Under the pieces are notes generated by a model. It did no database searches and had not been told where the DNA came from. It saw only the letters and a list, made by a program, of their open reading frames with translations. From a virus, in the IMG/VR virus record IMGVR_UViG_3300046703_000080, positions 1 to 61,421 of that record: a stretch of 61,421 nucleotides of DNA. One strand, 5' to 3'. The translations under genes were made by a program, and so were the position numbers. Within the stretch, counting starts at the first letter, position 1, and every line of letters starts with the position of its first letter. This document shows positions 1-61,421 of this stretch, in pieces.

Positions 1-330
1 ATCGTCACAGCCGCACGTCGTGGCCAGGGGATCGTCACAGCCGCACGTCGAGGCCAGGGGATCGTCACAGCCGCACGTCGAGGCCTGGGAATCGTCACAG
101 CCGCACGTCGAGGCCTGGGAATCGTCACAGCCGCACGTCGTGGCCAGGGGATCGTCACAGCCGCACGTCGAGGCCTGGGGATCGTCACAGCCGCACGTCG
201 AGGCCTGGGAATCGTCACAGCCGCACGTCGTGGCCAGGGGATCGTCACAGCCGCACGTCGAGGCCAGGGGATCGTCACAGCCGCACGTCGAGGCCTGGGA
301 ATCGTCACAGCCGCACGTCGAGGCCAGGGG
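1..330 (+). repeat. Eleven tandem 30-bp repeats (left part of the array)
   Basis: Eleven head-to-tail copies of a 30-bp unit beginning atcgtcacagccgcacgtcg. Copies differ only at unit positions 21 (a/t), 26 (a/t) and 30 (g/a). Each unit is exactly ten codons, so the array stays in frame. The same unit continues at 61177-61421. Confidence 0.97.
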
Positions 331-820
331 CTACGTGCAAATCTCAATCTTCGGGGCGGTGATCGCCAAACTGGGTGCGCACTGCTCTGCCATCATTCAC
401 GGCAAGGGCGCAAAAGTCACCGGCGGATCACAAACGAAAGTGCTTCTACGGAAGCCGAAGGAGTGGTGCGATTACTACGGGGTAGCCGTGAAAGGCGGCA
501 CCGCCACGCTCTTCAAGGCGCTCAATGTTGACTTCACGAGCCCGCACGGCCTGCTTTATGCGCCTGGGAGTACGGTCGAAGCCCCCGACTGGGACGGAGG
601 CAAGCAGGAGTGCGGCGGCGGATTGCACTTCTCGCCAGCTCCTGCGATGGCCCGTGAATTTCACACGGGAGCAATAAAGTACGTCGCCTGCCCGGTGCGC
701 TTAACCGACATGGCCGTTCACCCGTACGGCGAGTATCCGCAGAAGTGCAAGGCGCGGAGGATTTGCAAGCCGATCTATGAAGTGGACGTGGACGGCGAGA
801 GGGTCGAGGCGTCTGTATGA
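1..820 (+). CDS. C-terminal part of decapeptide-repeat (beta-solenoid-like) phage protein; 5' end off the window
   Basis: The frame is open at the left edge (first full codon at 2-4) and stops at 818-820. Residues 1-110 are eleven copies of a ten-residue unit, SSQPHV(E/V)A(R/W)(G/E), followed by a unique C-terminal domain with Cys/His and aromatic residues (CGGGLHFSP, EFHTGAIKYVACPV, YPQKCKARR). The layout, a repeat that looks like a beta-solenoid followed by a compact tail domain, is one I associate with a widespread family of uncharacterised phage proteins with repeats of the type ARGNSSVEAWG. The missing N terminus is very probably the ORF at 61007-61421. The next gene's ATG overlaps this stop (ATGA). 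Function unknown; a GTG at 20-22 lies inside the repeat and is not the real start. Confidence 0.8.
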   Translation, partial: SSQPHVVARGSSQPHVEARGSSQPHVEAWESSQPHVEAWESSQPHVVARGSSQPHVEAWGSSQPHVEAWESSQPHVVARGSSQPHVEARGSSQPHVEAWESSQPHVEARGYVQISIFGAVIAKLGAHCSAIIHGKGAKVTGGSQTKVLLRKPKEWCDYYGVAVKGGTATLFKALNVDFTSPHGLLYAPGSTVEAPDWDGGKQECGGGLHFSPAPAMAREFHTGAIKYVACPVRLTDMAVHPYGEYPQKCKARRICKPIYEVDVDGERVEASV

Positions 821-966
821 AACCCCTCACCTACGACGCGACAGATCCGCAGATCCAGAAGGTCCTCCTGTTCGCCCTGGTGGCGCGATCGGCAGTCCGG
901 CGCCGCGTCGACCGGCTGATGCGCGCGGAGATTCGCAAGGCCAAGGAGCGCGAGTGCCAGAAGTAG
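817..966 (+). CDS. Small hypothetical protein, 49 aa
   Basis: ATG at 817 overlaps the stop of the repeat gene (ATGA) and the frame runs to TAG at 964-966. The product begins MKPLTYDATDPQIQKVLLFA and becomes strongly basic (RRRVDRLMRAEIRKAKERE), consistent with an amphipathic alpha-helix. No family recognised. It overlaps the next gene by 13 bases, the tight coupling seen throughout this region, which is the main reason to accept it. Confidence 0.55.
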   Translation: MKPLTYDATDPQIQKVLLFALVARSAVRRRVDRLMRAEIRKAKERECQK

Positions 967-1178
967 CCCGTTGCCCCTACTGCGACGGGCCGGTGGACGC
1001 CAAAGGTCACCGCATCATCCCCGGCGAGATCCGGCTGCCTCTGTGCCTGCGGTGTGGGCATGGGCCGTGGATTCCCCGCATGACGGTAGGCGAGGGCGGC
1101 CGGATCGTGCTGGCTCGACCGAAGAGATGCGCGAAGTGTAAGTCGATTGTGTGGGACAAGCCCAAGGAGAAATCGTGA
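954..1178 (+). CDS. Double CxxC zinc-ribbon protein, 74 aa
   Basis: I chose GTG at 954, overlapping the previous gene's end; the frame is open further upstream but only as antisense-like sequence. Three Cys pairs are visible: CPYC near residue 6, CLRCG in the middle and CAKCKS near the end, with the phrase GPWIPR between them and VWDKPK at the tail. This suggests a zinc-ribbon fold for nucleic acid or protein binding. The second half is clearly related to the minus-strand protein at 59310-59621 (CLRCGWGPWIPR, CPKCKSRVWDKP). The stop overlaps the exonuclease GTG. Confidence 0.7.
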   Translation: MPEVARCPYCDGPVDAKGHRIIPGEIRLPLCLRCGHGPWIPRMTVGEGGRIVLARPKRCAKCKSIVWDKPKEKS

Positions 1179-2116
1179 CGGAACAGGAATTTCAGCAAGA
1201 GAGATTACAGGGGATTGGGGCAAGCGATGTTCAGGCCGTCCTCTCGTTACCCCCGTGGGGTTGCTCCAAAAAATTATGGATGCAGAAGCGTCAGGTCCCG
1301 CCCGACTACGAATCCCCGGAGAACAAACTCTTCGCCCGCGGGCACAAGCTCGAAGCGCTGGTCGCCGACGAGTACGCCGAGGCGACCGGGCGAGAGTTGA
1401 CAGAGATGCCGATGCAGCGGCACAAGGAGCACCCGGAGTTGATGGTCCACATTGACCGGGGAATCACGGCGCCGGAGCGACCGGAACCCGGAGTCCTCGA
1501 GATCAAGACCGTCAACAGTCAGATGTTCTACAAGATCAAGCGGGAGGGGCTTCCGCACGGGTACGTGGCCCAACTCCAACATGCCATGGCAGTCACCGGC
1601 GCGAAGTGGGGATCGTGGGCTCTGTTGTGGGCCGATGGCTGGGAACTGCGCTACTGGGACGTGGAGCCCGACCCGGAGCTTCAGGCGATGCTGGTAGAAG
1701 CCTCCGTGAAGTTCTGGGTAACCGTCCAGAAAGGTCCGATGCCGGCGGCCCTGGAGGCGTCAGACCCTCGCTGCGCGCGCTGCCCTTGGAGGACATCCTG
1801 CCAGGGCGAAGCGCTCAAGGCGGCGTGCAAGGATTCGGTGGACGGCGGATTCGATCCTTCGCTGGGCGCATTGGCCGAGGAATACTTCGAGGCCAAAGAG
1901 ATGCGCGACGAGGCCGACTCGCTGTTTGAGGGCACGCAGGAGCGGCTGAAGGTGGCGCTGGGCAACCGGACCTCCACGGAAACGATCGGCGCTCGTATCT
2001 TCTGGAGGCAACAGATTTCAATGCGCTATGACACCGCTGCGCTCAACAAGATCCCCGGCATGGAAAAATACAAAAAGCCGAGCGTCTCTCGCCCACTTCG
2101 CGTCTTCGCTTTGTAA
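1175..2116 (+). CDS. YqaJ-type viral recombination exonuclease (PD-(D/E)XK fold), 313 aa
   Basis: Likely 5'-3' exonuclease that resects dsDNA for annealing-type recombination. Visible family marks: GASDVQAVL near residue 16, the Glu helix ARGHKLEALVADEY, an Asp in HIDRGI, the LEIKT catalytic strand near residue 108 and the QLQHAM motif near residue 133. A second half carries CARCPWRTSC, a Cys-rich patch reminiscent of the accessory Cys cluster of AddB/Cas4-type nucleases; only three Cys are obvious there. GTG at 1175 is preferred over the upstream TGG-frame ATG at 1151 because AAGGAGA at 1164-1170 sits just before it and it overlaps the previous stop. It is followed by the candidate annealing protein and an SMC-like ATPase, as expected of a phage recombination cassette. 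Confidence 0.85.
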   Translation: MTEQEFQQERLQGIGASDVQAVLSLPPWGCSKKLWMQKRQVPPDYESPENKLFARGHKLEALVADEYAEATGRELTEMPMQRHKEHPELMVHIDRGITAPERPEPGVLEIKTVNSQMFYKIKREGLPHGYVAQLQHAMAVTGAKWGSWALLWADGWELRYWDVEPDPELQAMLVEASVKFWVTVQKGPMPAALEASDPRCARCPWRTSCQGEALKAACKDSVDGGFDPSLGALAEEYFEAKEMRDEADSLFEGTQERLKVALGNRTSTETIGARIFWRQQISMRYDTAALNKIPGMEKYKKPSVSRPLRVFAL

Positions 2117-2132
2117 GTGAAAAGGAAAGGTT

Positions 2133-3386
2133 ATGGAACAAGAGCAAGCACTGGAAGTAACTCAACCGCACACCTTGGAACTGATCCAAAGGGCGGAGAT
2201 AGATCAACAAGTTTCAACGGCGAAGAAGTACCCGCGCGACCTCGCCAAAGTCAAAAGCAAGATGCTCTCCTTCGCCACGCTCGACGAGGAGACGGCCGAG
2301 AGTTGCTTCTACACTCTCAAGCGAAAGAGTGGCGACGGCGACGACGAGAAGAAGACCATCCAGGGTCCATCGGTTCGGCTGGCTGAGATCGCCGTGGCCT
2401 GCTACGGAAACCTGCGCGCGGCCAGCCGCATCATCGACAACGACGGCAAGGCGATCACCTCGCAGGGGGTCTGCCACGACCTCGAAAACAACACCCTGGT
2501 CTCGGTCGAAGTGAAACGCCGGATCACCCGGAGAGACGGGCGCACGTTCTCCGAAGACATGCAGGTGGTCACCGGAAACGCGGCCAACTCCATCGCCTTC
2601 CGTAACGCCGTGTTCAAAGTCATCCCAGGTGCCCTGACCAAGCCGGTGTATGAGGCTGCCAAGCTGGTTGCGGTCGGCACTGCCAGCACCTTGCAGGTCA
2701 AGCGCGACAGGATTCTGAAGCGCCTGAACCAGATGGGCGTGGAGAATCCGCGCATCCTGGCGGTTCTCGAGAAGGCCAGCATCGAGTTCATCAATCTTGA
2801 CGACCTGGAAACCCTGATCGGCCTGGGCACAGCGATCAAGGACGGAGACACCAGCGTTGACGAAGCCTTCCCGGTCACGATGGCGACGGCGACGGAGACC
2901 GCCAAGGAGAAGTTGAAGTCGAACCTGCGGAAAGTCTCGCAGAAGGACGTTCAGGTTTCACGGGCGCATGAAGCGGCGAAAGGTGGAGAGCCCCCCGAGG
3001 GTGATACGAAAACCCCGCCGCCGGGTACATCGAATGGTCCGGCGACCGCCGCCGAGGGAGCGCCATTGGCCGACTCCCCGCGCCCACCAGTTCAGGCCGA
3101 CGACTCGGGGGAGGGTCAGCCCGAAGGGAAGGGGGCGGGAAAAGCCACGCAGGACTTCAGTCGTCTGCCGGTGCTTGACCGCCTCCCTAACCCCGCCTCT
3201 TCCGTCGAGGAGGATTACTGCAACGTCAACGGGCGAATCTACCAGTTCCTCAAGGAATCCTGGATGTTCTACGGTCCGGCAACCAAGCCCGCGGCTGAGG
3301 AGCCGCCTGCCGACAAGCTGAAGTTCGGCGAGAAGCCGCCCGCCGCGAAGAAGGGCAAAGGTTCGGATGCGGGGGACTTCACATGA
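2133..3386 (+). CDS. Candidate single-strand annealing recombination protein, 417 aa
   Basis: Preceded by AAAGGAAAGG at 2119-2128. The first ~230 residues are compact and conserved-looking (GPSVRLAEIAVACYGN, VTGNAANSIAFRNAVFKVIP, YEAAKLVAVG); the remainder, about residues 260-350, is low-complexity Pro/Gly/Glu-rich, followed by a short acidic-aromatic C terminus. The fold is not obvious to me from sequence. Phage proteins with this GPS-R-AE motif directly after a YqaJ nuclease are usually treated as RecT/Rad52-like partners, so the assignment rests on position plus general resemblance. It could instead be a structural replication-associated protein. Overlaps the next gene by four bases. Confidence 0.5.
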   Translation: MEQEQALEVTQPHTLELIQRAEIDQQVSTAKKYPRDLAKVKSKMLSFATLDEETAESCFYTLKRKSGDGDDEKKTIQGPSVRLAEIAVACYGNLRAASRIIDNDGKAITSQGVCHDLENNTLVSVEVKRRITRRDGRTFSEDMQVVTGNAANSIAFRNAVFKVIPGALTKPVYEAAKLVAVGTASTLQVKRDRILKRLNQMGVENPRILAVLEKASIEFINLDDLETLIGLGTAIKDGDTSVDEAFPVTMATATETAKEKLKSNLRKVSQKDVQVSRAHEAAKGGEPPEGDTKTPPPGTSNGPATAAEGAPLADSPRPPVQADDSGEGQPEGKGAGKATQDFSRLPVLDRLPNPASSVEEDYCNVNGRIYQFLKESWMFYGPATKPAAEEPPADKLKFGEKPPAAKKGKGSDAGDFT

Positions 3387-4678
3387 AAATAGCCAAACTT
3401 CACATCGAAAACATCCTGGGCATCGAGGAGTTGGAGACCAAACTGGGGAACCTGACCGTCATCGAAGGCCAGAATGCCACCGGCAAAACTTCCATCATCG
3501 AGGCCATCAAGGGAGCGCTGGGGGGCGGCGAAGACGCCACGCTACTGCGGCGGGGGGCGGAAGTTGGAGAAGTCGTTCTCCTGATGGACAACGGCGAGAC
3601 CGATAGAATGCGGGTCACCGCAGACCGCACGACTCGTAAATGGATAGGCGCTGATGGCGTCGAGAAGAAGAAGCCGCAGACCATCATCGACGGACTCCTC
3701 AATAAACTCTCCTTCAACCCGGTGTCGTTTCTCACCGCTCCACGAGAGAAGCGCGTTCAGTGGCTCCTCGAAGTCCTGCCCATCACAGCAGACCCCAAGG
3801 AGATCGAGGCTTCCGCCGGCGTCCCCGTGCTGCCGCAGGACATCCGCCCGAACGCCCTGGACACCATCGAGTGCGTCAGGAAGCGCATGTACGACCAGCG
3901 TACAGGCACGAACCGGCTGGCCGACGAGAAGAAGAAGACGGTCTCGACGCTGGAGAGTTCGCTGCCGCCGAGCGGAGCTGATGCTGTTGGAGCATTGCAA
4001 GCGGTGAAGGCAGAGTTGGCGTGTTCCCAGGAAGAGTATCAGAAACTCTCCGAGGAACTGAAGACATTGTTGCAGTCCCGGCTCGACGAGATCCGCGAAA
4101 AGACTCACCTGCGAATCCAAGCGATCAAGGATGAGCAGATGGCTGCCGAACAGGTCGCGCGCCAGGATGAAGAGGCCACCCGCGCCACGCTGGAACAGGA
4201 ATGGGACCCGACGATCGACGCATCCCGCGAGGAGATCGCCAAACTCGAAGCTGCGGTAGTCCAGGCGGAGCGGGCACGCACGACGACAGAGATGATCTCC
4301 CGCTTCAAGGATGAGCAGGGGAAGGCCGAGGCGGAGTCTCTGAGCCTCACGGAAGGCTTGGGCCGGCTGGAGACGCTGAAGGGCGATCTCCTGAAGACCC
4401 TGCCGATCAAAGGCTACGAAGTCCGCGATGGTCAGGACTACAAGGACGGCATCCCCTTTGAGCGCGTGAACAAGGCCAAGCAGGTCGCCGTGGCGTTCCA
4501 AGTGGCGAAGCTACTCGCCAAGGATCTGGGCCTAGTGTGCGTGGACAATCTGGAGTGCCTGGACGCCGACACGTTCGCTGCCTTTGAGAAGGCGGCGTTG
4601 AGCAACAAGGAATTGCAATTCGTGGTGACGCGGGTCACGGAAGGCCCGTTGACGATCGAGACACAAGGGGGAGAGTAA
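3383..4678 (+). CDS. SMC/RecF-like AAA ATPase, 431 aa
   Basis: N-terminal ABC-type ATPase half with Walker A at residues 29-37 (GQNATGKTS), a central coiled coil rich in Glu/Lys/Ala (about residues 185-320), and a C-terminal half with a Walker-B-like strand (GLVCVDNLECLDADT). The short coiled coil and total length fit RecF/RecN-like or Sbc-type phage ATPases, not full SMC proteins. Role inferred: DNA end processing or recombination with the exonuclease and annealing protein upstream. ATG at 3383 overlaps the preceding stop (ATGA). The signature motif between the two halves is not clear. Confidence 0.8.
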   Translation: MKIAKLHIENILGIEELETKLGNLTVIEGQNATGKTSIIEAIKGALGGGEDATLLRRGAEVGEVVLLMDNGETDRMRVTADRTTRKWIGADGVEKKKPQTIIDGLLNKLSFNPVSFLTAPREKRVQWLLEVLPITADPKEIEASAGVPVLPQDIRPNALDTIECVRKRMYDQRTGTNRLADEKKKTVSTLESSLPPSGADAVGALQAVKAELACSQEEYQKLSEELKTLLQSRLDEIREKTHLRIQAIKDEQMAAEQVARQDEEATRATLEQEWDPTIDASREEIAKLEAAVVQAERARTTTEMISRFKDEQGKAEAESLSLTEGLGRLETLKGDLLKTLPIKGYEVRDGQDYKDGIPFERVNKAKQVAVAFQVAKLLAKDLGLVCVDNLECLDADTFAAFEKAALSNKELQFVVTRVTEGPLTIETQGGE

Positions 4679-5221
4679 GTGAACAATCTGCCAGAAGCGC
4701 TGGAAATCAAAGAGGCGACGGTCGAAGATTGGACCCATCGCCACACTGAAAAAGGCCTGAAGATGCACTTCAGCGTTCGCGGAAAACTGACGCCGGAACT
4801 CGCCGCCGCCCTGGGTTGCAAGTTTGTTTACGAAGGCGACGTCGACGGCGTGAGCTTGTCGCACGAGTTCAAGGAGACGGAAATCTTCATGCCATCTCCG
4901 GCGGGTGATGGAAGCGGCTGCGGGTTCTTCCCCGATGTCGTCTACAAGTTCAAGGTCGCCAAGCAGGATGTCGGCTTCTCGCTGCAATTCCTGGTGCATG
5001 TCTCAACGCGTATCGAAGAGTTGCACGAATTGCTCAAAGGGTACGACGGTGCCGGCGGCCTCGAGATCCAACTGCGCTCGCGGCAGGGCGATCTGTTCGA
5101 CGGCGGAACGCGGGTCGAGATGGCGGGCGACCAGGAACCTGTATCCGCGAATCTGACCGGGGAGGCGCTGGAGAGACACGAAGCCGTTGCCAGTCGGAAG
5201 GTCAAGGCCATCCGTAAATGA
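4679..5221 (+). CDS. Hypothetical protein of the recombination block, 180 aa
   Basis: GTG start immediately follows the ATPase stop, with GGGGGAG at 4668-4674 as a ribosome site. The product is mixed alpha/beta with an acidic character, a sequence KGLKMHFSVRGKL near the start and SRQGDLFDG near residue 135. No family recognised. Its position as the last gene before the modification operon, and four-base overlap with the next ORF, suggest co-expression with the recombination genes; a ssDNA-binding or ATPase-partner role is possible but not shown. Confidence 0.65.
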   Translation: MNNLPEALEIKEATVEDWTHRHTEKGLKMHFSVRGKLTPELAAALGCKFVYEGDVDGVSLSHEFKETEIFMPSPAGDGSGCGFFPDVVYKFKVAKQDVGFSLQFLVHVSTRIEELHELLKGYDGAGGLEIQLRSRQGDLFDGGTRVEMAGDQEPVSANLTGEALERHEAVASRKVKAIRK

Positions 5222-6402
5222 AACTCGGCGACGTAGCAGCGACCTGCATGATGCTCGGGGCCACTGAGGAAGCGGAGACGTGCCTGAAGATGGTCCTGGC
5301 GGATCGTCCTGACGACGAACAGGCGCTTCTGAACTACGCGACCCTGTGCCGCCGGACGAACCGCCTGGAGAAGGCTATCGGCCTGGTCTCCAAGTATCTC
5401 GACAGCCACAAGGAGATCAGACCGGAAGCCTGGCTAACCTTCGGCCTGCTGTGCGAGGACTTCGGCAAGTTCAAAGAGGCGGCCGGAGCCTACGGTAAGG
5501 CGCTCGCCAAGGAGCCGGGCGACCAGAATACCGCCATCGGCTACGGCAGTTCCCTGATGCGCCTGCAACGCTTCGACGAAGGGTTCCCTCACTGGGACTA
5601 CGGTCGCTTCATGTCGGCATGGCAACCGATTCCGGGTATCGGCATCTGGAACGGCGCCGACCCGAAGGGCAAACGCATCCTGGTCATCCGAGAAGGTGGC
5701 TATGGCGACGGCATCATGTTCGCCCGCTGGATTCCGAAGTTGATCGAAGCCGGCGCGGAGATCGGCTTCTTTGTGTGGGACTCGCTCCATCCTCTCCTTG
5801 CGAACCTTGGGTGCAGGCTCATCGGCGAGAAGGACCCCATTGACACGACGGAATGGGACTTCTGCTGTTCGCTCTTGAGCCTGCCCCGACTTTGCGGAAT
5901 GCACGCGCTGGAGGACATTCCCGAGCCGGTCACCATCTCCGGCGTGGAGCCTCGCAAGCCTGAGGGGATCCAAACTGTCGGCCTGTGTTGGGCGGCAGAG
6001 GAAAACGGAGAGAGCCGGAAGCATCGGTCGATGACGCTGGCGGACATCGAGCCCCTGAAGTCAACCGAGAAAATCTTCTGTTCGCTTTGCCCTGGAATCG
6101 CGGCCCCGGATTGGGTTCGGCCGCACACGGCTGGAAAGCAGGGTTGGGCCACCGACGCGCGAGTGATCGCCGGTCTGGATCTGGTCATCACGGTTGACAC
6201 CGCGGTCGCACACCTGGCAGGCAGTATGGGCGTTCCGACGTGGCTGCTGCTGCCGATGTACAGTTCGTGGCAGTGGTTCACCCCGGAAACCTTCGCCTAC
6301 ACGACGCCCTGGTACAAGTCCGTGAGGGTCTTCCGGCAGAAGGACGCGATCAAGTGGGATGGAGTCGTCGAGGAAGTGGAGGTGGCGCTCTTAAATGCCT
6401 GA
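5218..6402 (+). CDS. TPR protein with GT9/GT41-like glycosyltransferase domain, 394 aa
   Basis: Residues ~1-120 are two to three tetratricopeptide-like helix pairs (EAETCLKMVLADRPDDEQA, KFKEAAGAYGKALAKEPGD). The rest resembles bacterial ADP-heptose/GT41-like transferases: RILVIREGGYGDGIMFARW starts the first Rossmann fold and ITVDTAVAHLAGSMGVPTW is the family's C-terminal nucleotide-sugar motif. The likely reaction is transfer of a sugar from an NDP-sugar to a protein or glycan acceptor; donor and acceptor cannot be read. ATG overlaps the preceding stop and the end overlaps the radical SAM gene by eight bases, so it heads an operon of modifying enzymes. Confidence 0.8.
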   Translation: MKLGDVAATCMMLGATEEAETCLKMVLADRPDDEQALLNYATLCRRTNRLEKAIGLVSKYLDSHKEIRPEAWLTFGLLCEDFGKFKEAAGAYGKALAKEPGDQNTAIGYGSSLMRLQRFDEGFPHWDYGRFMSAWQPIPGIGIWNGADPKGKRILVIREGGYGDGIMFARWIPKLIEAGAEIGFFVWDSLHPLLANLGCRLIGEKDPIDTTEWDFCCSLLSLPRLCGMHALEDIPEPVTISGVEPRKPEGIQTVGLCWAAEENGESRKHRSMTLADIEPLKSTEKIFCSLCPGIAAPDWVRPHTAGKQGWATDARVIAGLDLVITVDTAVAHLAGSMGVPTWLLLPMYSSWQWFTPETFAYTTPWYKSVRVFRQKDAIKWDGVVEEVEVALLNA

Positions 6403-7078
6403 GATCACTACCGTCTTCCTCGATTTCACGACCGCCTGCAACCTGTCTTGCCCAAACTGCTGCTGCCGGATTCCAGAGCGCAAGGGGATTCACTACCCCT
6501 ATTCCTACTTCGCTGAACTTGCAGGCTGGATCTACGGCATCGACCGTGTGGACCTGACTGGCGGAGAGCCTACATGCCATCCGCAGTTCGCCGAGTTCGT
6601 GCCGAGGCTCAAGGCCCTCTTCGGGTGTCGGTTGCTCACGATGGAGACAAACTGCTTCAAGGCCCGCGAGTACATCGACATCTTCGACCGCTTCGACTTC
6701 ATCCGCCTGGGCCGGTATCAGTCCAACACCGAGGAAGTCGATTGGGTCATGTCGCACCACAGGTCGGCCTGGCAACAGAACAACGGGGCTTGTGTCGAGA
6801 CGGCGGACCCGGTGGACGAGAACAACCACGTTTCCATTGATCGCCGAGGCTCTGGGCAGCTTTGCACCTTGGAGAGCATCGGCGAGCACGTCATCTACAC
6901 GGACGGAAAGTTCTACCCGTGTCGATTGGGATTGGCAGTTCCCGGGGCGGTCGGTATCGAGCCCTGCGAGGACTGGCGCCAGAAGGTCATGGAGCTGCCG
7001 ATCCCTTGTTGGAACTGCCACTTCAGTCCAGATGAGAACCGGGCAGTGCTTGGATTCCCGAAAGGATCGCCGAAATGA
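6395..7078 (+). CDS. Radical SAM protein with SPASM-like C-terminal Cys, 227 aa
   Basis: Canonical CX3CX2C cluster at Cys15, Cys19 and Cys22 (ACNLSCPNC) plus LTGGEPT at residues 54-60, the SAM-binding GGE motif. Several Cys near the C terminus (FYPCRLGL, GIEPCEDW, PIPCWNCHF) suggest an auxiliary Fe-S cluster as in SPASM/twitch enzymes. Such enzymes modify peptides, sugars or other small substrates by radical chemistry; the substrate cannot be told. Short for a full SPASM enzyme. It sits between a glycosyltransferase and an FkbM methyltransferase and overlaps both neighbouring ORFs, so it probably acts in the same pathway. QueE was considered, but no other queuosine-type gene is present. Confidence 0.85.
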   Translation: MPEITTVFLDFTTACNLSCPNCCCRIPERKGIHYPYSYFAELAGWIYGIDRVDLTGGEPTCHPQFAEFVPRLKALFGCRLLTMETNCFKAREYIDIFDRFDFIRLGRYQSNTEEVDWVMSHHRSAWQQNNGACVETADPVDENNHVSIDRRGSGQLCTLESIGEHVIYTDGKFYPCRLGLAVPGAVGIEPCEDWRQKVMELPIPCWNCHFSPDENRAVLGFPKGSPK

Positions 7079-7362
7079 AATGTACGCTCTGTAAGTGCCT
7101 GAACATCATTAAGGAGTTGGAAAAGCATCCGAACGAAAGCGGATTCTTACAGTTGGCCCGCAAGGTGGAGGCTTTTATCCACGAGCACGAAGGTACAAAC
7201 ACCCTCTGCGACGAGCACCGCATTCCGTTGCGGTTGAACGTCGATGTCCACTCTATCTGCAACTACGTGAACCAGGTACGCCGAATGGCTGTGGATCTTC
7301 ACTCTGGAGTAAAGCACGCGGCGAACTACGAGAGTGCTAAGGCCATGATGATGGTGAGGTGA
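7075..7362 (+). CDS. Hypothetical protein with N-terminal CxxCxC, 95 aa
   Basis: ATG overlaps the radical SAM stop (ATGA). The N terminus MKCTLCKC could bind metal with the later Cys/His (TLCDEHR, SICNYVNQ). Mostly alpha-helical. No family recognised. Because it lies inside the enzyme operon it may be an accessory or carrier protein of the radical SAM enzyme, which is inference only. Confidence 0.6.
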   Translation: MKCTLCKCLNIIKELEKHPNESGFLQLARKVEAFIHEHEGTNTLCDEHRIPLRLNVDVHSICNYVNQVRRMAVDLHSGVKHAANYESAKAMMMVR

Positions 7363-7365
7363 CAA

Positions 7366-7947
7366 GTGTATTCACAGTGCGGAGAAGATGACATCGTTCT
7401 CGGGATCTTTGGCTCCTACGTTGGCCGTTTCCTGGACATCGGGGCGCACGACGGAACTTACCTGAGTAACACGCTGGCACTGGTCGAGCGCGCCTGGTCC
7501 GGTGTGCTGGTCGAGGCGAACCCGCTGACGTTCTCCCGGCTCTACGAACGGCACGGAATGAATCCAAAGCTCACCTTGGTCAATGCGGCTGTCGGCCTGG
7601 AATGGAAACTCACGAAGTTCTGGCCGGCCACAAAGGACGACGGCTTGAGCACAACCGAAGCGACGCAGCGAGAGAGCAGAGAGGCTGAGGCGGCCTACGG
7701 GGAACCCTATCGAGTGGCGATGCTCCCTGTCTCGAAGCTGGAAGAATACGGTCCTTTCGATTTTGTGAGCATCGACACCGAGGGAACGAGCGTGGATCTG
7801 CTCTTCTCGCTTCGATGGGTTCTTCCGAAGGTGATTTGCGTTGAGCACGATGGCCGAATCCAGCACTGCATTGACTGGGCGGTGTTCCAAGGCTACCACC
7901 TCGCCCACCAGAACTCGATCAACCTGATTTTTGAGAAGAGGCCCTAA
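7366..7947 (+). CDS. FkbM-family SAM methyltransferase, 193 aa
   Basis: GTG start three bases after the previous stop. Typical FkbM layout: YSQCGEDDIVL, then FLDIGAHDGTYLSNT as SAM-binding motif I, VLVEANPLTFSRL as motif II, and FVSIDTEGTSVDLL, where the family has the D-x-E-G element. FkbM proteins O-methylate sugars or small molecules. Together with the flanking transferases it suggests synthesis or decoration of a methylated glycan. Length fits a minimal family member. Confidence 0.88.
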   Translation: MYSQCGEDDIVLGIFGSYVGRFLDIGAHDGTYLSNTLALVERAWSGVLVEANPLTFSRLYERHGMNPKLTLVNAAVGLEWKLTKFWPATKDDGLSTTEATQRESREAEAAYGEPYRVAMLPVSKLEEYGPFDFVSIDTEGTSVDLLFSLRWVLPKVICVEHDGRIQHCIDWAVFQGYHLAHQNSINLIFEKRP

Positions 7948-8337
7948 ATGCCATTTGACTGTACTCCCGTAATTCTTGACCTCGAACACAGAAAGGTGCT
8001 TTTGGATGAGGCGATTGTTCTCCTCCGATCCCTTTATGGAACGCCATCCATCCCGGCAGCGAAAGCCGATGGTCCTCGGAAGTACCAGAAGCTCCCGAAG
8101 GTGGCCGCTCCCAAGGAGGACGAGGGTGGCCGGTCCTCTCCAGTACAGGACGCTCTGCTCGTTGCCCTCAAGGCCGGACCGATGACTTCTATTGAGGCCT
8201 TCGAGGCGCTTAAGAAGGCTGGCGTGACCAGCACGGCAGGCAGCGTCTACCAACTTCTCAGAGTACTTCTCGCCAAGGGATCTATCGGTAAGACAGAGAA
8301 CGACGAAGGCCGGAACGCTTGGAAGTTGGCGACATGA
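7948..8337 (+). CDS. Small protein with predicted C-terminal winged helix, 129 aa
   Basis: Begins directly after the FkbM stop. N-terminal ~35 residues form a helix, a charged Lys/Pro/Glu linker follows, and residues ~75-129 look like a winged helix-turn-helix (SPVQDALLVALKAGPMT, GSVYQLLRVLLAKGSI). A DNA- or RNA-binding regulator is possible. No named family recognised. Its stop overlaps the next ATG. Confidence 0.6.
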   Translation: MPFDCTPVILDLEHRKVLLDEAIVLLRSLYGTPSIPAAKADGPRKYQKLPKVAAPKEDEGGRSSPVQDALLVALKAGPMTSIEAFEALKKAGVTSTAGSVYQLLRVLLAKGSIGKTENDEGRNAWKLAT

Positions 8338-9023
8338 CCCCTGACTTCTCCCTGCTGCACATCACAGCGCGGCTGCCTGACGGCTGGCGTCCAGCCTGGC
8401 TCGACTGGTCGCGGAAGTGTGCCACTTCAACGAATGTTGAGTACATCTTGGTAATCGACGAACGCAACAGACACGATCCGATCAGATTCGATGAAGAACG
8501 CAACTGGTGTGGCTTCCCAATAGTTCTGGGCGTCAACACCGGTCGCCCCTGCACGGTGGATGCCTGGAACACGGCGGCGCGCATGTCGCACGGAGACGTC
8601 CTCGTGGTGGTCGCCGATGACTGGTTTCCGTGCGATCGCTGGGATGAGGCGATTCTGCGCGCGATCCCCGACGTCACGAAGGAGGTCTGCGTGTGGCCGG
8701 CGGGCGAGAAGGCTACGGCCGGCCTGATGATCTGCCCGATCCTGACGCGCGCCTACTACGAGCGCCCGGGCCGCGGCGGTCACCCGAACGGGGAACTCTT
8801 CTACCCCCAGTACATTTCGGTCGGCAACGACGACGACTTCACTGAGGTCGCCCTGCGCGATGGCGTCATTGTCCGGATCCCCGAGGAGTTCGAGCACCGG
8901 CACCCAAGCGCCGGCACAGGGGTTTTGGTGGATGCGGTCTACAACTGGACCAATCGCCAGGAAGCCTGGGACCGGAAGATCGAAGTCCAGGCGCGGCGCC
9001 GGGCGGAGGGTTACGCGCGATGA
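8334..9023 (+). CDS. GT-A-like glycosyltransferase (GT2-type), 229 aa
   Basis: ATG at 8334 overlaps the previous stop; the ORF can be read five codons further up but without a better site. The first ~90 residues look like a GT-A nucleotide-sugar fold: LLHITARLPDGW, then YILVIDERN, an ARMSHGDVLVVVADDWFPC segment with an Asp-Asp pair where GT2 enzymes carry DXD. An acceptor-type region with NDDDF and HRHPSAG follows. Probably transfers sugar from an NDP donor; substrates unknown. Part of the modification operon. Confidence 0.75.
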   Translation: MTPDFSLLHITARLPDGWRPAWLDWSRKCATSTNVEYILVIDERNRHDPIRFDEERNWCGFPIVLGVNTGRPCTVDAWNTAARMSHGDVLVVVADDWFPCDRWDEAILRAIPDVTKEVCVWPAGEKATAGLMICPILTRAYYERPGRGGHPNGELFYPQYISVGNDDDFTEVALRDGVIVRIPEEFEHRHPSAGTGVLVDAVYNWTNRQEAWDRKIEVQARRRAEGYAR

Positions 9024-9799
9024 GCATACGCTTCCCCCTCGACGGCGCGCCGGAACTGCCGATCCAAGTCGAATGCAACGATGCAGAGATGCGCGAATTG
9101 CTGGCACGCACGACTGCCGCCTGGGAAAAGATGGGCCGCGAGGACCCTTACTTTTCAGTGGTCACCTCTCCCGACTACCACCTGGAAGCGTTCGAGCAGA
9201 ATCAGGCGTCCTTCTGGGATGTCGGGCGCCTCGAAGCCGAGCGCATGTTGATCTGGATGAAGCGCAACGGAGTCGAGCCGGAGGGAACCTGCCTTGAGTA
9301 CGGCTGCGGCGTGGGCAGGGTCACGTGCGGTCTCGAGGAATACTTTGAAAGTGTCATTGCCTGTGACATTTCGGTCGCGCATCTGAGGCTGGCGCTGGCA
9401 GTGATTGGGTCAACCGTTCGGATCATTCACATTCCCAACCTGGATGCCCTGAACTCGCTGCCAGGGTTCGACACGTTGTTCTCTCTCATCGTCCTGCAGC
9501 ACAACCCGCCGCCCATCATCGCGTTCATCCTGGACGTACTCTTGGACAAGCTCAACTGGGGCGGCCTGGCGTTCTTCCAGGTCCCGACCCTGATGCGAGA
9601 CTACACCTTCGACCTGCGCGCGTACCTGGACAACCCCAACAGCGGCTCCTGTATGGAGATGCACTGCCTCCCGCAGCGGTACATCTTCGAGATCGCCAGG
9701 AAGAACGGTTGCCGGCCGCTCGAAGTCTCGCAGGACGACCGGACAGGCTGTGAGTGCCACGTCTCGACGACGTTCCTGCTGGTCAAGGATCTGGTATGA
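9020..9799 (+). CDS. Class I SAM-dependent methyltransferase, 259 aa
   Basis: Motif I is EYGCGVGRVTCGL near residue 95, with a typical acidic motif II after it (VIACDISVAHLRLA) and a motif IV region SLIVLQHNPPP. An N-terminal ~85 residues precede the core, including EKMGREDPYFSV, which I have seen in methyltransferases of polysaccharide clusters. Substrate unknown. Overlaps both neighbours by four bases (ATGA). Confidence 0.82.
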   Translation: MSIRFPLDGAPELPIQVECNDAEMRELLARTTAAWEKMGREDPYFSVVTSPDYHLEAFEQNQASFWDVGRLEAERMLIWMKRNGVEPEGTCLEYGCGVGRVTCGLEEYFESVIACDISVAHLRLALAVIGSTVRIIHIPNLDALNSLPGFDTLFSLIVLQHNPPPIIAFILDVLLDKLNWGGLAFFQVPTLMRDYTFDLRAYLDNPNSGSCMEMHCLPQRYIFEIARKNGCRPLEVSQDDRTGCECHVSTTFLLVKDLV

Positions 9800-10605
9800 A
9801 GTCGATCTCGATGACCGCGTGGTGCAGAGCCTCGTACTCGGAGCTGGCACTGGACTCGATCACCAAGGCCAGGGGATACATGCCATGGCGTTTCTTCGCG
9901 TCCGTCGATGGTCCCATCCATCCGGACCAGGATACGGTTCTAGGCCACCAATGCGCGGAGGTTCGAGCGGTCTTCGAACGCCGCCACATGGGCCATCCTG
10001 ACGTGCGATTTCACCGAAACAACATGGGCTGCAACGCCAACATCTTCCAGGCCGTGCAGATGGCCTTCGATGCCGGAAGCGACTTCAACCTGCACGTCGA
10101 GGATGACATCGTGCTTTCCCCCGATGCGCTGGAGTTGAGCAACTGGTTCTATAACCTTCCTGAGCGCGACGAGTACGTCTGCCTGAACGTCTTCAGCGAC
10201 TGGCGAGACCATGGGAACCAGCCATTGGCCATAGCAGAATACTTTAGCTTCTTCCCTTGGGGCTGGGCCTGCACACGCCGGATGTGGGAGAAGTACCTGG
10301 CGCCCGAGTGGGACACCAAGCGGTTCGGGCCCACCGGCTGGGACTGGTCGGTCGGCATGACGATCCAGAAGCACGGTCTGAAGGTGCTACGCCCCTTCCT
10401 GAGCCGGGCTCTGAACATCGGCCGAGACCAGGGGCTACACATGAGTTCTGACCACTGGGAGAAGAACTTCAGTAACCAAGTAGTTTCGGACGGCTCCCAT
10501 GGCAAGGACTACTACATCGCGCGGCCCCTTCCCGCAGACTACGCGCAGCATCCAGACCAGTGGTATCTGGACGAGTTAAAGGCAGAACAGGAGGCAATCC
10601 GTTGA
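9796..10605 (+). CDS. GNT-I-like glycosyltransferase, 269 aa
   Basis: ATG at 9796 overlaps the preceding stop and is preferred over the upstream in-frame ATG at 9754. The core motif NLHVEDDIVLSPDALEL matches the EDD metal-binding element of GT13 (GNT-I/POMGnT) enzymes and of bacterial relatives. RFHRNNMGCNANIFQAV precedes it and a Trp-rich acceptor region (GPTGWDWSVGMTIQKHG) follows. Expected to use a metal-bound nucleotide sugar. The last enzyme of the operon, followed by small genes. Confidence 0.75.
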   Translation: MKSISMTAWCRASYSELALDSITKARGYMPWRFFASVDGPIHPDQDTVLGHQCAEVRAVFERRHMGHPDVRFHRNNMGCNANIFQAVQMAFDAGSDFNLHVEDDIVLSPDALELSNWFYNLPERDEYVCLNVFSDWRDHGNQPLAIAEYFSFFPWGWACTRRMWEKYLAPEWDTKRFGPTGWDWSVGMTIQKHGLKVLRPFLSRALNIGRDQGLHMSSDHWEKNFSNQVVSDGSHGKDYYIARPLPADYAQHPDQWYLDELKAEQEAIR

Positions 10606-10784
10606 CTAAGCGCCAACTCCTGATCCTGTTTCAGGTCCTGCACGTTCTCTTGCACAGGGCGTTGAAGCCAGAGGCTTCCTTGGATACCAGATACGTCGGA
10701 GAGTTGCTTGGCCTGATCCACTTCGAGGTAGGCGACTTGCAGGCTGCCCTGGAACGGGAGAACGTGGGTGAGAACCATGCTTGA
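10602..10784 (+). CDS. Small hypothetical protein, 60 aa
   Basis: TTG start overlapping the previous stop; AGGAGG at 10589-10594 lies seven bases upstream, which decides this start over the out-of-operon GTG at 10560. Product LTKRQLLILFQVLHVLLHR then acidic, a leucine-rich amphipathic helix. No family recognised. Confidence 0.5.
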   Translation: MTKRQLLILFQVLHVLLHRALKPEASLDTRYVGELLGLIHFEVGDLQAALERENVGENHA

Positions 10785-11001
10785 CGATCCCAAGACGCTG
10801 CGCCAGTTGGCCGAGGATCTGGAGACGGACCTCCGTGTGACCACTGCCGAGCGCAACTGGTTTGTGAATGCGGCCTGTGAGATGGACGAAACGATCCTGC
10901 GCCTCGACGCGAAGTTGAAGATGCACAGGATGATCGTCTGGTGCTTGGTGGCTGCGTGGATCTTGTACTTAGTGCTGTTAGTCGTAGTGCTCATGAGGTA
11001 A
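10777..11001 (+). CDS. Small membrane-anchored coiled-coil protein, 74 aa
   Basis: Charged helix (TLRQLAEDLETDLRVTTAE) followed by one C-terminal hydrophobic segment (MIVWCLVAAWILYLVLLVV). Likely tail-anchored in the inner membrane. ATG at 10777 is chosen; GTG at 10768 would add three residues. Function unknown; a role in superinfection exclusion or lysis control is only a possibility. Confidence 0.6.
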   Translation: MLDDPKTLRQLAEDLETDLRVTTAERNWFVNAACEMDETILRLDAKLKMHRMIVWCLVAAWILYLVLLVVVLMR

Positions 11002-11005
11002 TGCC

Positions 11006-11452
11006 ATGTTCTCGTTCTTTGTTCCAGGAATACCGAAACCAGGAGGGTCCAAGAGAGCCTTTGTAATACCTGGCACTAACCGGGCCATTATCACCGACGC
11101 CAATCCGAAGGCGAAAGACTGGAAGAACTCTGTATCTCAAGTGGCAACCGATCACGGCGTTACGCCACTTTCGGGACCACTTGAACTCTCGATCGACTTC
11201 ATCTTTCCGCGTCCGAAGGGGCACTACGGAACCGGCAAGAACGAAGATGTAGTGAAGGCTTCGGCGCCGAAACACCACACAGTAAAGCCGGACGCGACGA
11301 AGCTCACCAGGAGCACGGAGGACGCGCTGACGGGAATCGCCTGGCGGGACGACGCGCAGGTAGCCGTGCAGGCCATTTCGAAGTGGTACGCGGAGAGTGG
11401 AGAGACTCCCGGCGCGCGCATCACAATCGGCCAGCTTGGGAACCCTGAATGA
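11006..11452 (+). CDS. rusA: RusA-family Holliday junction resolvase, 148 aa
   Basis: Matches RusA in length and motifs: FFVPGIPKPGGSKRAF at the start, then KPDATKLTRSTEDALTG and AWRDDAQV, which supply the catalytic Asp residues (about residues 95-116). It cleaves Holliday junctions and branched DNA during recombination and before packaging. It fits the nuclease/annealing block at 1175-4678. The stop overlaps the next gene. Confidence 0.88.
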   Translation: MFSFFVPGIPKPGGSKRAFVIPGTNRAIITDANPKAKDWKNSVSQVATDHGVTPLSGPLELSIDFIFPRPKGHYGTGKNEDVVKASAPKHHTVKPDATKLTRSTEDALTGIAWRDDAQVAVQAISKWYAESGETPGARITIGQLGNPE

Positions 11453-12369
11453 AGCGTGGAACCCCTCGGCACCACAAAACGAAGGCTCTCGCTCGGATGC
11501 TGAAAATCCCAACTCCGTATGCCACCGGGCTCCTCGCAACCCTCTGGGATTGGGCGTCTGATTTCTGCCCAGACGGAGGAATTGGACGCCTCAGCAATGA
11601 GGAAATCGCGGAGGCGATGGGATGGCGAGGGGCGGCCAACAGAACCTTCGCAGACGAGTCACAGAGGCTCATCACAGCCCTAGTGGAGGCTCACTGGCTG
11701 GACACAGACGAGTCACAGAGGCCGAGTGAAGGGTCACAGAGGCTCATCATCCACGACTGGCCGGATCACTGCGAGAACACAATCCATAGAAAGCTGGCTC
11801 GGGCGGGTGTCAGGTTCGCTGATGGAAGTGTACCTAAGTTGACTGGGCTCAACGAGAAAGAGCGAAAACAGGCTGAGGAATTATTCGCGGAACGTGCTCA
11901 CGACGTGCTACCAAGCGTGCTCACGGCGTGCGCCCTGCCTTTGCCTTTGCCTTTGCCTTTGCCAGGGCCTATACCAAGGCCAGAGCCAGAGCCAGAGCCT
12001 TTGCGGTCGGCGGACATCCCTGGTTTTCTGGAAGTCTCCGAACCGACGACGGTAGACCAAAACTTCGAGAACTTGTGGCTGCTGTTTGTGGCATCCGGAA
12101 AGCCTCTCAACGACGAAGACAAACGCCGAGCTGCGACGAAATGGGTGATGATCCCGGTTCACGATCAGGACCGGGTGATCCGCTGGGCAGTCGAGCAGTT
12201 CAAAAGCGCTTGGCGCGATGCAGCGCACACACCATATCCGGCAAACGCGCTCGAAAGCAGGGGCTGGACCCGGGTGGCTGGCCGCCGAATCATTCCCGCG
12301 CCGGACCCAGTAAGCGACGAGGCCGCGCAGATCCTGGCTGAGAAGTTAGCACGGAGGACTCATGCTTAA
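11449..12369 (+). CDS. Phage replication initiator/replisome-organiser-like protein, 306 aa
   Basis: N-terminal ~100 residues look like a winged helix typical of DnaD/O-type phage replication proteins (GRLSNEEIAEAMGW, ITALVEAHWLD). A Pro-rich linker follows (LPLPLPLPLPGPIPRPEPEP, about residues 164-183), then a C-terminal domain with WLLFVASGKPLNDEDKRRAA that resembles helicase-loading regions. The linker is coded by hexanucleotide repeats, and two 16-bp iteron-like repeats lie just before them, so the gene may contain its own origin as lambda O does. Overlaps RusA and the next ORF. Confidence 0.65.
   Translation: MKRGTPRHHKTKALARMLKIPTPYATGLLATLWDWASDFCPDGGIGRLSNEEIAEAMGWRGAANRTFADESQRLITALVEAHWLDTDESQRPSEGSQRLIIHDWPDHCENTIHRKLARAGVRFADGSVPKLTGLNEKERKQAEELFAERAHDVLPSVLTACALPLPLPLPLPGPIPRPEPEPEPLRSADIPGFLEVSEPTTVDQNFENLWLLFVASGKPLNDEDKRRAATKWVMIPVHDQDRVIRWAVEQFKSAWRDAAHTPYPANALESRGWTRVAGRRIIPAPDPVSDEAAQILAEKLARRTHA
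11893..11931 (+). repeat. Two iteron-like 16-bp direct repeats inside the replication gene (candidate origin)
   Basis: cgtgctcacgacgtgc at 11893-11908 and cgtgctcacggcgtgc at 11916-11931 match at 15 of 16 bases and start 23 bp apart. Because 23 is not a multiple of three, the repeats are read in different frames and encode different residues, so the similarity is not explained by protein repetition. Confidence 0.6.
11936..11998 (+). repeat. Hexanucleotide repeats coding the Pro-rich linker
   Basis: A run of about 4.7 ttgcct units at 11936-11963 is followed by three cagagc units at 11981-11998. They encode Leu-Pro and Pro-Glu dipeptides and probably vary in number by slippage without changing the frame. 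Confidence 0.8.
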
Positions 12370-12748
12370 CCCGAAGGTGGCTTTGGAGGTGACGAACGAA
12401 CTCTCGATTCTGAGGTTCTTTCCATCCGGCGGTCAAGCGCGCGCCGCGATCTCGGAGTTACTCATGCAGTTCTGCTCAACCGACGCTCAAGCCCGGTGGT
12501 TAGTTCGGAGAGTATGGGCGCTGTACAGCGAGTGGCCCGGGCCGAGGGAGTTACGCGCGGTCTTCTGCTCGAAGTTTCCGCCGGCCGATGGAATCGAGGC
12601 GGACAGCACTGACGCTCGGTTCCTGGAAACCGGGATCCCCTCAGAGCGGCCGTTGCTTGAGTCCGAATCACCAAAGCAACTCATCTCAGTCGATCCCAAG
12701 ATGCGCGCCCTGGTGGTGACCACCGCAAACCGAAAGAGGCTCAAGTGA
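12362..12748 (+). CDS. Hypothetical protein next to the replication initiator, 128 aa
   Basis: ATG overlaps the end of the initiator gene. The middle carries WLVRRVWALYSEWPGP followed by ELRAVFCSKFPPADGIEA, a pattern I have seen in phage proteins downstream of DnaD-like initiators, where loader or helicase-interacting roles are suspected. No certain family. Helical N-terminal half, disordered C-terminal half. Confidence 0.6.
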   Translation: MLNPKVALEVTNELSILRFFPSGGQARAAISELLMQFCSTDAQARWLVRRVWALYSEWPGPRELRAVFCSKFPPADGIEADSTDARFLETGIPSERPLLESESPKQLISVDPKMRALVVTTANRKRLK

Positions 12749-13002
12749 CCGCCGCGGCAAGCAGGTTGGTGTCGCAGGGAGTTCCGGGGACATTCTTCGC
12801 GCCACCTCAGCGAGAACGCCGGCGCGCGCAGCGGCCAGCGCGTGTGAAGACCGGGAATCCCCTGGAGGCTGCCGAGGCAATCGGCTTTCAGGATGGGCAG
12901 GCAAATCGGCATTTCATTCCGTGGCTCAACTTCAAGACCGGCGAGGAGTGGTCCGCCTGGCTTCGGGGATGGCGAAAGGGGCAGGTGGAAGAATGCTCGT
13001 GA
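12745..13002 (+). CDS. Small RMF-like protein, 85 aa
   Basis: GTG start overlapping the previous stop. Basic, Arg-rich N terminus, then AIGFQDGQANRHFIPWL and WSAWLRGWRKGQ. The spacing of a short Gly-Asp-Gly helix, a Pro-aromatic segment and a final W-x-x-G-W-x-x-G resembles ribosome modulation factor and its phage/plasmid relatives. If so it could bind ribosomes or another RNA target; this rests on a short pattern only. Confidence 0.45.
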   Translation: MTAAASRLVSQGVPGTFFAPPQRERRRAQRPARVKTGNPLEAAEAIGFQDGQANRHFIPWLNFKTGEEWSAWLRGWRKGQVEECS

Positions 13003-13226
13003 GTTTGGTTTCGTTGATAGCGGCAGCGCTCTGCTTTTGGCTGGGCGCGTGGATTATCGAACGCGGGCGACGTCCTGACAACATCGGCCCCGTGCAACTG
13101 CTGGTGATCTGGCTGGTGTATGCTCGCGCCGCCGGCATGATGGCGCAGGACTGCTATGCGGCCGTGGTTGAGCGGCTGCAGCGCTGGCCTGAGCACCAGG
13201 AACGCGCCCGGCGGGAGACGGTATGA
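12993..13226 (+). CDS. Small membrane protein, 77 aa
   Basis: ATG at 12993 overlaps the previous gene by ten bases. Two hydrophobic stretches (LVSLVSLIAAALCFWLGAW and VQLLVIWLVYARAAG) are separated by a basic loop, followed by a charged C terminus. Probably an inner-membrane protein; no family recognised. Confidence 0.6.
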   Translation: MLVSLVSLIAAALCFWLGAWIIERGRRPDNIGPVQLLVIWLVYARAAGMMAQDCYAAVVERLQRWPEHQERARRETV

Positions 13227-13351
13227 ACCTCATCGAGTGTGCGTGCGGCCTACATCACGGATTCCGCGACCGCAAGGGTGCCGACGCTTCCGAGTGGCCG
13301 GAGGATATCAGGGTGCGAGAGTTGCCGGAGTTTCTAAATGCAACTCGTTAA
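13223..13351 (+). CDS. Very small hypothetical protein, 42 aa
   Basis: ATG overlapping the previous stop (ATGA); ends TAA at 13349-13351, overlapping the Xis-like gene by 14 bases. Contains ECACGLHHGF, possibly a single Cys-His metal site. Accepted mainly because of its position in an unbroken chain of overlapping genes. Confidence 0.4.
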   Translation: MNLIECACGLHHGFRDRKGADASEWPEDIRVRELPEFLNATR

Positions 13352-13712
13352 CCAACAGACCGCCGCCAAGATCCTGAGCGTGAGTCAGCGCACACTCGAA
13401 CAATGGCGGCAGAAAAAGACCGGGCCCGCTTTCACGAGGCTCGGAGGTAAACTGATTCGGTATCGGCTGGACGAGCTCGAGAAGTTCGCCGCGGCCGGAG
13501 CAACTACGGAGGCTCACAATGGCAATCAGAGTTCGCAGCGGAAAGTGGCACTACCGTTTCACGGAAAACGGCCACGAGTACAGCGCCAGCACCGGCTTGG
13601 TGGGCACAGAACGAAATCGGGCGGCGGCGCAGCGGGCGGAGGCGGAAGCCTACAAGCTCGTGGTCCAGGGGCGCGCGGCGGAATTGCACATCCAGACTAC
13701 GCCGTTCAGTAA
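13338..13712 (+). CDS. Excisionase-like helix-turn-helix protein; C-terminal tail overlaps integrase
   Basis: Residues 1-55 are a typical MerR/excisionase winged helix (QQTAAKILSVSQRTLEQWR, FTRLGGKLIRYRLDELEKF). This fits Xis, which bends attachment-site DNA and directs the integrase to excision. After about residue 60 the ORF runs 194 bases into the integrase gene in another frame and becomes Gly/Arg-rich low complexity, so the tail is probably not functional protein or an original stop has been lost. Directly upstream of int. Confidence 0.7.
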   Translation: MQLVNQQTAAKILSVSQRTLEQWRQKKTGPAFTRLGGKLIRYRLDELEKFAAAGATTEAHNGNQSSQRKVALPFHGKRPRVQRQHRLGGHRTKSGGGAAGGGGSLQARGPGARGGIAHPDYAVQ

Positions 13713-14754
13713 GGGCGCCGACATGTTTCTGGCCTGGGTGAAGGGCGAGTATCAGGCGCACCCGAACAGCGCCGCGCGGATCCGTGGCAGCTTCGCCAGC
13801 CTTCGGCAATTCTTCGGGAACACGCCGGTGCACACCATCACCACCGGCCAGATCGAGGATTATAAGTCCTGGCGCCGGACGTCGGAGGTCAAGGACTTCA
13901 CGCTTCGCAACGACCTGCACAACCTGAGCCTGTTCTTCCAGTACGCTGAGAAGCACGGCTGGCGCCGGGACAATCCAGTGCGGAAAGTCGAGATGCCCTC
14001 CGCCGGCGAGTCCGATGCGATCCACGTCCTGACGGCGGAAGAGGAGCGCGTGTACTTCGAGGCGTGCCGGCTGGGATGGTGCGAGCAGAAGGAATCCGGC
14101 CGCAAGGTGAAGCACGGCCCGTTCCCTGACCTGCACGACCTCGGGCGGTTGATGCTGAACCAGGGGTGTCGACCGGAGGAGCTGCTGAGTTTGCCTTGGG
14201 ATCAGGTGGATTTTCAGGCCGGGATGGTAAAGATCGGGAGGTCGAAAACGACCGCCGGACGGCGAATCCTGAGATTGACCCCCGAAAGTCTGATGCTGTT
14301 GGCTGCCAGGATGGCTCAAGCCGTGGCGGATTCAGGGCAAGGTGCAATCCTACCCAGCCTGGAGGTAGTCCAGCACCCAGGAAACGCGCCACGGGGCTGT
14401 AATGCAATAGTTCACCCCCCGAAATGGGTCTTCCCGTCGCCTACCCGTCCAGGCCGGCACATCATCAAGCTCAACAACTCGCACGACGAGCTGCTCGAGC
14501 ACGCCGGGTTGAAGTTTCGGATCTACGACTTTCGGCATACGTTTGCCACGAAATCAGCACAGTCGAAAAAAGTCGATCTGGGAACGCTCGCGCGAATTCT
14601 GGGACATTCAAATTTGAGAACCGTAATGCGATACATCCACCCCTCACAAGAGCACATGAACGAGGCGATGGAACGGCTAGGAGAACTCCATGGCAAAACC
14701 TCTGGATCTGACCGGGATGAGGTTCGGTCGGTTGACCGCCCAACGGTTAATTGA
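13519..14754 (+). CDS. int: Tyrosine recombinase (phage integrase), 411 aa
   Basis: GGAGG at 13508-13512 precedes the ATG. The N-terminal part resembles an arm-binding domain (VRSGKWHYRFTENGHEY) followed by a SAM-like core-binding domain. Catalytic residues are visible: Arg218 in GCRPEELLSLPW, Lys in GRSKTTAGRR, Arg339/His340 in YDFRHTFAT, His363 in RILGHSN and the nucleophile Tyr372 in MRYIHP. The usual first His of H-x-x-R is Tyr here. The adjacent attP core lies at 15531-15575, so the target is a tRNA-Cys gene. Confidence 0.95.
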   Translation: MAIRVRSGKWHYRFTENGHEYSASTGLVGTERNRAAAQRAEAEAYKLVVQGRAAELHIQTTPFSKGADMFLAWVKGEYQAHPNSAARIRGSFASLRQFFGNTPVHTITTGQIEDYKSWRRTSEVKDFTLRNDLHNLSLFFQYAEKHGWRRDNPVRKVEMPSAGESDAIHVLTAEEERVYFEACRLGWCEQKESGRKVKHGPFPDLHDLGRLMLNQGCRPEELLSLPWDQVDFQAGMVKIGRSKTTAGRRILRLTPESLMLLAARMAQAVADSGQGAILPSLEVVQHPGNAPRGCNAIVHPPKWVFPSPTRPGRHIIKLNNSHDELLEHAGLKFRIYDFRHTFATKSAQSKKVDLGTLARILGHSNLRTVMRYIHPSQEHMNEAMERLGELHGKTSGSDRDEVRSVDRPTVN

Positions 14755-15412
14755 AAACGCAAATACGCGCGGATTTCGGAGATGGTTGTGTATTTGCGAT
14801 TGCGGTCGTGAAAAGGTGGCCGCCGTCGATACGCTTCGAGCTGGAAGCACTAGAAGCTGCGGCTGCTTAGCGGCAGAAAGCGCAAGAAGGTCAGGTAGGA
14901 AAGGGGCACTATCACCAGGAGAGGCCGCGTTCAATTCACTGTACGACAGCTACCGGAGGGCAGCCAAACGAAAGGGGATGGAGTTTGAATTATCAAAAGG
15001 CGAAGCTCGGTCTCTTTTCACGTCTGATTGCTACTACTGTGGCGCGAAGCCTTCCCAGCAGTTCCAGGGCAGGACTTCCTTCGGCCCTTTCACCTACAAC
15101 GGAATTGATCGTTTGGTGAACTCCCACGGGTACATCAGGAACAACATGGTGCCGTGCTGTAAGACCTGTAACTACATTAAGCGGTCGATGCACCACAATG
15201 AGTTTATGGTGTGGCTCCGAAAAGTTTGGCTTCATTGGAGGACGGCTCCAGACCAACTAAGAATGGACGTTGCTATGAGCATGTCGGTAGATCCGTTTTT
15301 CCGCGATGCTCAAAACCGAAAGTCCTTCTTGCGCCCGCGAGAAGGCACAGCCAAACTCGCCGCCGTTCAGCAGCCGATCGAGCAGGAGGTGGAGCGTGTC
15401 AGGGTCAACTGA
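14690..15412 (+). CDS. HNH endonuclease with N-terminal CDCG/SCGCL domain, 240 aa
   Basis: Starts inside the end of int (65-base overlap). Residues ~8-65 show the layout FGRLTAQ, WLCICDCG, STRSCGCL common to phage HNH and AP2-type homing endonucleases. A later zinc-like pair (CYYCG) and GIDRLVNSHGYIRNNMVPCC are HNH-region features with CKTCNYIK. Expected to cleave DNA; may be a mobile free-standing endonuclease that settled between int and attP. Its codon use seems more A/T-rich than its neighbours, which fits acquisition. Confidence 0.75.
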   Translation: MAKPLDLTGMRFGRLTAQRLIENANTRGFRRWLCICDCGREKVAAVDTLRAGSTRSCGCLAAESARRSGRKGALSPGEAAFNSLYDSYRRAAKRKGMEFELSKGEARSLFTSDCYYCGAKPSQQFQGRTSFGPFTYNGIDRLVNSHGYIRNNMVPCCKTCNYIKRSMHHNEFMVWLRKVWLHWRTAPDQLRMDVAMSMSVDPFFRDAQNRKSFLRPREGTAKLAAVQQPIEQEVERVRVN

Positions 15413-15418
15413 GGCTCC

Positions 15419-15648
15419 GTGTCCGAGATCGGTCCGAGTACATGCACGGATCTGTCATGTGGACAACGTACACGTAGTACTTATACGTTACTTGGCACTT
15501 ACTGATTTTCAACAACTTCTGGCAAAGTGTTGGAGGCGCGGGGGGGAATCGAACCCCCGAATAAAGGTTTTGCAGCCCTCAGAACCCCGTCCGGAAGTGG
15601 TTTGCTGTCTAACTGGAACAGGCAAGGTAACATGTTCTGTGTCCGAGA
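15419..15648. promoter_or_regulatory. Candidate Int arm-type repeats flanking attP
   Basis: The 10-mer gtgtccgaga occurs directly at 15419-15428 and 15639-15648, on either side of the core. An inverted pair gtggacaa (15459-15466) and ttgtccac (15650-15657) sits next to them, and gtccgag recurs at 15432-15438. This is the usual arrangement of arm-type binding sites, but binding is not shown. Confidence 0.45.
15531..15575 (-). other. attP: attP core: 3' half of a tRNA-Cys gene
   Basis: Read on the minus strand, 15575-15531 gives the anticodon-loop sequence CTGCAAA with anticodon GCA, then a perfect T arm (GGGGG, loop TTCGATT, CCCCC), a seven-base acceptor strand CCGCGCC, discriminator T and CCA. 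The 5' half of a tRNA is missing: upstream bases do not pair. This is what an integrase leaves in attP when it recombines in the anticodon loop of host tRNA-Cys, restoring the gene on integration. Confidence 0.9.
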
Positions 15649-15678
15649 ATTGTCCACCATTGAAAACGGGAGGTAATA

Positions 15679-16200
15679 ATGCTGACGCCTGAACGCTTGT
15701 CTGAGATTGGGGAGCGGGAGCGGAAGTCTACCAAGGGGCCGTGGAAGTTCCATCGTCAGTCTGGGCAGCCACACGTATTGAGCGCGCCCGATCCTACTAA
15801 CCCGCGCGGTGGAACTACTGTGGTCCTGTTCAAGCCCTGCCAGTTGCAGGATGCCGACTTCATAGCCCACGCCCGCACCGACATCCCCGCCCTGCTCCAG
15901 CACATCGCGGAGCAAGCGGCGGCGCTTGCCGAGAAGAGCGAGGAATGGGGGATGGCCCTCAAGAGGCTGCAAGAGCGCACCTTGCACTATCTGGCCGAGG
16001 CGCGGGCGGCGCTGCGAACAGCACGGGACACGATCCAGGAACTTTACGTAACATCGAAAGACCGTGCGGACGGAATACTTGAACCCGGACCTAGGCCAAC
16101 GATGGCGTGGGAGGAATACGTAACTTTAGCGCCCGAGATGTTGGAAATTGATGTCGCCCTCGCGGCTGGCGAGACGAATAATGAAAGGGAGAAACCGTGA
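15679..16200 (+). CDS. Ead/Ea22-like accessory phage protein, 173 aa
   Basis: GGAGG at 15671-15675 precedes the ATG. The segment DADFIAHARTDIPALLQHI is a hallmark of variable phage/prophage accessory proteins often called Ead/Ea22-like. An N-terminal ERLSEIGERERKSTKGPW region and a long Ala/Glu-rich helix flank it. Function unknown. First gene of an accessory run that lies just across attP, so in the prophage it would be at the opposite end from int. Confidence 0.65.
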   Translation: MLTPERLSEIGERERKSTKGPWKFHRQSGQPHVLSAPDPTNPRGGTTVVLFKPCQLQDADFIAHARTDIPALLQHIAEQAAALAEKSEEWGMALKRLQERTLHYLAEARAALRTARDTIQELYVTSKDRADGILEPGPRPTMAWEEYVTLAPEMLEIDVALAAGETNNEREKP

Positions 16201-16514
16201 AGAAAGCAACAACTGCAAAGAAGTCTAACGCGCTACCTTACGTCATCATCAGGGCAGCGCAGGCCGGGTGTTTTGCGGGGTTCTTAAAGTCCCGCAAGGG
16301 AGCCGAGGTAGTTCTCAATCAAGCGCGGCGGCTGTGGTACTGGGACGGCGCGGCGACTTTGTCGCAATTGGCTCAAGAGGGAACATCGAAACCACAGAAC
16401 TGCAAGTTCCCTCCGCCAGTGGAGGAGATCACTATTCTGGGAGTGATCGAGGTACTGAAAACCTCAGAGCGGGCCTTGGTGTCAATCCAAGGGGTGGAGT
16501 CATGGCGGGCGTAA
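16197..16514 (+). CDS. DUF6948-like small phage protein, 105 aa
   Basis: GTG overlapping the previous stop. Motifs AGCFAGFLKSRKGAEVVL, ARRLWYWDGAATLSQLA, CKFPPPVEEITIL are those of a compact phage family that I know as DUF6948, of unknown function. Length fits a full copy. It is followed at once by a Gly-X repeat gene, a pairing that seems common for this family. Confidence 0.75.
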   Translation: MKKATTAKKSNALPYVIIRAAQAGCFAGFLKSRKGAEVVLNQARRLWYWDGAATLSQLAQEGTSKPQNCKFPPPVEEITILGVIEVLKTSERALVSIQGVESWRA

Positions 16515-16684
16515 CCGGCTCCGGCTACGGCTCCGGCTCCGGCGACGGCTACGGCTACGGCTACGGCTCCGGCGACGGCTCCGGCGACGGCTACGGCTCC
16601 GGCGACGGCTCCGGCGACGGCTCCGGCCACGGCCACGGCTCCGGCGACGGCTCCGGCGACGGCTCCGGCCACGGCCACGGCTAG
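16502..16684 (+). CDS. Gly-X dipeptide-repeat protein, 60 aa
   Basis: ATG at 16502 overlaps the stop of the upstream gene; the frame is read to TAG at 16682-16684. After MAGVTGSG every second residue is Gly and the intervening residue is Ser, Asp, Tyr or His (GSGDGYGYGYGSGDG). The DNA is a run of ggctcc/ggcgac/ggctac/ggccac hexamers. It resembles silk-like or disordered linkers; no catalytic feature. Copy number is probably variable by slippage. Confidence 0.65.
   Translation: MAGVTGSGYGSGSGDGYGYGYGSGDGSGDGYGSGDGSGDGSGHGHGSGDGSGDGSGHGHG
16513..16682 (+). repeat. Degenerate 6-bp repeat array (ggc-nnc)
   Basis: About 28 consecutive hexamers of the form ggcTCC, ggcGAC, ggcTAC or ggcCAC. It is strongly skewed and encodes the Gly-X protein on the plus strand; the minus strand would read Ala-Val-Ala-Gly. 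Confidence 0.9.
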
Positions 16685-16715
16685 AATAAGCGGCGGGTTA
16701 GAAGGGAGAAACGGG

Positions 16716-17729
16716 ATGAGTGACATCCAGGAATACTACGGGCACTGCCCGATATGCGGGGAAACAATGACGACCGCGCATCCATATCCATGCCCAGGTA
16801 ACAGACACCCACTCTCGTCCTTGATTGAGGATGAGCGCAAGGTGATCGAGAACCAGGCAACCGAGATTGCCTCCCTTAGCCTCCGAGCGGAGACGGCGGA
16901 GCGGGAGAGGGATGCGGCACGGTCGGAAGAGAACGGTTGGCGGATCGGTTACAGGGTAATCCATCAGCGTCTTGCCGCCCTGGAGCGCGTGGCGGATGCT
17001 ATGGAGAAGTTGCTTGCTAATAAGGCCATAGCGCCCAGTTGGGAGTTTCTAGCGAAGGACGCCCTCTCCGCCCTCCAGCCCGCGCAGGCCCTGGTGGGTG
17101 ACGCGGACAATTACATCGCTTGGATGCACTGGCATGGGCCTACAGAGGATCGGCGGTTGTCTATGTGTGATTCTGACTCGCCTGGAGCGTTCAAGGTTTA
17201 CCGCCGCGCAGTACCGCCTGACCCAACCGTCAAGGAATCCTTGGCAACTGACGCGGTGCGCGAGCGTGCCGCAGCCGTGGAAACCGCACGTGGGGAGATT
17301 GAGCGACGGGCGAGAGTAGAGGCACTGGAGTGGGCAATTGCAATAGATGGCCACTTTCAGCCATGTGCGTGCCAATCCTGCAAAGACATCGAGGCCGAAC
17401 TCGCCCGCCTCGACCATCCGCGCTGCCAACTCCGGAGGCGTCGGGAACAACTGAGGCGCGCTCACCACCTGCACGCCGGCCTTGAGGGTTTCGCGCAGGG
17501 CGTCAAAGGCGGTAGGCTCGGGCGCCTGGTAGTAGGTCCGAGGTTCCGCCGCGGGCATGTCCAGCTTGACCGGAGGCGCAGCAATCAGCAGCGCCGGCGG
17601 AGCCTCGACCACCTTGGAATCGGTCAGAAACACAGAAACGCGCGACCAGTTAGACCCGTGCGCTGTTCGATGTCGATACGCGCCGGCCGTCTCGGTCGCC
17701 TTGAAGGTGTGGACGAAGTAGCTATCTGA
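16716..17729 (+). CDS. Accessory zinc-finger/coiled-coil protein; 3' part is antisense to the DUF3560 gene
   Basis: GAGAAACGGG precedes the ATG. The first ~230 residues look genuine: CPICGE, then a coiled coil (EDERKVIENQATEIAS, AETAERERDAARSEENGW), NYIAWMHWHG and CACQSCKDIEAELARL. From about 17410 onward the ORF is Arg-rich and is simply the complement of the convergent minus-strand gene. I infer a deletion that joined two convergent genes near 17400-17420 and removed the original stop. Function unknown; this type of coiled-coil protein is common in phage accessory regions. Confidence 0.6.
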   Translation: MSDIQEYYGHCPICGETMTTAHPYPCPGNRHPLSSLIEDERKVIENQATEIASLSLRAETAERERDAARSEENGWRIGYRVIHQRLAALERVADAMEKLLANKAIAPSWEFLAKDALSALQPAQALVGDADNYIAWMHWHGPTEDRRLSMCDSDSPGAFKVYRRAVPPDPTVKESLATDAVRERAAAVETARGEIERRARVEALEWAIAIDGHFQPCACQSCKDIEAELARLDHPRCQLRRRREQLRRAHHLHAGLEGFAQGVKGGRLGRLVVGPRFRRGHVQLDRRRSNQQRRRSLDHLGIGQKHRNARPVRPVRCSMSIRAGRLGRLEGVDEVAI

Positions 17730-18788
17730 GCACCGCTGGGCGCGCTTCCACTCTTCGGAGGTCATCTCCCGGCAACCCTCGGCGCGGAAGTTGCAGAGCG
17801 GCGCCGGCTTGGTCGCGCTCTTTACCTTCTCGGCGTCGCCTTCGGCCGGCGGTCGATAGTCCCTGATTTCCTCGACTGGCAGCGTTGAGCACCACCGGCC
17901 CAGCACGGAAACGCTGAACAGGGCGCCATCCTTGCGGTTCAGTTTGGTGACCACGTACCACTCACCGCCACCGGAAACGCGCCCGCCGGGTTGGATGTCG
18001 AAACGATCCGCCACCAGTCCCCCGCCCTCGGCGAGCATGGCGCGCTCGTACTCGAGGCGGTTCTCAAGGTGCTGTAGCCAGCGCTGGGCCCGGGCTTCGA
18101 TGGCCGGCAGGCTGGACACCTTCACCCAATTCCCGCCGCGGCCCTTCGGACCAACCCAGGCGTGCGGGACGTTTTGAGCGTCAGGCCCGAAGCCGTCAGG
18201 CTGCATGATCGTGGGGCAGTTTTCGTGCGGAGTGTAGCTCGCCCTGTAAGAGCGAATATCCGCTTCAATCCCCTTGATCCTGCGCGCGCGCACCGCCGGC
18301 AGCTCTTTGTACTTCGCCGCACGGATGGCGCCGGCGGCCCGGGACTTCCAATACTGCGAGGTCTCCCACATTTTGACGGCGCGCCTCATGCCGTTCTCGA
18401 TCTTCTCGGCATCCTTGCGCGCGTGCTTTTCGGAGTGATGGCCAACCAGGATCGGCTGGCCGAGTGGGATATTGTCAGCGATCGAGGAAACGGCCGCCCG
18501 GGCTGATTCAGCATCAGCGCGCCGGCTGTCGCTGTAATCTCCGAACCTCTCCGCGCGCTCCTCGGCTCGGTCGACCAGGCTTGTATCTTCGTCCCCGATC
18601 TCGCCGCACATCTCGGTTAGCAGGTCGGCGCGCTCGGGTGTCCACATTGGCGCCACGAACAGTTCTTGTTTCGGTGCCCAAATGAAGCCGGCCGCTTTCA
18701 CCTTGGCGTATTCGTCAGGATCCAGCCGGCAGGCGGGGTATAACCGGAGTTTGTTGTCCTCCGGCGAGTAAGTTGCTGTGTGTTCCAT
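17049..18788 (-). CDS. DUF3560-like protein, C-terminally truncated and run on into foreign sequence
   Basis: The N-terminal ~440 residues are DUF3560-like: MEHTATYSPEDNKLRLYP, GFIWAPKQELFVAPMW, ADNIPLGQPILVGHHSE and RIKGIEADIRSYRASY. At about residue 455 the phrase QLFPTPPELAARMVE appears; in full-length relatives this introduces a methyltransferase with an LEPSAGTG motif, but here it breaks off after MVEAGE and continues as the antisense of the convergent gene (about 17415 to 17049). The missing methyltransferase suggests a decayed or regulatory copy. Last gene of the leftward operon. Confidence 0.75.
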   Translation of the reverse strand: MEHTATYSPEDNKLRLYPACRLDPDEYAKVKAAGFIWAPKQELFVAPMWTPERADLLTEMCGEIGDEDTSLVDRAEERAERFGDYSDSRRADAESARAAVSSIADNIPLGQPILVGHHSEKHARKDAEKIENGMRRAVKMWETSQYWKSRAAGAIRAAKYKELPAVRARRIKGIEADIRSYRASYTPHENCPTIMQPDGFGPDAQNVPHAWVGPKGRGGNWVKVSSLPAIEARAQRWLQHLENRLEYERAMLAEGGGLVADRFDIQPGGRVSGGGEWYVVTKLNRKDGALFSVSVLGRWCSTLPVEEIRDYRPPAEGDAEKVKSATKPAPLCNFRAEGCREMTSEEWKRAQRCSDSYFVHTFKATETAGAYRHRTAHGSNWSRVSVFLTDSKVVEAPPALLIAAPPVKLDMPAAEPRTYYQAPEPTAFDALRETLKAGVQVVSAPQLFPTPPELAARMVEAGEFGLDVFAGLARTWLKVAIYCNCPLQCLYSRPSLNLPTCGFHGCGTLAHRVSCQGFLDGWVRRYCAAVNLERSRRVRITHRQPPILCRPMPVHPSDVIVRVTHQGLRGLEGGEGVLR

Positions 18789-18854
18789 CGTGTCTCCGTT
18801 CTGAGTGTTGACTGCTCACCTAAGCCGGCTCTGGGAGTCGGCAAAGGTCAGCGT

Positions 18855-18980
18855 TCAAAGGTCACCATCCCAATCCTGCAGGTACGCCAGCAGGCACAGC
18901 AAAACACCAACGGCGCAGGTTGAGTACATCCAGGCTGCCGCGATGGATTCGAGAAGGGGTGTCAGGTCGTGAGGGTTCAT
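18855..18980 (-). CDS. Small single-span membrane protein, 41 aa
   Basis: Starts with MNPHDLTPLLES and contains one hydrophobic segment (WMYSTCAVGVLLCLLAYL). ATG overlaps the stop of the next upstream gene (ATGA). Too short for a family call. Confidence 0.45.
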   Translation of the reverse strand: MNPHDLTPLLESIAAAWMYSTCAVGVLLCLLAYLQDWDGDL

Positions 18981-19066
18981 GCTCGCCCCCCGCAAACCTC
19001 AGCCAAGCGCCGCAGGATCACGCGCCGGCGGTAGAAACGGAATAGCCAAAGCAAACGGCGGATCAT
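18977..19066 (-). CDS. Very small basic protein, 29 aa
   Basis: ATG at 19066, preceded by GAGGAATT, overlaps the stop of the 82-residue gene, and its own stop overlaps the next ATG. The product (MIRRLLWLFRFYRRRVILRR then LAEVCGGRA) is highly basic and hydrophobic. It may be a translational coupler more than a functional protein. Confidence 0.35.
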   Translation of the reverse strand: MIRRLLWLFRFYRRRVILRRLAEVCGGRA

Positions 19067-19311
19067 AATTCCTCCCCGTGTTCGATGACTTCAAAATCAA
19101 AGCCGTTGACGCTGGGCCCGCCCTCAGCATCGACAACAGACCATATTGCGCCGGTGGGCAGGTGCAGAATCCAGAGCTGCCCATGCTCGAATACGTAATC
19201 GTATGAGCCGCGGTCGGTGCGCTTTACTTGCTTCTGCTTGAAAAACGCGCCGATAGCAGCCAACCCATTTTTCGGGTTCTCGGTCCTCAGCACGCCACAT
19301 TTAGGCATCAA
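19063..19311 (-). CDS. Hypothetical protein, 82 aa
   Basis: Real-looking globular small protein: KNGLAAIGAFFKQKQVKR, then a beta-rich half (YDYVFEHGQLWILHLPTG) and an acidic tail. No family recognised. Linked by four-base overlaps to both neighbours of the leftward operon. Confidence 0.6.
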   Translation of the reverse strand: MMPKCGVLRTENPKNGLAAIGAFFKQKQVKRTDRGSYDYVFEHGQLWILHLPTGAIWSVVDAEGGPSVNGFDFEVIEHGEEL

Positions 19312-19607
19312 AATAGCCTCCCCTGCCCCGGCTCAGGTGCCGGAGCCTCGAACATGCCAACCTGCCGCGGCGCATCACTCGCGCGCCGAAATCTCCGCCC
19401 CAGAAATCGCTGGGAATCGCGGGTCAAAGGTGATTTGAACTCAGCCGAGAGGCGGTCGTGCTCGAGCTCTGCGGCCGCTTGGACTGCCGGCGCATCAGTC
19501 AGCCCGGCAGCGCAGGGAACCAGACCACTCGGGGTGGTGTGCTGGCCATCCTGCAGCGGGAAGCCCTCGAGGCAGAAGGCGCAGAAGACAGGCGCCTGGT
19601 ACGTCAT
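19308..19607 (-). CDS. Hypothetical protein with CxxC, 99 aa
   Basis: Begins MTYQAPVFCAFCLEGFP, a single CxxC that may bind zinc with the later Cys, and ends with a Pro-rich tail (MFEAPAPEPGQGRLF). Overlaps both neighbours. Function unknown. Confidence 0.55.
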   Translation of the reverse strand: MTYQAPVFCAFCLEGFPLQDGQHTTPSGLVPCAAGLTDAPAVQAAAELEHDRLSAEFKSPLTRDSQRFLGRRFRRASDAPRQVGMFEAPAPEPGQGRLF

Positions 19608-19978
19608 GCCGCAGCCTCCACAATTCGCGTAGCGTGCCGCGCGTCAAGGCTGGGAACCTCGAGCCAAAGGGAAGGCCATTTGACCGCGGGCGCCAGCTCC
19701 GGATAGACGCCCTTCGCCAGATCCAAGAGCCGCGCCTCCGCGCGTTTCTCGTGCACCTGCGCCGCCTGATACCGCTCCCACCCGAGCGGCATGGCGTCAA
19801 GCTCCGCCGGCCTGGTCGCGTCCACAAAGGAAACGTACCGGCCGCCGTCCCTGCAGATTGTGGTATGCCCCGGCAGGTGGTCAACGCCCAACTGCTCGAG
19901 CGATACTAGCCCGTCGTAAGCGTAGGCGCGGACATTCGAGCCCATGCACATGCGAGTGCGAAAGATTGAGACTTTCAT
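19604..19978 (-). CDS. Hypothetical protein, 124 aa
   Basis: MKVSIFRTRMCMGSNVRAYA, then a globular region with GHTTICRDGGRYVSFVDAT and a helical C terminus. No family recognised. ATGA coupling to both neighbours. Confidence 0.6.
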   Translation of the reverse strand: MKVSIFRTRMCMGSNVRAYAYDGLVSLEQLGVDHLPGHTTICRDGGRYVSFVDATRPAELDAMPLGWERYQAAQVHEKRAEARLLDLAKGVYPELAPAVKWPSLWLEVPSLDARHATRIVEAAA

Positions 19979-20145
19979 GCCGCTAACCTCCGCTTCTTCG
20001 GCTTGGGCGCTTGCTCCCGATACTCAGGAGGCGGGCAGGTGCAGTGCTGGACGCACTTTCCGCAGCGCTGGCACAGGATGTTAAACCCGCAGGCACCGTA
20101 AGGGCTGCACGGCCGCGGAGTCCAGACCATCGCTCGAGCGCTCAT
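19975..20145 (-). CDS. Cys-rich small protein, 56 aa
   Basis: I use ATG at 20145, which overlaps the stop of the upstream gene; the ORF extends to 20208 without coupling. Ten Cys/His-type ligands are clustered (CSPYGACGFNILCQRCGK and CVQHCTC), with a basic tail. Probably a zinc-binding protein. Function unknown. Confidence 0.5.
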   Translation of the reverse strand: MSARAMVWTPRPCSPYGACGFNILCQRCGKCVQHCTCPPPEYREQAPKPKKRRLAA

Positions 20146-20378
20146 GCTGCCACCTCGGCCGGCGTCGCACGATGCAGGGGAGACCTGCCCGCGGCGTCCA
20201 TGCAACATAGAATCCGCTCATCCGTGATGACGGCGGAATAGATGCCCAGGTCCCGGCCGCCCTCGCGCAGCCAAACGGCGCCCGAGTCCAGGACGAACAC
20301 CCGGCCCGGGTTCTGGGTCTGCAACTTCAACAGGGCAGCCTCGAGGTAAGCCTGTGTCTTGTCAGAGTGGAGTTTCAC
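20142..20378 (-). CDS. Hypothetical protein, 78 aa
   Basis: GTG at 20378 overlapping the upstream stop is chosen over the longer ORF. The product starts VKLHSDKTQAYLEAALLKLQ and has a beta-rich middle (RVFVLDSGAVWLREGGRD). No family recognised. Confidence 0.5.
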   Translation of the reverse strand: MKLHSDKTQAYLEAALLKLQTQNPGRVFVLDSGAVWLREGGRDLGIYSAVITDERILCCMDAAGRSPLHRATPAEVAA

Positions 20379-20572
20379 AGGGCCGCCTCCGTTCTCCCGA
20401 TGTGCTCTTCGGTCGCGCGCAGTCTCCGCAGGCGTTGCTGTAAGGCCTTCAGCCGCCGTATAAGCTCGGCCTGGCAATCAGGCTTCACGCTCCGCAGGTT
20501 CACATACCCCAAGTCCAGGGCCTCGCGCACCTGTCGCGCGTTCAGCGCGTTGATCTCGGGGTACGTCTTCAT
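20375..20572 (-). CDS. Hypothetical protein, 65 aa
   Basis: ATG at 20572 overlaps the upstream stop (ATGA); the upstream part of the ORF is antisense-like. The product is helical with ARQVREALDLGYVNL and a basic Arg/Leu-rich coiled coil (RRLKALQQRLRRLR). It could bind nucleic acid; no family recognised. Confidence 0.5.
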   Translation of the reverse strand: MKTYPEINALNARQVREALDLGYVNLRSVKPDCQAELIRRLKALQQRLRRLRATEEHIGRTEAAL

Positions 20573-20808
20573 GACGCCACCTGTAACCCTTTCCCGGCCG
20601 GCGCCGAAGCCCGAGGCGCGAAGATCCGCGCCATCTCTACCCACTTCGACCCAGAGCCATGGAGCGGTGCTATCCGAAACTGAGGCCGCCCCCAAACAAA
20701 GCGCACGTCCACGACTTGGCAATCAAACATCAGCCCCTCGAAGGAGGCCGACACCTGAGAGCCGACCGCAGGGGCCATCTCATTGGCCGTCATCATGGCT
20801 TGTTCCAT
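20569..20808 (-). CDS. First gene of the leftward operon, 79 aa
   Basis: ATG at 20808 lies six bases after a TATAAT box, implying a leaderless transcript; internal ATGs at 20796 and 20793 have GGAA about ten bases upstream and are alternatives. The product has a beta-rich core (SQVSASFEGLMFDCQVVDVR). Function unknown. In this arrangement a Cro- or Cox-like regulator could be expected, but no HTH is visible. Confidence 0.5.
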   Translation of the reverse strand: MEQAMMTANEMAPAVGSQVSASFEGLMFDCQVVDVRFVWGRPQFRIAPLHGSGSKWVEMARIFAPRASAPAGKGLQVAS

Positions 20809-20814
20809 GGCTCG

Positions 20815-20820
20815 ATTATA
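20815..20820 (-). promoter_or_regulatory. Candidate -10 box of the leftward early promoter
   Basis: attata on the plus strand is a perfect TATAAT read leftward, six bases before the ATG at 20808. The -35 region 17 bp away (accgaa, read TTCGGT) is a poor match, so an activator may be needed. Confidence 0.5.
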
Positions 20821-21229
20821 CCCATAAGTAGCAAAGCACCGAAAGAAAGTCTGCAACTGCCAGAAACCAAACAGAAAATAACTCTTGACACGCTACTGAT
20901 AGGTAACAGCACACCAACGCCCGCAACTGACACAAAACAAACGGAACCGTAAACCACTGACCAGGAGAACACCAGGAGAACGATACAACTGCACCCCCTT
21001 GAAAACAAACCCCTTGACAGGCACGCAGTAATACATGTACGCTGGAGGGCGGCAGGGAGGGGGTGAGGGGTGGAGAGGGTGTTCCAATGTAATGTAGGGT
21101 AATAGGATCAGATCCCCGCTCTTCGAACGATCAACCGCAGCCAAACCTGCAAACCAGCCGGCAGAAAGAAAAAAAAGTACCCCGACTGCGAGCTCGAAAA
21201 CTGGCGAACCACCAGCAAAGACAAACCTT

Positions 21230-21273
21230 GAAGTGTTGCGCGAATGCGACAGAAGTGTGGCGAAAATGACACA
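21230..21273. promoter_or_regulatory. Two adjacent 22-bp operator-like repeats
   Basis: 21230-21251 and 21252-21273 are direct tandem copies matching at 17 of 22 bases. Each holds an imperfect palindrome, tgttgcgcgaatgcgaca and tgtggcgaaaatgacaca, of the form TGTnGC-N6-GnnACA. Spacing of exactly 22 bp is two helical turns, as in phage repressor operators. Confidence 0.6.
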
Positions 21274-21869
21274 CTTGCATGGGTGAAAAGTAGGAAGCCT
21301 GCCAGGTTAGGGCGACCGCGGCGGGAAAGTGAGCCCAGCAGCTCGAGTCAGCCGGCGACGTTGACCGGATCCAGCCGGCCCGGCGCCGATCCTGCCTGAA
21401 GTGGACCTCGAGCGCCGCGGCTGCCAGTAGCCGGCAGGATGAGAGGTTATGTAGACCTCGCCCTCAGCCTGCCATCATCAGTGATTGCAGCGTGCAGCCT
21501 GCCCAATCTACTGTGATTGTCCGTGCTCTGTCCGAGTAGTCAGCTGATGCGGCTGTCCTGCCTGGCTACCTGATGTCTGTCGATGTCGGATGTCGCCCAG
21601 CCTACCCAATCAGAGCAGCCCAGCCTCGAGCACAGCAGGGCAGGGCAGCGCTGCCAGCCTCGAGCTGAGGGTACGACAGCAGCCAGCCGGCAGAGGATCG
21701 CTGTCTGTCGGCAGTTGGTAGGCCGGTTGGTAGTCCTAAGGGTGGCGGATCTCGAGAGAGCGCTGCCTGATCACGCCCTCTATGCTAACTATTTTATTTT
21801 CAATAACATACAAACACAGGTATTGCGATGTTTTGAACCAAATCCTTCAAGGTGGCATCCAGGATGATC

Positions 21870-21886
21870 TGTGGTAAAAGTGACAC
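21870..21886. promoter_or_regulatory. Third operator-like site
   Basis: tgtggtaaaagtgacac matches the second copy at 21252-21273 at 14 of 17 bases. It lies about 50 bp before the rightward promoter at 21936-21964, where a repressor could act. Confidence 0.5.
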
Positions 21887-21935
21887 GGTGAACAGTTTCC
21901 GGGATTCCGGTGGTGAAGTTTCCCGAAAAAACCTC

Positions 21936-21964
21936 TTGATTTCAGGATGAAGTTCGGTTACATT
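21936..21964 (+). promoter_or_regulatory. Candidate rightward promoter
   Basis: TTGATT at 21936-21941 and TACATT at 21959-21964 are separated by 17 bases. The ATG at 21973 is eight bases after the -10 box, which again implies a leaderless message. Confidence 0.5.
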
Positions 21965-21972
21965 CGGTACGT

Positions 21973-22131
21973 ATGAGTGACACGTTACTTTGGTTTCTCG
22001 GGGGGATGGCGGTAGTTGCGGCCTTTTGGGCGTATTTGAAGATTCGAGAGGCTTTTGATCGCGACAGCGAGGAGTGGGAGGCGACGTTGAGGCGGCTGAG
22101 GGAAGTGACGCCCTCGGAGGACGAATCGTGA
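21973..22131 (+). CDS. Small single-span membrane protein, 52 aa
   Basis: Starts MSDTLLWFLGGMAVVAAFW, one hydrophobic helix, followed by a charged cytoplasmic-type tail (REAFDRDSEEWEATLRRLRE). No ribosome site; the promoter-like boxes just upstream suggest leaderless translation. First gene of the rightward run; GTG of the next gene overlaps its stop. Confidence 0.55.
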   Translation: MSDTLLWFLGGMAVVAAFWAYLKIREAFDRDSEEWEATLRRLREVTPSEDES

Positions 22132-22478
22132 ACCCCCTCAAGGAGCTTCTGCGGAAGTTGAAGTTGGAGACGCCGGAGGATCTTCGCGCGAAGCCCGGGC
22201 CGTGGATGAAGCGTGCTTCCTCGGCGGTCGGGAAGGCGTTCAAGTACCTGAGCCGGCCGATGTCGGTCAAGGAGCGAGACCGTGAGCACCTGGCTGTGCA
22301 GCGGTGCAAGGAGCTTTCGGCGAAGTTCCAGAAGTTGGACACGCGGCAGCAGCAAAGGTGCAGGGCGTTTGCTGAGGCGTTCTCGAGGACCCGCAAGGAG
22401 ATCGGCGGAGAACCTCGGAGAGCTCGGCGGAAGGTTGCGCGGGCTTGGGCGAAGCAGGCGATGAGGTCCACAGGCTGA
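22128..22478 (+). CDS. Basic hypothetical protein, 116 aa
   Basis: GTG start overlapping the preceding stop; the ORF can be extended to 22074 but without coupling. Rich in Lys/Arg, mostly helical (FKYLSRPMSVKERDREHL, RRARRKVARAWAKQA). Probably binds nucleic acid. No family recognised. Confidence 0.6.
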   Translation: MNPLKELLRKLKLETPEDLRAKPGPWMKRASSAVGKAFKYLSRPMSVKERDREHLAVQRCKELSAKFQKLDTRQQQRCRAFAEAFSRTRKEIGGEPRRARRKVARAWAKQAMRSTG

Positions 22479-22482
22479 CGAA

Positions 22483-22668
22483 ATGCCCCAGGATCAGATC
22501 GAGCAACTGACAAAGCGAGTGCAGGCGCTAGAGACCTCGTTCGAGGTGTCTCCGCCGCCGGTATGCCCGCTTTGCTGGGACTGGATCCTGCCGGGCGAGC
22601 AGACCGTGAAGCTGACCGAGGGCCCGGCGCATCGGCGTTGCTGGCAAACAGGGGAGGCTGCGGCGTGA
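22483..22668 (+). CDS. Coiled coil plus zinc-knuckle protein, 61 aa
   Basis: A short helix (QIEQLTKRVQALETSFEV) leads into CPLCWDWILPGEQTVK and HRRCWQ, a C-x2-C...H-x2-C metal-binding arrangement. No family name. Overlaps the next GTG. Confidence 0.5.
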   Translation: MPQDQIEQLTKRVQALETSFEVSPPPVCPLCWDWILPGEQTVKLTEGPAHRRCWQTGEAAA

Positions 22669-22850
22669 CCTCCCTCCTCTCGCGCCTACTCCGCAAGGTC
22701 TTCTGGACTCCGGTGGCGGCGAAGTGCGAGCGCATGATCCACTGCGAGCTGGGTGTGCAGTTCACTTTGCTGGAACGAGCCTGGATTCATTGGGAGACTC
22801 GCCGCGGTAGGAATCGGCTGGGGCTTCCTCCACGGAGGCGCTGGGCGTGA
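22665..22850 (+). CDS. Hypothetical protein, 61 aa
   Basis: GTG overlapping the previous stop is chosen. Product VTSLLSRLLRKVFWTPV followed by AKCERMIHCELGVQF and an Arg-rich tail. No family recognised; kept because it is coupled at both ends. Confidence 0.45.
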   Translation: MTSLLSRLLRKVFWTPVAAKCERMIHCELGVQFTLLERAWIHWETRRGRNRLGLPPRRRWA

Positions 22851-23032
22851 GCCTCGCTAAGTGGCCTGTCCATCGCCGCGAGTTCATCTGCGCGGTATGC
22901 CACCTTCCAGGAACAGGGGCTCCGAACTCGTTAGTCCACAAGGGCGAGTGCAAGAAGGAATGGCAGCGTAGGACCACGCATCGCGCGTACCTGCGAGAGC
23001 ACCCTCAGAAGGTCATGGTGGCGAAGGCATGA
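22847..23032 (+). CDS. Zinc-ribbon-like small protein, 61 aa
   Basis: GTG overlapping the previous stop. Contains CAVCHLPGTG then HKGECKKEWQRR, a CxxC/HxxxC layout like treble-clef zinc binding, and a basic C terminus. Function unknown. Confidence 0.5.
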   Translation: MSLAKWPVHRREFICAVCHLPGTGAPNSLVHKGECKKEWQRRTTHRAYLREHPQKVMVAKA

Positions 23033-23214
23033 TCCTCAAGCGCGAGTACGCCCTGTACGATGCGAACCCGCGCTACGGAATTGTCCATCCCGAGAGGACC
23101 TCAGAGAGTTGCCCTCACCAAACCAAAATTCGACGCACGGACGAAGACGACCCTCAGCGGGTGGCTTTCATTGAGGAAGTGCTGAAACGGATCAGTAGAG
23201 AGCCGACGTCATGA
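23029..23214 (+). CDS. Hypothetical protein, 61 aa
   Basis: MILKREYALYDANPRYGIVH then acidic and basic helices (RVAFIEEVLKRISREP). Single Cys-His pair. No family recognised. Coupled by ATGA at both ends. Confidence 0.5.
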   Translation: MILKREYALYDANPRYGIVHPERTSESCPHQTKIRRTDEDDPQRVAFIEEVLKRISREPTS

Positions 23215-23546
23215 AACTACGACTCGCATTGCTGCTTCTAATCGCCGCAGGAGTTCTGTCGGCCGCCAACCCGCCGGCGTACATCTCGGCGGGAGTGATG
23301 CGGTGCGGGGCCACGCGGCGCGGTGCGACTGATGTGCAAATCTGGTGTTACACCGGACTGGTGTTCTCCGCCACTACTTATCTTAGAAACTTGCTCATCT
23401 CTGTGCCGATCGGCAGCGTAGCAATAGACCGCCTCGAATATAATGGCACCGACACTATCGAGTGGACGCTCACGCAGGGCAGCGACGGGGTGATGAACTA
23501 CAGTGTTACCGCCAACGGCTCGGTGCCAGTTACAGGTGAACTATGA
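23211..23546 (+). CDS. Secreted beta-rich protein, 111 aa
   Basis: Clear N-terminal signal peptide (MKLRLALLLLIAAGVLSA followed by ANPPAY) and a beta-rich mature part with two Cys (VMRCGATRRG, QIWCYTGLVF) and a repeated Thr/Asn-rich C terminus. Probably exported to the periplasm or cell surface. Function unknown. Confidence 0.6.
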   Translation: MKLRLALLLLIAAGVLSAANPPAYISAGVMRCGATRRGATDVQIWCYTGLVFSATTYLRNLLISVPIGSVAIDRLEYNGTDTIEWTLTQGSDGVMNYSVTANGSVPVTGEL

Positions 23547-23860
23547 GTTGGCTTTCAGATTTGCCCGGCCTGCCCAAGCGGGTCCGGAAACTTGAAGAAT
23601 GGAGAACTAACGTGGCAGATACAACTTTGGCTGAAGTAAAGCAGAAGCTGATTAACCAAGGGGCCGTAATCGATGGAATCTCCGCCGACTACGTGACCAT
23701 GCAGGCGCAGATTGCGGCTCTCCAGGCTGCGCTGGACGCCAACGATCCGGCAGCCATGCAGGCTGCGATCAATGAACTGGCGGGCATCGTGGACGCCAAC
23801 AACCAGCGGCTCGTGTCGCTCGATGAGAGCGTTCCTCCGCCCGCCCCTCCGCAGCCGTAA
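23543..23860 (+). CDS. Coiled-coil protein, 105 aa
   Basis: ATGA overlap with the previous gene. Long helix with heptad-like Leu/Ile/Ala (AQIAALQAALDANDPAAM) and a Pro-rich tail. Could be a structural or accessory protein; no family recognised. Confidence 0.55.
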   Translation: MSWLSDLPGLPKRVRKLEEWRTNVADTTLAEVKQKLINQGAVIDGISADYVTMQAQIAALQAALDANDPAAMQAAINELAGIVDANNQRLVSLDESVPPPAPPQP

Positions 23861-23871
23861 GAAAGGGCCCA

Positions 23872-24462
23872 ATGAACTACAAAGAATTGGCAGCAACAGA
23901 CAAAGCCCCGTTCCCGTTCCCCCAGGACGCTAACGGAGCCTATCCGTTTGAGACGCTTCCCGAAGGGGTACTGAACCCCAACCCGGCGTTCCAGGGCTAC
24001 TTCATTCTCTGTTTGAAGGAAGTGCAGAAGACCCATCCCGACGCCACCATTAGCATTGACTCGGGCATTGCCGCGATTACAGCGGGCGATAAGACGGTCG
24101 AACTGACCAATGCCTTACAGCACGGTTATGCGAGCGGTGCGCAGACCATCGAGCAACAGATGAACAGGGCACTCGGCATCGTCCCGCCGGCACCCCCGGC
24201 ACCTACTCCGTCTCCCGCTCCCATCCACCAGTACGGTGTGCCGTTCGTGGACATCGACGGGAAAACCTACGAATGGCAGGAGTGGCCTTTCGGCGATCTC
24301 AAGGTCCGCGTGAAGGCCGTGGACTCTGCTGTCTCGGGCGTTGCCAGTGAGCGTGCGGCCTTCTCTGGATACCTCAAGGGTCGACTACTGGAGACCGCCG
24401 AGCCGATTGCCCAGGCAGAGCTGATCTCCGCCTTGACGTGGTTGTCGAAGAGGCCCAGCTAA
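23872..24462 (+). CDS. Hypothetical protein with Pro-rich linker, 196 aa
   Basis: GAAAGGGCCC precedes the ATG. N-terminal ~100 residues globular (AFQGYFILCLKEVQKTH), then an Ala/Pro hinge (PPAPPAPTPSPAPIHQYG) and a C-terminal domain with DIDGKTYEWQEWPFGDLK. No family recognised. Confidence 0.55.
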   Translation: MNYKELAATDKAPFPFPQDANGAYPFETLPEGVLNPNPAFQGYFILCLKEVQKTHPDATISIDSGIAAITAGDKTVELTNALQHGYASGAQTIEQQMNRALGIVPPAPPAPTPSPAPIHQYGVPFVDIDGKTYEWQEWPFGDLKVRVKAVDSAVSGVASERAAFSGYLKGRLLETAEPIAQAELISALTWLSKRPS

Positions 24463-24466
24463 CGCC

Positions 24467-24910
24467 ATGCGACGAACCCAACGAATCGTTCTCCCTGTGC
24501 TGCTCGTGCTGGCCTTGATGGGCTGCACGCAGAAGCAGACCACAGTCACCATCAAGACGCCCGCCCAGCGCGTGGCCGTCTACAACGGCACGCTGGCTGA
24601 GTTGAACAAGGCCGCGACAGAGGGAGTAATCGGGCTCCAGAAGTCTGGTGTGCTTACTGTCGCGCAGACCTCGCTGGTTTTGGGGTACACCCTGAAGGTG
24701 GCGACCGCCAGCAAGGCCGTGGCAACCATCCAGCAGAATCCTGGGGACTGGACTGCGACTGCTAAGCAGATCCAAACCATCCTCGGGCAAATCCCGCTGC
24801 CGGCCGAAGTATCCAAATTGATCTCCGGTCCGCAAGCCGCTCAGGTGCTGTCGATCTTCACCAGCATCCAGACGTACATCCAGCAGATGCTAAAGGAGGT
24901 AGCGCAATGA
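24467..24910 (+). CDS. Lipoprotein, 147 aa
   Basis: Signal peptide MRRTQRIVLPVLLVLALMGC with lipobox LMGC, so the mature protein begins with lipidated Cys20. The rest is helical (Gln/Ala/Leu-rich). Anchored in the outer or inner membrane, it may protect the lysogen from superinfection or help lysis; the sequence does not decide. Confidence 0.65.
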   Translation: MRRTQRIVLPVLLVLALMGCTQKQTTVTIKTPAQRVAVYNGTLAELNKAATEGVIGLQKSGVLTVAQTSLVLGYTLKVATASKAVATIQQNPGDWTATAKQIQTILGQIPLPAEVSKLISGPQAAQVLSIFTSIQTYIQQMLKEVAQ

Positions 24911-25131
24911 ACTCGGTGAACATTGGGCTCATCTTGAGTATCATCAACGCCGCGCTCCAGTTGGCTCCGATCGGAACCGCGGCATACATCAGTATCAGGA
25001 ATCTGCTGGCCAAGGATCCAGCCATAGCGGAAGGAATGCAGGCCATCCTCGATGGAACGATCGCGGCCGACGATGCCACTGTCGAGATGATTCGGCAGTG
25101 GAAGGCCAGCCTACCACCTGTCCAACCATGA
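24907..25131 (+). CDS. Small membrane-associated protein, 74 aa
   Basis: N-terminal hydrophobic stretch (IGLILSIINAALQLAPIG) and acidic C terminus. ATGA coupling to the lipoprotein gene upstream. One or one and a half membrane segments; could be a holin-type protein. Confidence 0.5.
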   Translation: MNSVNIGLILSIINAALQLAPIGTAAYISIRNLLAKDPAIAEGMQAILDGTIAADDATVEMIRQWKASLPPVQP

Positions 25132-25322
25132 CCCCCGACCACCAAACCGCCCTCAACAACTGCCTGCTACGCGGGCGCGAAGTCGCTCTAGGGGAGGCCG
25201 AACCTCCCCTGAGCACCTGCCGTGATGCGCTGCTCCAGATTTGGGAGACGGCGACTCAGACGGAGCGTGATCGGATTGACTCCGACTGCGACCTTGGCTC
25301 ACACACGAGTAGAAAATCTTGA
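25128..25322 (+). CDS. Hypothetical protein with four Cys, 64 aa
   Basis: ATG at 25128 overlaps the previous stop. Contains NNCLLRGREVALGE, STCRDALLQ and SDCDLGSH. Possibly disulfide- or metal-linked. No family recognised. Confidence 0.45.
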   Translation: MTPDHQTALNNCLLRGREVALGEAEPPLSTCRDALLQIWETATQTERDRIDSDCDLGSHTSRKS

Positions 25323-25335
25323 GAGGAGAAATAGT

Positions 25336-25506
25336 ATGCCGAAAGAGATGTTGTTCTGGGTCCTGTATCTGATTTGCTTGGTGTTCGGAATGTGGGCCGG
25401 GTACGACCCAGCTCAGCCCGTATACCGTCGTTGGGGTGGGAGTCTCGCGTTCTTCGTCCTTCTCGGGGTCCTCGGTTGGGCCGTATTTGGACCCCCTGTC
25501 AAGTAG
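25336..25506 (+). CDS. Small two-span membrane protein, 56 aa
   Basis: GAGAGGAGAA at 25321-25330 decides the ATG at 25336, and the upstream ORF extension is noise. Two hydrophobic segments (MLFWVLYLICLVFGMWAG, GSLAFFVLLGVLGWAVFG) with a short loop. Holin candidate beside the endolysin, together with the next gene. Confidence 0.6.
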   Translation: MPKEMLFWVLYLICLVFGMWAGYDPAQPVYRRWGGSLAFFVLLGVLGWAVFGPPVK

Positions 25507-25554
25507 AGCGGTAACCCGAAAGCCCATCGTCGTCGTGAGAAAGGAAACCGTACC

Positions 25555-25839
25555 ATGAGCCTCAAGGCATGGTTCTATGGCCTGCTGTCCGGCGTGATTG
25601 CCTCCGCCGCTAATGCTGGATCTGCGGCACTTGGAGCGATGGTATTCGCGCCCGAGTTGCTAAGGAACGGCCACTTCTGGGCGGTCATTGCGGCCACGGC
25701 CGCTTTCGCTGGATTAAAGACCGCGCTCGCTTGGTTGGCGAAGTCACCACTTCCCGGTGTGCTCAGCACGGAGACGGTTACAACAGTGAGGACCACGAGC
25801 ACCGACCCGGCACCCGCAGTGCCTGAGCCAAAGCCGTGA
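25555..25839 (+). CDS. Holin-like membrane protein, 94 aa
   Basis: AGAAAGGAAACC precedes the ATG. Two membrane segments (WFYGLLSGVIASAANAGSA, FWAVIAATAAFAGLKTALAW) and a soluble Thr/Pro-rich tail. Its location directly before the M15 endolysin makes it the best holin candidate. Confidence 0.6.
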   Translation: MSLKAWFYGLLSGVIASAANAGSAALGAMVFAPELLRNGHFWAVIAATAAFAGLKTALAWLAKSPLPGVLSTETVTTVRTTSTDPAPAVPEPKP

Positions 25840-26240
25840 AACTCTCTGCCAACTTCGACTCGGCCGAGTTCGCCTGTTCCTGTGGGTGCGGATACTCGAC
25901 GCCAGATCCGGCTCTGGTGGCCGCCCTGCAGACGCTACGTGACGCCGTGGCCTGCCCTGTGATAATCCTCTCGGGTTGCCGTTGCGCGCAACACAACGCG
26001 GCCGTAGGGGGCGCTGTCCACTCTCAGCACGTTCTGGGCAAGGCGGCCGACATCCGGGTTCCCGGCATGACGGCCCGTCAGGTCTACGCGGCGGCGCACT
26101 GCATCCCCTGCCTGCATGGGTTCGGGGTGTCGGATGAGGGGGACTTTTGCCACGTTGATATTCGGCAAGATCCGGCGCGGTGGTGTTATCTGAAGGGCGC
26201 AGAGTATCCCTGGCACGAGCAGAGGGAGGTAATTGCGTGA
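25836..26240 (+). CDS. Endolysin, M15-type D-Ala-D-Ala/L-Ala-D-Glu peptidase, 134 aa
   Basis: GTG overlapping the holin-like stop. Catalytic pattern SQHVLGKAADI (S-x-H-x2-G-x-A-x-D, zinc ligands His and Asp) and HVDIR (second zinc His) mark peptidase M15_3. Five Cys may stabilise it. Cuts peptide stems in murein to release progeny. Length is normal for a single-domain phage lysin. Confidence 0.9.
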   Translation: MKLSANFDSAEFACSCGCGYSTPDPALVAALQTLRDAVACPVIILSGCRCAQHNAAVGGAVHSQHVLGKAADIRVPGMTARQVYAAAHCIPCLHGFGVSDEGDFCHVDIRQDPARWCYLKGAEYPWHEQREVIA

Positions 26241-26548
26241 AGTTAAGCGAGGAGGAACGCCGCGCGGTCTGCGGAATGATCCGCACATTCCGCGAGAAGC
26301 ACGCCGTCACGGTCCACAAATTCGCCCTGCTGATGGGCGTCACCGACCGGCTGGTGCAGTATTGGGAGCGCGAGAAGCACCTGCCGCGCCCCCGCAAGAT
26401 CGAGATGTTCCGGCGCCTGCAAGAAGCCTTCGAGGGAGACGGAAAGCGCGATGTGAGTGACGTCCTGGAGTTCACGAAAGGAGAACGGCTATGGCGAGCG
26501 CGCAAGTTGCAGCAGTTGGCGCAGCGGCAAAGATCCCCGGCAGCCTAG
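26237..26548 (+). CDS. XRE-family HTH regulator, 103 aa
   Basis: GTG at 26237 overlaps the lysin stop. Residues ~5-65 are a Cro/CI-type HTH (TFREKHAVTVHKFALLMGVT, LVQYWEREKHLPRPRK). The C-terminal ~20 residues are basic and overlap the next gene by 58 bases. As the only clear Cro/CI-type protein here, it may be the regulator that recognises the operators near 21.2 kb, though it is far from them. Confidence 0.75.
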   Translation: MKLSEEERRAVCGMIRTFREKHAVTVHKFALLMGVTDRLVQYWEREKHLPRPRKIEMFRRLQEAFEGDGKRDVSDVLEFTKGERLWRARKLQQLAQRQRSPAA

Positions 26549-26865
26549 AGGAGCGCGTCATCCACATGGCTCAGAGCGCAGAGCCCCGGAAGGTCGCGGG
26601 CTACCGAGGTTTCGTGGTGAGCCCCCAGGAATTGCAAGATCTGGTCGAGCAAGTCAAGCCGAGCATGTGCAGGATCATGAAAGACGACGACGGCACGCTC
26701 TACGCCGGCGTGCTGATCTACGGCGCGAACTGGCCTCTGAACCTGTACTCGTACCTGCTGTGCTGCGAGACGCGCAAGTTGCCGTTCGGGGACCTGGACC
26801 GGATCTGGAAGTCGAGAACAACGAAAAGAGAAGTGAATCTGAAAGGAGAAACAAATGCTGTTTGA
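26491..26865 (+). CDS. Hypothetical protein, 124 aa
   Basis: AAAGGAG at 26477-26483 precedes the ATG at 26491. Globular, with PQELQDLVEQVKPSMCRI and LNLYSYLLCCETRKLPFG. No family recognised. Overlaps the XRE gene's end. Confidence 0.55.
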   Translation: MASAQVAAVGAAAKIPGSLEERVIHMAQSAEPRKVAGYRGFVVSPQELQDLVEQVKPSMCRIMKDDDGTLYAGVLIYGANWPLNLYSYLLCCETRKLPFGDLDRIWKSRTTKREVNLKGETNAV

Positions 26866-27067
26866 AGTTGCGATCATCGAGAAGCCCTCGAAGAAGGAAG
26901 AGGAAGAGGGCGCGGTAGAGAAACTGGTCTTCGGGCCGAAGGCAGTTATAGCGCGAGATCCGAGCGGAGCCGTCATCGCGGCCGTGCTGAACGGAAGCGA
27001 CAAGCCCACCATCGACCTGAACAAAGCCGAGGTGCTAGTGCGCCCTTTCGTTTCCAGCCCCAAGTGA
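26855..27067 (+). CDS. Hypothetical protein, 70 aa
   Basis: AAAGGAGAAAC precedes the ATG. Begins MLFEVAIIEKPSKKEEEEGA, then a beta-strand-rich part ending in LVRPFVSSP. Such small acidic-basic proteins are common near phage late genes. Function unknown. Confidence 0.55.
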   Translation: MLFEVAIIEKPSKKEEEEGAVEKLVFGPKAVIARDPSGAVIAAVLNGSDKPTIDLNKAEVLVRPFVSSPK

Positions 27068-27306
27068 GGAGCGAGGGGCTATCCAATCAGTACAAGACCG
27101 AAAGGGAATCTGAGAAATTCGCCAAATTTATCGCGGAAACTCAGGCGTATCCGGGGAGGATGTTTGATAGTTCGCCGGGTTGGGACGCTTATACTAAGTC
27201 GTACGAGATCCAGACCCCCAGCGTGATTTGGTACGGAGTCGGCCCAGAAGGTCAGGTTTTCTCTGGGTCGAACCTGCTGGCTCTGACTTCCTCAGCGGGC
27301 AACTAA
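27064..27306 (+). CDS. Hypothetical protein, 80 aa
   Basis: GTG overlapping the previous stop. KTERESEKFAKFIAETQ helix followed by aromatic and Gly-rich C terminus. No family recognised. Confidence 0.45.
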   Translation: MRSEGLSNQYKTERESEKFAKFIAETQAYPGRMFDSSPGWDAYTKSYEIQTPSVIWYGVGPEGQVFSGSNLLALTSSAGN

Positions 27307-27322
27307 AAGAGAGAATAGGACG

Positions 27323-27619
27323 ATGAAAAATAAAGAAGATGCTGTTGGATTTGTGACGAAACGCGCACTGGTGACGTTCACGAGACCAGTGTGCATGTTC
27401 ATAAACGGTACGGCAGTGATGGTGAACGCAGCCATTTGCGAGGCGCAGGAACCGGCAGACAGGCCATCGTTCTCTGACAATCCTAGGGAGTTTCGCGTTA
27501 TTGGATTGCCCGATGGTCGCAAGCTCACGAAGTCATTCAACGTCAGGGTCGGAAGTTTCGGGGAGGTGTCCGCAACGGTGGAACTCGAGGATGACGACCT
27601 GAAGGGGTTGGTGGGTTGA
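27323..27619 (+). CDS. Hypothetical protein, 98 aa
   Basis: AGAGAGAATAGG precedes the ATG. Mostly beta (TRPVCMFINGTAVMVNA, FNVRVGSFGEVSATVELE). Unknown; the beta content would suit a structural accessory protein. Confidence 0.5.
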   Translation: MKNKEDAVGFVTKRALVTFTRPVCMFINGTAVMVNAAICEAQEPADRPSFSDNPREFRVIGLPDGRKLTKSFNVRVGSFGEVSATVELEDDDLKGLVG

Positions 27620-27621
27620 CC

Positions 27622-28023
27622 ATGGCAGGCCGAGTGTTCAACGCACTGAACGGACAGGAATTGAAGGACCTGATCCTGGCCGACATCCGCAAGGAATTGG
27701 ACGCGGATCCAAGAATCGAGTCGCATTTGACCTTTCCCGTCGTAGAATGGACGTGGGAACTGAAGATCGACGCCTACCCGGTCGCCGAGCCACACATGGA
27801 GATCGAGGCGAAGGGCAGCGTCGGGACGGAAGAGGCCGTGGAGAAGGCGCGCAAGGCACAGGCGGCTGAGAAGATCGTCGTGAAGGGCGCGCGCAAGGTG
27901 TCTCCCGAAGGCCAGGCTCCCGACGAAGCCCGCGCGGAAGTCGGTCTGCCGGTCATGGTGCCGACCCCAACCAAGGATGGCGTGACCTTCGACATGATGG
28001 AAACGCCGCAGAGGAAGTCGTGA
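27622..28023 (+). CDS. Hypothetical protein, 133 aa
   Basis: ATG at 27622 chosen; TTG at 27616, overlapping the previous stop, is an alternative. N-terminal helical half, acidic-basic middle (ALNGQELKDLILADIRKE, AEEKARKAQAAEK-like helix) and Pro-rich C terminus. No family recognised. Confidence 0.5.
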   Translation: MAGRVFNALNGQELKDLILADIRKELDADPRIESHLTFPVVEWTWELKIDAYPVAEPHMEIEAKGSVGTEEAVEKARKAQAAEKIVVKGARKVSPEGQAPDEARAEVGLPVMVPTPTKDGVTFDMMETPQRKS

Positions 28024-28307
28024 GCTGGATTGAGTTCACAGCCGACCTCTCCCGCACCGCAAAGGCGCTGGAACGCATCGCCGACAATCTGGATTTGCTG
28101 ATCGACTTTCACATCGACCCCGCTACGGTTAAGGCTCATCGAAAACTACGATCGCTCGAAGCAAACAAAGCTCCCAAGTCAGAGGAGCAGCTTCGGATGG
28201 TCAGCGATGAGGACCTGTGGAGGAAAGAACAGGCGGATCTCCGCCAGCGAACGGTTTCGCTGGGATTGCCGATGGAGGGAACGGAAACACCCGGCCCCGT
28301 CGAGTAG
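28020..28307 (+). CDS. Hypothetical helical protein, 95 aa
   Basis: GTG overlapping the previous stop. TAKALERIADNLDLLIDFHI is a leucine-rich helix; the rest is charged. Common in phages just before the small terminase. Ends inside the next ORF. Confidence 0.55.
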   Translation: MSWIEFTADLSRTAKALERIADNLDLLIDFHIDPATVKAHRKLRSLEANKAPKSEEQLRMVSDEDLWRKEQADLRQRTVSLGLPMEGTETPGPVE

Positions 28308-28951
28308 AACCTGGGAAGAAGTATTCTCCGGCAGAACTTCGTAACCTGCACCTCGCCCGCCCGAAGGATGCTCCCCCTCGCAAGCCCCGCGAGAAGAAGC
28401 CCCGCCGCTCCAGGTCCAAGGCACTCGTCCCTACGAAGATCTCCCCTGCCCTGACCCTGCCAATGAAGGTCGGGTTGAACTACTACGCTCAGTTCCTGCC
28501 CGGCGGCAAGCAGAGCATGATCGACCTGGCGCGTCTCTCCGACCGTGAGAATGTTCGCAATGTGGCGGTGCTCTACGACCAAATGCAACCGCAGGACCGC
28601 GGGCGTGTGATCCTCGACGAACTGTGTGCCGGGGCTCTGGTGAGCACTTCCGACTTCATCGGGGCTGTCGCCTCAGTCGCGCACTCGCAGTCGATGGACG
28701 CCTCCAAGATGATCGCGGCGCTGGCGCAGCCGAAGGTGCTGGAAGCGGCCATCGCCAGAGCCAACGACGGCGACGGCGGACACGCCGATCGCAAGATGCT
28801 CCTCCAGGTGACCGGGCTTCTGCCGACGCCCTCGGGCGCCCGCATCGCCATCGACAACCGCAGTCAGGCGTTCGCCGGGGCGGTCGCTGGGTCCAACGGG
28901 CCATCCTTTGACGACGTGATCCGGTCGAGCGCGGAGGTGGTCAGGAAATAA
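28217..28951 (+). CDS. Candidate small terminase subunit, 244 aa
   Basis: GTG at 28217 is the only in-frame start before residue 83 (ATG at 28464). The disordered basic N terminus (RKPREKKPRRSRSK) precedes a helical region (LPMKVGLNYYAQFLPGGKQ, DRENVRNVAVLYDQ). Immediate position before the large terminase suggests DNA-recognising TerS. Homology is not evident; it overlaps the previous gene by 91 bases. Confidence 0.5.
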   Translation: MEERTGGSPPANGFAGIADGGNGNTRPRRVEPGKKYSPAELRNLHLARPKDAPPRKPREKKPRRSRSKALVPTKISPALTLPMKVGLNYYAQFLPGGKQSMIDLARLSDRENVRNVAVLYDQMQPQDRGRVILDELCAGALVSTSDFIGAVASVAHSQSMDASKMIAALAQPKVLEAAIARANDGDGGHADRKMLLQVTGLLPTPSGARIAIDNRSQAFAGAVAGSNGPSFDDVIRSSAEVVRK

Positions 28952-28954
28952 CCC

Positions 28955-31072
28955 ATGTACGACCCCGGCGTGACCGCAGTACAGATCGAGAAGGTGGCAA
29001 GGGCGCACGGCTGGAAGCCGGAGTACCACACGCTTTCACAGGTGGAGGCGGCCAACAGCCACTTCGCCGACCTGTGGGATGCCGACCGTCACGACTGGAC
29101 GCGGAAACTCCAAACGGACGAACAGGGTTGGATTCGGAACGAGCAAAGGCTGTGCCAACTCGACTACGGGTATTGGACCTCGCACTACGGTTTCATCTTG
29201 GACTGGCAGGACCGGCCGGTTCGCTTCGTTCCCAACGTCGCGCAGCAGATCAAGCGGGACATCTGGGCGGAGTGCGAACGAAATGGGCAGGCGATTTGCG
29301 AGATGGACCTGAAGGCCCGGCAGGTGGGCGTCTCGACGGAAACGGAAATGGCCGTCTGCCACCGTGTCCAGTTCTGGCCCTACACGCGGGCGGTCGTGGC
29401 GTCGAGCGACCCCGATAAGTCCGAGTTGATGGTCAAGATGCTGGAGTTCGCGCTTCAGATGCAGCCGCCCTTCCTGGTGCCGCCGATCACCGGTTACGCC
29501 AAAGGAGAGCGCATCGAGTTCGGAAGGCAGAACTGCGTGCTCTCGATCCAGCACGGCTCGCAGTTGACCGGCATCGCTCGCGGCCAAACTCCTACTGTCG
29601 GACACATTTCGGAAGTAACCGACTACCAAGACCCGGGAGCTTTGATCGACGCTTCCCTTCTTCCGGCCATGCACGAGTCGCCCTGGATGTTCCTGGTGCT
29701 GGAGTCCACCGGCAAGGGCCGCCACAACTGGTGGCACAAGAATTGGAACTTCGCCAAGGCGCACTGGCTGGAGGGCAGGTCCAGGTTTCGTCCGGTATTC
29801 ATCCCGTGGTACGTCGCCAGCGACATCTACCCGACGAAAGCATGGCTGGTCTCGCATCCTGTTCCCTCACACTGGAGGCCCGAGGATCTAACAACCAAGC
29901 ACGCCGAGGGTGCCAACTCCTACGTTGCGTCGAACGACTTACTCAGAAAGTACATGGGTTCGGAATGGACGATGCCCCAAGAGCAGATGTGGTTCTGGGA
30001 AGTCACCCGGCTGGAGTACAAGGAAAAGGGCGAGTTGTCTCGTTTTTACTCAGAATATTGCTCCTCTGACACTGAGGCTTTTCAACAGAACGTCATCTCC
30101 GTTTTCGACGCGGACCTCATTTCGGACTACCGCGGAGCCTCAAAGGCTCCCATCGGCGCATTCAAGTTGAAGGGGCCCGCCTCGATGATTCACCCGAGGC
30201 ACTGGCCGCAAACCTCCGAAATCGACCACGAACTGCCCACTATCCCCATCGACCAGGACTTCACGCTCTACCCTGTGCGCTTCCGCGACATCTCCACCGA
30301 GGACCCCACCGGCAAGGTGCTCATCTTCGAGTGGCCGGAGGACGAGGAAGACTACGGTCTGGGCCTCGACTCTGCGGGCGGTGTCGGGCTGGACAGTTCC
30401 GCCATAGAAATGCTCCGCAAGGGGAACATGCAGCGGAACGATACCCAGGTTTGTGAGTTTGTTTCCCCGCACCTCAACGCCAGCGAAATGGTCCCCTACT
30501 GCCACGCGATCGGCAAAATGTACTCGCGCAAAGTGCATGGCGCGAAACGCCAATGCAAGATGGTCATCGAAATTCAGGCCGGCGGGAACCTGGCGCAACT
30601 CGAGCTCCGCAAGATGGGCTGGACCCGCTTCCACCACTGGTTGAGAGCTTACGACTCGAAGGTTCTGAGCCGAGCTCGGTCGAATACGCTGGGCTGGGCC
30701 ACGAACCAGTGGAGCCGCAACCAACTCATCGTCACCCTGATGACCTACCTGCGGTCCGGCTGGCTCAACATCAATTCCCCCTGGTTCGTGGACGAGATGG
30801 CGGATCTCGAGGCCGACGAAACCAGCCAGAAGATCAAGGCCCAGCAGGGCGCGCATGACGACCGGATCATGGCACTGGGAATGGTGCTGTTCAGCCTGCA
30901 CGACCTGGAGATCCGCGCCAATCAGCCGACCGTGTCCCGCATCCGAGTGGACGGCGCGACGCCCGACTACGCCAAGTACGATCCCGGCTGGCAGGGGCGT
31001 GAGGCCCCCAGCACCGAGTCTCCTCTTTACCAGCAAGTAACCAAAGGAAAAATTGTGGAGAGTGCTTACTAA
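28955..31072 (+). CDS. terL: Terminase large subunit, 705 aa
   Basis: ATP-driven DNA packaging motor and nuclease. ATPase half: KARQVGVSTET near residues 119-129 as the adapted Walker A, and VGHISEVTDYQD near residue 214 as Walker B with catalytic Glu. Nuclease half: GLGLDSAGGVGLDSSA near residue 470 and MVIEIQAGGNLAQLELRKMG near 530, RNase H-like metal ligands. Length and order are as in large TerL of tailed phages, with a long N-terminal extension. Confidence 0.9.
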   Translation: MYDPGVTAVQIEKVARAHGWKPEYHTLSQVEAANSHFADLWDADRHDWTRKLQTDEQGWIRNEQRLCQLDYGYWTSHYGFILDWQDRPVRFVPNVAQQIKRDIWAECERNGQAICEMDLKARQVGVSTETEMAVCHRVQFWPYTRAVVASSDPDKSELMVKMLEFALQMQPPFLVPPITGYAKGERIEFGRQNCVLSIQHGSQLTGIARGQTPTVGHISEVTDYQDPGALIDASLLPAMHESPWMFLVLESTGKGRHNWWHKNWNFAKAHWLEGRSRFRPVFIPWYVASDIYPTKAWLVSHPVPSHWRPEDLTTKHAEGANSYVASNDLLRKYMGSEWTMPQEQMWFWEVTRLEYKEKGELSRFYSEYCSSDTEAFQQNVISVFDADLISDYRGASKAPIGAFKLKGPASMIHPRHWPQTSEIDHELPTIPIDQDFTLYPVRFRDISTEDPTGKVLIFEWPEDEEDYGLGLDSAGGVGLDSSAIEMLRKGNMQRNDTQVCEFVSPHLNASEMVPYCHAIGKMYSRKVHGAKRQCKMVIEIQAGGNLAQLELRKMGWTRFHHWLRAYDSKVLSRARSNTLGWATNQWSRNQLIVTLMTYLRSGWLNINSPWFVDEMADLEADETSQKIKAQQGAHDDRIMALGMVLFSLHDLEIRANQPTVSRIRVDGATPDYAKYDPGWQGREAPSTESPLYQQVTKGKIVESAY

Positions 31073-31073
31073 C

Positions 31074-31655
31074 ATGATGATCGACTATCTCTGCCCCGAA
31101 TGCGGTCTGCACTTCGAGCGGTTCTTTCGCCAACCTCCCGAGCAACTGGAGTGCGACTGCGGCGCGACGGCGACCCGCACCTACGATCCGAACCTGACGC
31201 TACGGCGCCCGCTTCGTCTGGACGCCCAGCCGTTCGATCCGGTGGTGATCCACCGGGACGCGAATGGCAACATCCGGTTTCCCGGAAGCACGAGCGCACC
31301 CGTTCCGGAGGGATTCGAGCGAGTCGAGTTGCGGACCACACGCGAAGTGCGATCCCTTGAGCGGGAAGTGAACCTGCGAGAGAACGCCGCCCGCGAGCAG
31401 CACCTGGAACGCGAAGCCAACGCGCACGCGAACATGCGGCGAGACCTGCGCTCTGAACTGCGCCAGGCGATGCACGGCATGAGCGCCTACGGCCGCGACT
31501 TCGCGCGACACGCCATGGAAACGACAGAACAGCGGCAACGCGAAAAACAACGGCACACAGATGCCGGCTTCTATGTCGAAGCCTTCAGCCAAGACTCCAG
31601 CAACCGCGAGGCTCAAGTTGACGCCAGCACCGGCTGGCAGAGGAGAAAACGCTGA
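31074..31655 (+). CDS. FmdB-type zinc-ribbon protein, 193 aa
   Basis: ATG at 31074 (or 31077) begins right after TerL. The N terminus YLCPECGLHFERFF plus CDCGATATRTY is an FmdB/regulatory zinc ribbon often carried by phages between terminase and portal. It is followed by a charged coiled coil (REVRSLEREVNLRENAARE) and helical C terminus. Function unknown; may assist packaging. Confidence 0.65.
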   Translation: MMIDYLCPECGLHFERFFRQPPEQLECDCGATATRTYDPNLTLRRPLRLDAQPFDPVVIHRDANGNIRFPGSTSAPVPEGFERVELRTTREVRSLEREVNLRENAAREQHLEREANAHANMRRDLRSELRQAMHGMSAYGRDFARHAMETTEQRQREKQRHTDAGFYVEAFSQDSSNREAQVDASTGWQRRKR

Positions 31656-33694
31656 TGGCGTATACGGAATATCGTTGCCCGCCGTTCTTTAATCAGAAGG
31701 GCGAACCGACCAAATCCGACTTCAAGCTGGGATGGCTGCGAGAGGCGATCCAGCAAGGCCGGACGTTCATCGAGAGCCAGCGCGCCTACGAGGACATGCA
31801 GCAGGCGCTCGACAAGATCAGTGGGCATCACGAGGAGAAGATCCCCGAGGCCCGCAGCCGGATCTACGTCAACCGCCTGAAGCGGCAGATTCGAGAAGTG
31901 GTCGCCACGGAGTCAGACATCCGTCCGCAGTGGGGTTTCAAGACGGACAACAAGGAACTGGAACCGATCGAGATGGTGCTAAATAAGCTCTGGCACGGTT
32001 GGTGGCTCAACACCTTCGCCGATCGTTCGATCCGAGAGGCGGTGCAGTACGCCTCGGTCATGGGGACCGGGTATGTCAGCCCAATCTGGGAGAAGGATTT
32101 TCACTTTGCCGGGCGCGGAGATATCGCCCTGCACACCTACGGGCCGACCGAGATTCTGCCGATCCAACTCCCCCGGGATCACGACCTGCAGAAAGCCTAC
32201 ACCACCGTCATCTGTACGGAGGTCCCTATCGCCACGGCGCACGCCATGTTCCCGCAGTTCGCCGATCAGCTCGTGGCAACGCGCGAACGGCCCGGCTGGA
32301 TCCGGAAGGGCGTCCAGAAGCTGAAGCGCTACATGGCGCCGGCGCTCAACGTCGGCGGCCCGCGGCAGCGCCAGATTGAAGATGCGATCTTCCCCGTGGT
32401 GGACATCTACCACGCCTACGTCATGGATCTGTCGATCAACCAGACCGGCCGGCGCATGAGCATGGGCAAGCCCGGCACCAACTGGTATTACGAGGTTCCC
32501 TTTGTTGGCGAGGAGATCGCGGCGGGCTACAACGACAAGGACGGACGCCCGCTCTACAAAAAGGCCGGACGCGAGGACTGCCTGATCTACCCCCTGCGCC
32601 GGCTGGTGCAGGCAACCGATAGCGTGGTTCTGTCCGACGACACGAGCCCCTGGTGGCACGGCATGGTCCCGGTGGTCAAGTTCGCCGCCGACGACTGGCC
32701 GTGGGAAGCCTTGGGTTTCTCGCTGATGAAGGACGCCCACTCGCTGCAGGAGTCCGCAGTAGAACTCTTGCGCCAGGTCCAGGACTCCGGTAAGTGCCGC
32801 CTTCGTCCTTCGCTGCAATACGACAGCAACGTCATCGCGCAGACCACCATGGACCGGCTGGACACGCGGTCGCCGGGGCAGCACCTGGCCGTCGACACCT
32901 CCATGGGAGAGTTTGTGAAGCCGCTCCTGCCGCCGGAATACTACGAGGTTCCGGCCTGGATCCCGGCGCATGTGGACACCCTCTGGCAGTTGATGGACTA
33001 CCTGATGGCGGTTCCCGACATGGCCGCGATCGCCAAAGCCCGGCAACTGCCCGCCTCCGAGACCATCGAAAAGATCGTGCAACTCGCCGGACCGCTGATC
33101 CGAGACATGAGCCGCGGCATGGAACGACCGCTGGCGCAACTCGGGGAGATGAACAAGGGGCTCTTCTTCCAGTTCTATAACGCCAACCGGCGCATCCCGT
33201 TGCTAGGGAAGGACGGAATCACGTCAGAGGATTGGGACTACGACGCATCCAGCCTGGTCCCGGAGTACCTGCCGGGCCGGGACCGCTGGGAACGCGCCCG
33301 TTACCTCATGAGTAACCTTCCATTCAGCGTCCAGCCCAACTCCGCGCATCAGGTGACGCAGGTCACCCGGCAACTCATGTACCTGCAACTCTGGCGCGCC
33401 GGCTTCCCGATCGACCCCTGGACGGTGGGCGAGGCGCTGGACATCCCGCACTACGGTAAACCTCCAGACGGAACGGTGGACGTCTACGACCGCTGGAAAG
33501 CGTGGAACATCGAGCGCGCCGACATGGCTCAGGTCATGCAGATGCTCACGGCAGTCGGCGCGCAGGGCGCCGGAGTCCCGCCGGGCGGCGGTGGAGGCGG
33601 CGCGCAGCCGGGTCGGCCGCCAAGCGGCGGAGCGCCGCCCAAGATCGTTCAGAAGGATGGCGGTTCGCGTAGCACGATCTCGGAATCCAGATGA
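31655..33694 (+). CDS. Portal protein, 679 aa
   Basis: Starts at the last base of the previous stop. Large, mostly helical, with KRQIREVVATESDIRPQWG, NKLWHGWWLNTFADRS, GTGYVSPIWEKDF, typical of P22-like/large portal proteins; C-terminal tail Gly/Pro-rich (GVPPGGGGGGAQPGRPPSGG). The dodecameric portal forms the packaging vertex and binds TerL and tail adaptors. Length fits podovirus portals. Confidence 0.88.
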   Translation: MAYTEYRCPPFFNQKGEPTKSDFKLGWLREAIQQGRTFIESQRAYEDMQQALDKISGHHEEKIPEARSRIYVNRLKRQIREVVATESDIRPQWGFKTDNKELEPIEMVLNKLWHGWWLNTFADRSIREAVQYASVMGTGYVSPIWEKDFHFAGRGDIALHTYGPTEILPIQLPRDHDLQKAYTTVICTEVPIATAHAMFPQFADQLVATRERPGWIRKGVQKLKRYMAPALNVGGPRQRQIEDAIFPVVDIYHAYVMDLSINQTGRRMSMGKPGTNWYYEVPFVGEEIAAGYNDKDGRPLYKKAGREDCLIYPLRRLVQATDSVVLSDDTSPWWHGMVPVVKFAADDWPWEALGFSLMKDAHSLQESAVELLRQVQDSGKCRLRPSLQYDSNVIAQTTMDRLDTRSPGQHLAVDTSMGEFVKPLLPPEYYEVPAWIPAHVDTLWQLMDYLMAVPDMAAIAKARQLPASETIEKIVQLAGPLIRDMSRGMERPLAQLGEMNKGLFFQFYNANRRIPLLGKDGITSEDWDYDASSLVPEYLPGRDRWERARYLMSNLPFSVQPNSAHQVTQVTRQLMYLQLWRAGFPIDPWTVGEALDIPHYGKPPDGTVDVYDRWKAWNIERADMAQVMQMLTAVGAQGAGVPPGGGGGGAQPGRPPSGGAPPKIVQKDGGSRSTISESR

Positions 33695-33912
33695 ACACCG
33701 TCCCCATCACCATCGGTCGGCAACTTCAGGTTCATCGGATCGAGCAATACGACAAAAGCGATCTAGCCGACCTGATGCTACTGGTGAAGTCCCAGAAACG
33801 TACCGGATCCCTGACTTTGCACATAACTTCAGGTGAAGTTTCAGTAGTCGAGTGGAAGCAAAAAGAGAAATCTCTTGACGCCAGAGCTGTTTTGTGTTCT
33901 AAGTTGAGTTGA
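33691..33912 (+). CDS. Small hypothetical protein after portal, 73 aa
   Basis: ATG overlaps the portal stop (ATGA). Beta/alpha mix: TIGRQLQVHRIEQYDKSD and a Lys-rich C terminus. Immediately followed by hairpins. No family recognised. Confidence 0.6.
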   Translation: MNTVPITIGRQLQVHRIEQYDKSDLADLMLLVKSQKRTGSLTLHITSGEVSVVEWKQKEKSLDARAVLCSKLS

Positions 33913-33916
33913 TGAG

Positions 33917-33931
33917 CCAACCGTAGGTTGG
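33917..33931 (+). terminator. Short perfect hairpin
   Basis: CCAACC-GTA-GGTTGG, six paired bases with a three-base loop just after a stop. No T-run follows, so it may help the next terminator or stabilise a 3' end. Confidence 0.45.
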
Positions 33932-33950
33932 GGTCGCATACCTCATACCT

Positions 33951-34009
33951 GGACGGGGTCCCCAAGGGGTGAAGTTACTTCACTCTTTCGGGACCCCGTC
34001 CTTTTTTTT
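33951..34009 (+). terminator. Strong intrinsic terminator
   Basis: GGACGGGGTCCC (33951-33962) pairs perfectly with GGGACCCCGTCC (33990-34001) and eight T residues follow (34002-34009). The loop holds a further perfect stem, GTGAAG/CTTCAC at 33969-33974 and 33978-33983. It splits packaging/portal genes from capsid genes. Confidence 0.9.
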
Positions 34010-34021
34010 GGCCCAAAGGCG

Positions 34022-34252
34022 ATGCCATACGGTCCGTCAGACGCGATCCGGTTCACCAAGAAGGCCAGGACTCCTATACGGCAGAGGCAGTGGTCAGACG
34101 TGTTCAAGTCGATGACCTCACGAGGCAAATCCGAAAGTTCCGCGATCCGCGGCGCGAACAGCGCCGTCAAGCGTTCGGTCAGTTCATCCTCCCGCCCCTA
34201 CGCGGGGGCAATGCGCCGCCGCCGATCGGGCGGTATGGGCAGAGGGAAATAG
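34022..34252 (+). CDS. Small basic protein, 76 aa
   Basis: ATG 12 bases after the T-run. Product begins MPYGPSDAIRFTKKARTPIR, rich in Arg/Ser. Basic small proteins in this place are often virion or scaffold-associated. No family recognised. If the terminator works, this gene needs its own promoter or read-through. Confidence 0.5.
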   Translation: MPYGPSDAIRFTKKARTPIRQRQWSDVFKSMTSRGKSESSAIRGANSAVKRSVSSSSRPYAGAMRRRRSGGMGRGK

Positions 34253-34253
34253 C

Positions 34254-34601
34254 ATGGCCGCACTACCGTTCTTCCCCGTTCCAGGACAAGGAGGAATGCC
34301 GATGGGTGAAATGCAGCAACAGGCACCCCCGGCTCCGCAACCCGACATTGGAACGCTCATTCCCCCGGAGCAGGTTTCGGCAGCGAGACCGCAAGCTCCG
34401 GCCATGGAGGATACGACCAGAGCGGTCATGTCGCAGATCGGCGATATGCACACCCAGGTAGAGGACCTGGCCCGCCAATTTCCACCGGCAGCGGCAAAGG
34501 CTCGAGAAGTCGGGCGCCTGCTGGTGGAGATGGGCATGGACATCGTTCGGTCATTGAGTGGTCCGGGAAGCGAACCGCCAGCACCCAGCGTGCTCGGCTG
34601 A
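34254..34601 (+). CDS. Pro-rich/helical hypothetical protein, 115 aa
   Basis: Begins MAALPFFPVPGQGGMPMGEM; Pro/Gln-rich N terminus, then a helical part (AVMSQIGDMHTQVEDLARQF) suggestive of a coiled coil. Upstream of the scaffold; possible assembly accessory. Confidence 0.55.
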   Translation: MAALPFFPVPGQGGMPMGEMQQQAPPAPQPDIGTLIPPEQVSAARPQAPAMEDTTRAVMSQIGDMHTQVEDLARQFPPAAAKAREVGRLLVEMGMDIVRSLSGPGSEPPAPSVLG

Positions 34602-34675
34602 CGCGCCCAACCTGGACCCTAGCCGCCGCAGCCGGCGCCTGATCCTCACGAGGCGCGGGAAGGCAAAGGAACCAA

Positions 34676-35557
34676 ATGCCGTTTGATCTCAAAGCATGGC
34701 TGAGTGACCTCGCAACCAAAGGGCAACTGTCCGCCGAGGACGTGACTCTTCTGGAAGGGAAACTCAACAAACCGGAAGCGTTGAAGGCATTAGAGGACGG
34801 GCAACTGCGCCAGTCCGATTACGACCGGATGATGAACAAGTTGAAGACCGATCACAAGACCGCTATGGACGGCGTGGTCGGACTTCAGACCGAACTCACC
34901 GGCTGGCGTACCGAAGCGCAGGCCAAACTCGACAAGGCGATGGGGGACCTGCAAGCCAGGGACACCACCATCGCACAGTACCAGGCGCGGGTCACGCAGA
35001 TTGCGACCGACTACGGCCTGGACCTGAACACCCTCATGCCAGCAGCCGCAGCAACACCCAATCCCCCCGCATCACTCGCACAGCCCGCAAGCCCGAATCC
35101 CGCGGCGACCGAAGGTTTCAGGAAGTTTCAGGAGGACTTCGACAAGGCGAAGCAGATTTTCCCGCTTCTGCCGGCCGAACTGCATGACCTGTCCGTCGAG
35201 CATCAGGAGCTCTACGGCAAGCCCCTCTCGAAATCGCTTGAACTCGTTTCGACCGCGCTCAAAGAGGGCAGGTCCGTGCGCGATGTCTGGGCGGAACAGT
35301 ACAAGGTCGAGGATCGGCGCAAGGAGATTGCGCTTGAGACGGAGAAGAAGCACGACGCGGAAATCCGAGCGGACGAACGCAACAAAGTTCTCTCGGAAGC
35401 AAGCGTCCCGACATTCCGGCCCGATGCTCCTCGATCACCGATTTTCAGTGCCATCCCGCAGAAGACTGCGCCGGATGGCAAAGCGGGCGAACTGAGCGCC
35501 ATCGACAGAGCCACGATGCACTTCGACGAAGCTATGAGAACGAGAACGGCATCGTGA
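34676..35557 (+). CDS. Scaffolding-like protein, 293 aa
   Basis: GGCAAAGGAACC precedes the ATG. Helical with coiled-coil segments (LTGWRTEAQAKLDKAMGDLQ), Pro/Ala-rich hinge and charged C terminus. Position directly before the major capsid gene and composition fit an internal scaffold that is removed during maturation. No sequence motif proves it. Confidence 0.7.
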   Translation: MPFDLKAWLSDLATKGQLSAEDVTLLEGKLNKPEALKALEDGQLRQSDYDRMMNKLKTDHKTAMDGVVGLQTELTGWRTEAQAKLDKAMGDLQARDTTIAQYQARVTQIATDYGLDLNTLMPAAAATPNPPASLAQPASPNPAATEGFRKFQEDFDKAKQIFPLLPAELHDLSVEHQELYGKPLSKSLELVSTALKEGRSVRDVWAEQYKVEDRRKEIALETEKKHDAEIRADERNKVLSEASVPTFRPDAPRSPIFSAIPQKTAPDGKAGELSAIDRATMHFDEAMRTRTAS

Positions 35558-35602
35558 CGGATTTTTTCGGTGGTCTCGGATTCGCCGTAAGGCGTTGACA
35601 AC

Positions 35603-36730
35603 ATGCCAGATCCAATCCTCGATGAACTTAATTTGACCACTTTGAAGGAGATCTATCCTTCGGTCATCGAAGACAACTACTTCCTCGACACGCCCTTTCA
35701 GGCGTATCTCCGAGACCACTGCCTCGTTCCCTTCGGTGGCGGGGCATTCACGCAAACCGTCTTCCGTTACAAGCCCATGATCGGCGGCTTTTACGCTCGT
35801 GGCGGGAGCTTCAACATCACGAAACGGCAGACCTTGGCCGGCGCGATGTTCGATCCGAAGTACCTCGAGGTCGCCGTCCCCGAGTACAAGGAAGACATCC
35901 AAGTCCTCAACAAGGGCCCGCGGGCGGTCTTCAAGCTGATCGACGAAGATCTCCGGAACGCCATGGACACGATCTCAGCTATCGCCGGGATTGCTATGGC
36001 GGGCCACGGTCAGGCGGTGGTCACAGGCGTTAACGCCAGCCGGATCACAAAGATCAACGGCTGGCCGGAAGCGCTGAACGATGGCGTGACGAAGGGGTGG
36101 ACAGGCGACTACTTCACCACCTACGGCACGGCCACGCGCAACGGCGTCATCGGCAGCGTTCTCAATTCCGTGCCGTACTGGTGCGGAAACGCGGACGGGA
36201 GCGCAGGCCCGGTCACCTACGGCGTCATGGAGGAAACCTACCAGGACGCTTGTGTGGGCAACGAGAACCCGAACCTGGGCGTCGGCAACAAGGCCGTCAT
36301 CGCCTATATGAAGCAGCGGCTTCAGGCGCAGCAGGTTTTCGCGCAAGAGAAGGACCCGATCTGGGGCGTCATGGGCTTCCGCTTCAACAACGCGATCATT
36401 CTGAAGGACGACTACTTCCCCAGCCTGAAGTACGGCGCCAACGACCCCGACCTGGGGAACTACCTGACGTCCACCTTCGCTTCGGGCAGTCCCGCGACAG
36501 CCTCGAACATGCCATCGTCGACGACCTGCACGGTGGGCGAAGTGTTCGCGTGGCTCACGACCTCCAAGTGGTTCTTCCGCATTTCGGATGATCCCGAGTT
36601 CGGCTTCGGCTGGAGCGGGTTCTTCCCGGCGCAGGACAACACCCGAGTCGTCGGGCATGTCAAGGCGGCCTGCAATCTGGAATGCACCGCTCCCAGGCTG
36701 CAAAAGCAACTTCTGGGAATCGGTGGGTGA
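35603..36730 (+). CDS. Major capsid protein, 375 aa
   Basis: Position after the scaffold and length support MCP. N-terminal region TLKEIYPSVIEDNYFLD, a loop RGGSFNITKRQTLAGAMF, spine-helix-type PRAVFKLIDEDLRNAMD and a beta-rich C-terminal half fit the HK97 fold. Preceded by a weak ribosome site (GTAAGGCG). Two tail genes of beta-rich type follow, so the fold inference is mostly contextual. Confidence 0.8.
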   Translation: MPDPILDELNLTTLKEIYPSVIEDNYFLDTPFQAYLRDHCLVPFGGGAFTQTVFRYKPMIGGFYARGGSFNITKRQTLAGAMFDPKYLEVAVPEYKEDIQVLNKGPRAVFKLIDEDLRNAMDTISAIAGIAMAGHGQAVVTGVNASRITKINGWPEALNDGVTKGWTGDYFTTYGTATRNGVIGSVLNSVPYWCGNADGSAGPVTYGVMEETYQDACVGNENPNLGVGNKAVIAYMKQRLQAQQVFAQEKDPIWGVMGFRFNNAIILKDDYFPSLKYGANDPDLGNYLTSTFASGSPATASNMPSSTTCTVGEVFAWLTTSKWFFRISDDPEFGFGWSGFFPAQDNTRVVGHVKAACNLECTAPRLQKQLLGIGG

Positions 36731-36745
36731 GGAAAGGAGACCACC

Positions 36746-37327
36746 ATGCACGCAGACGATCTCATTGCAAGAATCAGTACCGGCTACCTGAACACCGTCG
36801 ATGACGCGAAGCCAGGTCAGCCCGTCTCTTCCGGCACGGGCGAATCGAACTACGATGCCCAGGTCGGCAAGATCATCAGTTTCAACCACGCCAATGTCCC
36901 CTGGAAGACCACGCAACTCTACGGCGGGAAGTATCAGTACGTCAAACTCTACCTCAGCTCCAGCGCCTCCGCTGTAGCCGGCCAGGTGGCGTTCTGGTAC
37001 GACATCGACGATTACGTCGTCACGGCGGATTACAGTGCCGCGATCCCCGCTGGGGTCTTCCTCAACGCCATCACCAAGGGGCAGTACGGCTGGATTCAGA
37101 CAGCGGGACTGGCGACCGTCAAGTTCCGGGCGTCCATCACCAAGACGACCCCGGCGATCGGCGATACGGTGATTGTCCAAACGGGTGCGGCAGTCGGCGA
37201 AGTACTGGCCGACGCGACGGGACTGACCTCTGTGGAATCGGCCAGAATCCTCGGTACGGCCGTAGAGGCTCCCACCAACAGTGGTTCCAAGTTGGTGGCG
37301 CTGTGGGGCCTGTACGAGAACATCTGA
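36746..37327 (+). CDS. Beta-rich capsid-associated protein, 193 aa
   Basis: GAAAGGAGACC precedes the ATG. Middle and C-terminal regions are beta-rich (KYQYVKLYLSSSASAVAGQV, QTGAAVGEVLADATGLTSV). The C-terminal part resembles small trimeric decoration proteins. Likely head decoration or head-completion; family not identified. Confidence 0.6.
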   Translation: MHADDLIARISTGYLNTVDDAKPGQPVSSGTGESNYDAQVGKIISFNHANVPWKTTQLYGGKYQYVKLYLSSSASAVAGQVAFWYDIDDYVVTADYSAAIPAGVFLNAITKGQYGWIQTAGLATVKFRASITKTTPAIGDTVIVQTGAAVGEVLADATGLTSVESARILGTAVEAPTNSGSKLVALWGLYENI

Positions 37328-37346
37328 GGGCTGAAAGGAGATCACC

Positions 37347-37679
37347 ATGGGATTCATTCCTGGGTTCCCGACCGCCCGCGGAGGCAAGCGCGAGTGCGTC
37401 ATCACCAAAGTTGGTCCGACCAGCTACACGGTCATCACGACCGGAGCGCCACCGACCGGCGGCCAGGATGTGACAGCCGCAGAGTTCGGCATGAAGTACA
37501 TCGAGTTTCTCGAGGCTTCTGCCTGCGACAACGGCCTGCACGTCATTCGCTGCATCCCGACCAGTTCATCGCCAAAATGCACTGTCTGGAAACTTCAGTG
37601 GTGCCTGGCGATTAGCGGCCAGGAAACGTCGGGAAGTCTCGACGAATACACGGTTCGGCTGCACGCCATCGGGATCTGA
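37347..37679 (+). CDS. Hypothetical head protein, 110 aa
   Basis: GAAAGGAGATC precedes the ATG. Beta-rich with four Cys, SASACDNGLHVIRCIP-like segment, and a barrel-like composition. Head-tail genes surround it. Function unknown. Confidence 0.55.
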   Translation: MGFIPGFPTARGGKRECVITKVGPTSYTVITTGAPPTGGQDVTAAEFGMKYIEFLEASACDNGLHVIRCIPTSSSPKCTVWKLQWCLAISGQETSGSLDEYTVRLHAIGI

Positions 37680-37702
37680 CGGTCCTGTGACCGCGAGGTG
37701 AC

Positions 37703-38662
37703 ATGGCCGTCGTTCAAGAGTTGGCGAACGAACTGTTGGGGTACGTTCCAGGTCTGTCCATCCTTCTGGCAGAGAAGATGGTGCAGGACACCTGGCGGAA
37801 AATCAGGGACTCCCGGCAATGGAGTTTTCTCCGTGTCGAGGGGTCCCTGGACGTTCCGGACCTCATCTCTACCGGGACCGTCACGGCCACTCAGTTCTCT
37901 ACCTCCGTGGTAGGGGATGCGGCGGCCGGGGCGGCTTGGGCGGCTGTCACTCTTCCGCTTCTCACTTTGCGGCAATTCCGGCTGGCGGCCGGGAGCCCGA
38001 TCTACAACATCACCGCCTTCGACGGCGCCGTCACCCTCACCCTGGACCGCATGTACACCGGGGCCACGGTGGCGGCTTCGGCTTACCAAATCTACCAGTG
38101 CTATTACAAGGTTCCAGTCAAGGACTTCTTGCGGTGGCGGTCCCTCTTCAACCCCAGCTTGGGCTATCGGTTCCGGCGGCGCAACATGCACCGGAAGAAA
38201 GAAGAGATCGACCGGCGCGACCCGCAGCGCAGTCACTTTGGGACTCCCATCTGGGCGGCAGCCTACAAGCATTCGAGCGACGGCTACCCGCTCATCGAAC
38301 TCTGGCCGCATCCGACTTCCTCGGGCAATTCACTGATGTGCGTGGCGCAGCGGCGCGGCGTGGACCTGGGCACCGCGGAAGAGGTCCCGGAGTGCATCCC
38401 TCACGACCTTCTGGCGCATGGCTCTCGGCTGCAAGCCTATGAGTGGGCGCTGGCGAACAACAAGAACGCGAACAAGGGACCGGAATGGTCGCGGCTCCTC
38501 AGCGTCATCTCTCAGGACTACGACGAGATGCTGCGGCGGGCGAGGGTCCAGGATGAGGAAACCTACCCGCAGAACTTCTCGGAGTTGGAGTACGACTCCG
38601 GACTGAGCGGACCGATAGATGCTTCATATTTGCAGGACCACGACATGTACTTCGTGGGATGA
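37703..38662 (+). CDS. Head-tail connector / tail adaptor-like protein, 319 aa
   Basis: CGAGGTG precedes the ATG. N-terminal ~70 residues resemble podovirus adaptor proteins with AEKMVQDTWRKIRDSRQWSF, then a middle beta domain and C-terminal helices (DLLAHGSRLQAYEWALANN). Probably binds the portal and starts the tail. Gene order (capsid, small head proteins, then this) supports it. Confidence 0.6.
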   Translation: MAVVQELANELLGYVPGLSILLAEKMVQDTWRKIRDSRQWSFLRVEGSLDVPDLISTGTVTATQFSTSVVGDAAAGAAWAAVTLPLLTLRQFRLAAGSPIYNITAFDGAVTLTLDRMYTGATVAASAYQIYQCYYKVPVKDFLRWRSLFNPSLGYRFRRRNMHRKKEEIDRRDPQRSHFGTPIWAAAYKHSSDGYPLIELWPHPTSSGNSLMCVAQRRGVDLGTAEEVPECIPHDLLAHGSRLQAYEWALANNKNANKGPEWSRLLSVISQDYDEMLRRARVQDEETYPQNFSELEYDSGLSGPIDASYLQDHDMYFVG

Positions 38663-38673
38663 AAGGAAAGAAT

Positions 38674-38895
38674 ATGGCAATCAGTAAACCTATGGGCAGC
38701 GTGCCGAGCGGCGCGGAGCATCTGCCTCTCAAGTTCAAGGATGACCAGATCGGCGGCAGCGCCGGGGCCAGCAAGATCGACAGCCCATTTTCCAAGGCTC
38801 TGCCCTTGAAGCCGGCCGACACGGACCCGGGCGGGAGCGCGGGCGCGAGCAAGATCGACTCGCCGTTCACCAAGAGTCTGAAGACGCCGAAGTAA
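38674..38895 (+). CDS. Small protein with twice-repeated GGSAGASKIDSPF, 73 aa
   Basis: AAAGGAAAG precedes ATG at 38674; ATG at 38659 would add five residues. Contains two copies of GGSAGASKIDSPF(S/T)K with the same spacing, a Pro/Ser-rich disordered sequence. Possibly an unstructured head-tail or fibre linker. No family recognised. Confidence 0.5.
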   Translation: MAISKPMGSVPSGAEHLPLKFKDDQIGGSAGASKIDSPFSKALPLKPADTDPGGSAGASKIDSPFTKSLKTPK

Positions 38896-38904
38896 GGGGG
38901 AACC

Positions 38905-40422
38905 GTGAAGCGGCTCCTGCACATCGGCGTCCTGGTTCTACTCCTCTGCCTGCCAATCCTGGCGCGTGAGAAGGCGCAGGGTTACTGCGAAAAGGGCGGG
39001 CAGACCGTCACTGTGTTCGGCTTGGTATCGACCACGACGGTCCAGCGTAGCTATGCCAGTTGCACGGTGACCGTCTACGCAACTGGCGGGACCACCCTGA
39101 GCACCCTCTACAGCGACAACTCCGGCACATCCAAAGCGAACCCCTTCACCGCGGACACGGATGGCTATTGGTCCTTCTACGCGGCCGATGGCCGCTATGA
39201 CGTCAAGTTCAGCGGAGGCGGGATCGCCACGCCATTCACCCGCTCTGACTTCCTGTTGGGAGGGTCTGGATCTGGCGGCGGCGGAATCACTAGCCTTGGC
39301 GGATTGACCGGGGCCACTCAGACCTTCGTCAACGATACGAACGTCACTATGACGTCGGCCACGACCGCGCACACGCTCGGGTGGACCGGCTTACTCGCTG
39401 TGGCGCGCGGCGGAACGGGGGCGGCGACGTTCACGGCGAACGGTGTTGTATTCGGAAGCGGTACATCCGCGCTCGGTGTGACTGCGGCCGGCGCGGCGTA
39501 CCAGCCTTTACGTGTTCCAGCGGGCGGCGGCGCACCAGCTTTCGGTGCTCTGAACATCAGCCAGGCGGCGGCAGTCACAGGTGCTCTCCCACTAGGGAAT
39601 GGCGGAACCGGGCAAATCACCGCGACGGCTGCCTTCGACGCACTTGACCCCCTCACCACCAAAGGAGACACCCTAGTTCACAATGGCACGAACAGTGTCC
39701 GTCAGGGCATCGGCACGAACTACTGGTTTCTCATGGCCGATTCCGCCCAGACGAACGGATTGAAGTGGGCGCAGATCACACTCTCGACGGCGAGCGTCAC
39801 AGGAGTCCTTCCGATAGCCAACGGCGGCACCGGGCAAACATCTCCAATTCCGGCATTCGACGCACTTTCCCCAAGCAGCATCAAAGGTGATCTGATCGTC
39901 AATGACGGCACGCACGATGTGCGAATGCCGGTGGGGGCGACTGACCAAATGGTCTTGGTCGTAGACTCCACACAAGTAAACGGTATCAAGTGGCAGTTAC
40001 CTTCTGCAGTGTGCAGAAAAGACACCGTATTATACACGAATACTGCCTTCGTGGCTGCGAGTACAACTGCTGATGTGACCCTCTTTACGCTTGGTCAATA
40101 CGAGAAGATGACTAGCGTAACCATCAAGCACAGCGCCCAGTTCTCGGACGGCGCCGGGGCGATGTCGCAGGTTACGGTTTCCTCCGGGAAGGCCGGAACG
40201 GTTGACTTTTACACGGCAGCGACGAACATCGGCGAGGCGACGGCGGTTGCCGACACAACCTACCTGGACACAGCCCTCTTCAAGAGCGGCACGATGGCGG
40301 CGGCTGGCCAGGCGGTCTTGGCCCATTTCATCGCAACCGGAGCAGATTTTGGGACAGGAGCGGCGACCTCTTTGACGGGTGGATCTTTGGACATTTGGAG
40401 CTGCTACGTGGCTATCCAATGA
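38905..40422 (+). CDS. Tail-fibre-like protein with signal peptide, 505 aa
   Basis: GTG start with GGGGGAA before it. An N-terminal secretory signal (MKRLLHIGVLVLLLCLPILA then REKAQGYC) is unusual for a virion protein. The body has fibre repeats VARGGTGAATF, LGNGGTGQIT and IANGGTGQTS with DALxPLTTKGDTLVHNG-type linkers seen in phage fibres, and a beta-rich C terminus. Likely host-recognition or surface protein; the signal suggests export before or after infection. Overlaps the next gene's ATG. Confidence 0.65.
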   Translation: MKRLLHIGVLVLLLCLPILAREKAQGYCEKGGQTVTVFGLVSTTTVQRSYASCTVTVYATGGTTLSTLYSDNSGTSKANPFTADTDGYWSFYAADGRYDVKFSGGGIATPFTRSDFLLGGSGSGGGGITSLGGLTGATQTFVNDTNVTMTSATTAHTLGWTGLLAVARGGTGAATFTANGVVFGSGTSALGVTAAGAAYQPLRVPAGGGAPAFGALNISQAAAVTGALPLGNGGTGQITATAAFDALDPLTTKGDTLVHNGTNSVRQGIGTNYWFLMADSAQTNGLKWAQITLSTASVTGVLPIANGGTGQTSPIPAFDALSPSSIKGDLIVNDGTHDVRMPVGATDQMVLVVDSTQVNGIKWQLPSAVCRKDTVLYTNTAFVAASTTADVTLFTLGQYEKMTSVTIKHSAQFSDGAGAMSQVTVSSGKAGTVDFYTAATNIGEATAVADTTYLDTALFKSGTMAAAGQAVLAHFIATGADFGTGAATSLTGGSLDIWSCYVAIQ

Positions 40423-42398
40423 AACGATTTTTGCTGCTACTCGTGTGCGTGCCGTTTTGGTACGGCAGCGCGGACGCCGAGGTGTCGATCACCCCGAGCA
40501 CTCCGCCCGTGGTGAACGTGGGTACCACTTACCAGTTCTCCGCATCAGGTGGCACGGTTACATGGTCGCTTGCGTCGGGCAGTGCCGGGTCTATCAACCC
40601 CTCGACTGGCTTGTACACTGCGCCTAGCACGATTACCCCTAAGAACGTGCGGGCCGGGTGCCAACTCTTGCCGAACGATCACGTATTCAACACGCGCATC
40701 GACGCTCTCCCAAAGCACGCCAGCAGTGACACTTGGATGGCGACGATACCGGATATCGGAGCTACTATCCAGCCCAGCTTTGGACTCACGACGATTACCA
40801 ACGCCACGCCATCTGAAAGCATGGTGTTCCTTTACACGCCGTCGAACAACGGCTCGTTCCAACTCGCAGCCGCGCCTGATCTGTGGCGCGAGAACGGGTA
40901 TTACACTTCGCCCCTCGCGGAGGTTGATCGACACCTCACTGAGATCAACCGCGAGACTTGCACCCTGACGGACATCTATAACAACTACCCTGCGGGTACG
41001 CAGGGGGAGAGTTGCCCAACCTGCACGGCTCAGAGCGGGGTGTCTTATTCGGCCAACTCCTACGATCTGCCCGCCAGTGGAGGCACTGACGCCGCTAGTA
41101 TGTTTCTACAGCCGCTCATCTTGACACTGGCCGACATGCGCCAGGCCGAGATCACCCATGCAATGCGCGTGACTTTGAGCAATAACTACATCGACAACAC
41201 GTTTGTGTGGCCTGCGATGGCGAACGCCGGGGCATGGGGGTCAATCCCCTACGGCTCCCGTTTGCGGCTTAAATCTTCCGTGAACATCAGCGGGTACTCC
41301 GCACTGGCCCAGAAGGTTTTGCTGGCATGGAAACGCTACGGATTGATTGTCTCGGATGGAGGGACTACCTGGGGCGTGCAATCCGACATGGATGTGACCC
41401 AGGACGAGAGTGTACGCACTACATTGCAGGGGTTTGGCGCTATTCGCACTGCGGATTGGGAAATCGTGGACGAGTCTTCGTTGATGGTGAGCTCTACTTC
41501 GGGCCGGGTTAACCCTAGCAATGGGTACGTGACGCCAAGCGATTACGCGGTGGTAGTCGCCACAAACACAGAGAATGCGGAAGACACCGCCTCTATGGCC
41601 GTCTCCCTGCGGGCTGTGGTAGTGGGATCTGACGACCCGGCCATTTGGGTGCAGAGCGGTTCAACGTACACGCTCCCGGTTTGGGTGACAGGCGCAACAA
41701 ATACCGCCGTTACGTGGGCAACCTCGGCGGGAAGCATCACGAGCGGCGGGGTGCTCACCCCGCCCACTGTGAGCGAACCAACCGCAATCACGGTGACGGC
41801 CACCTCGCAAGCCGACAGTACTGCCGTGCGCGACTACGGGGTGACGGTGATGCCAGCGGGGCCGATTCGCATCGACGCGGGAAGCTCCTCGAACTTCACC
41901 GGCTCCGCCGGAACGTGGTGGAAAGACCAGGCGAGCATCGGGACCTACAATCATTTCGACTGCTCCTACCTGGGCCAGAACCCGTGGCCCCAAGACTACA
42001 CGGACATTGGCCTGTTTTACTGGCAGAACGCCTCCATCAATGACTGGCGGTACAGGTTCCATCTGGCCAATGGCACCTACAAGATCACTGCCTTATTTGG
42101 TGAGTGCGGAGAGACGTTACCCAATCCACAGCGCGTGTTTCACTTGGAAGTCAACGGGGTTCGGAAGGTCACGGACTACAACCCCGACGCAGCAGCGGGC
42201 GCGGCATCGACCCCCACGACGGTAGAAATCGCGGGTGTGGCGGTCTCGGACCAGAAGATCGACTTCACGATCCGCCGTCTGGTGTACGCCACCTACGCCA
42301 ATAACCCCGCAGGGCCAATGTTGAGCGGACTACTGATTGAGCAGACGGGTCCGTATCCAACGAGTATTCGAGGTAGGTCAGTGAGAAAAGGTCCATGA
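40419..42398 (+). CDS. Secreted Ig-like/malectin-type adhesin, 659 aa
   Basis: ATG at 40419 overlaps the preceding stop. Signal peptide MKRFLLLLVCVPFWYGSADA. Region 20-70 is an Ig-like beta domain (TYQFSASGGTVTWSLASGS), repeated around residue 420-470 (TNTAVTWATSAGSITSGG). The C-terminal ~170 residues resemble malectin carbohydrate-binding domains (RIDAGSSSNFTGSAGTWW, NGTYKITALFGECGETLP). Such proteins are normally cell-surface; here it lies among tail genes. Either a fibre-tip gene or a host gene captured by the phage. Confidence 0.65.
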   Translation: MKRFLLLLVCVPFWYGSADAEVSITPSTPPVVNVGTTYQFSASGGTVTWSLASGSAGSINPSTGLYTAPSTITPKNVRAGCQLLPNDHVFNTRIDALPKHASSDTWMATIPDIGATIQPSFGLTTITNATPSESMVFLYTPSNNGSFQLAAAPDLWRENGYYTSPLAEVDRHLTEINRETCTLTDIYNNYPAGTQGESCPTCTAQSGVSYSANSYDLPASGGTDAASMFLQPLILTLADMRQAEITHAMRVTLSNNYIDNTFVWPAMANAGAWGSIPYGSRLRLKSSVNISGYSALAQKVLLAWKRYGLIVSDGGTTWGVQSDMDVTQDESVRTTLQGFGAIRTADWEIVDESSLMVSSTSGRVNPSNGYVTPSDYAVVVATNTENAEDTASMAVSLRAVVVGSDDPAIWVQSGSTYTLPVWVTGATNTAVTWATSAGSITSGGVLTPPTVSEPTAITVTATSQADSTAVRDYGVTVMPAGPIRIDAGSSSNFTGSAGTWWKDQASIGTYNHFDCSYLGQNPWPQDYTDIGLFYWQNASINDWRYRFHLANGTYKITALFGECGETLPNPQRVFHLEVNGVRKVTDYNPDAAAGAASTPTTVEIAGVAVSDQKIDFTIRRLVYATYANNPAGPMLSGLLIEQTGPYPTSIRGRSVRKGP

Positions 42399-42402
42399 AG
42401 AG

Positions 42403-43752
42403 ATGGCGTACGCGCACACCGCACTTTCGACGCTGATTGCGGCGCTGGCCGCGAGACTCCACGATACTGCCTACGTTTTCTGGACCGCCGCCGAGCTCCA
42501 AGCCTACCTCCTGGAAGCCCTACGCACCTGGAACGCGGCAGCGGCCTTCTACCGCGACCGGATGACGTTCTCGCTGACCGCCGGAACCTGCTTCTACGAT
42601 CTGGGCTCCGTCACCGGAACCTTGCTGCCGCGAACTGTCACCGATGCCGACGTGATGAAGGACATCGAGTATCACCTCCTGGAACCGGCGGTGGTCGCCA
42701 CCTGGACCGGCACGGAGCAGTTTGTCTTCGCCGACGTTGTGGATGCGCTCCAGCGCCGGCGCAATCAGTTCCTCTTGGAAACCGGCTGCGTTCTCACCCA
42801 CTCTACCCTGCCCTTGACCTCAGACTCCGCTGGACGCCTTGACCTGCTCGATACCGCCGTGGACGTGCGGCGGGCTGCCTTTGGGGACGCAGCCGGAGTC
42901 TACACGCGCTTGTGGCGTGATGACGAATGGGGAATGCAGGCCTTCTCCGCCGGCTGGGAAGGATCCCCCGGGCCTCCGAAGGTCTACTCGATGATCGCCA
43001 CGCCGCCGGTCCGGCTGCAGCTTTCTCCAATTCCCATCGCTACGGGCACCCTGGACCTGCTCACCGTGGACACCGGGGCGGCTCTGGACCCTGCCACAGG
43101 TGTCGTGTTGGGCGTGCCGGATGACTTCGCCTGGGTGGTCAAGTGGGGCGCCCTGGCGGACCTGCTGGGCAAAGACGGTCCAGCTCGAGATCCGGAGCGC
43201 GCGACCTACTGCGAACAGCGGTGGCTGGAAGGCATAGAGCTCGCCCGCTTCGCCACGACCGCCATCCAGGCCCAAATCAACGGCGTCAGGAAGACGATCG
43301 ACACGGTCTCAAACCTGGACAAGTTCCGCGCCGGCTGGCAGGGGGACACCGCCGCGACACCGGATGTGGTCGCCATGGCGGGCCTGAACATGCTCGCAGT
43401 GGCGGATCCTCCCGACGCCGCGCACAGCGTCACCCTGGACGTGGTTCGCAACTTCCCGGTCCCTGCAACGACGGCAGATCAGGTCTTGGTCGGCCGCGAA
43501 CACCTGGACATCATCCTGGATTACGCGGAGCACCTGGCGGCCTTCAAGATGGCCGGCGCGGAGTTCCAGGCCACAGCAGAGCACTACAAGCGATTCTTCC
43601 GGCTGGCCTCCGAGATGAACGACAAGTGGCGTACCGCGGCGGTCTTCGCCGACGTGCTGCATGACAGGACGCGGCAAGAGGAAGAGGCGGTCCCCAGCCG
43701 CAGGCCGGCGCAACCGCTGGGGCTCTCGGCGGACATGGACTCAAATGGCTGA
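42403..43752 (+). CDS. Tail structural protein, 449 aa
   Basis: Begins four bases after the adhesin stop. N-terminal helix-rich region (LSTLIAALAARLHDTAYVFW, FVFADVVDALQRRRNQFLLE), then beta-rich with a helical C-terminal half. Similar layout to tail/adaptor proteins in podovirus-like clusters, but no family assigned. Overlaps the next gene by eight bases. Confidence 0.55.
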   Translation: MAYAHTALSTLIAALAARLHDTAYVFWTAAELQAYLLEALRTWNAAAAFYRDRMTFSLTAGTCFYDLGSVTGTLLPRTVTDADVMKDIEYHLLEPAVVATWTGTEQFVFADVVDALQRRRNQFLLETGCVLTHSTLPLTSDSAGRLDLLDTAVDVRRAAFGDAAGVYTRLWRDDEWGMQAFSAGWEGSPGPPKVYSMIATPPVRLQLSPIPIATGTLDLLTVDTGAALDPATGVVLGVPDDFAWVVKWGALADLLGKDGPARDPERATYCEQRWLEGIELARFATTAIQAQINGVRKTIDTVSNLDKFRAGWQGDTAATPDVVAMAGLNMLAVADPPDAAHSVTLDVVRNFPVPATTADQVLVGREHLDIILDYAEHLAAFKMAGAEFQATAEHYKRFFRLASEMNDKWRTAAVFADVLHDRTRQEEEAVPSRRPAQPLGLSADMDSNG

Positions 43753-46630
43753 GTACGAACGCAAGACGCTGGAGTTCACCTGCCAAGGGATGAATCTGTC
43801 CCGGCCCGTGGACAAGCTGGGCCCGGGAGTCTATCGGTTCCTGAAGAACACTCGGCCAGGCGGCGACAACCAAATCTGGGGTCGCAGCGGAATCGTTGAA
43901 GAGTGCAGCAATCCGGCCACCGACGCCGTCCACACCATCAAGCGGCTTAATGATCCGGTGCCTTCTCCGGCGCAGTACCCGAACTCTTTCAGACCTGAAA
44001 TGCGACTAGTGGGCGCCGGTACGAAGGTCCATTACGCCCTCTTTGCGCTCAATGCCCTGCACGAGTTGGACATCGGCTACAGTGGAGATCCGCTTTCCAT
44101 CTGCGTGGTGAAGCCTGATCGTTCGCCCCGCCCCGTCGCCATCATTGCGGACTCCGTAAAGATGCGGAAGACGAGCACCTCTGCGGCGGTGTATCAAGTG
44201 GGGGTTCCCCCTCCCAACTTCGCCCCAACCGCAAGCTGCCACAACATTTACCCGGATGGACCGGACATAGGGACGAGCGGACTGCCCTATCTTTACCGCT
44301 TCGTGGCGAGACTCGCCGATTGGGACACCGGGGCACTGAGCGCGCCAGGACCGGCGATGCGCGAAGAAGACGGGTTGAAACCGGGCGGCGGAGGACTCGG
44401 AGATCCACCGGCCAGCAGCATCTTGGTCTTAGTCCCCGAGACGTACACCAACAGTGAAGTGAAGACCCTCGATGTGTACCGTTTCGGCGGGAGTCTCGCA
44501 GAGTGGATCTGGGTGGGTTCCTGCGACAACTACCTCGGCGCTCCTTTTACGGACCTCAATTCGGACGCGGATATTGCCGCCAATCCGCGGCTGGAGGTGG
44601 CACCGGATTCGATTCACTATCAACCCTTCCTGACGGTGGACGTACCGCGTTCTGGAACCTGTACCTGCAGTGGTCACACCGTCACATTGGTTGGTGCGTC
44701 CGGAGAGGACGTGTTCAAGGCGTACTCCGCGACCGGGGATGATCCGTACTACGTCGCAGGAAATCAGATTGTGATTGGTGATCGCCTCTGCACCTTCTAT
44801 AAAAGTCCAGCCTCGACAACCTCTGTGGAGGTGGTGGAGGACGTCAGCGACCTTACTGGAACGCTCGGTTGGCAGATGCAGCAGCCTGAGATGGCGCGCA
44901 CTTCCCTGCCCTTTCTCTGGGGTCCGTTCGGCGGCGGGGAAACCGGGACATTCCTGTTCGCCGTTGGGGATACCTTGCTGCCTGGCGGTCTCTACTGGAC
45001 CGAGGGCAATGATCCAGAGAGCCATCCGCCATCCAATGTCCTCGAGATCACCGAACCTACCGAGCGGCTTCAGAACGGCTGCATGTACGATGGGCGGGCC
45101 TACGTCTTCTCGACCGAGCGGATGTTCGCCATCTACCCCTCATTCGGGCAGGCATCGCAGTTTGTCGCGGTGGAAGTGCCTGGATCGCGTGGCCTCTACC
45201 GCCGCTGGGCGCTGTGCTCGAATGGTGCAGCGATCTTCTCGCGGGCGCGCGACGGGATCTATGCCTCAACCGGCGGCGAGTCGGCCTGCATAAGCAATGA
45301 CATCGCAGGCCTGTTCGGAAAGGAACAAAGCGCAGCCGCCTGGAATGCCTTCGACGGTGTGACCGGGTTGACCGTCCCTGTGCCGGACCCAGACGAAGAG
45401 GAAGCGGAGCGGTTGACCTTCGCGGACGGCTACCTGTACTGGGAGTTCATCGGGACCGATGGTGAACGCTACACCATGGTTTACGACGCCGATCCGCGCT
45501 CGCACGGCCGCGGCGACACCCCGGCGGGCTGGATCAGCCTGGACTCCTACACGCCCGGGGTGACACTGCACTACCAGGAAGAGGGCGCCAACGCGCACAC
45601 GGTCCTCCTGGGGACTTCTGACGGGCGCCTGTTCCGCTATGAGGGTTACTCGGACGGTGGCGTGGCGATCGAGGGAGCCGTGCGCGGCTGGGCCTTCGAT
45701 GCTGGGGATCCGCGCGCGCGTAAGCAGTGGGGAGACACCTGGCTGGACTTCGACTCGGACTGCGATCAGATCACCTGGAAGGTCGGATTCGACAACTTCA
45801 CCTTCTTCAGCGACCCGTTTGAGACGACGGTTGACCTCACCGGCCGCCAGCAGGCGATTGGCGACATCAACTCCGGGACCGGGCAGTACGCCGCCAACAT
45901 CGGTGTGGACCTCTCGTGGAGCGCCACGGTAGGCCAGCCGAAGGTCATCGCTTGGCAGCCGGCATGGCTTCCCAAACCCGAGGTCACCGCGAAGCGCGTC
46001 ACTGACTGGACCGACGACGGGTACGCCGGCGACAAGTTCTTCCAAGGTGTCATCCTGACCGGCGACACCTTGGGAGAGGACCGCACACTCCAGATTCAGA
46101 AGGATGGGGCGATTGCGTTGGCCAGTTCCCTAACTGTGAACCACGATGGCGAGCAGCAGAAAGCCTACAGCTTCGTGACGCCCTTCGTAAGCCACATGGT
46201 CCGCTTGCTGCCAACCGACGCGAATTTCTGGCGCTTGACGGGCGCGCGGTGGGTCTGGGAGCCGATGCCAGAACTCACCGAATACTGGCAGACCCAGAAC
46301 ACGAACCTAGACATGGACGGGTTCTTCCATCACCACCACGCCTACATAGCGCTCGCCTCCAGCGCCGCGGTGACTTGGGAGATCCGCGTCGACGGCGTTT
46401 CCTACACCTATACGATTCCTTCGACCGGGGGAGTTCCAGCCAAACCCCACATCATGCTCCAGCCGATGAAGGGCAAGATCGTGGAGTATTACCGGCTGAG
46501 TTGCCCCAGCGGATTCCGCCTGTTCGAGCGTGACTGCGAGGTCTGGGTGAAGCAGTGGGGTGCGGGCGGTCAGTACGTCAAGAAACTTACTTTTGGGGAC
46601 ACGCACAGGGTCAGAGGAGCGGTGATCTGA
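43745..46630 (+). CDS. Large tail nozzle-like (beta-propeller) protein, 961 aa
   Basis: ATG at 43745 lies within the previous gene's end; the longer upstream reading is Arg-rich noise. Long beta-rich protein with repeated blade-like segments (EERPSGREVS-type motifs), LYRRWALCSNGAAIFSRARD and WISLDSYTPGVTLHYQE. Size and position match the nozzle/tubular protein B of short-tailed phages, which seals and guides DNA. No catalytic motifs visible. Confidence 0.6.
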   Translation: MAEYERKTLEFTCQGMNLSRPVDKLGPGVYRFLKNTRPGGDNQIWGRSGIVEECSNPATDAVHTIKRLNDPVPSPAQYPNSFRPEMRLVGAGTKVHYALFALNALHELDIGYSGDPLSICVVKPDRSPRPVAIIADSVKMRKTSTSAAVYQVGVPPPNFAPTASCHNIYPDGPDIGTSGLPYLYRFVARLADWDTGALSAPGPAMREEDGLKPGGGGLGDPPASSILVLVPETYTNSEVKTLDVYRFGGSLAEWIWVGSCDNYLGAPFTDLNSDADIAANPRLEVAPDSIHYQPFLTVDVPRSGTCTCSGHTVTLVGASGEDVFKAYSATGDDPYYVAGNQIVIGDRLCTFYKSPASTTSVEVVEDVSDLTGTLGWQMQQPEMARTSLPFLWGPFGGGETGTFLFAVGDTLLPGGLYWTEGNDPESHPPSNVLEITEPTERLQNGCMYDGRAYVFSTERMFAIYPSFGQASQFVAVEVPGSRGLYRRWALCSNGAAIFSRARDGIYASTGGESACISNDIAGLFGKEQSAAAWNAFDGVTGLTVPVPDPDEEEAERLTFADGYLYWEFIGTDGERYTMVYDADPRSHGRGDTPAGWISLDSYTPGVTLHYQEEGANAHTVLLGTSDGRLFRYEGYSDGGVAIEGAVRGWAFDAGDPRARKQWGDTWLDFDSDCDQITWKVGFDNFTFFSDPFETTVDLTGRQQAIGDINSGTGQYAANIGVDLSWSATVGQPKVIAWQPAWLPKPEVTAKRVTDWTDDGYAGDKFFQGVILTGDTLGEDRTLQIQKDGAIALASSLTVNHDGEQQKAYSFVTPFVSHMVRLLPTDANFWRLTGARWVWEPMPELTEYWQTQNTNLDMDGFFHHHHAYIALASSAAVTWEIRVDGVSYTYTIPSTGGVPAKPHIMLQPMKGKIVEYYRLSCPSGFRLFERDCEVWVKQWGAGGQYVKKLTFGDTHRVRGAVI

Positions 46631-48285
46631 TGCCGAACCTGAGCAAAGCCTTCTGGACAGTCACGGTAGACAGCATTGAGTTGGGTTCGGGGGCGAACCT
46701 CGTCAATGGCGACTATACCCTGGCGAATCGCTGGAAGAGCGCGGAGTCGGGATGGCCGCACTGGTTCAGCGTCGATCTGGGAGCGGTCTGTAGCTTCGAC
46801 AGCTTTGTATATTACCCGTGGGTTGGCGGCAAACCCTACACAGTTGAATTGTACATTTCCGATGACGGAATCAACTGGGGGACTGCGGTGGGTTCGGATG
46901 ACTGGGAACTCAAGAGCGGCCCAGACGGAGATTCAGCCTTTTATATAATGATGCCGCGGCAGACGGCCCGGTATGTCAAATTTGTGGGGGTTACCGGACC
47001 AGCCGGAGGCGGACAAAACCGCGCCATGCAGTGCTGCCAGATCGACCTGATTCTGGAGCAGGGACACAACCGCTATGGTTGGACCGCTACGGCGTCAAGC
47101 CAGTTAGACGCCGGAAGCGGGCCGGAACGGGCATTGGACGAGTATAACCGCAACTCCGCTTACAGTTATTGGGTTTCTGGTGATTCGGTCGCTCCCGGGA
47201 ACATCCTCTTTCCCCATTGGATCGCTGTAGACATGCAGACGCCGCACGCCTGTAACTACATCAAGTACACTACAAGCACCATCGGTTCTCAAACGAATCC
47301 TTCGCTCGTGCGAGCCTATATCTCCGACAAAGGAAGTGACTGGACGCAAGTAGGAGAACAGGTATGGCCCCTTGACCGGCGTACCCAGTGGGTCTATTTC
47401 GAGAACGCGGACCATGTCCTCGTTACGCACACTTGTCGCTACTTCAAGTTGGAGGGGGTCACCGATGAAGGGCACGAGGGCAACAGCATCGGTCGAATGA
47501 TTTGCGCCGAAATCTACTCCGGGGAATTACACGAGGACGATGACTATAAGGTGTACAGAAAAGTTCACCCAACCGTTTTGGAAGACCTGACTCCCCAAAT
47601 CGACCCTAGCCACATCTGGGGGACTGTCGAATATCTATCTGTTGTGGCAACCGGGGACGATCCCCAAGCGGCGCACGTTCGGGCAAAGATCAAACTATGG
47701 ATGACTAACTCCCTAGCCTTCTACTCGGAATTTCTTTGTAGTGGTTTTGATTTCCCCGAGGGTTGGAAGGATCTGCCGCTGGAGAGCATCTCGGTTGTAG
47801 CCGAGGGCCAGCACTACAATGCTGCCGTCGTCTTCAGTTCTTCCGTGGGTAGTTTGGCTCCCGTGCGAGGTTCAGCGCAGAATATTCTGGTTGATTCGTG
47901 GTCCTGGTCTGTTGACTCCGGGGAATGGCTTGTCATGAGGCAAAATAAGGCCTATGACATTCTATCCGGATGGTACGATGTAGTTACTGCTGAGTACCTG
48001 GAAACGTGTTATTCCAGCTTCTACATCATGCAGTCATTGATGAGAACGGCGCCTTCGCACAACGACGCCGACTGTACAAGACTGCTTCTTGACGATCATT
48101 ACTTTCTGCTGGTTTACGGAGCGACCTACGTTCCGCCGGGAACCCCTCCTACTCCGCCTCCGCCAGTCACGCCACCTGGAGGGCAACCGCCCTGGCCGCG
48201 ACCCGAAGCTCCGCATTGTTTATTGAACGCGGCACCGGGAATCGTGCCGGATTTCACTGTGGTTGGACAGCCACTGGAGCCTTGA
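46630..48285 (+). CDS. Discoidin-like (F5/8 type C) tail protein, 551 aa
   Basis: ATG at 46630 overlaps the previous stop. Two copies of a galactose-binding-like domain: first around residues 20-140 (WFSVDLGAVCSFDSF, RYVKFVGVTGPAGGG), second 150-290 (WIAVDMQTPHACNYI, CRYFKLEGVTDEGHE). C-terminal ~200 residues are unrelated beta-rich. Probably binds host surface sugar. Confidence 0.75.
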   Translation: MPNLSKAFWTVTVDSIELGSGANLVNGDYTLANRWKSAESGWPHWFSVDLGAVCSFDSFVYYPWVGGKPYTVELYISDDGINWGTAVGSDDWELKSGPDGDSAFYIMMPRQTARYVKFVGVTGPAGGGQNRAMQCCQIDLILEQGHNRYGWTATASSQLDAGSGPERALDEYNRNSAYSYWVSGDSVAPGNILFPHWIAVDMQTPHACNYIKYTTSTIGSQTNPSLVRAYISDKGSDWTQVGEQVWPLDRRTQWVYFENADHVLVTHTCRYFKLEGVTDEGHEGNSIGRMICAEIYSGELHEDDDYKVYRKVHPTVLEDLTPQIDPSHIWGTVEYLSVVATGDDPQAAHVRAKIKLWMTNSLAFYSEFLCSGFDFPEGWKDLPLESISVVAEGQHYNAAVVFSSSVGSLAPVRGSAQNILVDSWSWSVDSGEWLVMRQNKAYDILSGWYDVVTAEYLETCYSSFYIMQSLMRTAPSHNDADCTRLLLDDHYFLLVYGATYVPPGTPPTPPPPVTPPGGQPPWPRPEAPHCLLNAAPGIVPDFTVVGQPLEP

Positions 48286-48286
48286 T

Positions 48287-49573
48287 ATGGCCTTCGCCAA
48301 CGGCTACACATACCGGCGCAGCATCACCGTGGCCCACGCCAAGGTTCCGAACACGGACCAGGCGGATTTCCCCGTGTTGGTCTCGGGCACTTATTCCTAC
48401 CTCGCGCACACCACGCACGGCGGACTCTGCACCGATCTGAACGGCTATGACATCGCGTTCTACTCCGATGCAGCCGGGACCACGCCACTCTACTGGGAGA
48501 TCGAATCCTACAACCACGAGACCGGGGCGGTGGTCTTTTGGGTCAGGGTTTCGCTCGCAACCGCGACCGACACCGTGTTCTATATGTTCTACACGAACGC
48601 GGCTGTTTCAACCTTTCAGAGCACAGCGGCAACTGTTTGGACCGCAAATTACGTCAGTGTGTACCACCACGCCACCAACGCCGGGACCGACAGTCTCGGA
48701 GTTAACAACCTGGCGAGCACATCAGGGACACCCGACAACGCAGCGGGCAAGATCGGCGGAGGAATCTACTGCAACAATGAGAGCAAGTACAAGGCCTATC
48801 CACTGTCCAATGTCCCTAGTGGAACAGCCGCCCGCACTTACTCCAAGTGGATCAAACTGGCGGCGACAGGGCAGGCTTCAAAATACATGGGCGGTTGGGG
48901 ACAGGCGCGCGGACCTGGAAATGGGGAGTCCTGGACGTTTTATCTTTGGAAAACGGGGTCCGATTGGGGTGTGAGCGTCGACACAACCAATGGTGGCGGA
49001 GCAAGCCTCTTTACACAAGACACCAACTGGCACTATCTAGTAGCCACGCTACCGGCAGGTGGCGGCAACGCAGACATCAAGTTTTATTTGGATGGGGCGG
49101 ACGGCACGACAGCCGGAGCAACAGGAACGATTAACACTTCTACCGCTGGTGGAATTTCAGTTGGTGATCGCCCCTGGGTTGGCGCTGGCGCGAACTTCAC
49201 GATGGACGAAGAACGCATCTCGTCCATTGTCCGCACCGCCGATTGGATTGCCACCGAGTACAACAGCCAGAACGACCCGAGCACTTTCTATGCACTGGGG
49301 GACCAAGCGGAAGCCAGTGGGGAGACGACGGAGATCACCCCTCCAGTTGGACTGGTTCTCATTTCGGGGCTGGCCCCCAGCGTCAGTATCACGGACTATA
49401 AGTTCTTTACCCCGCCTACTGGAACCGTGCGACTAACCGGCGTGGGTCCCACGGTCTACGTCGGAGTTCCGCTGGACCCGCTCGGTCGGGGGGTCTGCTT
49501 CTTGGTCCCACGATCCATCAAAAGCCCGCCATTCGCCGTCATGAAGATGCCATCGGAAAGGAAAGGAACATAA
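48287..49573 (+). CDS. DUF2341 plus concanavalin-like (LamG) tail protein, 428 aa
   Basis: ATG at 48287, just after the previous stop. N-terminal ~110 residues are DUF2341-like (YRRSITVAHAKVPNTDQADF, VSGTYSYLAH); residues ~120-340 are a LamG-type jelly roll (HYLVATLPAGGGNADIKFYL, RISSIVRTADWIATEY). Both are surface-binding modules found in secreted proteins. Likely a fibre or side-adhesin. Confidence 0.75.
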   Translation: MAFANGYTYRRSITVAHAKVPNTDQADFPVLVSGTYSYLAHTTHGGLCTDLNGYDIAFYSDAAGTTPLYWEIESYNHETGAVVFWVRVSLATATDTVFYMFYTNAAVSTFQSTAATVWTANYVSVYHHATNAGTDSLGVNNLASTSGTPDNAAGKIGGGIYCNNESKYKAYPLSNVPSGTAARTYSKWIKLAATGQASKYMGGWGQARGPGNGESWTFYLWKTGSDWGVSVDTTNGGGASLFTQDTNWHYLVATLPAGGGNADIKFYLDGADGTTAGATGTINTSTAGGISVGDRPWVGAGANFTMDEERISSIVRTADWIATEYNSQNDPSTFYALGDQAEASGETTEITPPVGLVLISGLAPSVSITDYKFFTPPTGTVRLTGVGPTVYVGVPLDPLGRGVCFLVPRSIKSPPFAVMKMPSERKGT

Positions 49574-49574
49574 C

Positions 49575-50036
49575 ATGGCCGCTGATGCCTGGATCACTTA
49601 CGCGAGTTTGGCCGAGAAGGTCGGCAACAAACTCATCGACTTCGACACGGACGACTTCAAAATGGCGCTCATCCTGGATGGCTACACGCCAGATCAGGCG
49701 GCGGATGACGAGTACGCCGACATCTCAGGAGACGAGCACGCCAGCCAGGGCGCTCCCGGCTACGTCACTGGTGGATTTCCGCTAACCGGAGTCGCCTGGA
49801 CCCGCACTGGCGCGACTTCGAAGTTCACGAGCAACTATGCCCAGTGGACCGCCACCGGCGGAAGCATCGTCTGCAAGTACGCTGTGATCTATGACGACAC
49901 CGTTGCGGGCAAGCCCCTGGTGGCTTACTGCCTTCTGGATAATTCTCCGGCAGACGTGACAGTGACGGTCGGGAACATCCTGAAGATCACTCCCAGTGCG
50001 ACCGGGATCTTCACGGAGGCAGACGCCAATGCGTAA
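49575..50036 (+). CDS. Tail-associated protein, 153 aa
   Basis: GGAAAGGAACATAAC precedes the ATG. Compact protein with EKVGNKLIDFDTDDFKMALI near the start and KYAVIYDDTVAGKPLVAY, a layout recurring in phage tail clusters. Overlaps the following gene by eight bases. Function unknown; probably beta-barrel. Confidence 0.6.
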   Translation: MAADAWITYASLAEKVGNKLIDFDTDDFKMALILDGYTPDQAADDEYADISGDEHASQGAPGYVTGGFPLTGVAWTRTGATSKFTSNYAQWTATGGSIVCKYAVIYDDTVAGKPLVAYCLLDNSPADVTVTVGNILKITPSATGIFTEADANA

Positions 50037-50523
50037 GCAACGGTGGTATCCCGCAGGTGACCCCGCCGTCCCGAAACAGACCCAGGATGCCTTCCGCCGC
50101 ATCCTGGACATGGTGTACGAGAACCAGGACCAGCTCGGCCCGCTGTCGATCTACGGGCGAGGGTCCAAGAACCAGAGCATCGGCGTGTCCGATGTGGTGA
50201 TCTTCGGGTGTACCATCACGGCGCCGCGGCCGGGCATGTGGACGGTGACGGGCCGCTTCGCGGTCGCAGTGGCGGGCGCGGGCGACCTGGGCAAGGAGAT
50301 TCGAGGCTCACTGTACGTGGCCGGCGAGAAGTGCCCCGGCATGGCAGTGGTCAAGTCCGCGACGGCGGGAATGTCTTTCATGGCATCTCAAAGCTGGCAG
50401 GTGAAGTTATCGAAAGGGCAAGCGCTGGCTTTACGGATCAGTAAGGAATCGACAGCCAGCGGGACCAGTTCGGTGCAGGGTGAAAATACAACCCTCACCG
50501 GAGTTTGGCAAGGAACAGATTGA
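50029..50523 (+). CDS. Beta-rich tail protein, 164 aa
   Basis: ATG at 50029, inside the previous gene's end; the longer start at 49996 is not supported. Beta-sandwich-like (PGMWTVTGRFAVAVAGAG, LSKGQALALRISKESTASG) with an N-terminal helix (QTQDAFRRILDMVYENQDQL). Resembles collagen/TNF-like fibre modules in pattern. Probably part of the tail. Confidence 0.55.
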   Translation: MRKQRWYPAGDPAVPKQTQDAFRRILDMVYENQDQLGPLSIYGRGSKNQSIGVSDVVIFGCTITAPRPGMWTVTGRFAVAVAGAGDLGKEIRGSLYVAGEKCPGMAVVKSATAGMSFMASQSWQVKLSKGQALALRISKESTASGTSSVQGENTTLTGVWQGTD

Positions 50524-50564
50524 AAAACGAGACTTTTGTCCCATAATGGGGCGAGGAGAGCAAC

Positions 50565-50840
50565 ATGGCGGTCAAAGCGAGAGACAGATTCGGAACATTA
50601 GGAGCCAACCGCCTTTCCGACCCGGCGGTGGGCGGTTTCACCTTCACCAAGAGCGATACCGATGAACTGCCCGAAGTAACTCGGTGGCTCTATGTCGGTG
50701 GTGCCGGAGACATCAATATGGTCCTAGCGGACGGGCAAACCGTGCTACTGAAGAACGTGCCGATCGGCCTCTACCCTCTCCGGGTGAAGCAGGTGTTGTC
50801 CACGGACACGGGCGCAAGCCTCATGGTCGGATTGATCTAG
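50565..50840 (+). CDS. Small conserved tail protein, 91 aa
   Basis: GCGAGGAGAGCAAC precedes the ATG. Recurrent phage pattern LYVGGAGDINMVLADGQ and LKNVPIGLYPLRVKQVL in its C-terminal half. It resembles small proteins near phage tail spikes whose role is not known. Confidence 0.65.
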   Translation: MAVKARDRFGTLGANRLSDPAVGGFTFTKSDTDELPEVTRWLYVGGAGDINMVLADGQTVLLKNVPIGLYPLRVKQVLSTDTGASLMVGLI

Positions 50841-50856
50841 GGATAGGGATCTGGGA

Positions 50857-51483
50857 ATGACCACCAAGCGCACCGCCGCGACGGCAACCGCAGTGCTCGC
50901 TGCGGCTGCGCTCTGGCTGTCTGGAGCGCCGAAGAACGACCGATCCGCGCCCAGCGTCTACATCCTCGCGCCGTTGACAGGAAGTACCGTCGATGGCGGG
51001 GTGAACATCCTCCTCTCAACGATGGACAACGTCACCGCAGTGCGGGTGGCGGTTGAGGTGGACGGGCAGCCAGTTTGCAACCTCCTCAATTCCGGCTCCG
51101 CCAAGGCGAAGAACTGGACGTGCTTTTGGGAATCCGCACTGGAAACCGAGAAGCAACGGACGATCCACGGTACCGCCTACGATGCTGCCGGAAACCACCA
51201 GTCAACCAGTCTCCAAGTGACCAGCGCGGCGATCCTGCTGCTCAGCGGCAGCGTGCCGGATGCCATCTGCGGCGAACCGTGGGTAGCAAATTTCAGGCTC
51301 ACGGGCGGAATGCCGCCGTACACCTGGAGCGTGATTGCGGGCGCGCTGCCGTCCTGGGCGACTTTCACGGCGAATGGCGCAACAGCCCAGGCCGCTGGAA
51401 CCGCGCCGATTGCGGGGCCGGATGGCACCTGTGATGGCCAAATGCTACTTGCCCGGCTGCGGGCGAGTCTGGGGATCACATGA
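50857..51483 (+). CDS. Exported Ig-like protein, 208 aa
   Basis: N-terminal hydrophobic region (ATATAVLAAAALWLSG) fits a signal or anchor. Two Ig-like beta domains (PSVYILAPLTGSTVDGGVNI, GGMPPYTWSVIAGALPSW). Four Cys. A GTG/ATG upstream choice is not decisive; ATG at 50857 has GGGA just before. Role unknown; third exported-looking protein in the tail region. Confidence 0.55.
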   Translation: MTTKRTAATATAVLAAAALWLSGAPKNDRSAPSVYILAPLTGSTVDGGVNILLSTMDNVTAVRVAVEVDGQPVCNLLNSGSAKAKNWTCFWESALETEKQRTIHGTAYDAAGNHQSTSLQVTSAAILLLSGSVPDAICGEPWVANFRLTGGMPPYTWSVIAGALPSWATFTANGATAQAAGTAPIAGPDGTCDGQMLLARLRASLGIT

Positions 51484-51767
51484 CGCCGGTACGAGATGGG
51501 CGGCAGAATCCGCGCATTCGGTTAGGAGAAAGCGACCGTCAGTTGCCGCTACTGACGCCCCGACAGGCTCAAGCAGTGGGTTTCATTCGATCAGGCGTAC
51601 ACAGTGCAAAAGAACTCAGTTACCGGATGGGCCAAACGTACAACGGGACACACCTCTGCCTGGAACGGATCTATGAGCGGCTGGGTGAGCGGGGGTACGC
51701 AGTGGACAACCTTACCGGGCTCGCCATCTTCGCGTTCGCGCCGGAGGTTCTGAAACAGAAGGAGTGA
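51480..51767 (+). CDS. LuxR/GerE-type HTH protein, 95 aa
   Basis: ATG overlaps the preceding stop. Residues ~24-65 match a LuxR-type helix-turn-helix (LTPRQAQAVGFIRSGVHSAK, ERIYERLGERGY). No receiver domain. Could regulate late genes or host genes; its location inside tail genes is unexpected. Confidence 0.6.
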   Translation: MTPVRDGRQNPRIRLGESDRQLPLLTPRQAQAVGFIRSGVHSAKELSYRMGQTYNGTHLCLERIYERLGERGYAVDNLTGLAIFAFAPEVLKQKE

Positions 51768-51768
51768 C

Positions 51769-51978
51769 ATGGCCACACGCATTTACATCATGCCTATCAC
51801 GGGAAGTGGGGGAGTGATAGGTGATCCTCCCGTGCCCGACCCCCGCCGCGGCCCCCGCTGTAGCCCCGTCAGTGTACTTCGCGGGTTTCACCCTCATAGA
51901 AAGTGCAAAGCCGAACGTCGTGACGGTGTTGGCAAGATGGATCAAAACCACCTTGAAGAGAATACGCGGTTGGTTTGA
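51769..51978 (+). CDS. Truncated MATRIY-type phage protein, 69 aa
   Basis: The start MATRIYIMPITGSG is that of a known small phage protein whose full form carries a conserved DPRRPKY stretch. Here PVPDPRRGPR still matches, after which the frame becomes basic and random-looking. I take it as a remnant or frameshifted copy. A ribosome site GGAGTG precedes ATG. Confidence 0.4.
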   Translation: MATRIYIMPITGSGGVIGDPPVPDPRRGPRCSPVSVLRGFHPHRKCKAERRDGVGKMDQNHLEENTRLV

Positions 51979-52003
51979 GACGATAGTAGGCAAGAAGAAT
52001 TAG
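51821..52003 (+). CDS. Alternative-frame small protein, 60 aa
   Basis: GTG at 51821 opens a frame overlapping the truncated gene and running to TAG at 52001-52003. The C-terminal half (VVTVLARWIKTTLKRIRGW) looks like an amphipathic helix, and third-position GC is high. Could be the second part of a frameshifted gene or a separate small membrane-active protein. Confidence 0.4.
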   Translation: MILPCPTPAAAPAVAPSVYFAGFTLIESAKPNVVTVLARWIKTTLKRIRGWFETIVGKKN

Positions 52004-52012
52004 GAGAACAAC

Positions 52013-52633
52013 ATGGCAAGCGTAAGTTGGGCAGACCCATTTTCCAAAGGCAACACCAGCGCTGGCGAATCCTTCGAGGGGGGCAAGGACCCCTACAAGA
52101 TCGCGCCTGAGCCGGTCTCGGGCAACAGCCTGACGCAACGGCTTCGATCGCTCATGAACGTCGGCGGAAATTGGGCGCAGGAACTCAACACCGGCGGCAC
52201 GAGCAACGTGGGCGCGGCGACGGACTACTGGGGCAAGATCCTCAGTGGCAATCGCGCGGCGATGATGGAGGGGCTGGCGCCGGAGGTCAAGTCGATCCAG
52301 GGGCAGTATGCGAACGTCGCCAAGGCCAATTCGATGCTGGCTCCTCGCGGCGGCGGGCGTGCGACGGTGGCGGCAGAGGCCCCCTACAGCATGGCGTCGG
52401 CGATTCAGTCGCTCCTGCAGAGCGTCCGACCGCAGGCTGCCAATGCTATGTCGCAGATAGGGCTTCAGCAACTCGGGCTGTCACAGCAGGAGTTATCGAC
52501 GATCCTCCAAGCGGCGCTGGGTATGCGCGGGCAGGATCTCACGGAACGCGGGCAGAACATGGGACTCGGAAGTTCGTTGGGCACTGGTATCGCCAAGTTG
52601 GTTCCCTGGGATAAGATATTTCCCAGCTCATAA
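52013..52633 (+). CDS. Internal virion / ejection-like protein, 206 aa
   Basis: TAGGAGAACAAC precedes the ATG. Helical, Ala/Gln-rich (QGQYANVAKANSMLAPRGGG, AAGIQSLLQSVRP-like) with a Ser/Gly-rich N terminus; resembles T7/P22-type ejection or internal proteins in composition. First of three such genes ending with the polyvalent protein. Confidence 0.55.
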   Translation: MASVSWADPFSKGNTSAGESFEGGKDPYKIAPEPVSGNSLTQRLRSLMNVGGNWAQELNTGGTSNVGAATDYWGKILSGNRAAMMEGLAPEVKSIQGQYANVAKANSMLAPRGGGRATVAAEAPYSMASAIQSLLQSVRPQAANAMSQIGLQQLGLSQQELSTILQAALGMRGQDLTERGQNMGLGSSLGTGIAKLVPWDKIFPSS

Positions 52634-52645
52634 GGGGGTTGAATC

Positions 52646-53887
52646 ATGGGTACAGCAGGATTTTTTGGAGGGTTACTCGGCGGTATCGGCGACGAACTCC
52701 AGGTTCAACGTGATCGCAAGCAGAAACTCGACCTCATGGGCCGCCAGGCTGAGTTGGAGCACTGGGGCAAGTTATTGGAGAAGCCGGATGCCTTTGTCGG
52801 TGGTGCAGGTGGTCCAGCCTACACCGACTACCTGAACAGGTACTTCGATGTGCTCGGGGCGATGACTGGCAACAAGTCCGCTCGCAAACACCTCCAGCCA
52901 GCTCAGGACTTCATTCGCGCGATGGCCGACAAGGTGTACGCCGGAAGAGAAGAACAACCTTCGACTCCCGGCCCGATGCTTCAGCCGGACCCGGAGGCCC
53001 CTGCTGCCGTGCAGAACCTGTTGCAGTTCCAGTTGCCGGATGTGCCCGGCATCCCCGCGCGCAAGGGTCCGTGGTACACGCCGGAGGAACAGGCGGCCAG
53101 GGCGCTGAAGCTGAAGGCGAACGAAGAGATGGCTATGGGCCAGGCGAAGGATCTTGGCGAAATGCCGGGATTCCGTGCTCGGCAAGACATCCTCAGCGCG
53201 AATGCCATAAAGCTGGAGCAGGCGCGCGCAGACGGCCGCACCACAATCCTCCGGGGCGTTCCCGATCCCCGGCCGGGCGCGAACGAATGGGACTACGTGG
53301 ATATTCTGCAGTACGGGAACGGGACTCAGGAACTTGGCGAAGGTAGGCGCCCGGCTGCTATTGAGCGCGCCTACCAGACCGCTGCCTTCATCGCGACCGA
53401 GGAAGGTATTCCAATGGAGCAGGCTTGGGCGCGCGTGTGGGCGCAGCCGTACCAGGCTGGAGAGCAACGGTCCACGCTCAACGCGGCCCGGATTGAGGAT
53501 GTTCCGCAAATCAGGCGGCAACGAGAGGCGGCGATCGCCAACACCGGCCAGGGCATGACGGCGCGACAACTCACAATCTCTGACAAGGTTGCCGACGATC
53601 TGGCGGACGGAGTGCTCGCCGGCGTGACCGGAATTGATCCCAAGACGCCGATGAACGCAAGACTCGGTATGGCAATCGACAACCTGGGCGTGTGGTACAA
53701 GAACGATCCCCTTCTGAGCAGGCCCGAGGTCCAGGCAGCGGTCAAAGCAAGGCTCCTGGACCGGCAGGCAAGGGCAACACCGAGGCCGAAGGCAGGACTT
53801 AGTCTGAAGGGGAGAGTGCCAGGCAGAGGGACGGCGGGAGCACCGGCGCCGGCAGCACCTACGGCAGCAAGAAACCCCTATCGGTAA
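52646..53887 (+). CDS. Internal virion-like protein, 413 aa
   Basis: AAGGGGGTTG precedes the ATG. Begins MGTAGFFGGLLGGIGDELQV, a Gly-rich hydrophobic N terminus, then long helices (QAARALKLKANEEMAMGQAK-like, DNLGVWYKNDPLLSRPEVQ). Position and composition suggest an ejection protein. No domain recognised. Confidence 0.55.
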   Translation: MGTAGFFGGLLGGIGDELQVQRDRKQKLDLMGRQAELEHWGKLLEKPDAFVGGAGGPAYTDYLNRYFDVLGAMTGNKSARKHLQPAQDFIRAMADKVYAGREEQPSTPGPMLQPDPEAPAAVQNLLQFQLPDVPGIPARKGPWYTPEEQAARALKLKANEEMAMGQAKDLGEMPGFRARQDILSANAIKLEQARADGRTTILRGVPDPRPGANEWDYVDILQYGNGTQELGEGRRPAAIERAYQTAAFIATEEGIPMEQAWARVWAQPYQAGEQRSTLNAARIEDVPQIRRQREAAIANTGQGMTARQLTISDKVADDLADGVLAGVTGIDPKTPMNARLGMAIDNLGVWYKNDPLLSRPEVQAAVKARLLDRQARATPRPKAGLSLKGRVPGRGTAGAPAPAAPTAARNPYR

Positions 53888-53888
53888 A

Positions 53889-56800
53889 ATGCCTGACATC
53901 CAGTCCATCCTCGATCCCCTTCCCGTTGATAAGGCGGTGAAGGCTCAGGTATGGGATGATTTTCACGGATCGGCTTCGCCCGAGGATTTCCAGTCTCGGT
54001 TCGACAGGCTGAACCTCCCGAAAGAGGTCAAAGCCCAGTTGTGGGACATGAAATTCTCACAGAACGCGCCCAGGGCTGCCAGGATCCCGGGCATGGAACG
54101 CCTCGGAGAACTACCGCCTCTCCCTGGAATCCCCCTTCCTGAAGAGGACACGGTCAGCAAAATTGCAAATATGACAGTGTTTGCGCCTGAACGCGGCGTG
54201 CAACAGGCCGTCGCAGGGGTTAAGCGTCTGGGTAAAAAAGGCGAACGGATGGCCGGCGCGAATGACATCATTGAGGGTGGCTTCGCTGCCTTGACACCCG
54301 CCGTGCTTGCTGCCCTCGCGGTCCACCCGCTGACTACCGGCCTTGCGCTTGGCACAGCGATGGCGATGCAGACTGGAGCCGAAAAGGGGGCCGAAGTAGT
54401 CGGCGCAAGTCCGGAAGCCGCGCGACTCACGGGGAATATCGCCGCGCTTGGAAGTGGGACTGCGGTAGCTTTGGGCCCAAGATGGGTCAGAGCACGCCGA
54501 CTTGGGCAGATCGGCGAAGTGTTGGGACGAGCCGAACCTAGATTGACCACCAGTCCGCAGGCCCGTATCGCCACTGAGGCACTCACGCAAGCGGCGCGTG
54601 GTGTTGAGGGTGGCGTATCAGAAACCGGAGCCCTCGGAGCCGCAGCGAGCGAACCCGCCCGCAAGGGTCTCGCCAAGACCGCTAAGGAATCGGCGATGGT
54701 CTTCCGCGACCAGTACCCGCCGTCGAAGTCAGCGCAGGAGAGCGCCCGGGTCTTCCAGGAACAGTTGCCGCCTGTGCCGGAAGTGCCGAAAGTGGAACCC
54801 CCCTTGCAGCCTCCGCCGGCCGGTGATACACTTCCGAAGCAGGAGCCACCCAATGTCGCAGGAGGAGCGGGACCAGGACGGCCGGACGGCGAAGGAGCGG
54901 GAGGAGTTCTACCGAAACTACCGGAACCTCGTCAACCAAGCGGTCCAGTCCGGCGCGGTAAAGAGACGTACATCAGCGTCCCAGAAACCAACGAAGTCCA
55001 GCGCGCCCACTACGAACTCCGCGAACTCGACGACGTAGTACCCTCACACGAGGGCATCACTTTCCGGCCAAACCCGGGTTACTGGTATAAGAATGAGAGA
55101 AACTACGGTAGTCCCGAGTACCAGGCAATCACCATCAAGCGGGCCCAAGAGTTCGACCCTGCGAAGGTTGTAAACGACAGCCCAAATCCCACCAGCGGAC
55201 CCACGATCATAGACCCAAACGGGAACTCCCTCTCGGGCACCAACCGCATTCAGATCCTCCAACGAATTTATGCCTTACACCCAGACCACGTAGAGGCGTA
55301 CAAAGCAAAATTGGCCTCAGACCTGCCGCACTACGGAATCGACCCCGCAGAGTTGGCGAACTTCAAGAAACCTGGTCTTTTTCGTGTTCTGGATGAGGAC
55401 TTTGACCCGGTAAAGGTCATCCGAGATTACAACAAAGACGAGGCATCTGCCCTTCTAGCCAATGAACGGGCAATGGCTGATAGCCAGCGAATCAGTTCCG
55501 GCACGCTTGAAGAAATGGCACGTCGGATGGAAGACCTGCCCGAAGGTGCGGGAATTGTTCGCGCACTGGAAGGCGAAGATGGCATCAGCTTCCTCAACCG
55601 TCTGATCGACGACGGGGTGCTCACTCGCGGGGAAGCCAACGGTCTCATAGAGAAGAAGCACGATGGTTCTGTTTTGAACAGCGTCGGCAAAGATCGCGTC
55701 ATCAAATTGCTCATTACCAGGATGTACCGTGGCACCGATCAGATGGAACGGACGCCTGCCACAATCCAGGGAAAGCTGGAACGCGCACTTCCCGGCATCG
55801 CCAAGATGGAAGGTACGGAAGGTTGGGACCTGCGGCCGATCATCCACAACGCCCTGGATGTGCTGGAAGAGGCGCGCGCCCGCGGTGCGAAGAACCTCGA
55901 CGACCTTGAGCAGCAGCAAGCCATGTTCGGCGCCGAAGTGCAAGCGCAGCCAGTCATGCTGGCGAAGGCGCTCCGCGACTGGGCCCCGACCCAAGTTCAG
56001 GACGCGGTGGCGAAGTACGTCAAGGAATCCGAGTTCAAAGGCGGATCGGTATTCGGCCAAGTCAGCCAAACAGACGCCTTCAAAGCGGCGTTCGAGCAGG
56101 AACCCCCGAAGAGAATCAAGAAGAAACTGCCGAAGGAAGAGGGGCCGCTGATCTTCGGCGGCGGCCGTGGTCCATCCGAGAAGGGTTCTTTCAGCCTCAC
56201 CCCCCTCGAGCCAAGCAATCCTCGCGGGGAAGAAACCTGGCTGGACCGCTACAAGAACTTCCGCGAAATGCGGATCTCCCCGCCTGAGCAGGAGAAACTC
56301 AAGACGGCCGTGCTCGACGTCGAGGCGCAGCGCGGCGCGGAAATCAACCGGCCCGTGCCCTGGTCCGAGGTCCTGGAGGCCGCCAAGGACATCGACCCTA
56401 CGCTGGTCAAGGAGGTCCAGTGGCAGGCTTCGATGGGAGCGCAGACGCAGGGCGCGCGCTACGCGATCGAGCAGCGGATCAACAGTCTGAACCGGGAAGT
56501 CCTCGAGCTTGACGACCAGATTCGGCGCGCCGATGAACTTGGACTCACCGAGCAACAGAAACTCGACCTGGACCGGCAGGCGCGCGAGAAGGAAACCGAC
56601 TACCGGGAGTACATCGGGCAGTGGGCGGGGATCTCGAGCATGGACGGTCGCAACCTCGCCATGCACCGGATGATGACCAACTCCACCTGGAGCGTGCCGG
56701 AGTGGCTGACAAAGGCCCGGCGCGCGGCTGCCCTGCCCCCTGGCGTGGACTTGCCGGAAGCGCAGGCCCTTCCTATCCGCAAGATCATCGCGGAGGGCCA

Positions 56801-58946
56801 GAAGGCTCAGGAAGTGGTCGACGCGGCCATCCCGCCAGAGGTGAAGGCCACCGAGGCTACAGCGAAGGCCATCCTCGAGTCTGCTGGGAAGAAGGTCGCC
56901 CAGACCCAGGAAGCCGCGGCGAAGGCCAGCGCCATCAAGGAACAGACCGAAGCCGCCCGGCAGCAGAAGATCGAAGCGCAGCGGGCTCTCACTCAGGCCC
57001 GCAAAGAATACTACTCCGCCAAGGAGAGTTATCAGCGCGTCGTGGCGCAACGTGAGGAGCTACTGGCGAAAAACCCCCAGGTCAAGGCGGCCACCGAGCA
57101 ACTACGTGTCTCCAAGTTGAAGCTGGCGAAGGAAGTGGCGAACCTTCAGCGAACCGGTTGGTGGGAGATGATGAGTTCGGTGTGGCGAGCTGGCCTGTTG
57201 ACCGGGCCCAAGACCCACGCCAGAAACATCCTCGGAAACTTCGCCTTCCAGGGAGCTGAGGAACTCGCCCGGGTGCCGGCGTCCATGCTCGACATCGTTC
57301 TCTCCGGCATATCAGGAAGGCGTGAAACGGCGGGCAGCAGCCTGCGAGCCATCACGCGCGCTAGTGCGGATGCTGCCACAAAGGGCGTGCGTGAGGCGGC
57401 GGAGATCATGCAGCACGGCGCGACCCTGGACGACCTGGCGAAGGTCGAGAGGGTGGCTGAGATGAACTTCCAGGGCCTCGGCAAGTACAGTAAGATCCTC
57501 AACACTTACGTCAACACAGTCTTCCGAACGATGTCGGCAGAGGACAAGGTTGCGAAGGTATTCGGCGCCCGTCGATCACTGGAGGCGCAGGCGAAGGTCA
57601 TCGCCATGAATGAGGCGCGGCAGGGCGCCCTTTCACGGCAGGACGTTCTGAAACGCGCTACGTGGCTGGCCGAACACCCGACTGAACCGATGGCAGCACA
57701 GGCCATCGCGGATGCCGCCTTCACCACCTTCAACAACCGGAACATACTGGCGTCGGCTCTATCCAGGTTTCAAAGCGCACTCCCCGCGCCCGGAAGGTTT
57801 GTCATGAACCTGGCTTTCCCGTTCGTGCGGACCCCTACCAATATCGCTATGCGGCTCTTCAATTACACGCCGATGGGGCCGGCTTACACGATCCCGAAGG
57901 CTCTGATCCAAGCGAGAAGGGCATCCGGAAAGTTTCTGACGCCGGGATCACAGAAGGTCGTCTCTGAAGCCTTCGGCCGCGGGGCCACCGGGGCGGCGAT
58001 CATCTATCTGGGCTACAAGTTGGCAGAGGAAGCCATGGCGACCGGCACAGGGCAGATCCCTGCTGGGCAACGGAACGTGCAGGAAGCCGCCGGCCGACCG
58101 ACCGGAGGCGTGCGAATTGGTTCACACTGGTATCAATTCCTGGGGTTCGCTCCAATTGGGAACCTCATCACGGTAGGTGCCAGCCTATACCGCGAGCGCA
58201 CCGGGAAACTTTCCGATGAGGCGCGCCGACCGGCCAGGATCGCAGCCATCGCCACCCGCAGTGTGCTGGACCAACCGCTTATGACTGGGATGCAGTCGAT
58301 CATCGACGCCCTGGAGAATCCCGAGGCTCGGGCAACGAGGCTGGCTGAGGGTTACGCTGGCAGTGTGGTGCCGACCCTGGTGTCAGACGCCGCGACCTTA
58401 ATTGATCCGCGTCGACGCCAGGTTGAGGGACCGGTTGCGGCGGTGGCGAATCGCCTTCCTTTTCTCAGATCGACACTTCCCGAGCGCACAGACGTCATGG
58501 GTCGCCCGCTGGAAGCGAACCGCTCGGCCGCCTTCAATCCGTTCCTCCCGCGGCGAGCTCAGGAACTCTCCGACCCGCTGGTAGGCGAACTGGTCCGGAG
58601 CGACGTCCGTATCGGCGATCCGAACCGCCGGCCCGGGGAACCTCCAGCCGAGTACCAGGCTCGCCGCAACTTCGTCGGCAAGCTGATCGAGATGGAGTTG
58701 CGGCAGACCGTGGACTCCACCGACTACTGGGCGGGCAATCCGGATGAGAAGAAGGAGTTGCTCAATTCGGCGGTCCGGCGGGCGCGGGCGAACATGGCGG
58801 CGTACACCACTCAGGACGACGACTACCAGGGCGAATCGGTCCCTCAGCGCGTCCAGCGCCTGAAGCAGTACATGGAAGTGCTCGAAGGAGACCTCCAACC
58901 CCTGCGCGGCGGAAGTCAGATTCCACCTGTTCCAGGAGTTCAGTAA
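53889..58946 (+). CDS. Large polyvalent/ejection protein with ParB/DdrB-like domain, 1685 aa
   Basis: Starts two bases after the previous stop. Order: N-terminal low-identity repeats (~1-60) and a hydrophobic/helical part (~110-200); a region at ~426-550 with VVNDSPNPTSG, DPNGNSLSGTNRIQIL and DEASALLANERAMADSQ, the pattern of the DdrB-like ParB-superfamily nuclease; a charged coiled coil (~990-1070); then WWEMMSSVWRAGLLTGPKTH and GRFVMNLAFPFVRTPTN from ~1090, a domain of large polyvalent proteins. Such proteins are packed in the capsid and enter the host with DNA. No lytic transglycosylase or protease motif found. Confidence 0.65.
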   Translation: MPDIQSILDPLPVDKAVKAQVWDDFHGSASPEDFQSRFDRLNLPKEVKAQLWDMKFSQNAPRAARIPGMERLGELPPLPGIPLPEEDTVSKIANMTVFAPERGVQQAVAGVKRLGKKGERMAGANDIIEGGFAALTPAVLAALAVHPLTTGLALGTAMAMQTGAEKGAEVVGASPEAARLTGNIAALGSGTAVALGPRWVRARRLGQIGEVLGRAEPRLTTSPQARIATEALTQAARGVEGGVSETGALGAAASEPARKGLAKTAKESAMVFRDQYPPSKSAQESARVFQEQLPPVPEVPKVEPPLQPPPAGDTLPKQEPPNVAGGAGPGRPDGEGAGGVLPKLPEPRQPSGPVRRGKETYISVPETNEVQRAHYELRELDDVVPSHEGITFRPNPGYWYKNERNYGSPEYQAITIKRAQEFDPAKVVNDSPNPTSGPTIIDPNGNSLSGTNRIQILQRIYALHPDHVEAYKAKLASDLPHYGIDPAELANFKKPGLFRVLDEDFDPVKVIRDYNKDEASALLANERAMADSQRISSGTLEEMARRMEDLPEGAGIVRALEGEDGISFLNRLIDDGVLTRGEANGLIEKKHDGSVLNSVGKDRVIKLLITRMYRGTDQMERTPATIQGKLERALPGIAKMEGTEGWDLRPIIHNALDVLEEARARGAKNLDDLEQQQAMFGAEVQAQPVMLAKALRDWAPTQVQDAVAKYVKESEFKGGSVFGQVSQTDAFKAAFEQEPPKRIKKKLPKEEGPLIFGGGRGPSEKGSFSLTPLEPSNPRGEETWLDRYKNFREMRISPPEQEKLKTAVLDVEAQRGAEINRPVPWSEVLEAAKDIDPTLVKEVQWQASMGAQTQGARYAIEQRINSLNREVLELDDQIRRADELGLTEQQKLDLDRQAREKETDYREYIGQWAGISSMDGRNLAMHRMMTNSTWSVPEWLTKARRAAALPPGVDLPEAQALPIRKIIAEGQKAQEVVDAAIPPEVKATEATAKAILESAGKKVAQTQEAAAKASAIKEQTEAARQQKIEAQRALTQARKEYYSAKESYQRVVAQREELLAKNPQVKAATEQLRVSKLKLAKEVANLQRTGWWEMMSSVWRAGLLTGPKTHARNILGNFAFQGAEELARVPASMLDIVLSGISGRRETAGSSLRAITRASADAATKGVREAAEIMQHGATLDDLAKVERVAEMNFQGLGKYSKILNTYVNTVFRTMSAEDKVAKVFGARRSLEAQAKVIAMNEARQGALSRQDVLKRATWLAEHPTEPMAAQAIADAAFTTFNNRNILASALSRFQSALPAPGRFVMNLAFPFVRTPTNIAMRLFNYTPMGPAYTIPKALIQARRASGKFLTPGSQKVVSEAFGRGATGAAIIYLGYKLAEEAMATGTGQIPAGQRNVQEAAGRPTGGVRIGSHWYQFLGFAPIGNLITVGASLYRERTGKLSDEARRPARIAAIATRSVLDQPLMTGMQSIIDALENPEARATRLAEGYAGSVVPTLVSDAATLIDPRRRQVEGPVAAVANRLPFLRSTLPERTDVMGRPLEANRSAAFNPFLPRRAQELSDPLVGELVRSDVRIGDPNRRPGEPPAEYQARRNFVGKLIEMELRQTVDSTDYWAGNPDEKKELLNSAVRRARANMAAYTTQDDDYQGESVPQRVQRLKQYMEVLEGDLQPLRGGSQIPPVPGVQ

Positions 58947-59371
58947 TGCGAAAACTGCTGTCCTTCAGGCTCTTTCTTTTTTGGGCCTGCATTGTCATCG
59001 GTGGCTTACTTCTGGGTGCCGCAGAAAAGCAAGGTCATTCTCAGGGTCAGGAGTCTTACAACTGGGATGCGATTGCGGCCTTGGCTGTCATCGGAATCGG
59101 ATTTGTCAGCGGGACATGGGCCATCGTCTCCATGGCAATTAAGACGGCGATCGTCGGTTCAGAGCGAACAATGAACGATGCCTCGGACGCACGGTTCACC
59201 CGGTTGAAAGAGGAAATGTCCCACCCGGAAACGGGCTACGTTCCCGTCCGTGTATGCAAGATCCTGCACGCGCAGTCAGCGGAAACCTTCGACCGTCTGG
59301 AAGCGGACATCAAGGAACGAGAGTCTTTCCCTGGCCATCCTTCAAAGCCAGGCGGGTCTCGTTTTCGATGA
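58946..59371 (+). CDS. Two-span membrane protein, 141 aa
   Basis: ATG overlapping the previous stop. Two hydrophobic segments (LFLFWACIVIGGLLLGA, AIAALAVIGIGFVSGTWAIV) and a basic tail. The last 62 bases overlap the convergent gene at 59310. May be a holin or envelope protein from the late operon. Confidence 0.6.
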   Translation: MRKLLSFRLFLFWACIVIGGLLLGAAEKQGHSQGQESYNWDAIAALAVIGIGFVSGTWAIVSMAIKTAIVGSERTMNDASDARFTRLKEEMSHPETGYVPVRVCKILHAQSAETFDRLEADIKERESFPGHPSKPGGSRFR

Positions 59372-59621
59372 GCTTCATGATCTGATCCACGCGGCTCGGG
59401 TCCACCTTCTCGTGGAACTCCAGGAAGGTCTCGACGGATTTTCTCTGGACGGCTCGAAGATCGTGGAGTTTCCCGAACTTCGGCGGCTTGTCCCAGACGC
59501 GGCTCTTGCACTTCGGGCAGACGTCCGGCCGCTTGGCAGAGCGCGGAATCCACGGTCCCCAGCCGCAACGCAGGCAGCGGAGGCTGGGAAGTTCAATCAT
59601 GGCTGCCTTGGGCATGCTCAT
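59310..59621 (-). CDS. Zinc-ribbon protein, paralogue of 954-1178, 103 aa
   Basis: ATG at 59621 overlaps the stop of the upstream minus-strand gene. CLRCGWGPWIPR and CPKCKSRVWDKP match the plus-strand 74-aa protein at 954-1178 almost word for word. The C-terminal 55 residues are helical and new (ETFLEFHEKVDPSRVDQIMK). Probably metal-binding; the pair suggests duplication within the phage. Confidence 0.65.
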   Translation of the reverse strand: MSMPKAAMIELPSLRCLRCGWGPWIPRSAKRPDVCPKCKSRVWDKPPKFGKLHDLRAVQRKSVETFLEFHEKVDPSRVDQIMKLIENETRLALKDGQGKTLVP

Positions 59622-59983
59622 CTTGCCTTCGTGATTGCGGTGCAGGCGTCCTTGACCCCGTTCTTGAGAAACCGCGTTGCCCCTGTGAAAATGAGGTCGC
59701 CGGTCTTGTCGAACACGGCGACTTTGCTGGGGTACCTTTCCCTCACTTCAACCTGTACGGCGAAGTCAGATTTCGACTTATCAGACGTCACAGTGATATC
59801 CGGGCAGCGGTCTCTGAACATTTTCATGACCTCGACGGTGTGCGATTTGGAGCCGCCACCCGACTCGCCGATTGCCCAAGACTCGTTAGCGGCCACGAAG
59901 ACTCGGGGCTTGTCCTGTGCAGAGAGGAGGAGGGCGCCAGCGAGCCAAAGCCCTGCGAATTGGGCCCAACGGCCTGTTGTCAT
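59618..59983 (-). CDS. Exported protein, moron candidate, 121 aa
   Basis: AAGGAG sits before the ATG at 59983. Signal peptide (FAGLWLAGALLLSAQ) then a beta/alpha region VFVAANESWAIGESGGGSKS, MKMFRDRCPDITVTSDKSKS. I recall similar periplasmic proteins in soil bacteria, without a function. Opposite strand to all virion genes and separated from them, so it may be expressed in the prophage. Confidence 0.6.
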   Translation of the reverse strand: MTTGRWAQFAGLWLAGALLLSAQDKPRVFVAANESWAIGESGGGSKSHTVEVMKMFRDRCPDITVTSDKSKSDFAVQVEVRERYPSKVAVFDKTGDLIFTGATRFLKNGVKDACTAITKAR

Positions 59984-60032
59984 TAGAACTCCTTAACGTA
60001 ATGTGGTACCCTGCCCCCACTGCGGGTGAACA

Positions 60033-60293
60033 CTACCCAGCCTTCTTTCTTTTTGGTGCCCTGGCCGCCGCTGATAAGCGTTCCAGCATTGGCCCGACAA
60101 AGGCTTCCCCCTCATATCCCAAGACCGTATCAAGTAGCCCGTGCAGCCTCTTGTTGCCCGGCCTGTCGTCTGCGAGGAACCGCACGATGGCCTCTTTGGC
60201 GGCGGCTTGGAGATTCCCTTCGAAATCGCGTCCCGCTCTCTCCTGGAGCGCGTCGTGCTCCCCATCTTCCAACCGAACCTGTACGTGCCTCAT
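60033..60293 (-). CDS. Ribbon-helix-helix regulator, 86 aa
   Basis: Starts MRHVQVRLEDGEHDALQE, a basic beta strand and two helices (ANLQAAAKEAIVRFLADD-like) as in RHH/CopG proteins, with a longer C terminus. AAGGGAGG precedes the ATG. It faces the other RHH gene across 64 bases; one or both may repress the shared region. Confidence 0.65.
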   Translation of the reverse strand: MRHVQVRLEDGEHDALQERAGRDFEGNLQAAAKEAIVRFLADDRPGNKRLHGLLDTVLGYEGEAFVGPMLERLSAAARAPKRKKAG

Positions 60294-60321
60294 TTATTTT
60301 CGGCCTCCCTTCAGTTTGTCC

Positions 60322-60350
60322 TTGACATGCATGCGTGCTTGCATTACGAT
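60322..60350 (+). promoter_or_regulatory. Strong promoter with -35 TTGACA and -10 TACGAT
   Basis: TTGACA at 60322-60327 and TACGAT at 60345-60350 with a 17-base spacer that contains atgcatgcgtgcttgcat, a repeat-rich element likely bound by a repressor. ATG at 60358 lies seven bases after the -10 box. Confidence 0.75.
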
Positions 60351-60357
60351 AGTCCAC

Positions 60358-60558
60358 ATGGGATCTAAACCAGCAATACAGCAAGCAAGCAAGAAACGCA
60401 AGGGGGCCGAAGTACTGGTACGAGTAGTTTCAGTTAGGGTCCCCATCGAACTCTGGGATGCTGTCCGGCTGGAAGCTCTCAAAGGGCACACTTCCGCGCA
60501 AGAGTTGACCATTGCCGCCCTGCGGAGACTTCTCACAGCGGGAAAAGTGGTGGCGTGA
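60358..60558 (+). CDS. Ribbon-helix-helix regulator, 66 aa
   Basis: ATG at 60358, seven bases behind the -10 box, so the mRNA is probably leaderless; the longer upstream reading to 59917 is antisense noise. Basic N terminus (SKKRKGAEVLVRVVSVRVP), then helix pair (LWDAVRLEALKGHTSAQE, LTIAALRRLL) typical of MetJ/Arc-type RHH. Likely autoregulator of the divergent pair. Confidence 0.7.
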   Translation: MGSKPAIQQASKKRKGAEVLVRVVSVRVPIELWDAVRLEALKGHTSAQELTIAALRRLLTAGKVVA

Positions 60559-61010
60559 TGGCCTCCCGACTGGCCGGAGCAAGAGGTTGGCCGGAGTACG
60601 ACGTGTGGCTGCACATGAAGAATAGGTGCGCTAACCCTAGCCATCATGCTTATGCCTGTTACGGGGGAAGAGGAATTTCTGTGTGCGAACGGTGGCGCAA
60701 ATCGTATTTCGACTTCATCTCCGACATGGGTCGCAGGCCTACCCCGAAACACACGGTTGAACGTGAAAACAACAACGGGAACTATGAACCTGGGAATTGC
60801 CGGTGGGCCACTTATCAGGAACAAGCCAACAACAGACGAAATAACCGAATTTTAGTGTTTCAGGGAACGTCTCAAACGCTTACCCAGTGGGGCCGCCAAT
60901 TCAAACTAAGGCCGAGCACGATCTGGAGTCGGATTAAGTACTTGCGTTGGCCTGTTGAGCGAGCCCTCACGCAGTCCGCCCGTCCGTTGAAGAAAGGTGT
61001 AGCCGCATGA
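60555..61010 (+). CDS. HNH-type endonuclease-like phage protein, 151 aa
   Basis: GTG at 60555 overlaps the previous stop; ATG at 60558 is equally possible. Sequence pattern W-x-x-M-K-x-RC (LHMKNRCANPSHHAY), YGGRGISVCERW, DMGRRP and ERENNNGNYEPGNCRWATYQ is that of a large group of free-standing phage HNH proteins. Probably nicks or cuts DNA. The stop overlaps the repeat gene's ATG. Confidence 0.75.
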   Translation: MMASRLAGARGWPEYDVWLHMKNRCANPSHHAYACYGGRGISVCERWRKSYFDFISDMGRRPTPKHTVERENNNGNYEPGNCRWATYQEQANNRRNNRILVFQGTSQTLTQWGRQFKLRPSTIWSRIKYLRWPVERALTQSARPLKKGVAA

Positions 61011-61421
61011 AAACAATCATCGTCAACACTCAGGCAGAATTAAACGCGGCGCTCAGCCAACCCGACGCACAGATCAAGATAGCGGCAACAGCGGGCCGCC
61101 TTGTGGCCACGGTACTGGCTGGTGCTCCATGGATTGAGGTTTCGACCGGAATTGAATTGCACGTCGAGGCCTGGGAATCGTCACAGCCGCACGTCGAGGC
61201 CTGGGAATCGTCACAGCCGCACGTCGAGGCCAGGGAATCGTCACAGCCGCACGTCGAGGCCAGGGAATCGTCACAGCCGCACGTCGTGGCCAGGGGATCG
61301 TCACAGCCGCACGTCGAGGCCAGGGGATCGTCACAGCCGCACGTCGAGGCCTGGGAATCGTCACAGCCGCACGTCGAGGCCTGGGGATCGTCACAGCCGC
61401 ACGTCGAGGCCAGGGCATCGT
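61007..61421 (+). CDS. N-terminal part of the decapeptide-repeat protein; runs off the window
   Basis: ATG overlapping the preceding stop (ATGA). Residues 1-55: MKTIIVNTQAELNAALSQP and a beta-rich segment with AGRLVATVLAGAPWIEVS, a typical start for this phage family. Then eight complete copies and a partial ninth of the same ten-residue unit as at 1-330. Joined to the left end by the shared atcgt, it gives a protein of about 400 residues or more. Confidence 0.8.
   Translation, partial: MKTIIVNTQAELNAALSQPDAQIKIAATAGRLVATVLAGAPWIEVSTGIELHVEAWESSQPHVEAWESSQPHVEARESSQPHVEARESSQPHVVARGSSQPHVEARGSSQPHVEAWESSQPHVEAWGSSQPHVEARAS
61177..61421 (+). repeat. Eight and a fraction 30-bp repeats (right part of the array)
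   Basis: Same 30-bp unit as 1-330 with the same three variable positions, plus one copy near the end with c instead of g/a at position 30. The array is cut by the window edge, so true copy number is unknown. Confidence 0.97.

Follow-up and report, generated by a model that had tools for sequence, protein, structure and literature searches.

We describe a block of eight genes (positions 5218-10605, + strand) in a 61,421-nucleotide stretch of viral DNA (IMG/VR record IMGVR_UViG_3300046703_000080), which as a whole we call the window. In our reading, the cassette would assemble and tailor a glycan on the cytoplasmic side and may remodel a surface glycan of the host early in infection (probability roughly 0.45). 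The glycan reading is based on the overlapping gene chain, the intact SAM, glycosyltransferase and Fe-S motifs and the linkage of the partner families in other phages. Placement of this reading at the host surface draws on the recurrence of the early-region location, on glycan-binding-type domains (F5/8C, laminin-G and malectin) in window proteins outside the block, and on cyanophage sugar clusters having been read as surface modifiers (PMC7824862). The virus is one of soil bacteria, probably of Acidobacteria; its nearest relative by structural genes is a cultured phage of Tunturiibacter (Acidobacteriota), which does not carry the cassette.

Layout of the block

All eight ORFs are intact and on one strand, and the tight overlaps described in the initial annotation were borne out, with neighbouring genes overlapping by 4-8 bp or separated by 0-3 bp (junctions in order: -8, -4, +3, 0, -4, -4 and -4 bp). 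The genes encode, in order, a TPR and GT9-like glycosyltransferase (P0001; 5218..6402, 394 aa), a radical SAM enzyme (P0002; 6395..7078, 227 aa), a small Cys-containing protein with a CxxCxC start (P0003; 7075..7362, 95 aa), an FkbM-family methyltransferase (7366..7947, 193 aa, GTG start), a small protein with a weak winged-helix (PadR-like) match (7948..8337, 129 aa), a possible GT-A glycosyltransferase (P0006; 8334..9023, 229 aa), a class I SAM methyltransferase (9020..9799, 259 aa) and a GT13 (GnT-I/POMGnT1)-like glycosyltransferase (P0008; 9796..10605, 269 aa). Genes 6 and 8 were taken to start at ATG 8334 and ATG 9796 instead of 8319 and 9754.

The reported placement between recombination genes and RusA also held. 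Upstream, outside the cassette, lie a RecE/YqaJ exonuclease, phrog_3657, an AAA_23 ATPase and an unknown 180-aa protein (1151..5221, +), and gene 1 overlaps the preceding recombination gene by 4 bp. Past gene 8 the gene chain runs on via two small ORFs to a RusA Holliday-junction resolvase, which with a replication initiator forms the downstream flank (11006..12369, +), likewise outside the cassette. The structural module of the window is at 28-59 kb; the block belongs to the recombination/replication region. No promoter-like site was seen within the block, which counts against our main reading.

Transferases, methyltransferases and a radical SAM enzyme

The TPR/GT9-like, radical SAM, FkbM, class I methyltransferase and GT13-like assignments of the initial annotation stood, whereas its GT2-like call is unproven and its winged-helix call weak. 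The gene 1 product matches TPR_19 in Pfam (7.8e-11), and its TPR part matches human OGT. Against the Pfam GT9 model it reaches 21.0 bits (cut-off 22.0), a threshold that a phage relative with fused GT9 and GT13 parts (L067) passes with 44.3 bits. It carries a GD motif at D164 and the nucleotide-binding motif DTAVAHLA, and has phage relatives at 24-35% identity. The gene 8 product falls just under the Pfam GNT-I cut-off (24.1 against 25.4 bits, E 1.9e-5), is locally similar to POMGnT1 over residues 9-225 (phmmer, 3.5e-7) and contains the motifs EDD and PWGWA. Its local similarity and EDD motif liken it to the GT13 enzymes GnT-I and POMGnT1, from which it differs in being soluble and having no membrane anchor. 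The TPR and GT13 likenesses point to protein-directed enzymes, which counts against a host-surface target.

The GT-A/GT2 identity of the gene 6 product is unproven and is suggested solely by an ADDW motif. The protein had no family match in Pfam, PHROGs or NCBIfam and no significant profile comparison (hhalign), and its single-sequence AlphaFold model reached a pLDDT of only 35. Its best match in a set of 18 proteins was a weak one (E 0.0078) to FC36, a capsid-region transferase of the Corndog cluster. A motif scan for relatives gave nine loci, none of them related, and none were found in 50 whole phage records.

Both methyltransferases score above their family cut-offs: the FkbM protein with Pfam PF05050 (40.4 bits, cut-off 22.7, E 4.3e-10) and NCBIfam TIGR01444 (44.4 bits), and the class I enzyme with Pfam Methyltransf_11 (23.6 bits, cut-off 21.2). 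Their motifs are LDIGAHDG and EYGCGVG, respectively. The match of the 129-aa protein to Pfam PadR (E 0.0016) is under the cut-off and weakly suggests a winged helix, and the 95-aa CxxCxC protein had no relatives in Pfam, PHROGs, NCBIfam or the 18-protein comparison.

The radical SAM protein exceeds the cut-off of Pfam PF04055 (36.5 bits against 29.5), with CX3CX2C at residues 15-22 and GGE at 56. These are followed by a Twitch-type region, CX13GX4C at 157-176 and CX2C at 205-208, whose auxiliary-cluster cysteines (C157, C176, C205 and C208) form a pattern common to a relative in a metagenomic phage (L017). The combination of CX3CX2C, CX9-15GX4C and CX2C is that of BtrN and SpeY. SpeY was also the top fold match (E 8e-5, TM 0.38, from a low-confidence model of pLDDT 52), but identity in the fold alignment is only ~16% and the enzyme of the block is phage-encoded. 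On this motif pattern, the protein may be a radical SAM enzyme of the sugar-alcohol dehydrogenase (BtrN/SpeY) type that would oxidize a sugar in a glycan, whereas the substrates of BtrN and SpeY are small aminocyclitol or sugar antibiotics. Its profile also matches MoaA, viperin and peptide-modifying enzymes such as EpeE/YydG, and these matches, like the low-confidence model, count against our main reading; viperin was rejected as its identity (14.3 bits against a cut-off of 180). An alignment scan of bacterial genomes returned generic radical SAM matches only, in the N-terminal third. Regarding the concern that the enzymes of the block might lack active-site residues, the expected sequence motifs are present, and the radical SAM model was too poor to place an active site.

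Recurrence in other phages and comparison with known systems

No relative of the whole block was found among phages by DNA search, or by protein-pattern scans of viral contigs (P0001, P0002 and P0008) and bacterial genomes (P0002), although such scans reach close relatives only and absence is therefore weak evidence. While the eight-gene order, which the initial annotation had proposed to seek, was not found in other phages, the partners recur two or three together, which speaks against scattered, unrelated acquisitions. The GT13-like family has 78 members in phages and is common in uncultivated phages but is found in only 1 of 50,697 deposited phage records. A methyltransferase lies less than 600 bp from the GT13 gene in 41 of the 78 loci and in 6 of 15 clusters (50% identity), whereas 2 of 44 control loci contain a methyltransferase at any position; the pairing was also counted independently with Pfam. 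Like the GT13-like family itself, this pairing is widespread and apparently an unstudied trait of uncultivated phages. The pair adjoins RusA in 19 of the 28 members of one cluster, and relatives of the TPR-GT9 gene adjoin a Holliday resolvase and DNA polymerase A. At L067/L080, GT9 and GT13 are encoded as a single 611-aa protein next to a SIS-domain phosphoheptose-isomerase-like gene. This repeated pairing, with the intact motifs, supports the earlier proposal that the block builds and methylates a glycan. The radical SAM step had been thought to set the block apart; it is unusual, but P0002-family genes also stand beside transferases elsewhere: two transferase-like genes flank the one in L017, and in cyanophage SynMITS9220M01 the neighbours include heptose, carbamoyl-, methyl- and glycosyltransferase genes.

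In having glycosyltransferase genes and tailoring enzymes in one operon, the block resembles the glycan-modification clusters of T4-like cyanophages and of jumbo phages. Those of P-SSM2 and SynMITS9220M01 similarly contain several transferases and methyltransferases, and the radical SAM gene of SynMITS9220M01, matched by the P0002 profile at 3.7e-40, has a methyltransferase and a GT25 gene as neighbours. These clusters, however, encode heptose or other nucleotide-sugar synthesis, kinases and epimerases, whereas the block encodes none and belongs to a temperate phage of ~61 kb. Corndog-cluster mycobacteriophages have an O-methyltransferase, two transferases and a putative GlcNAc transferase with overlaps of 4-8 bp, a set thought to modify the capsid (PMC4351075); as the nearest discussed set of this composition, it counts against our main reading. 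That cassette sits between portal and protease, while ours lies outside the structural genes; it is also without radical SAM and TPR-GT9 genes, and its sequence similarity to the block is marginal only. The gtrABC system resembles the block in using a phage-encoded glycosyltransferase for surface change; lysogenic conversion of this type was rejected, as the window contains no GtrA flippase, GtrB bactoprenol transferase or membrane GtrC. T4-type DNA glycosylation was likewise rejected, since neither a base-hydroxymethylating or hydroxylating enzyme nor a DNA glucosyltransferase was found in the window. The cassette goes unusually far in elaborating on sugar cassettes already known from phages, and we do not regard it as categorically new.

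Proposed pathway and alternative targets

In our main reading, the block would be co-transcribed with the early recombination and replication genes of a temperate acidobacterial phage. The TPR-GT9 enzyme would start or branch a chain on a cytoplasmic-side acceptor, using a host-made (ADP-heptose-like) nucleotide sugar; nucleotide-sugar synthesis genes (epimerase/dehydratase, sugar kinase or nucleotidyltransferase) were absent from the block and the 65 other ORFs of the window, which counts against our main reading. The GT13-like enzyme and probably the gene 6 product would extend the chain, the FkbM and class I methyltransferases would O-methylate it, and the Twitch-type radical SAM enzyme might oxidize or otherwise rearrange a sugar ring carbon; we infer this order of steps. 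That this enzyme oxidizes a sugar in a polymer-linked, O-methylated glycan from a GT9/GT13-type pathway is a tentative and on balance doubtful proposal, and we found no description of such radical SAM editing in phages. The acceptor would most likely be a lipid-anchored surface glycan of the host (LPS-core type), exported by host machinery, and the altered surface may no longer be bound by the phage itself or its rivals (superinfection exclusion).

The main rival to a host-surface target is glycosylation of the virion, in which the TPR-GT9 enzyme would act in the cytoplasm to place a first sugar on a tail or capsid protein, with chain extension by the remaining transferases and decoration by the radical SAM enzyme and both methyltransferases. 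We consider this somewhat unlikely, but it accommodates several observations: the eight proteins appear soluble, none having a membrane-type segment, and genes for an export step are absent. That the window encodes neither a flippase nor a lipid-carrier transferase counts against our main reading. The OGT likeness of the TPR part and the POMGnT1 likeness of the GT13 protein also favour a protein acceptor. Furthermore, the capsids of Che8 and Rita are reported to be glycosylated, modification by the Corndog-cluster cassette between portal and protease has been invoked to explain odd capsid peptides there, and phage ctDrO704 carries a TPR-GT and FkbM gene between its capsid and head-stabilization genes. 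Against this, the block is not among structural genes but in the recombination/replication region, a location shared by the closest relatives of the TPR-GT9 gene and by one large group of GT13-methyltransferase loci.

Alternatively, the block may be a collection of separate morons gathered at an insertion-prone early site and serving no single pathway. Its exact order was found nowhere else (by scans reaching close relatives only), relatives could not be detected for the GT2-like gene, and the genes of the 95-aa and winged-helix proteins are orphans. Tight translational coupling and the recurrence of partner families together make such an assemblage improbable, as does a compositional contrast that would suggest acquisition as a unit: third-position AT skew is negative in all eight block genes (-0.19 to -0.02) and positive in all eight flanking early genes (+0.08 to +0.26), although late genes overlap the range of the block. 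The codon-usage distance between block and early genes lies at the upper edge of the gene-sampling null.

Hypermodification of nucleic acids is known to employ methyltransferases and radical SAM enzymes. This precedent and the location among recombination and replication genes could fit a glycosylated hypermodified base on phage DNA, or RNA modification, for nuclease evasion. A nucleic-acid target, one of three raised in the initial annotation alongside host surface and virion, is nevertheless very unlikely, because the window has no base-hydroxylating or hydroxymethylating enzyme; the 65 other ORFs include no thymidylate-synthase-like hydroxymethylase, TET/JBP dioxygenase, base kinase or known DNA glucosyltransferase, and the block's transferases resemble lipid- or protein-glycan enzymes. 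Least probable of all is that the product is a modified peptide or a small secondary metabolite and that the radical SAM enzyme acts on the 95-aa Cys protein, a reading prompted by the small orphan ORF immediately 3' of a gene whose SPASM/Twitch class is often peptide-directed and whose profile matches EpeE/YydG, but countered by the transferase-type genes, which indicate a glycan, and by the lack of a recognized RiPP recognition element, protease or exporter among the window proteins.

Because the cultured structural relative infects Tunturiibacter, effects of such cassettes on adsorption, superinfection or virion chemistry could be examined in a related group of hosts. If remodelling of the host surface glycan is correct, a mid-sized temperate soil phage would carry a compact pathway for both building and chemically editing a glycan; whereas simpler phages just add or methylate sugars, this one would also use a radical SAM step.

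Organization of the block and its genome

The eight plus-strand genes at 5218-10605 are present as the initial annotation listed them, encoding in order a TPR-GT9-like transferase, a radical SAM protein (P0002), a 95-aa CxxCxC protein, an FkbM methyltransferase (P0004), a winged-helix protein, a 'GT2-like' product, a class I methyltransferase and a GT13-like transferase; the gene limits also stand, except that the starts of the sixth and eighth genes moved to 8334 and 9796. The block forms an almost gap-free chain with the upstream recombination genes, this flank comprising a RecE/YqaJ-type exonuclease, phrog_3657, an AAA_23 ATPase and a 180-aa unknown, and reaches RusA via two small ORFs, with a replication initiator and a tyrosine integrase also downstream. 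A sequence scan found no promoter-like site inside the block. These flanking genes make early transcription of the cassette, in a temperate phage, the most likely case. Third-position AT skew is negative in all eight cassette genes and positive in 8/8 flanking early genes; this contrast fits a single acquisition of the whole block, yet it is no proof of one, as the values of late genes overlap with those of the cassette. A large DUF3560 protein is encoded on the minus strand at 17049-18788, against the direction of almost every other gene.

Terminase, portal, capsid and tail genes (28955-46630) are collinear with those of Tunturi_1, a cultured phage of Tunturiibacter (Acidobacteriota), at about 29-38% identity, pointing to an acidobacterial host. 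Tunturi_1 has RusA and relatives of none of the eight cassette genes; acidobacterial phages reportedly often carry transferases as accessory genes (PMC11924767). An identical 30-bp tandem repeat array (unit ATCGTCACAGCCGCACGTCGAGGCCAGGGG) lies at both record ends (1-330 and 61159-61421), suggesting a circular or complete genome of ~61 kb opened within the array. An ORF at 20-820 runs through this array, translated as SSQPHVEA repeats, and a GC-rich short-period tandem repeat (16516-16683; 12/30/42-bp units) overlaps the ORF at 16268-16684.

Radical SAM enzyme, transferases and methyltransferases

P0002 scores clearly above the Pfam cut-off and carries CX3CX2C and GGE motifs, its C-terminal half adding CX13GX4C and CX2C. 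An L017 relative, comparable in length (29% in alignment) and encoded by a different metagenomic phage, keeps 7/7 cysteines, spaced CX10GX4C and CX2C. A CX9-15GX4C plus CX2C pattern is typical of a Twitch domain, the binding site of a single auxiliary cluster. In BtrN, the model Twitch enzyme, this is a four-cysteine cluster and an aminocyclitol alcohol is oxidised (PMC9012708). An AlphaFold model of P0002 from five sequences was poor (pLDDT 52); its best four PDB matches were chains of the Twitch dehydrogenase SpeY, with BlsE and BtrN also in the list. Profile searches likewise found SpeY and BlsE, but EpeE and MoaA scored higher and viperin-like enzymes comparably. Its motifs give good support for P0002 as a Twitch radical SAM enzyme, which may act as a sugar dehydrogenase.

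The first product fuses TPR repeats to a GT9-like part 1 bit below the Pfam cut-off, with GD and DTxxAHLA motifs; a fused GT9 relative clears the cut-off easily. Both methyltransferases are above cut-off with motif I intact. The GT13-like product falls 1.3 bits short and matches POMGnT1 at 3.5e-7, the winged-helix match is weak, and no relatives of the orphan 95-aa protein were found. Annotation of the sixth product as GT2-like is tentative, the ADDW motif being its sole support. Hydropathy revealed no convincing membrane segment in any of the eight proteins, the strongest stretches falling within GT9 and methyltransferase folds.

Recurrent gene pairings among relatives

DNA and protein-pattern searches found no close relatives of the whole block. 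Motif scans yielded more, that for GT13 giving at least 120 loci. Members of the GT13-like family occur commonly in contigs of uncultivated phages (L036-L155), and Microbacterium phage Magritte is the family's sole match in 50,697 deposited phage records. Among the matches listed, the combined set, window and Magritte included, holds 78 proteins, with EDD kept in 74. Neighbours of 33 GT13 clusters, among the matches listed, were mostly methyltransferases (Methyltransf_24, 14; FkbM, 4; TylF, 3), with GT2 (9), RusA (5), GT17 (3), radical SAM (2) and sugar epimerases. With a profile iterated from P0004 and widened towards Methyltransf_24, a methyltransferase lay within 600 bp of GT13 at 41/78 of the loci listed (6/15 clusters represented), against 2/44 control loci at any distance in the same scan. 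RusA occurred at 20/78 of the loci listed, 19 from one cluster, versus 0/44 controls.

Two contigs (L067, L080) fuse GT9 and GT13 in one 611-aa protein adjoining a SIS-domain isomerase, and in L153 the genes downstream of GT13 encode in turn KduI, a nucleotidyltransferase-like product, a galactosyltransferase and a radical SAM protein. Two transferase-like genes flank the L017 radical SAM gene, and in phage ctDrO704 TPR-GT and FkbM genes adjoin capsid genes. The closest TPR-GT9 relatives (30-35%) belong to replication modules, as lone genes with a small Holliday-resolvase-like gene and DNA polymerase A downstream (L157:2049-6620, L158:280-2405, L159:4144-8312; Hjc match in L159 only). Another phage contig (L013:4445-9407) carries, in this order, portal, radical SAM, glycosyltransferase, sugar-acyltransferase-like and second radical SAM-like genes.

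Proposed pathway and acceptor

We consider it likely (probability about 0.8) that the cassette builds and tailors a glycan in a general sense. A single glycan pathway is the best reading because gene pairings recur; a patchwork of unrelated morons is improbable. Our preferred, though tentative, acceptor is a host surface glycan, because the placement is early, similar placement is seen repeatedly elsewhere, other window proteins include glycan-binding-type domains, and lipopolysaccharide (LPS)-core assembly works with peripheral GT9 enzymes, acting at the cytoplasmic face, and then host export, so that a flippase would be unnecessary. Glycosylation of virion proteins is less likely, although the soluble enzymes speak for it, as do the resemblances to OGT/POMGnT1 and the Corndog-cluster mycobacteriophage precedent, a methyltransferase and transferase cassette thought to modify the capsid. 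DNA modification, for which a base-hydroxylating enzyme is missing, is very improbable, and so is a peptide product.

Phage glycan cassettes and methyltransferase-transferase pairs are already known, and cyanophage sugar clusters also contain radical SAM genes: in SynMITS9220M01 a radical SAM gene hit by the P0002 profile sits in one run with heptose, carbamoyltransferase, methyltransferase and GT25 genes. What is new here is that a Twitch-type radical SAM enzyme and the GT13-like family are combined in a cassette that lacks nucleotide-sugar genes.
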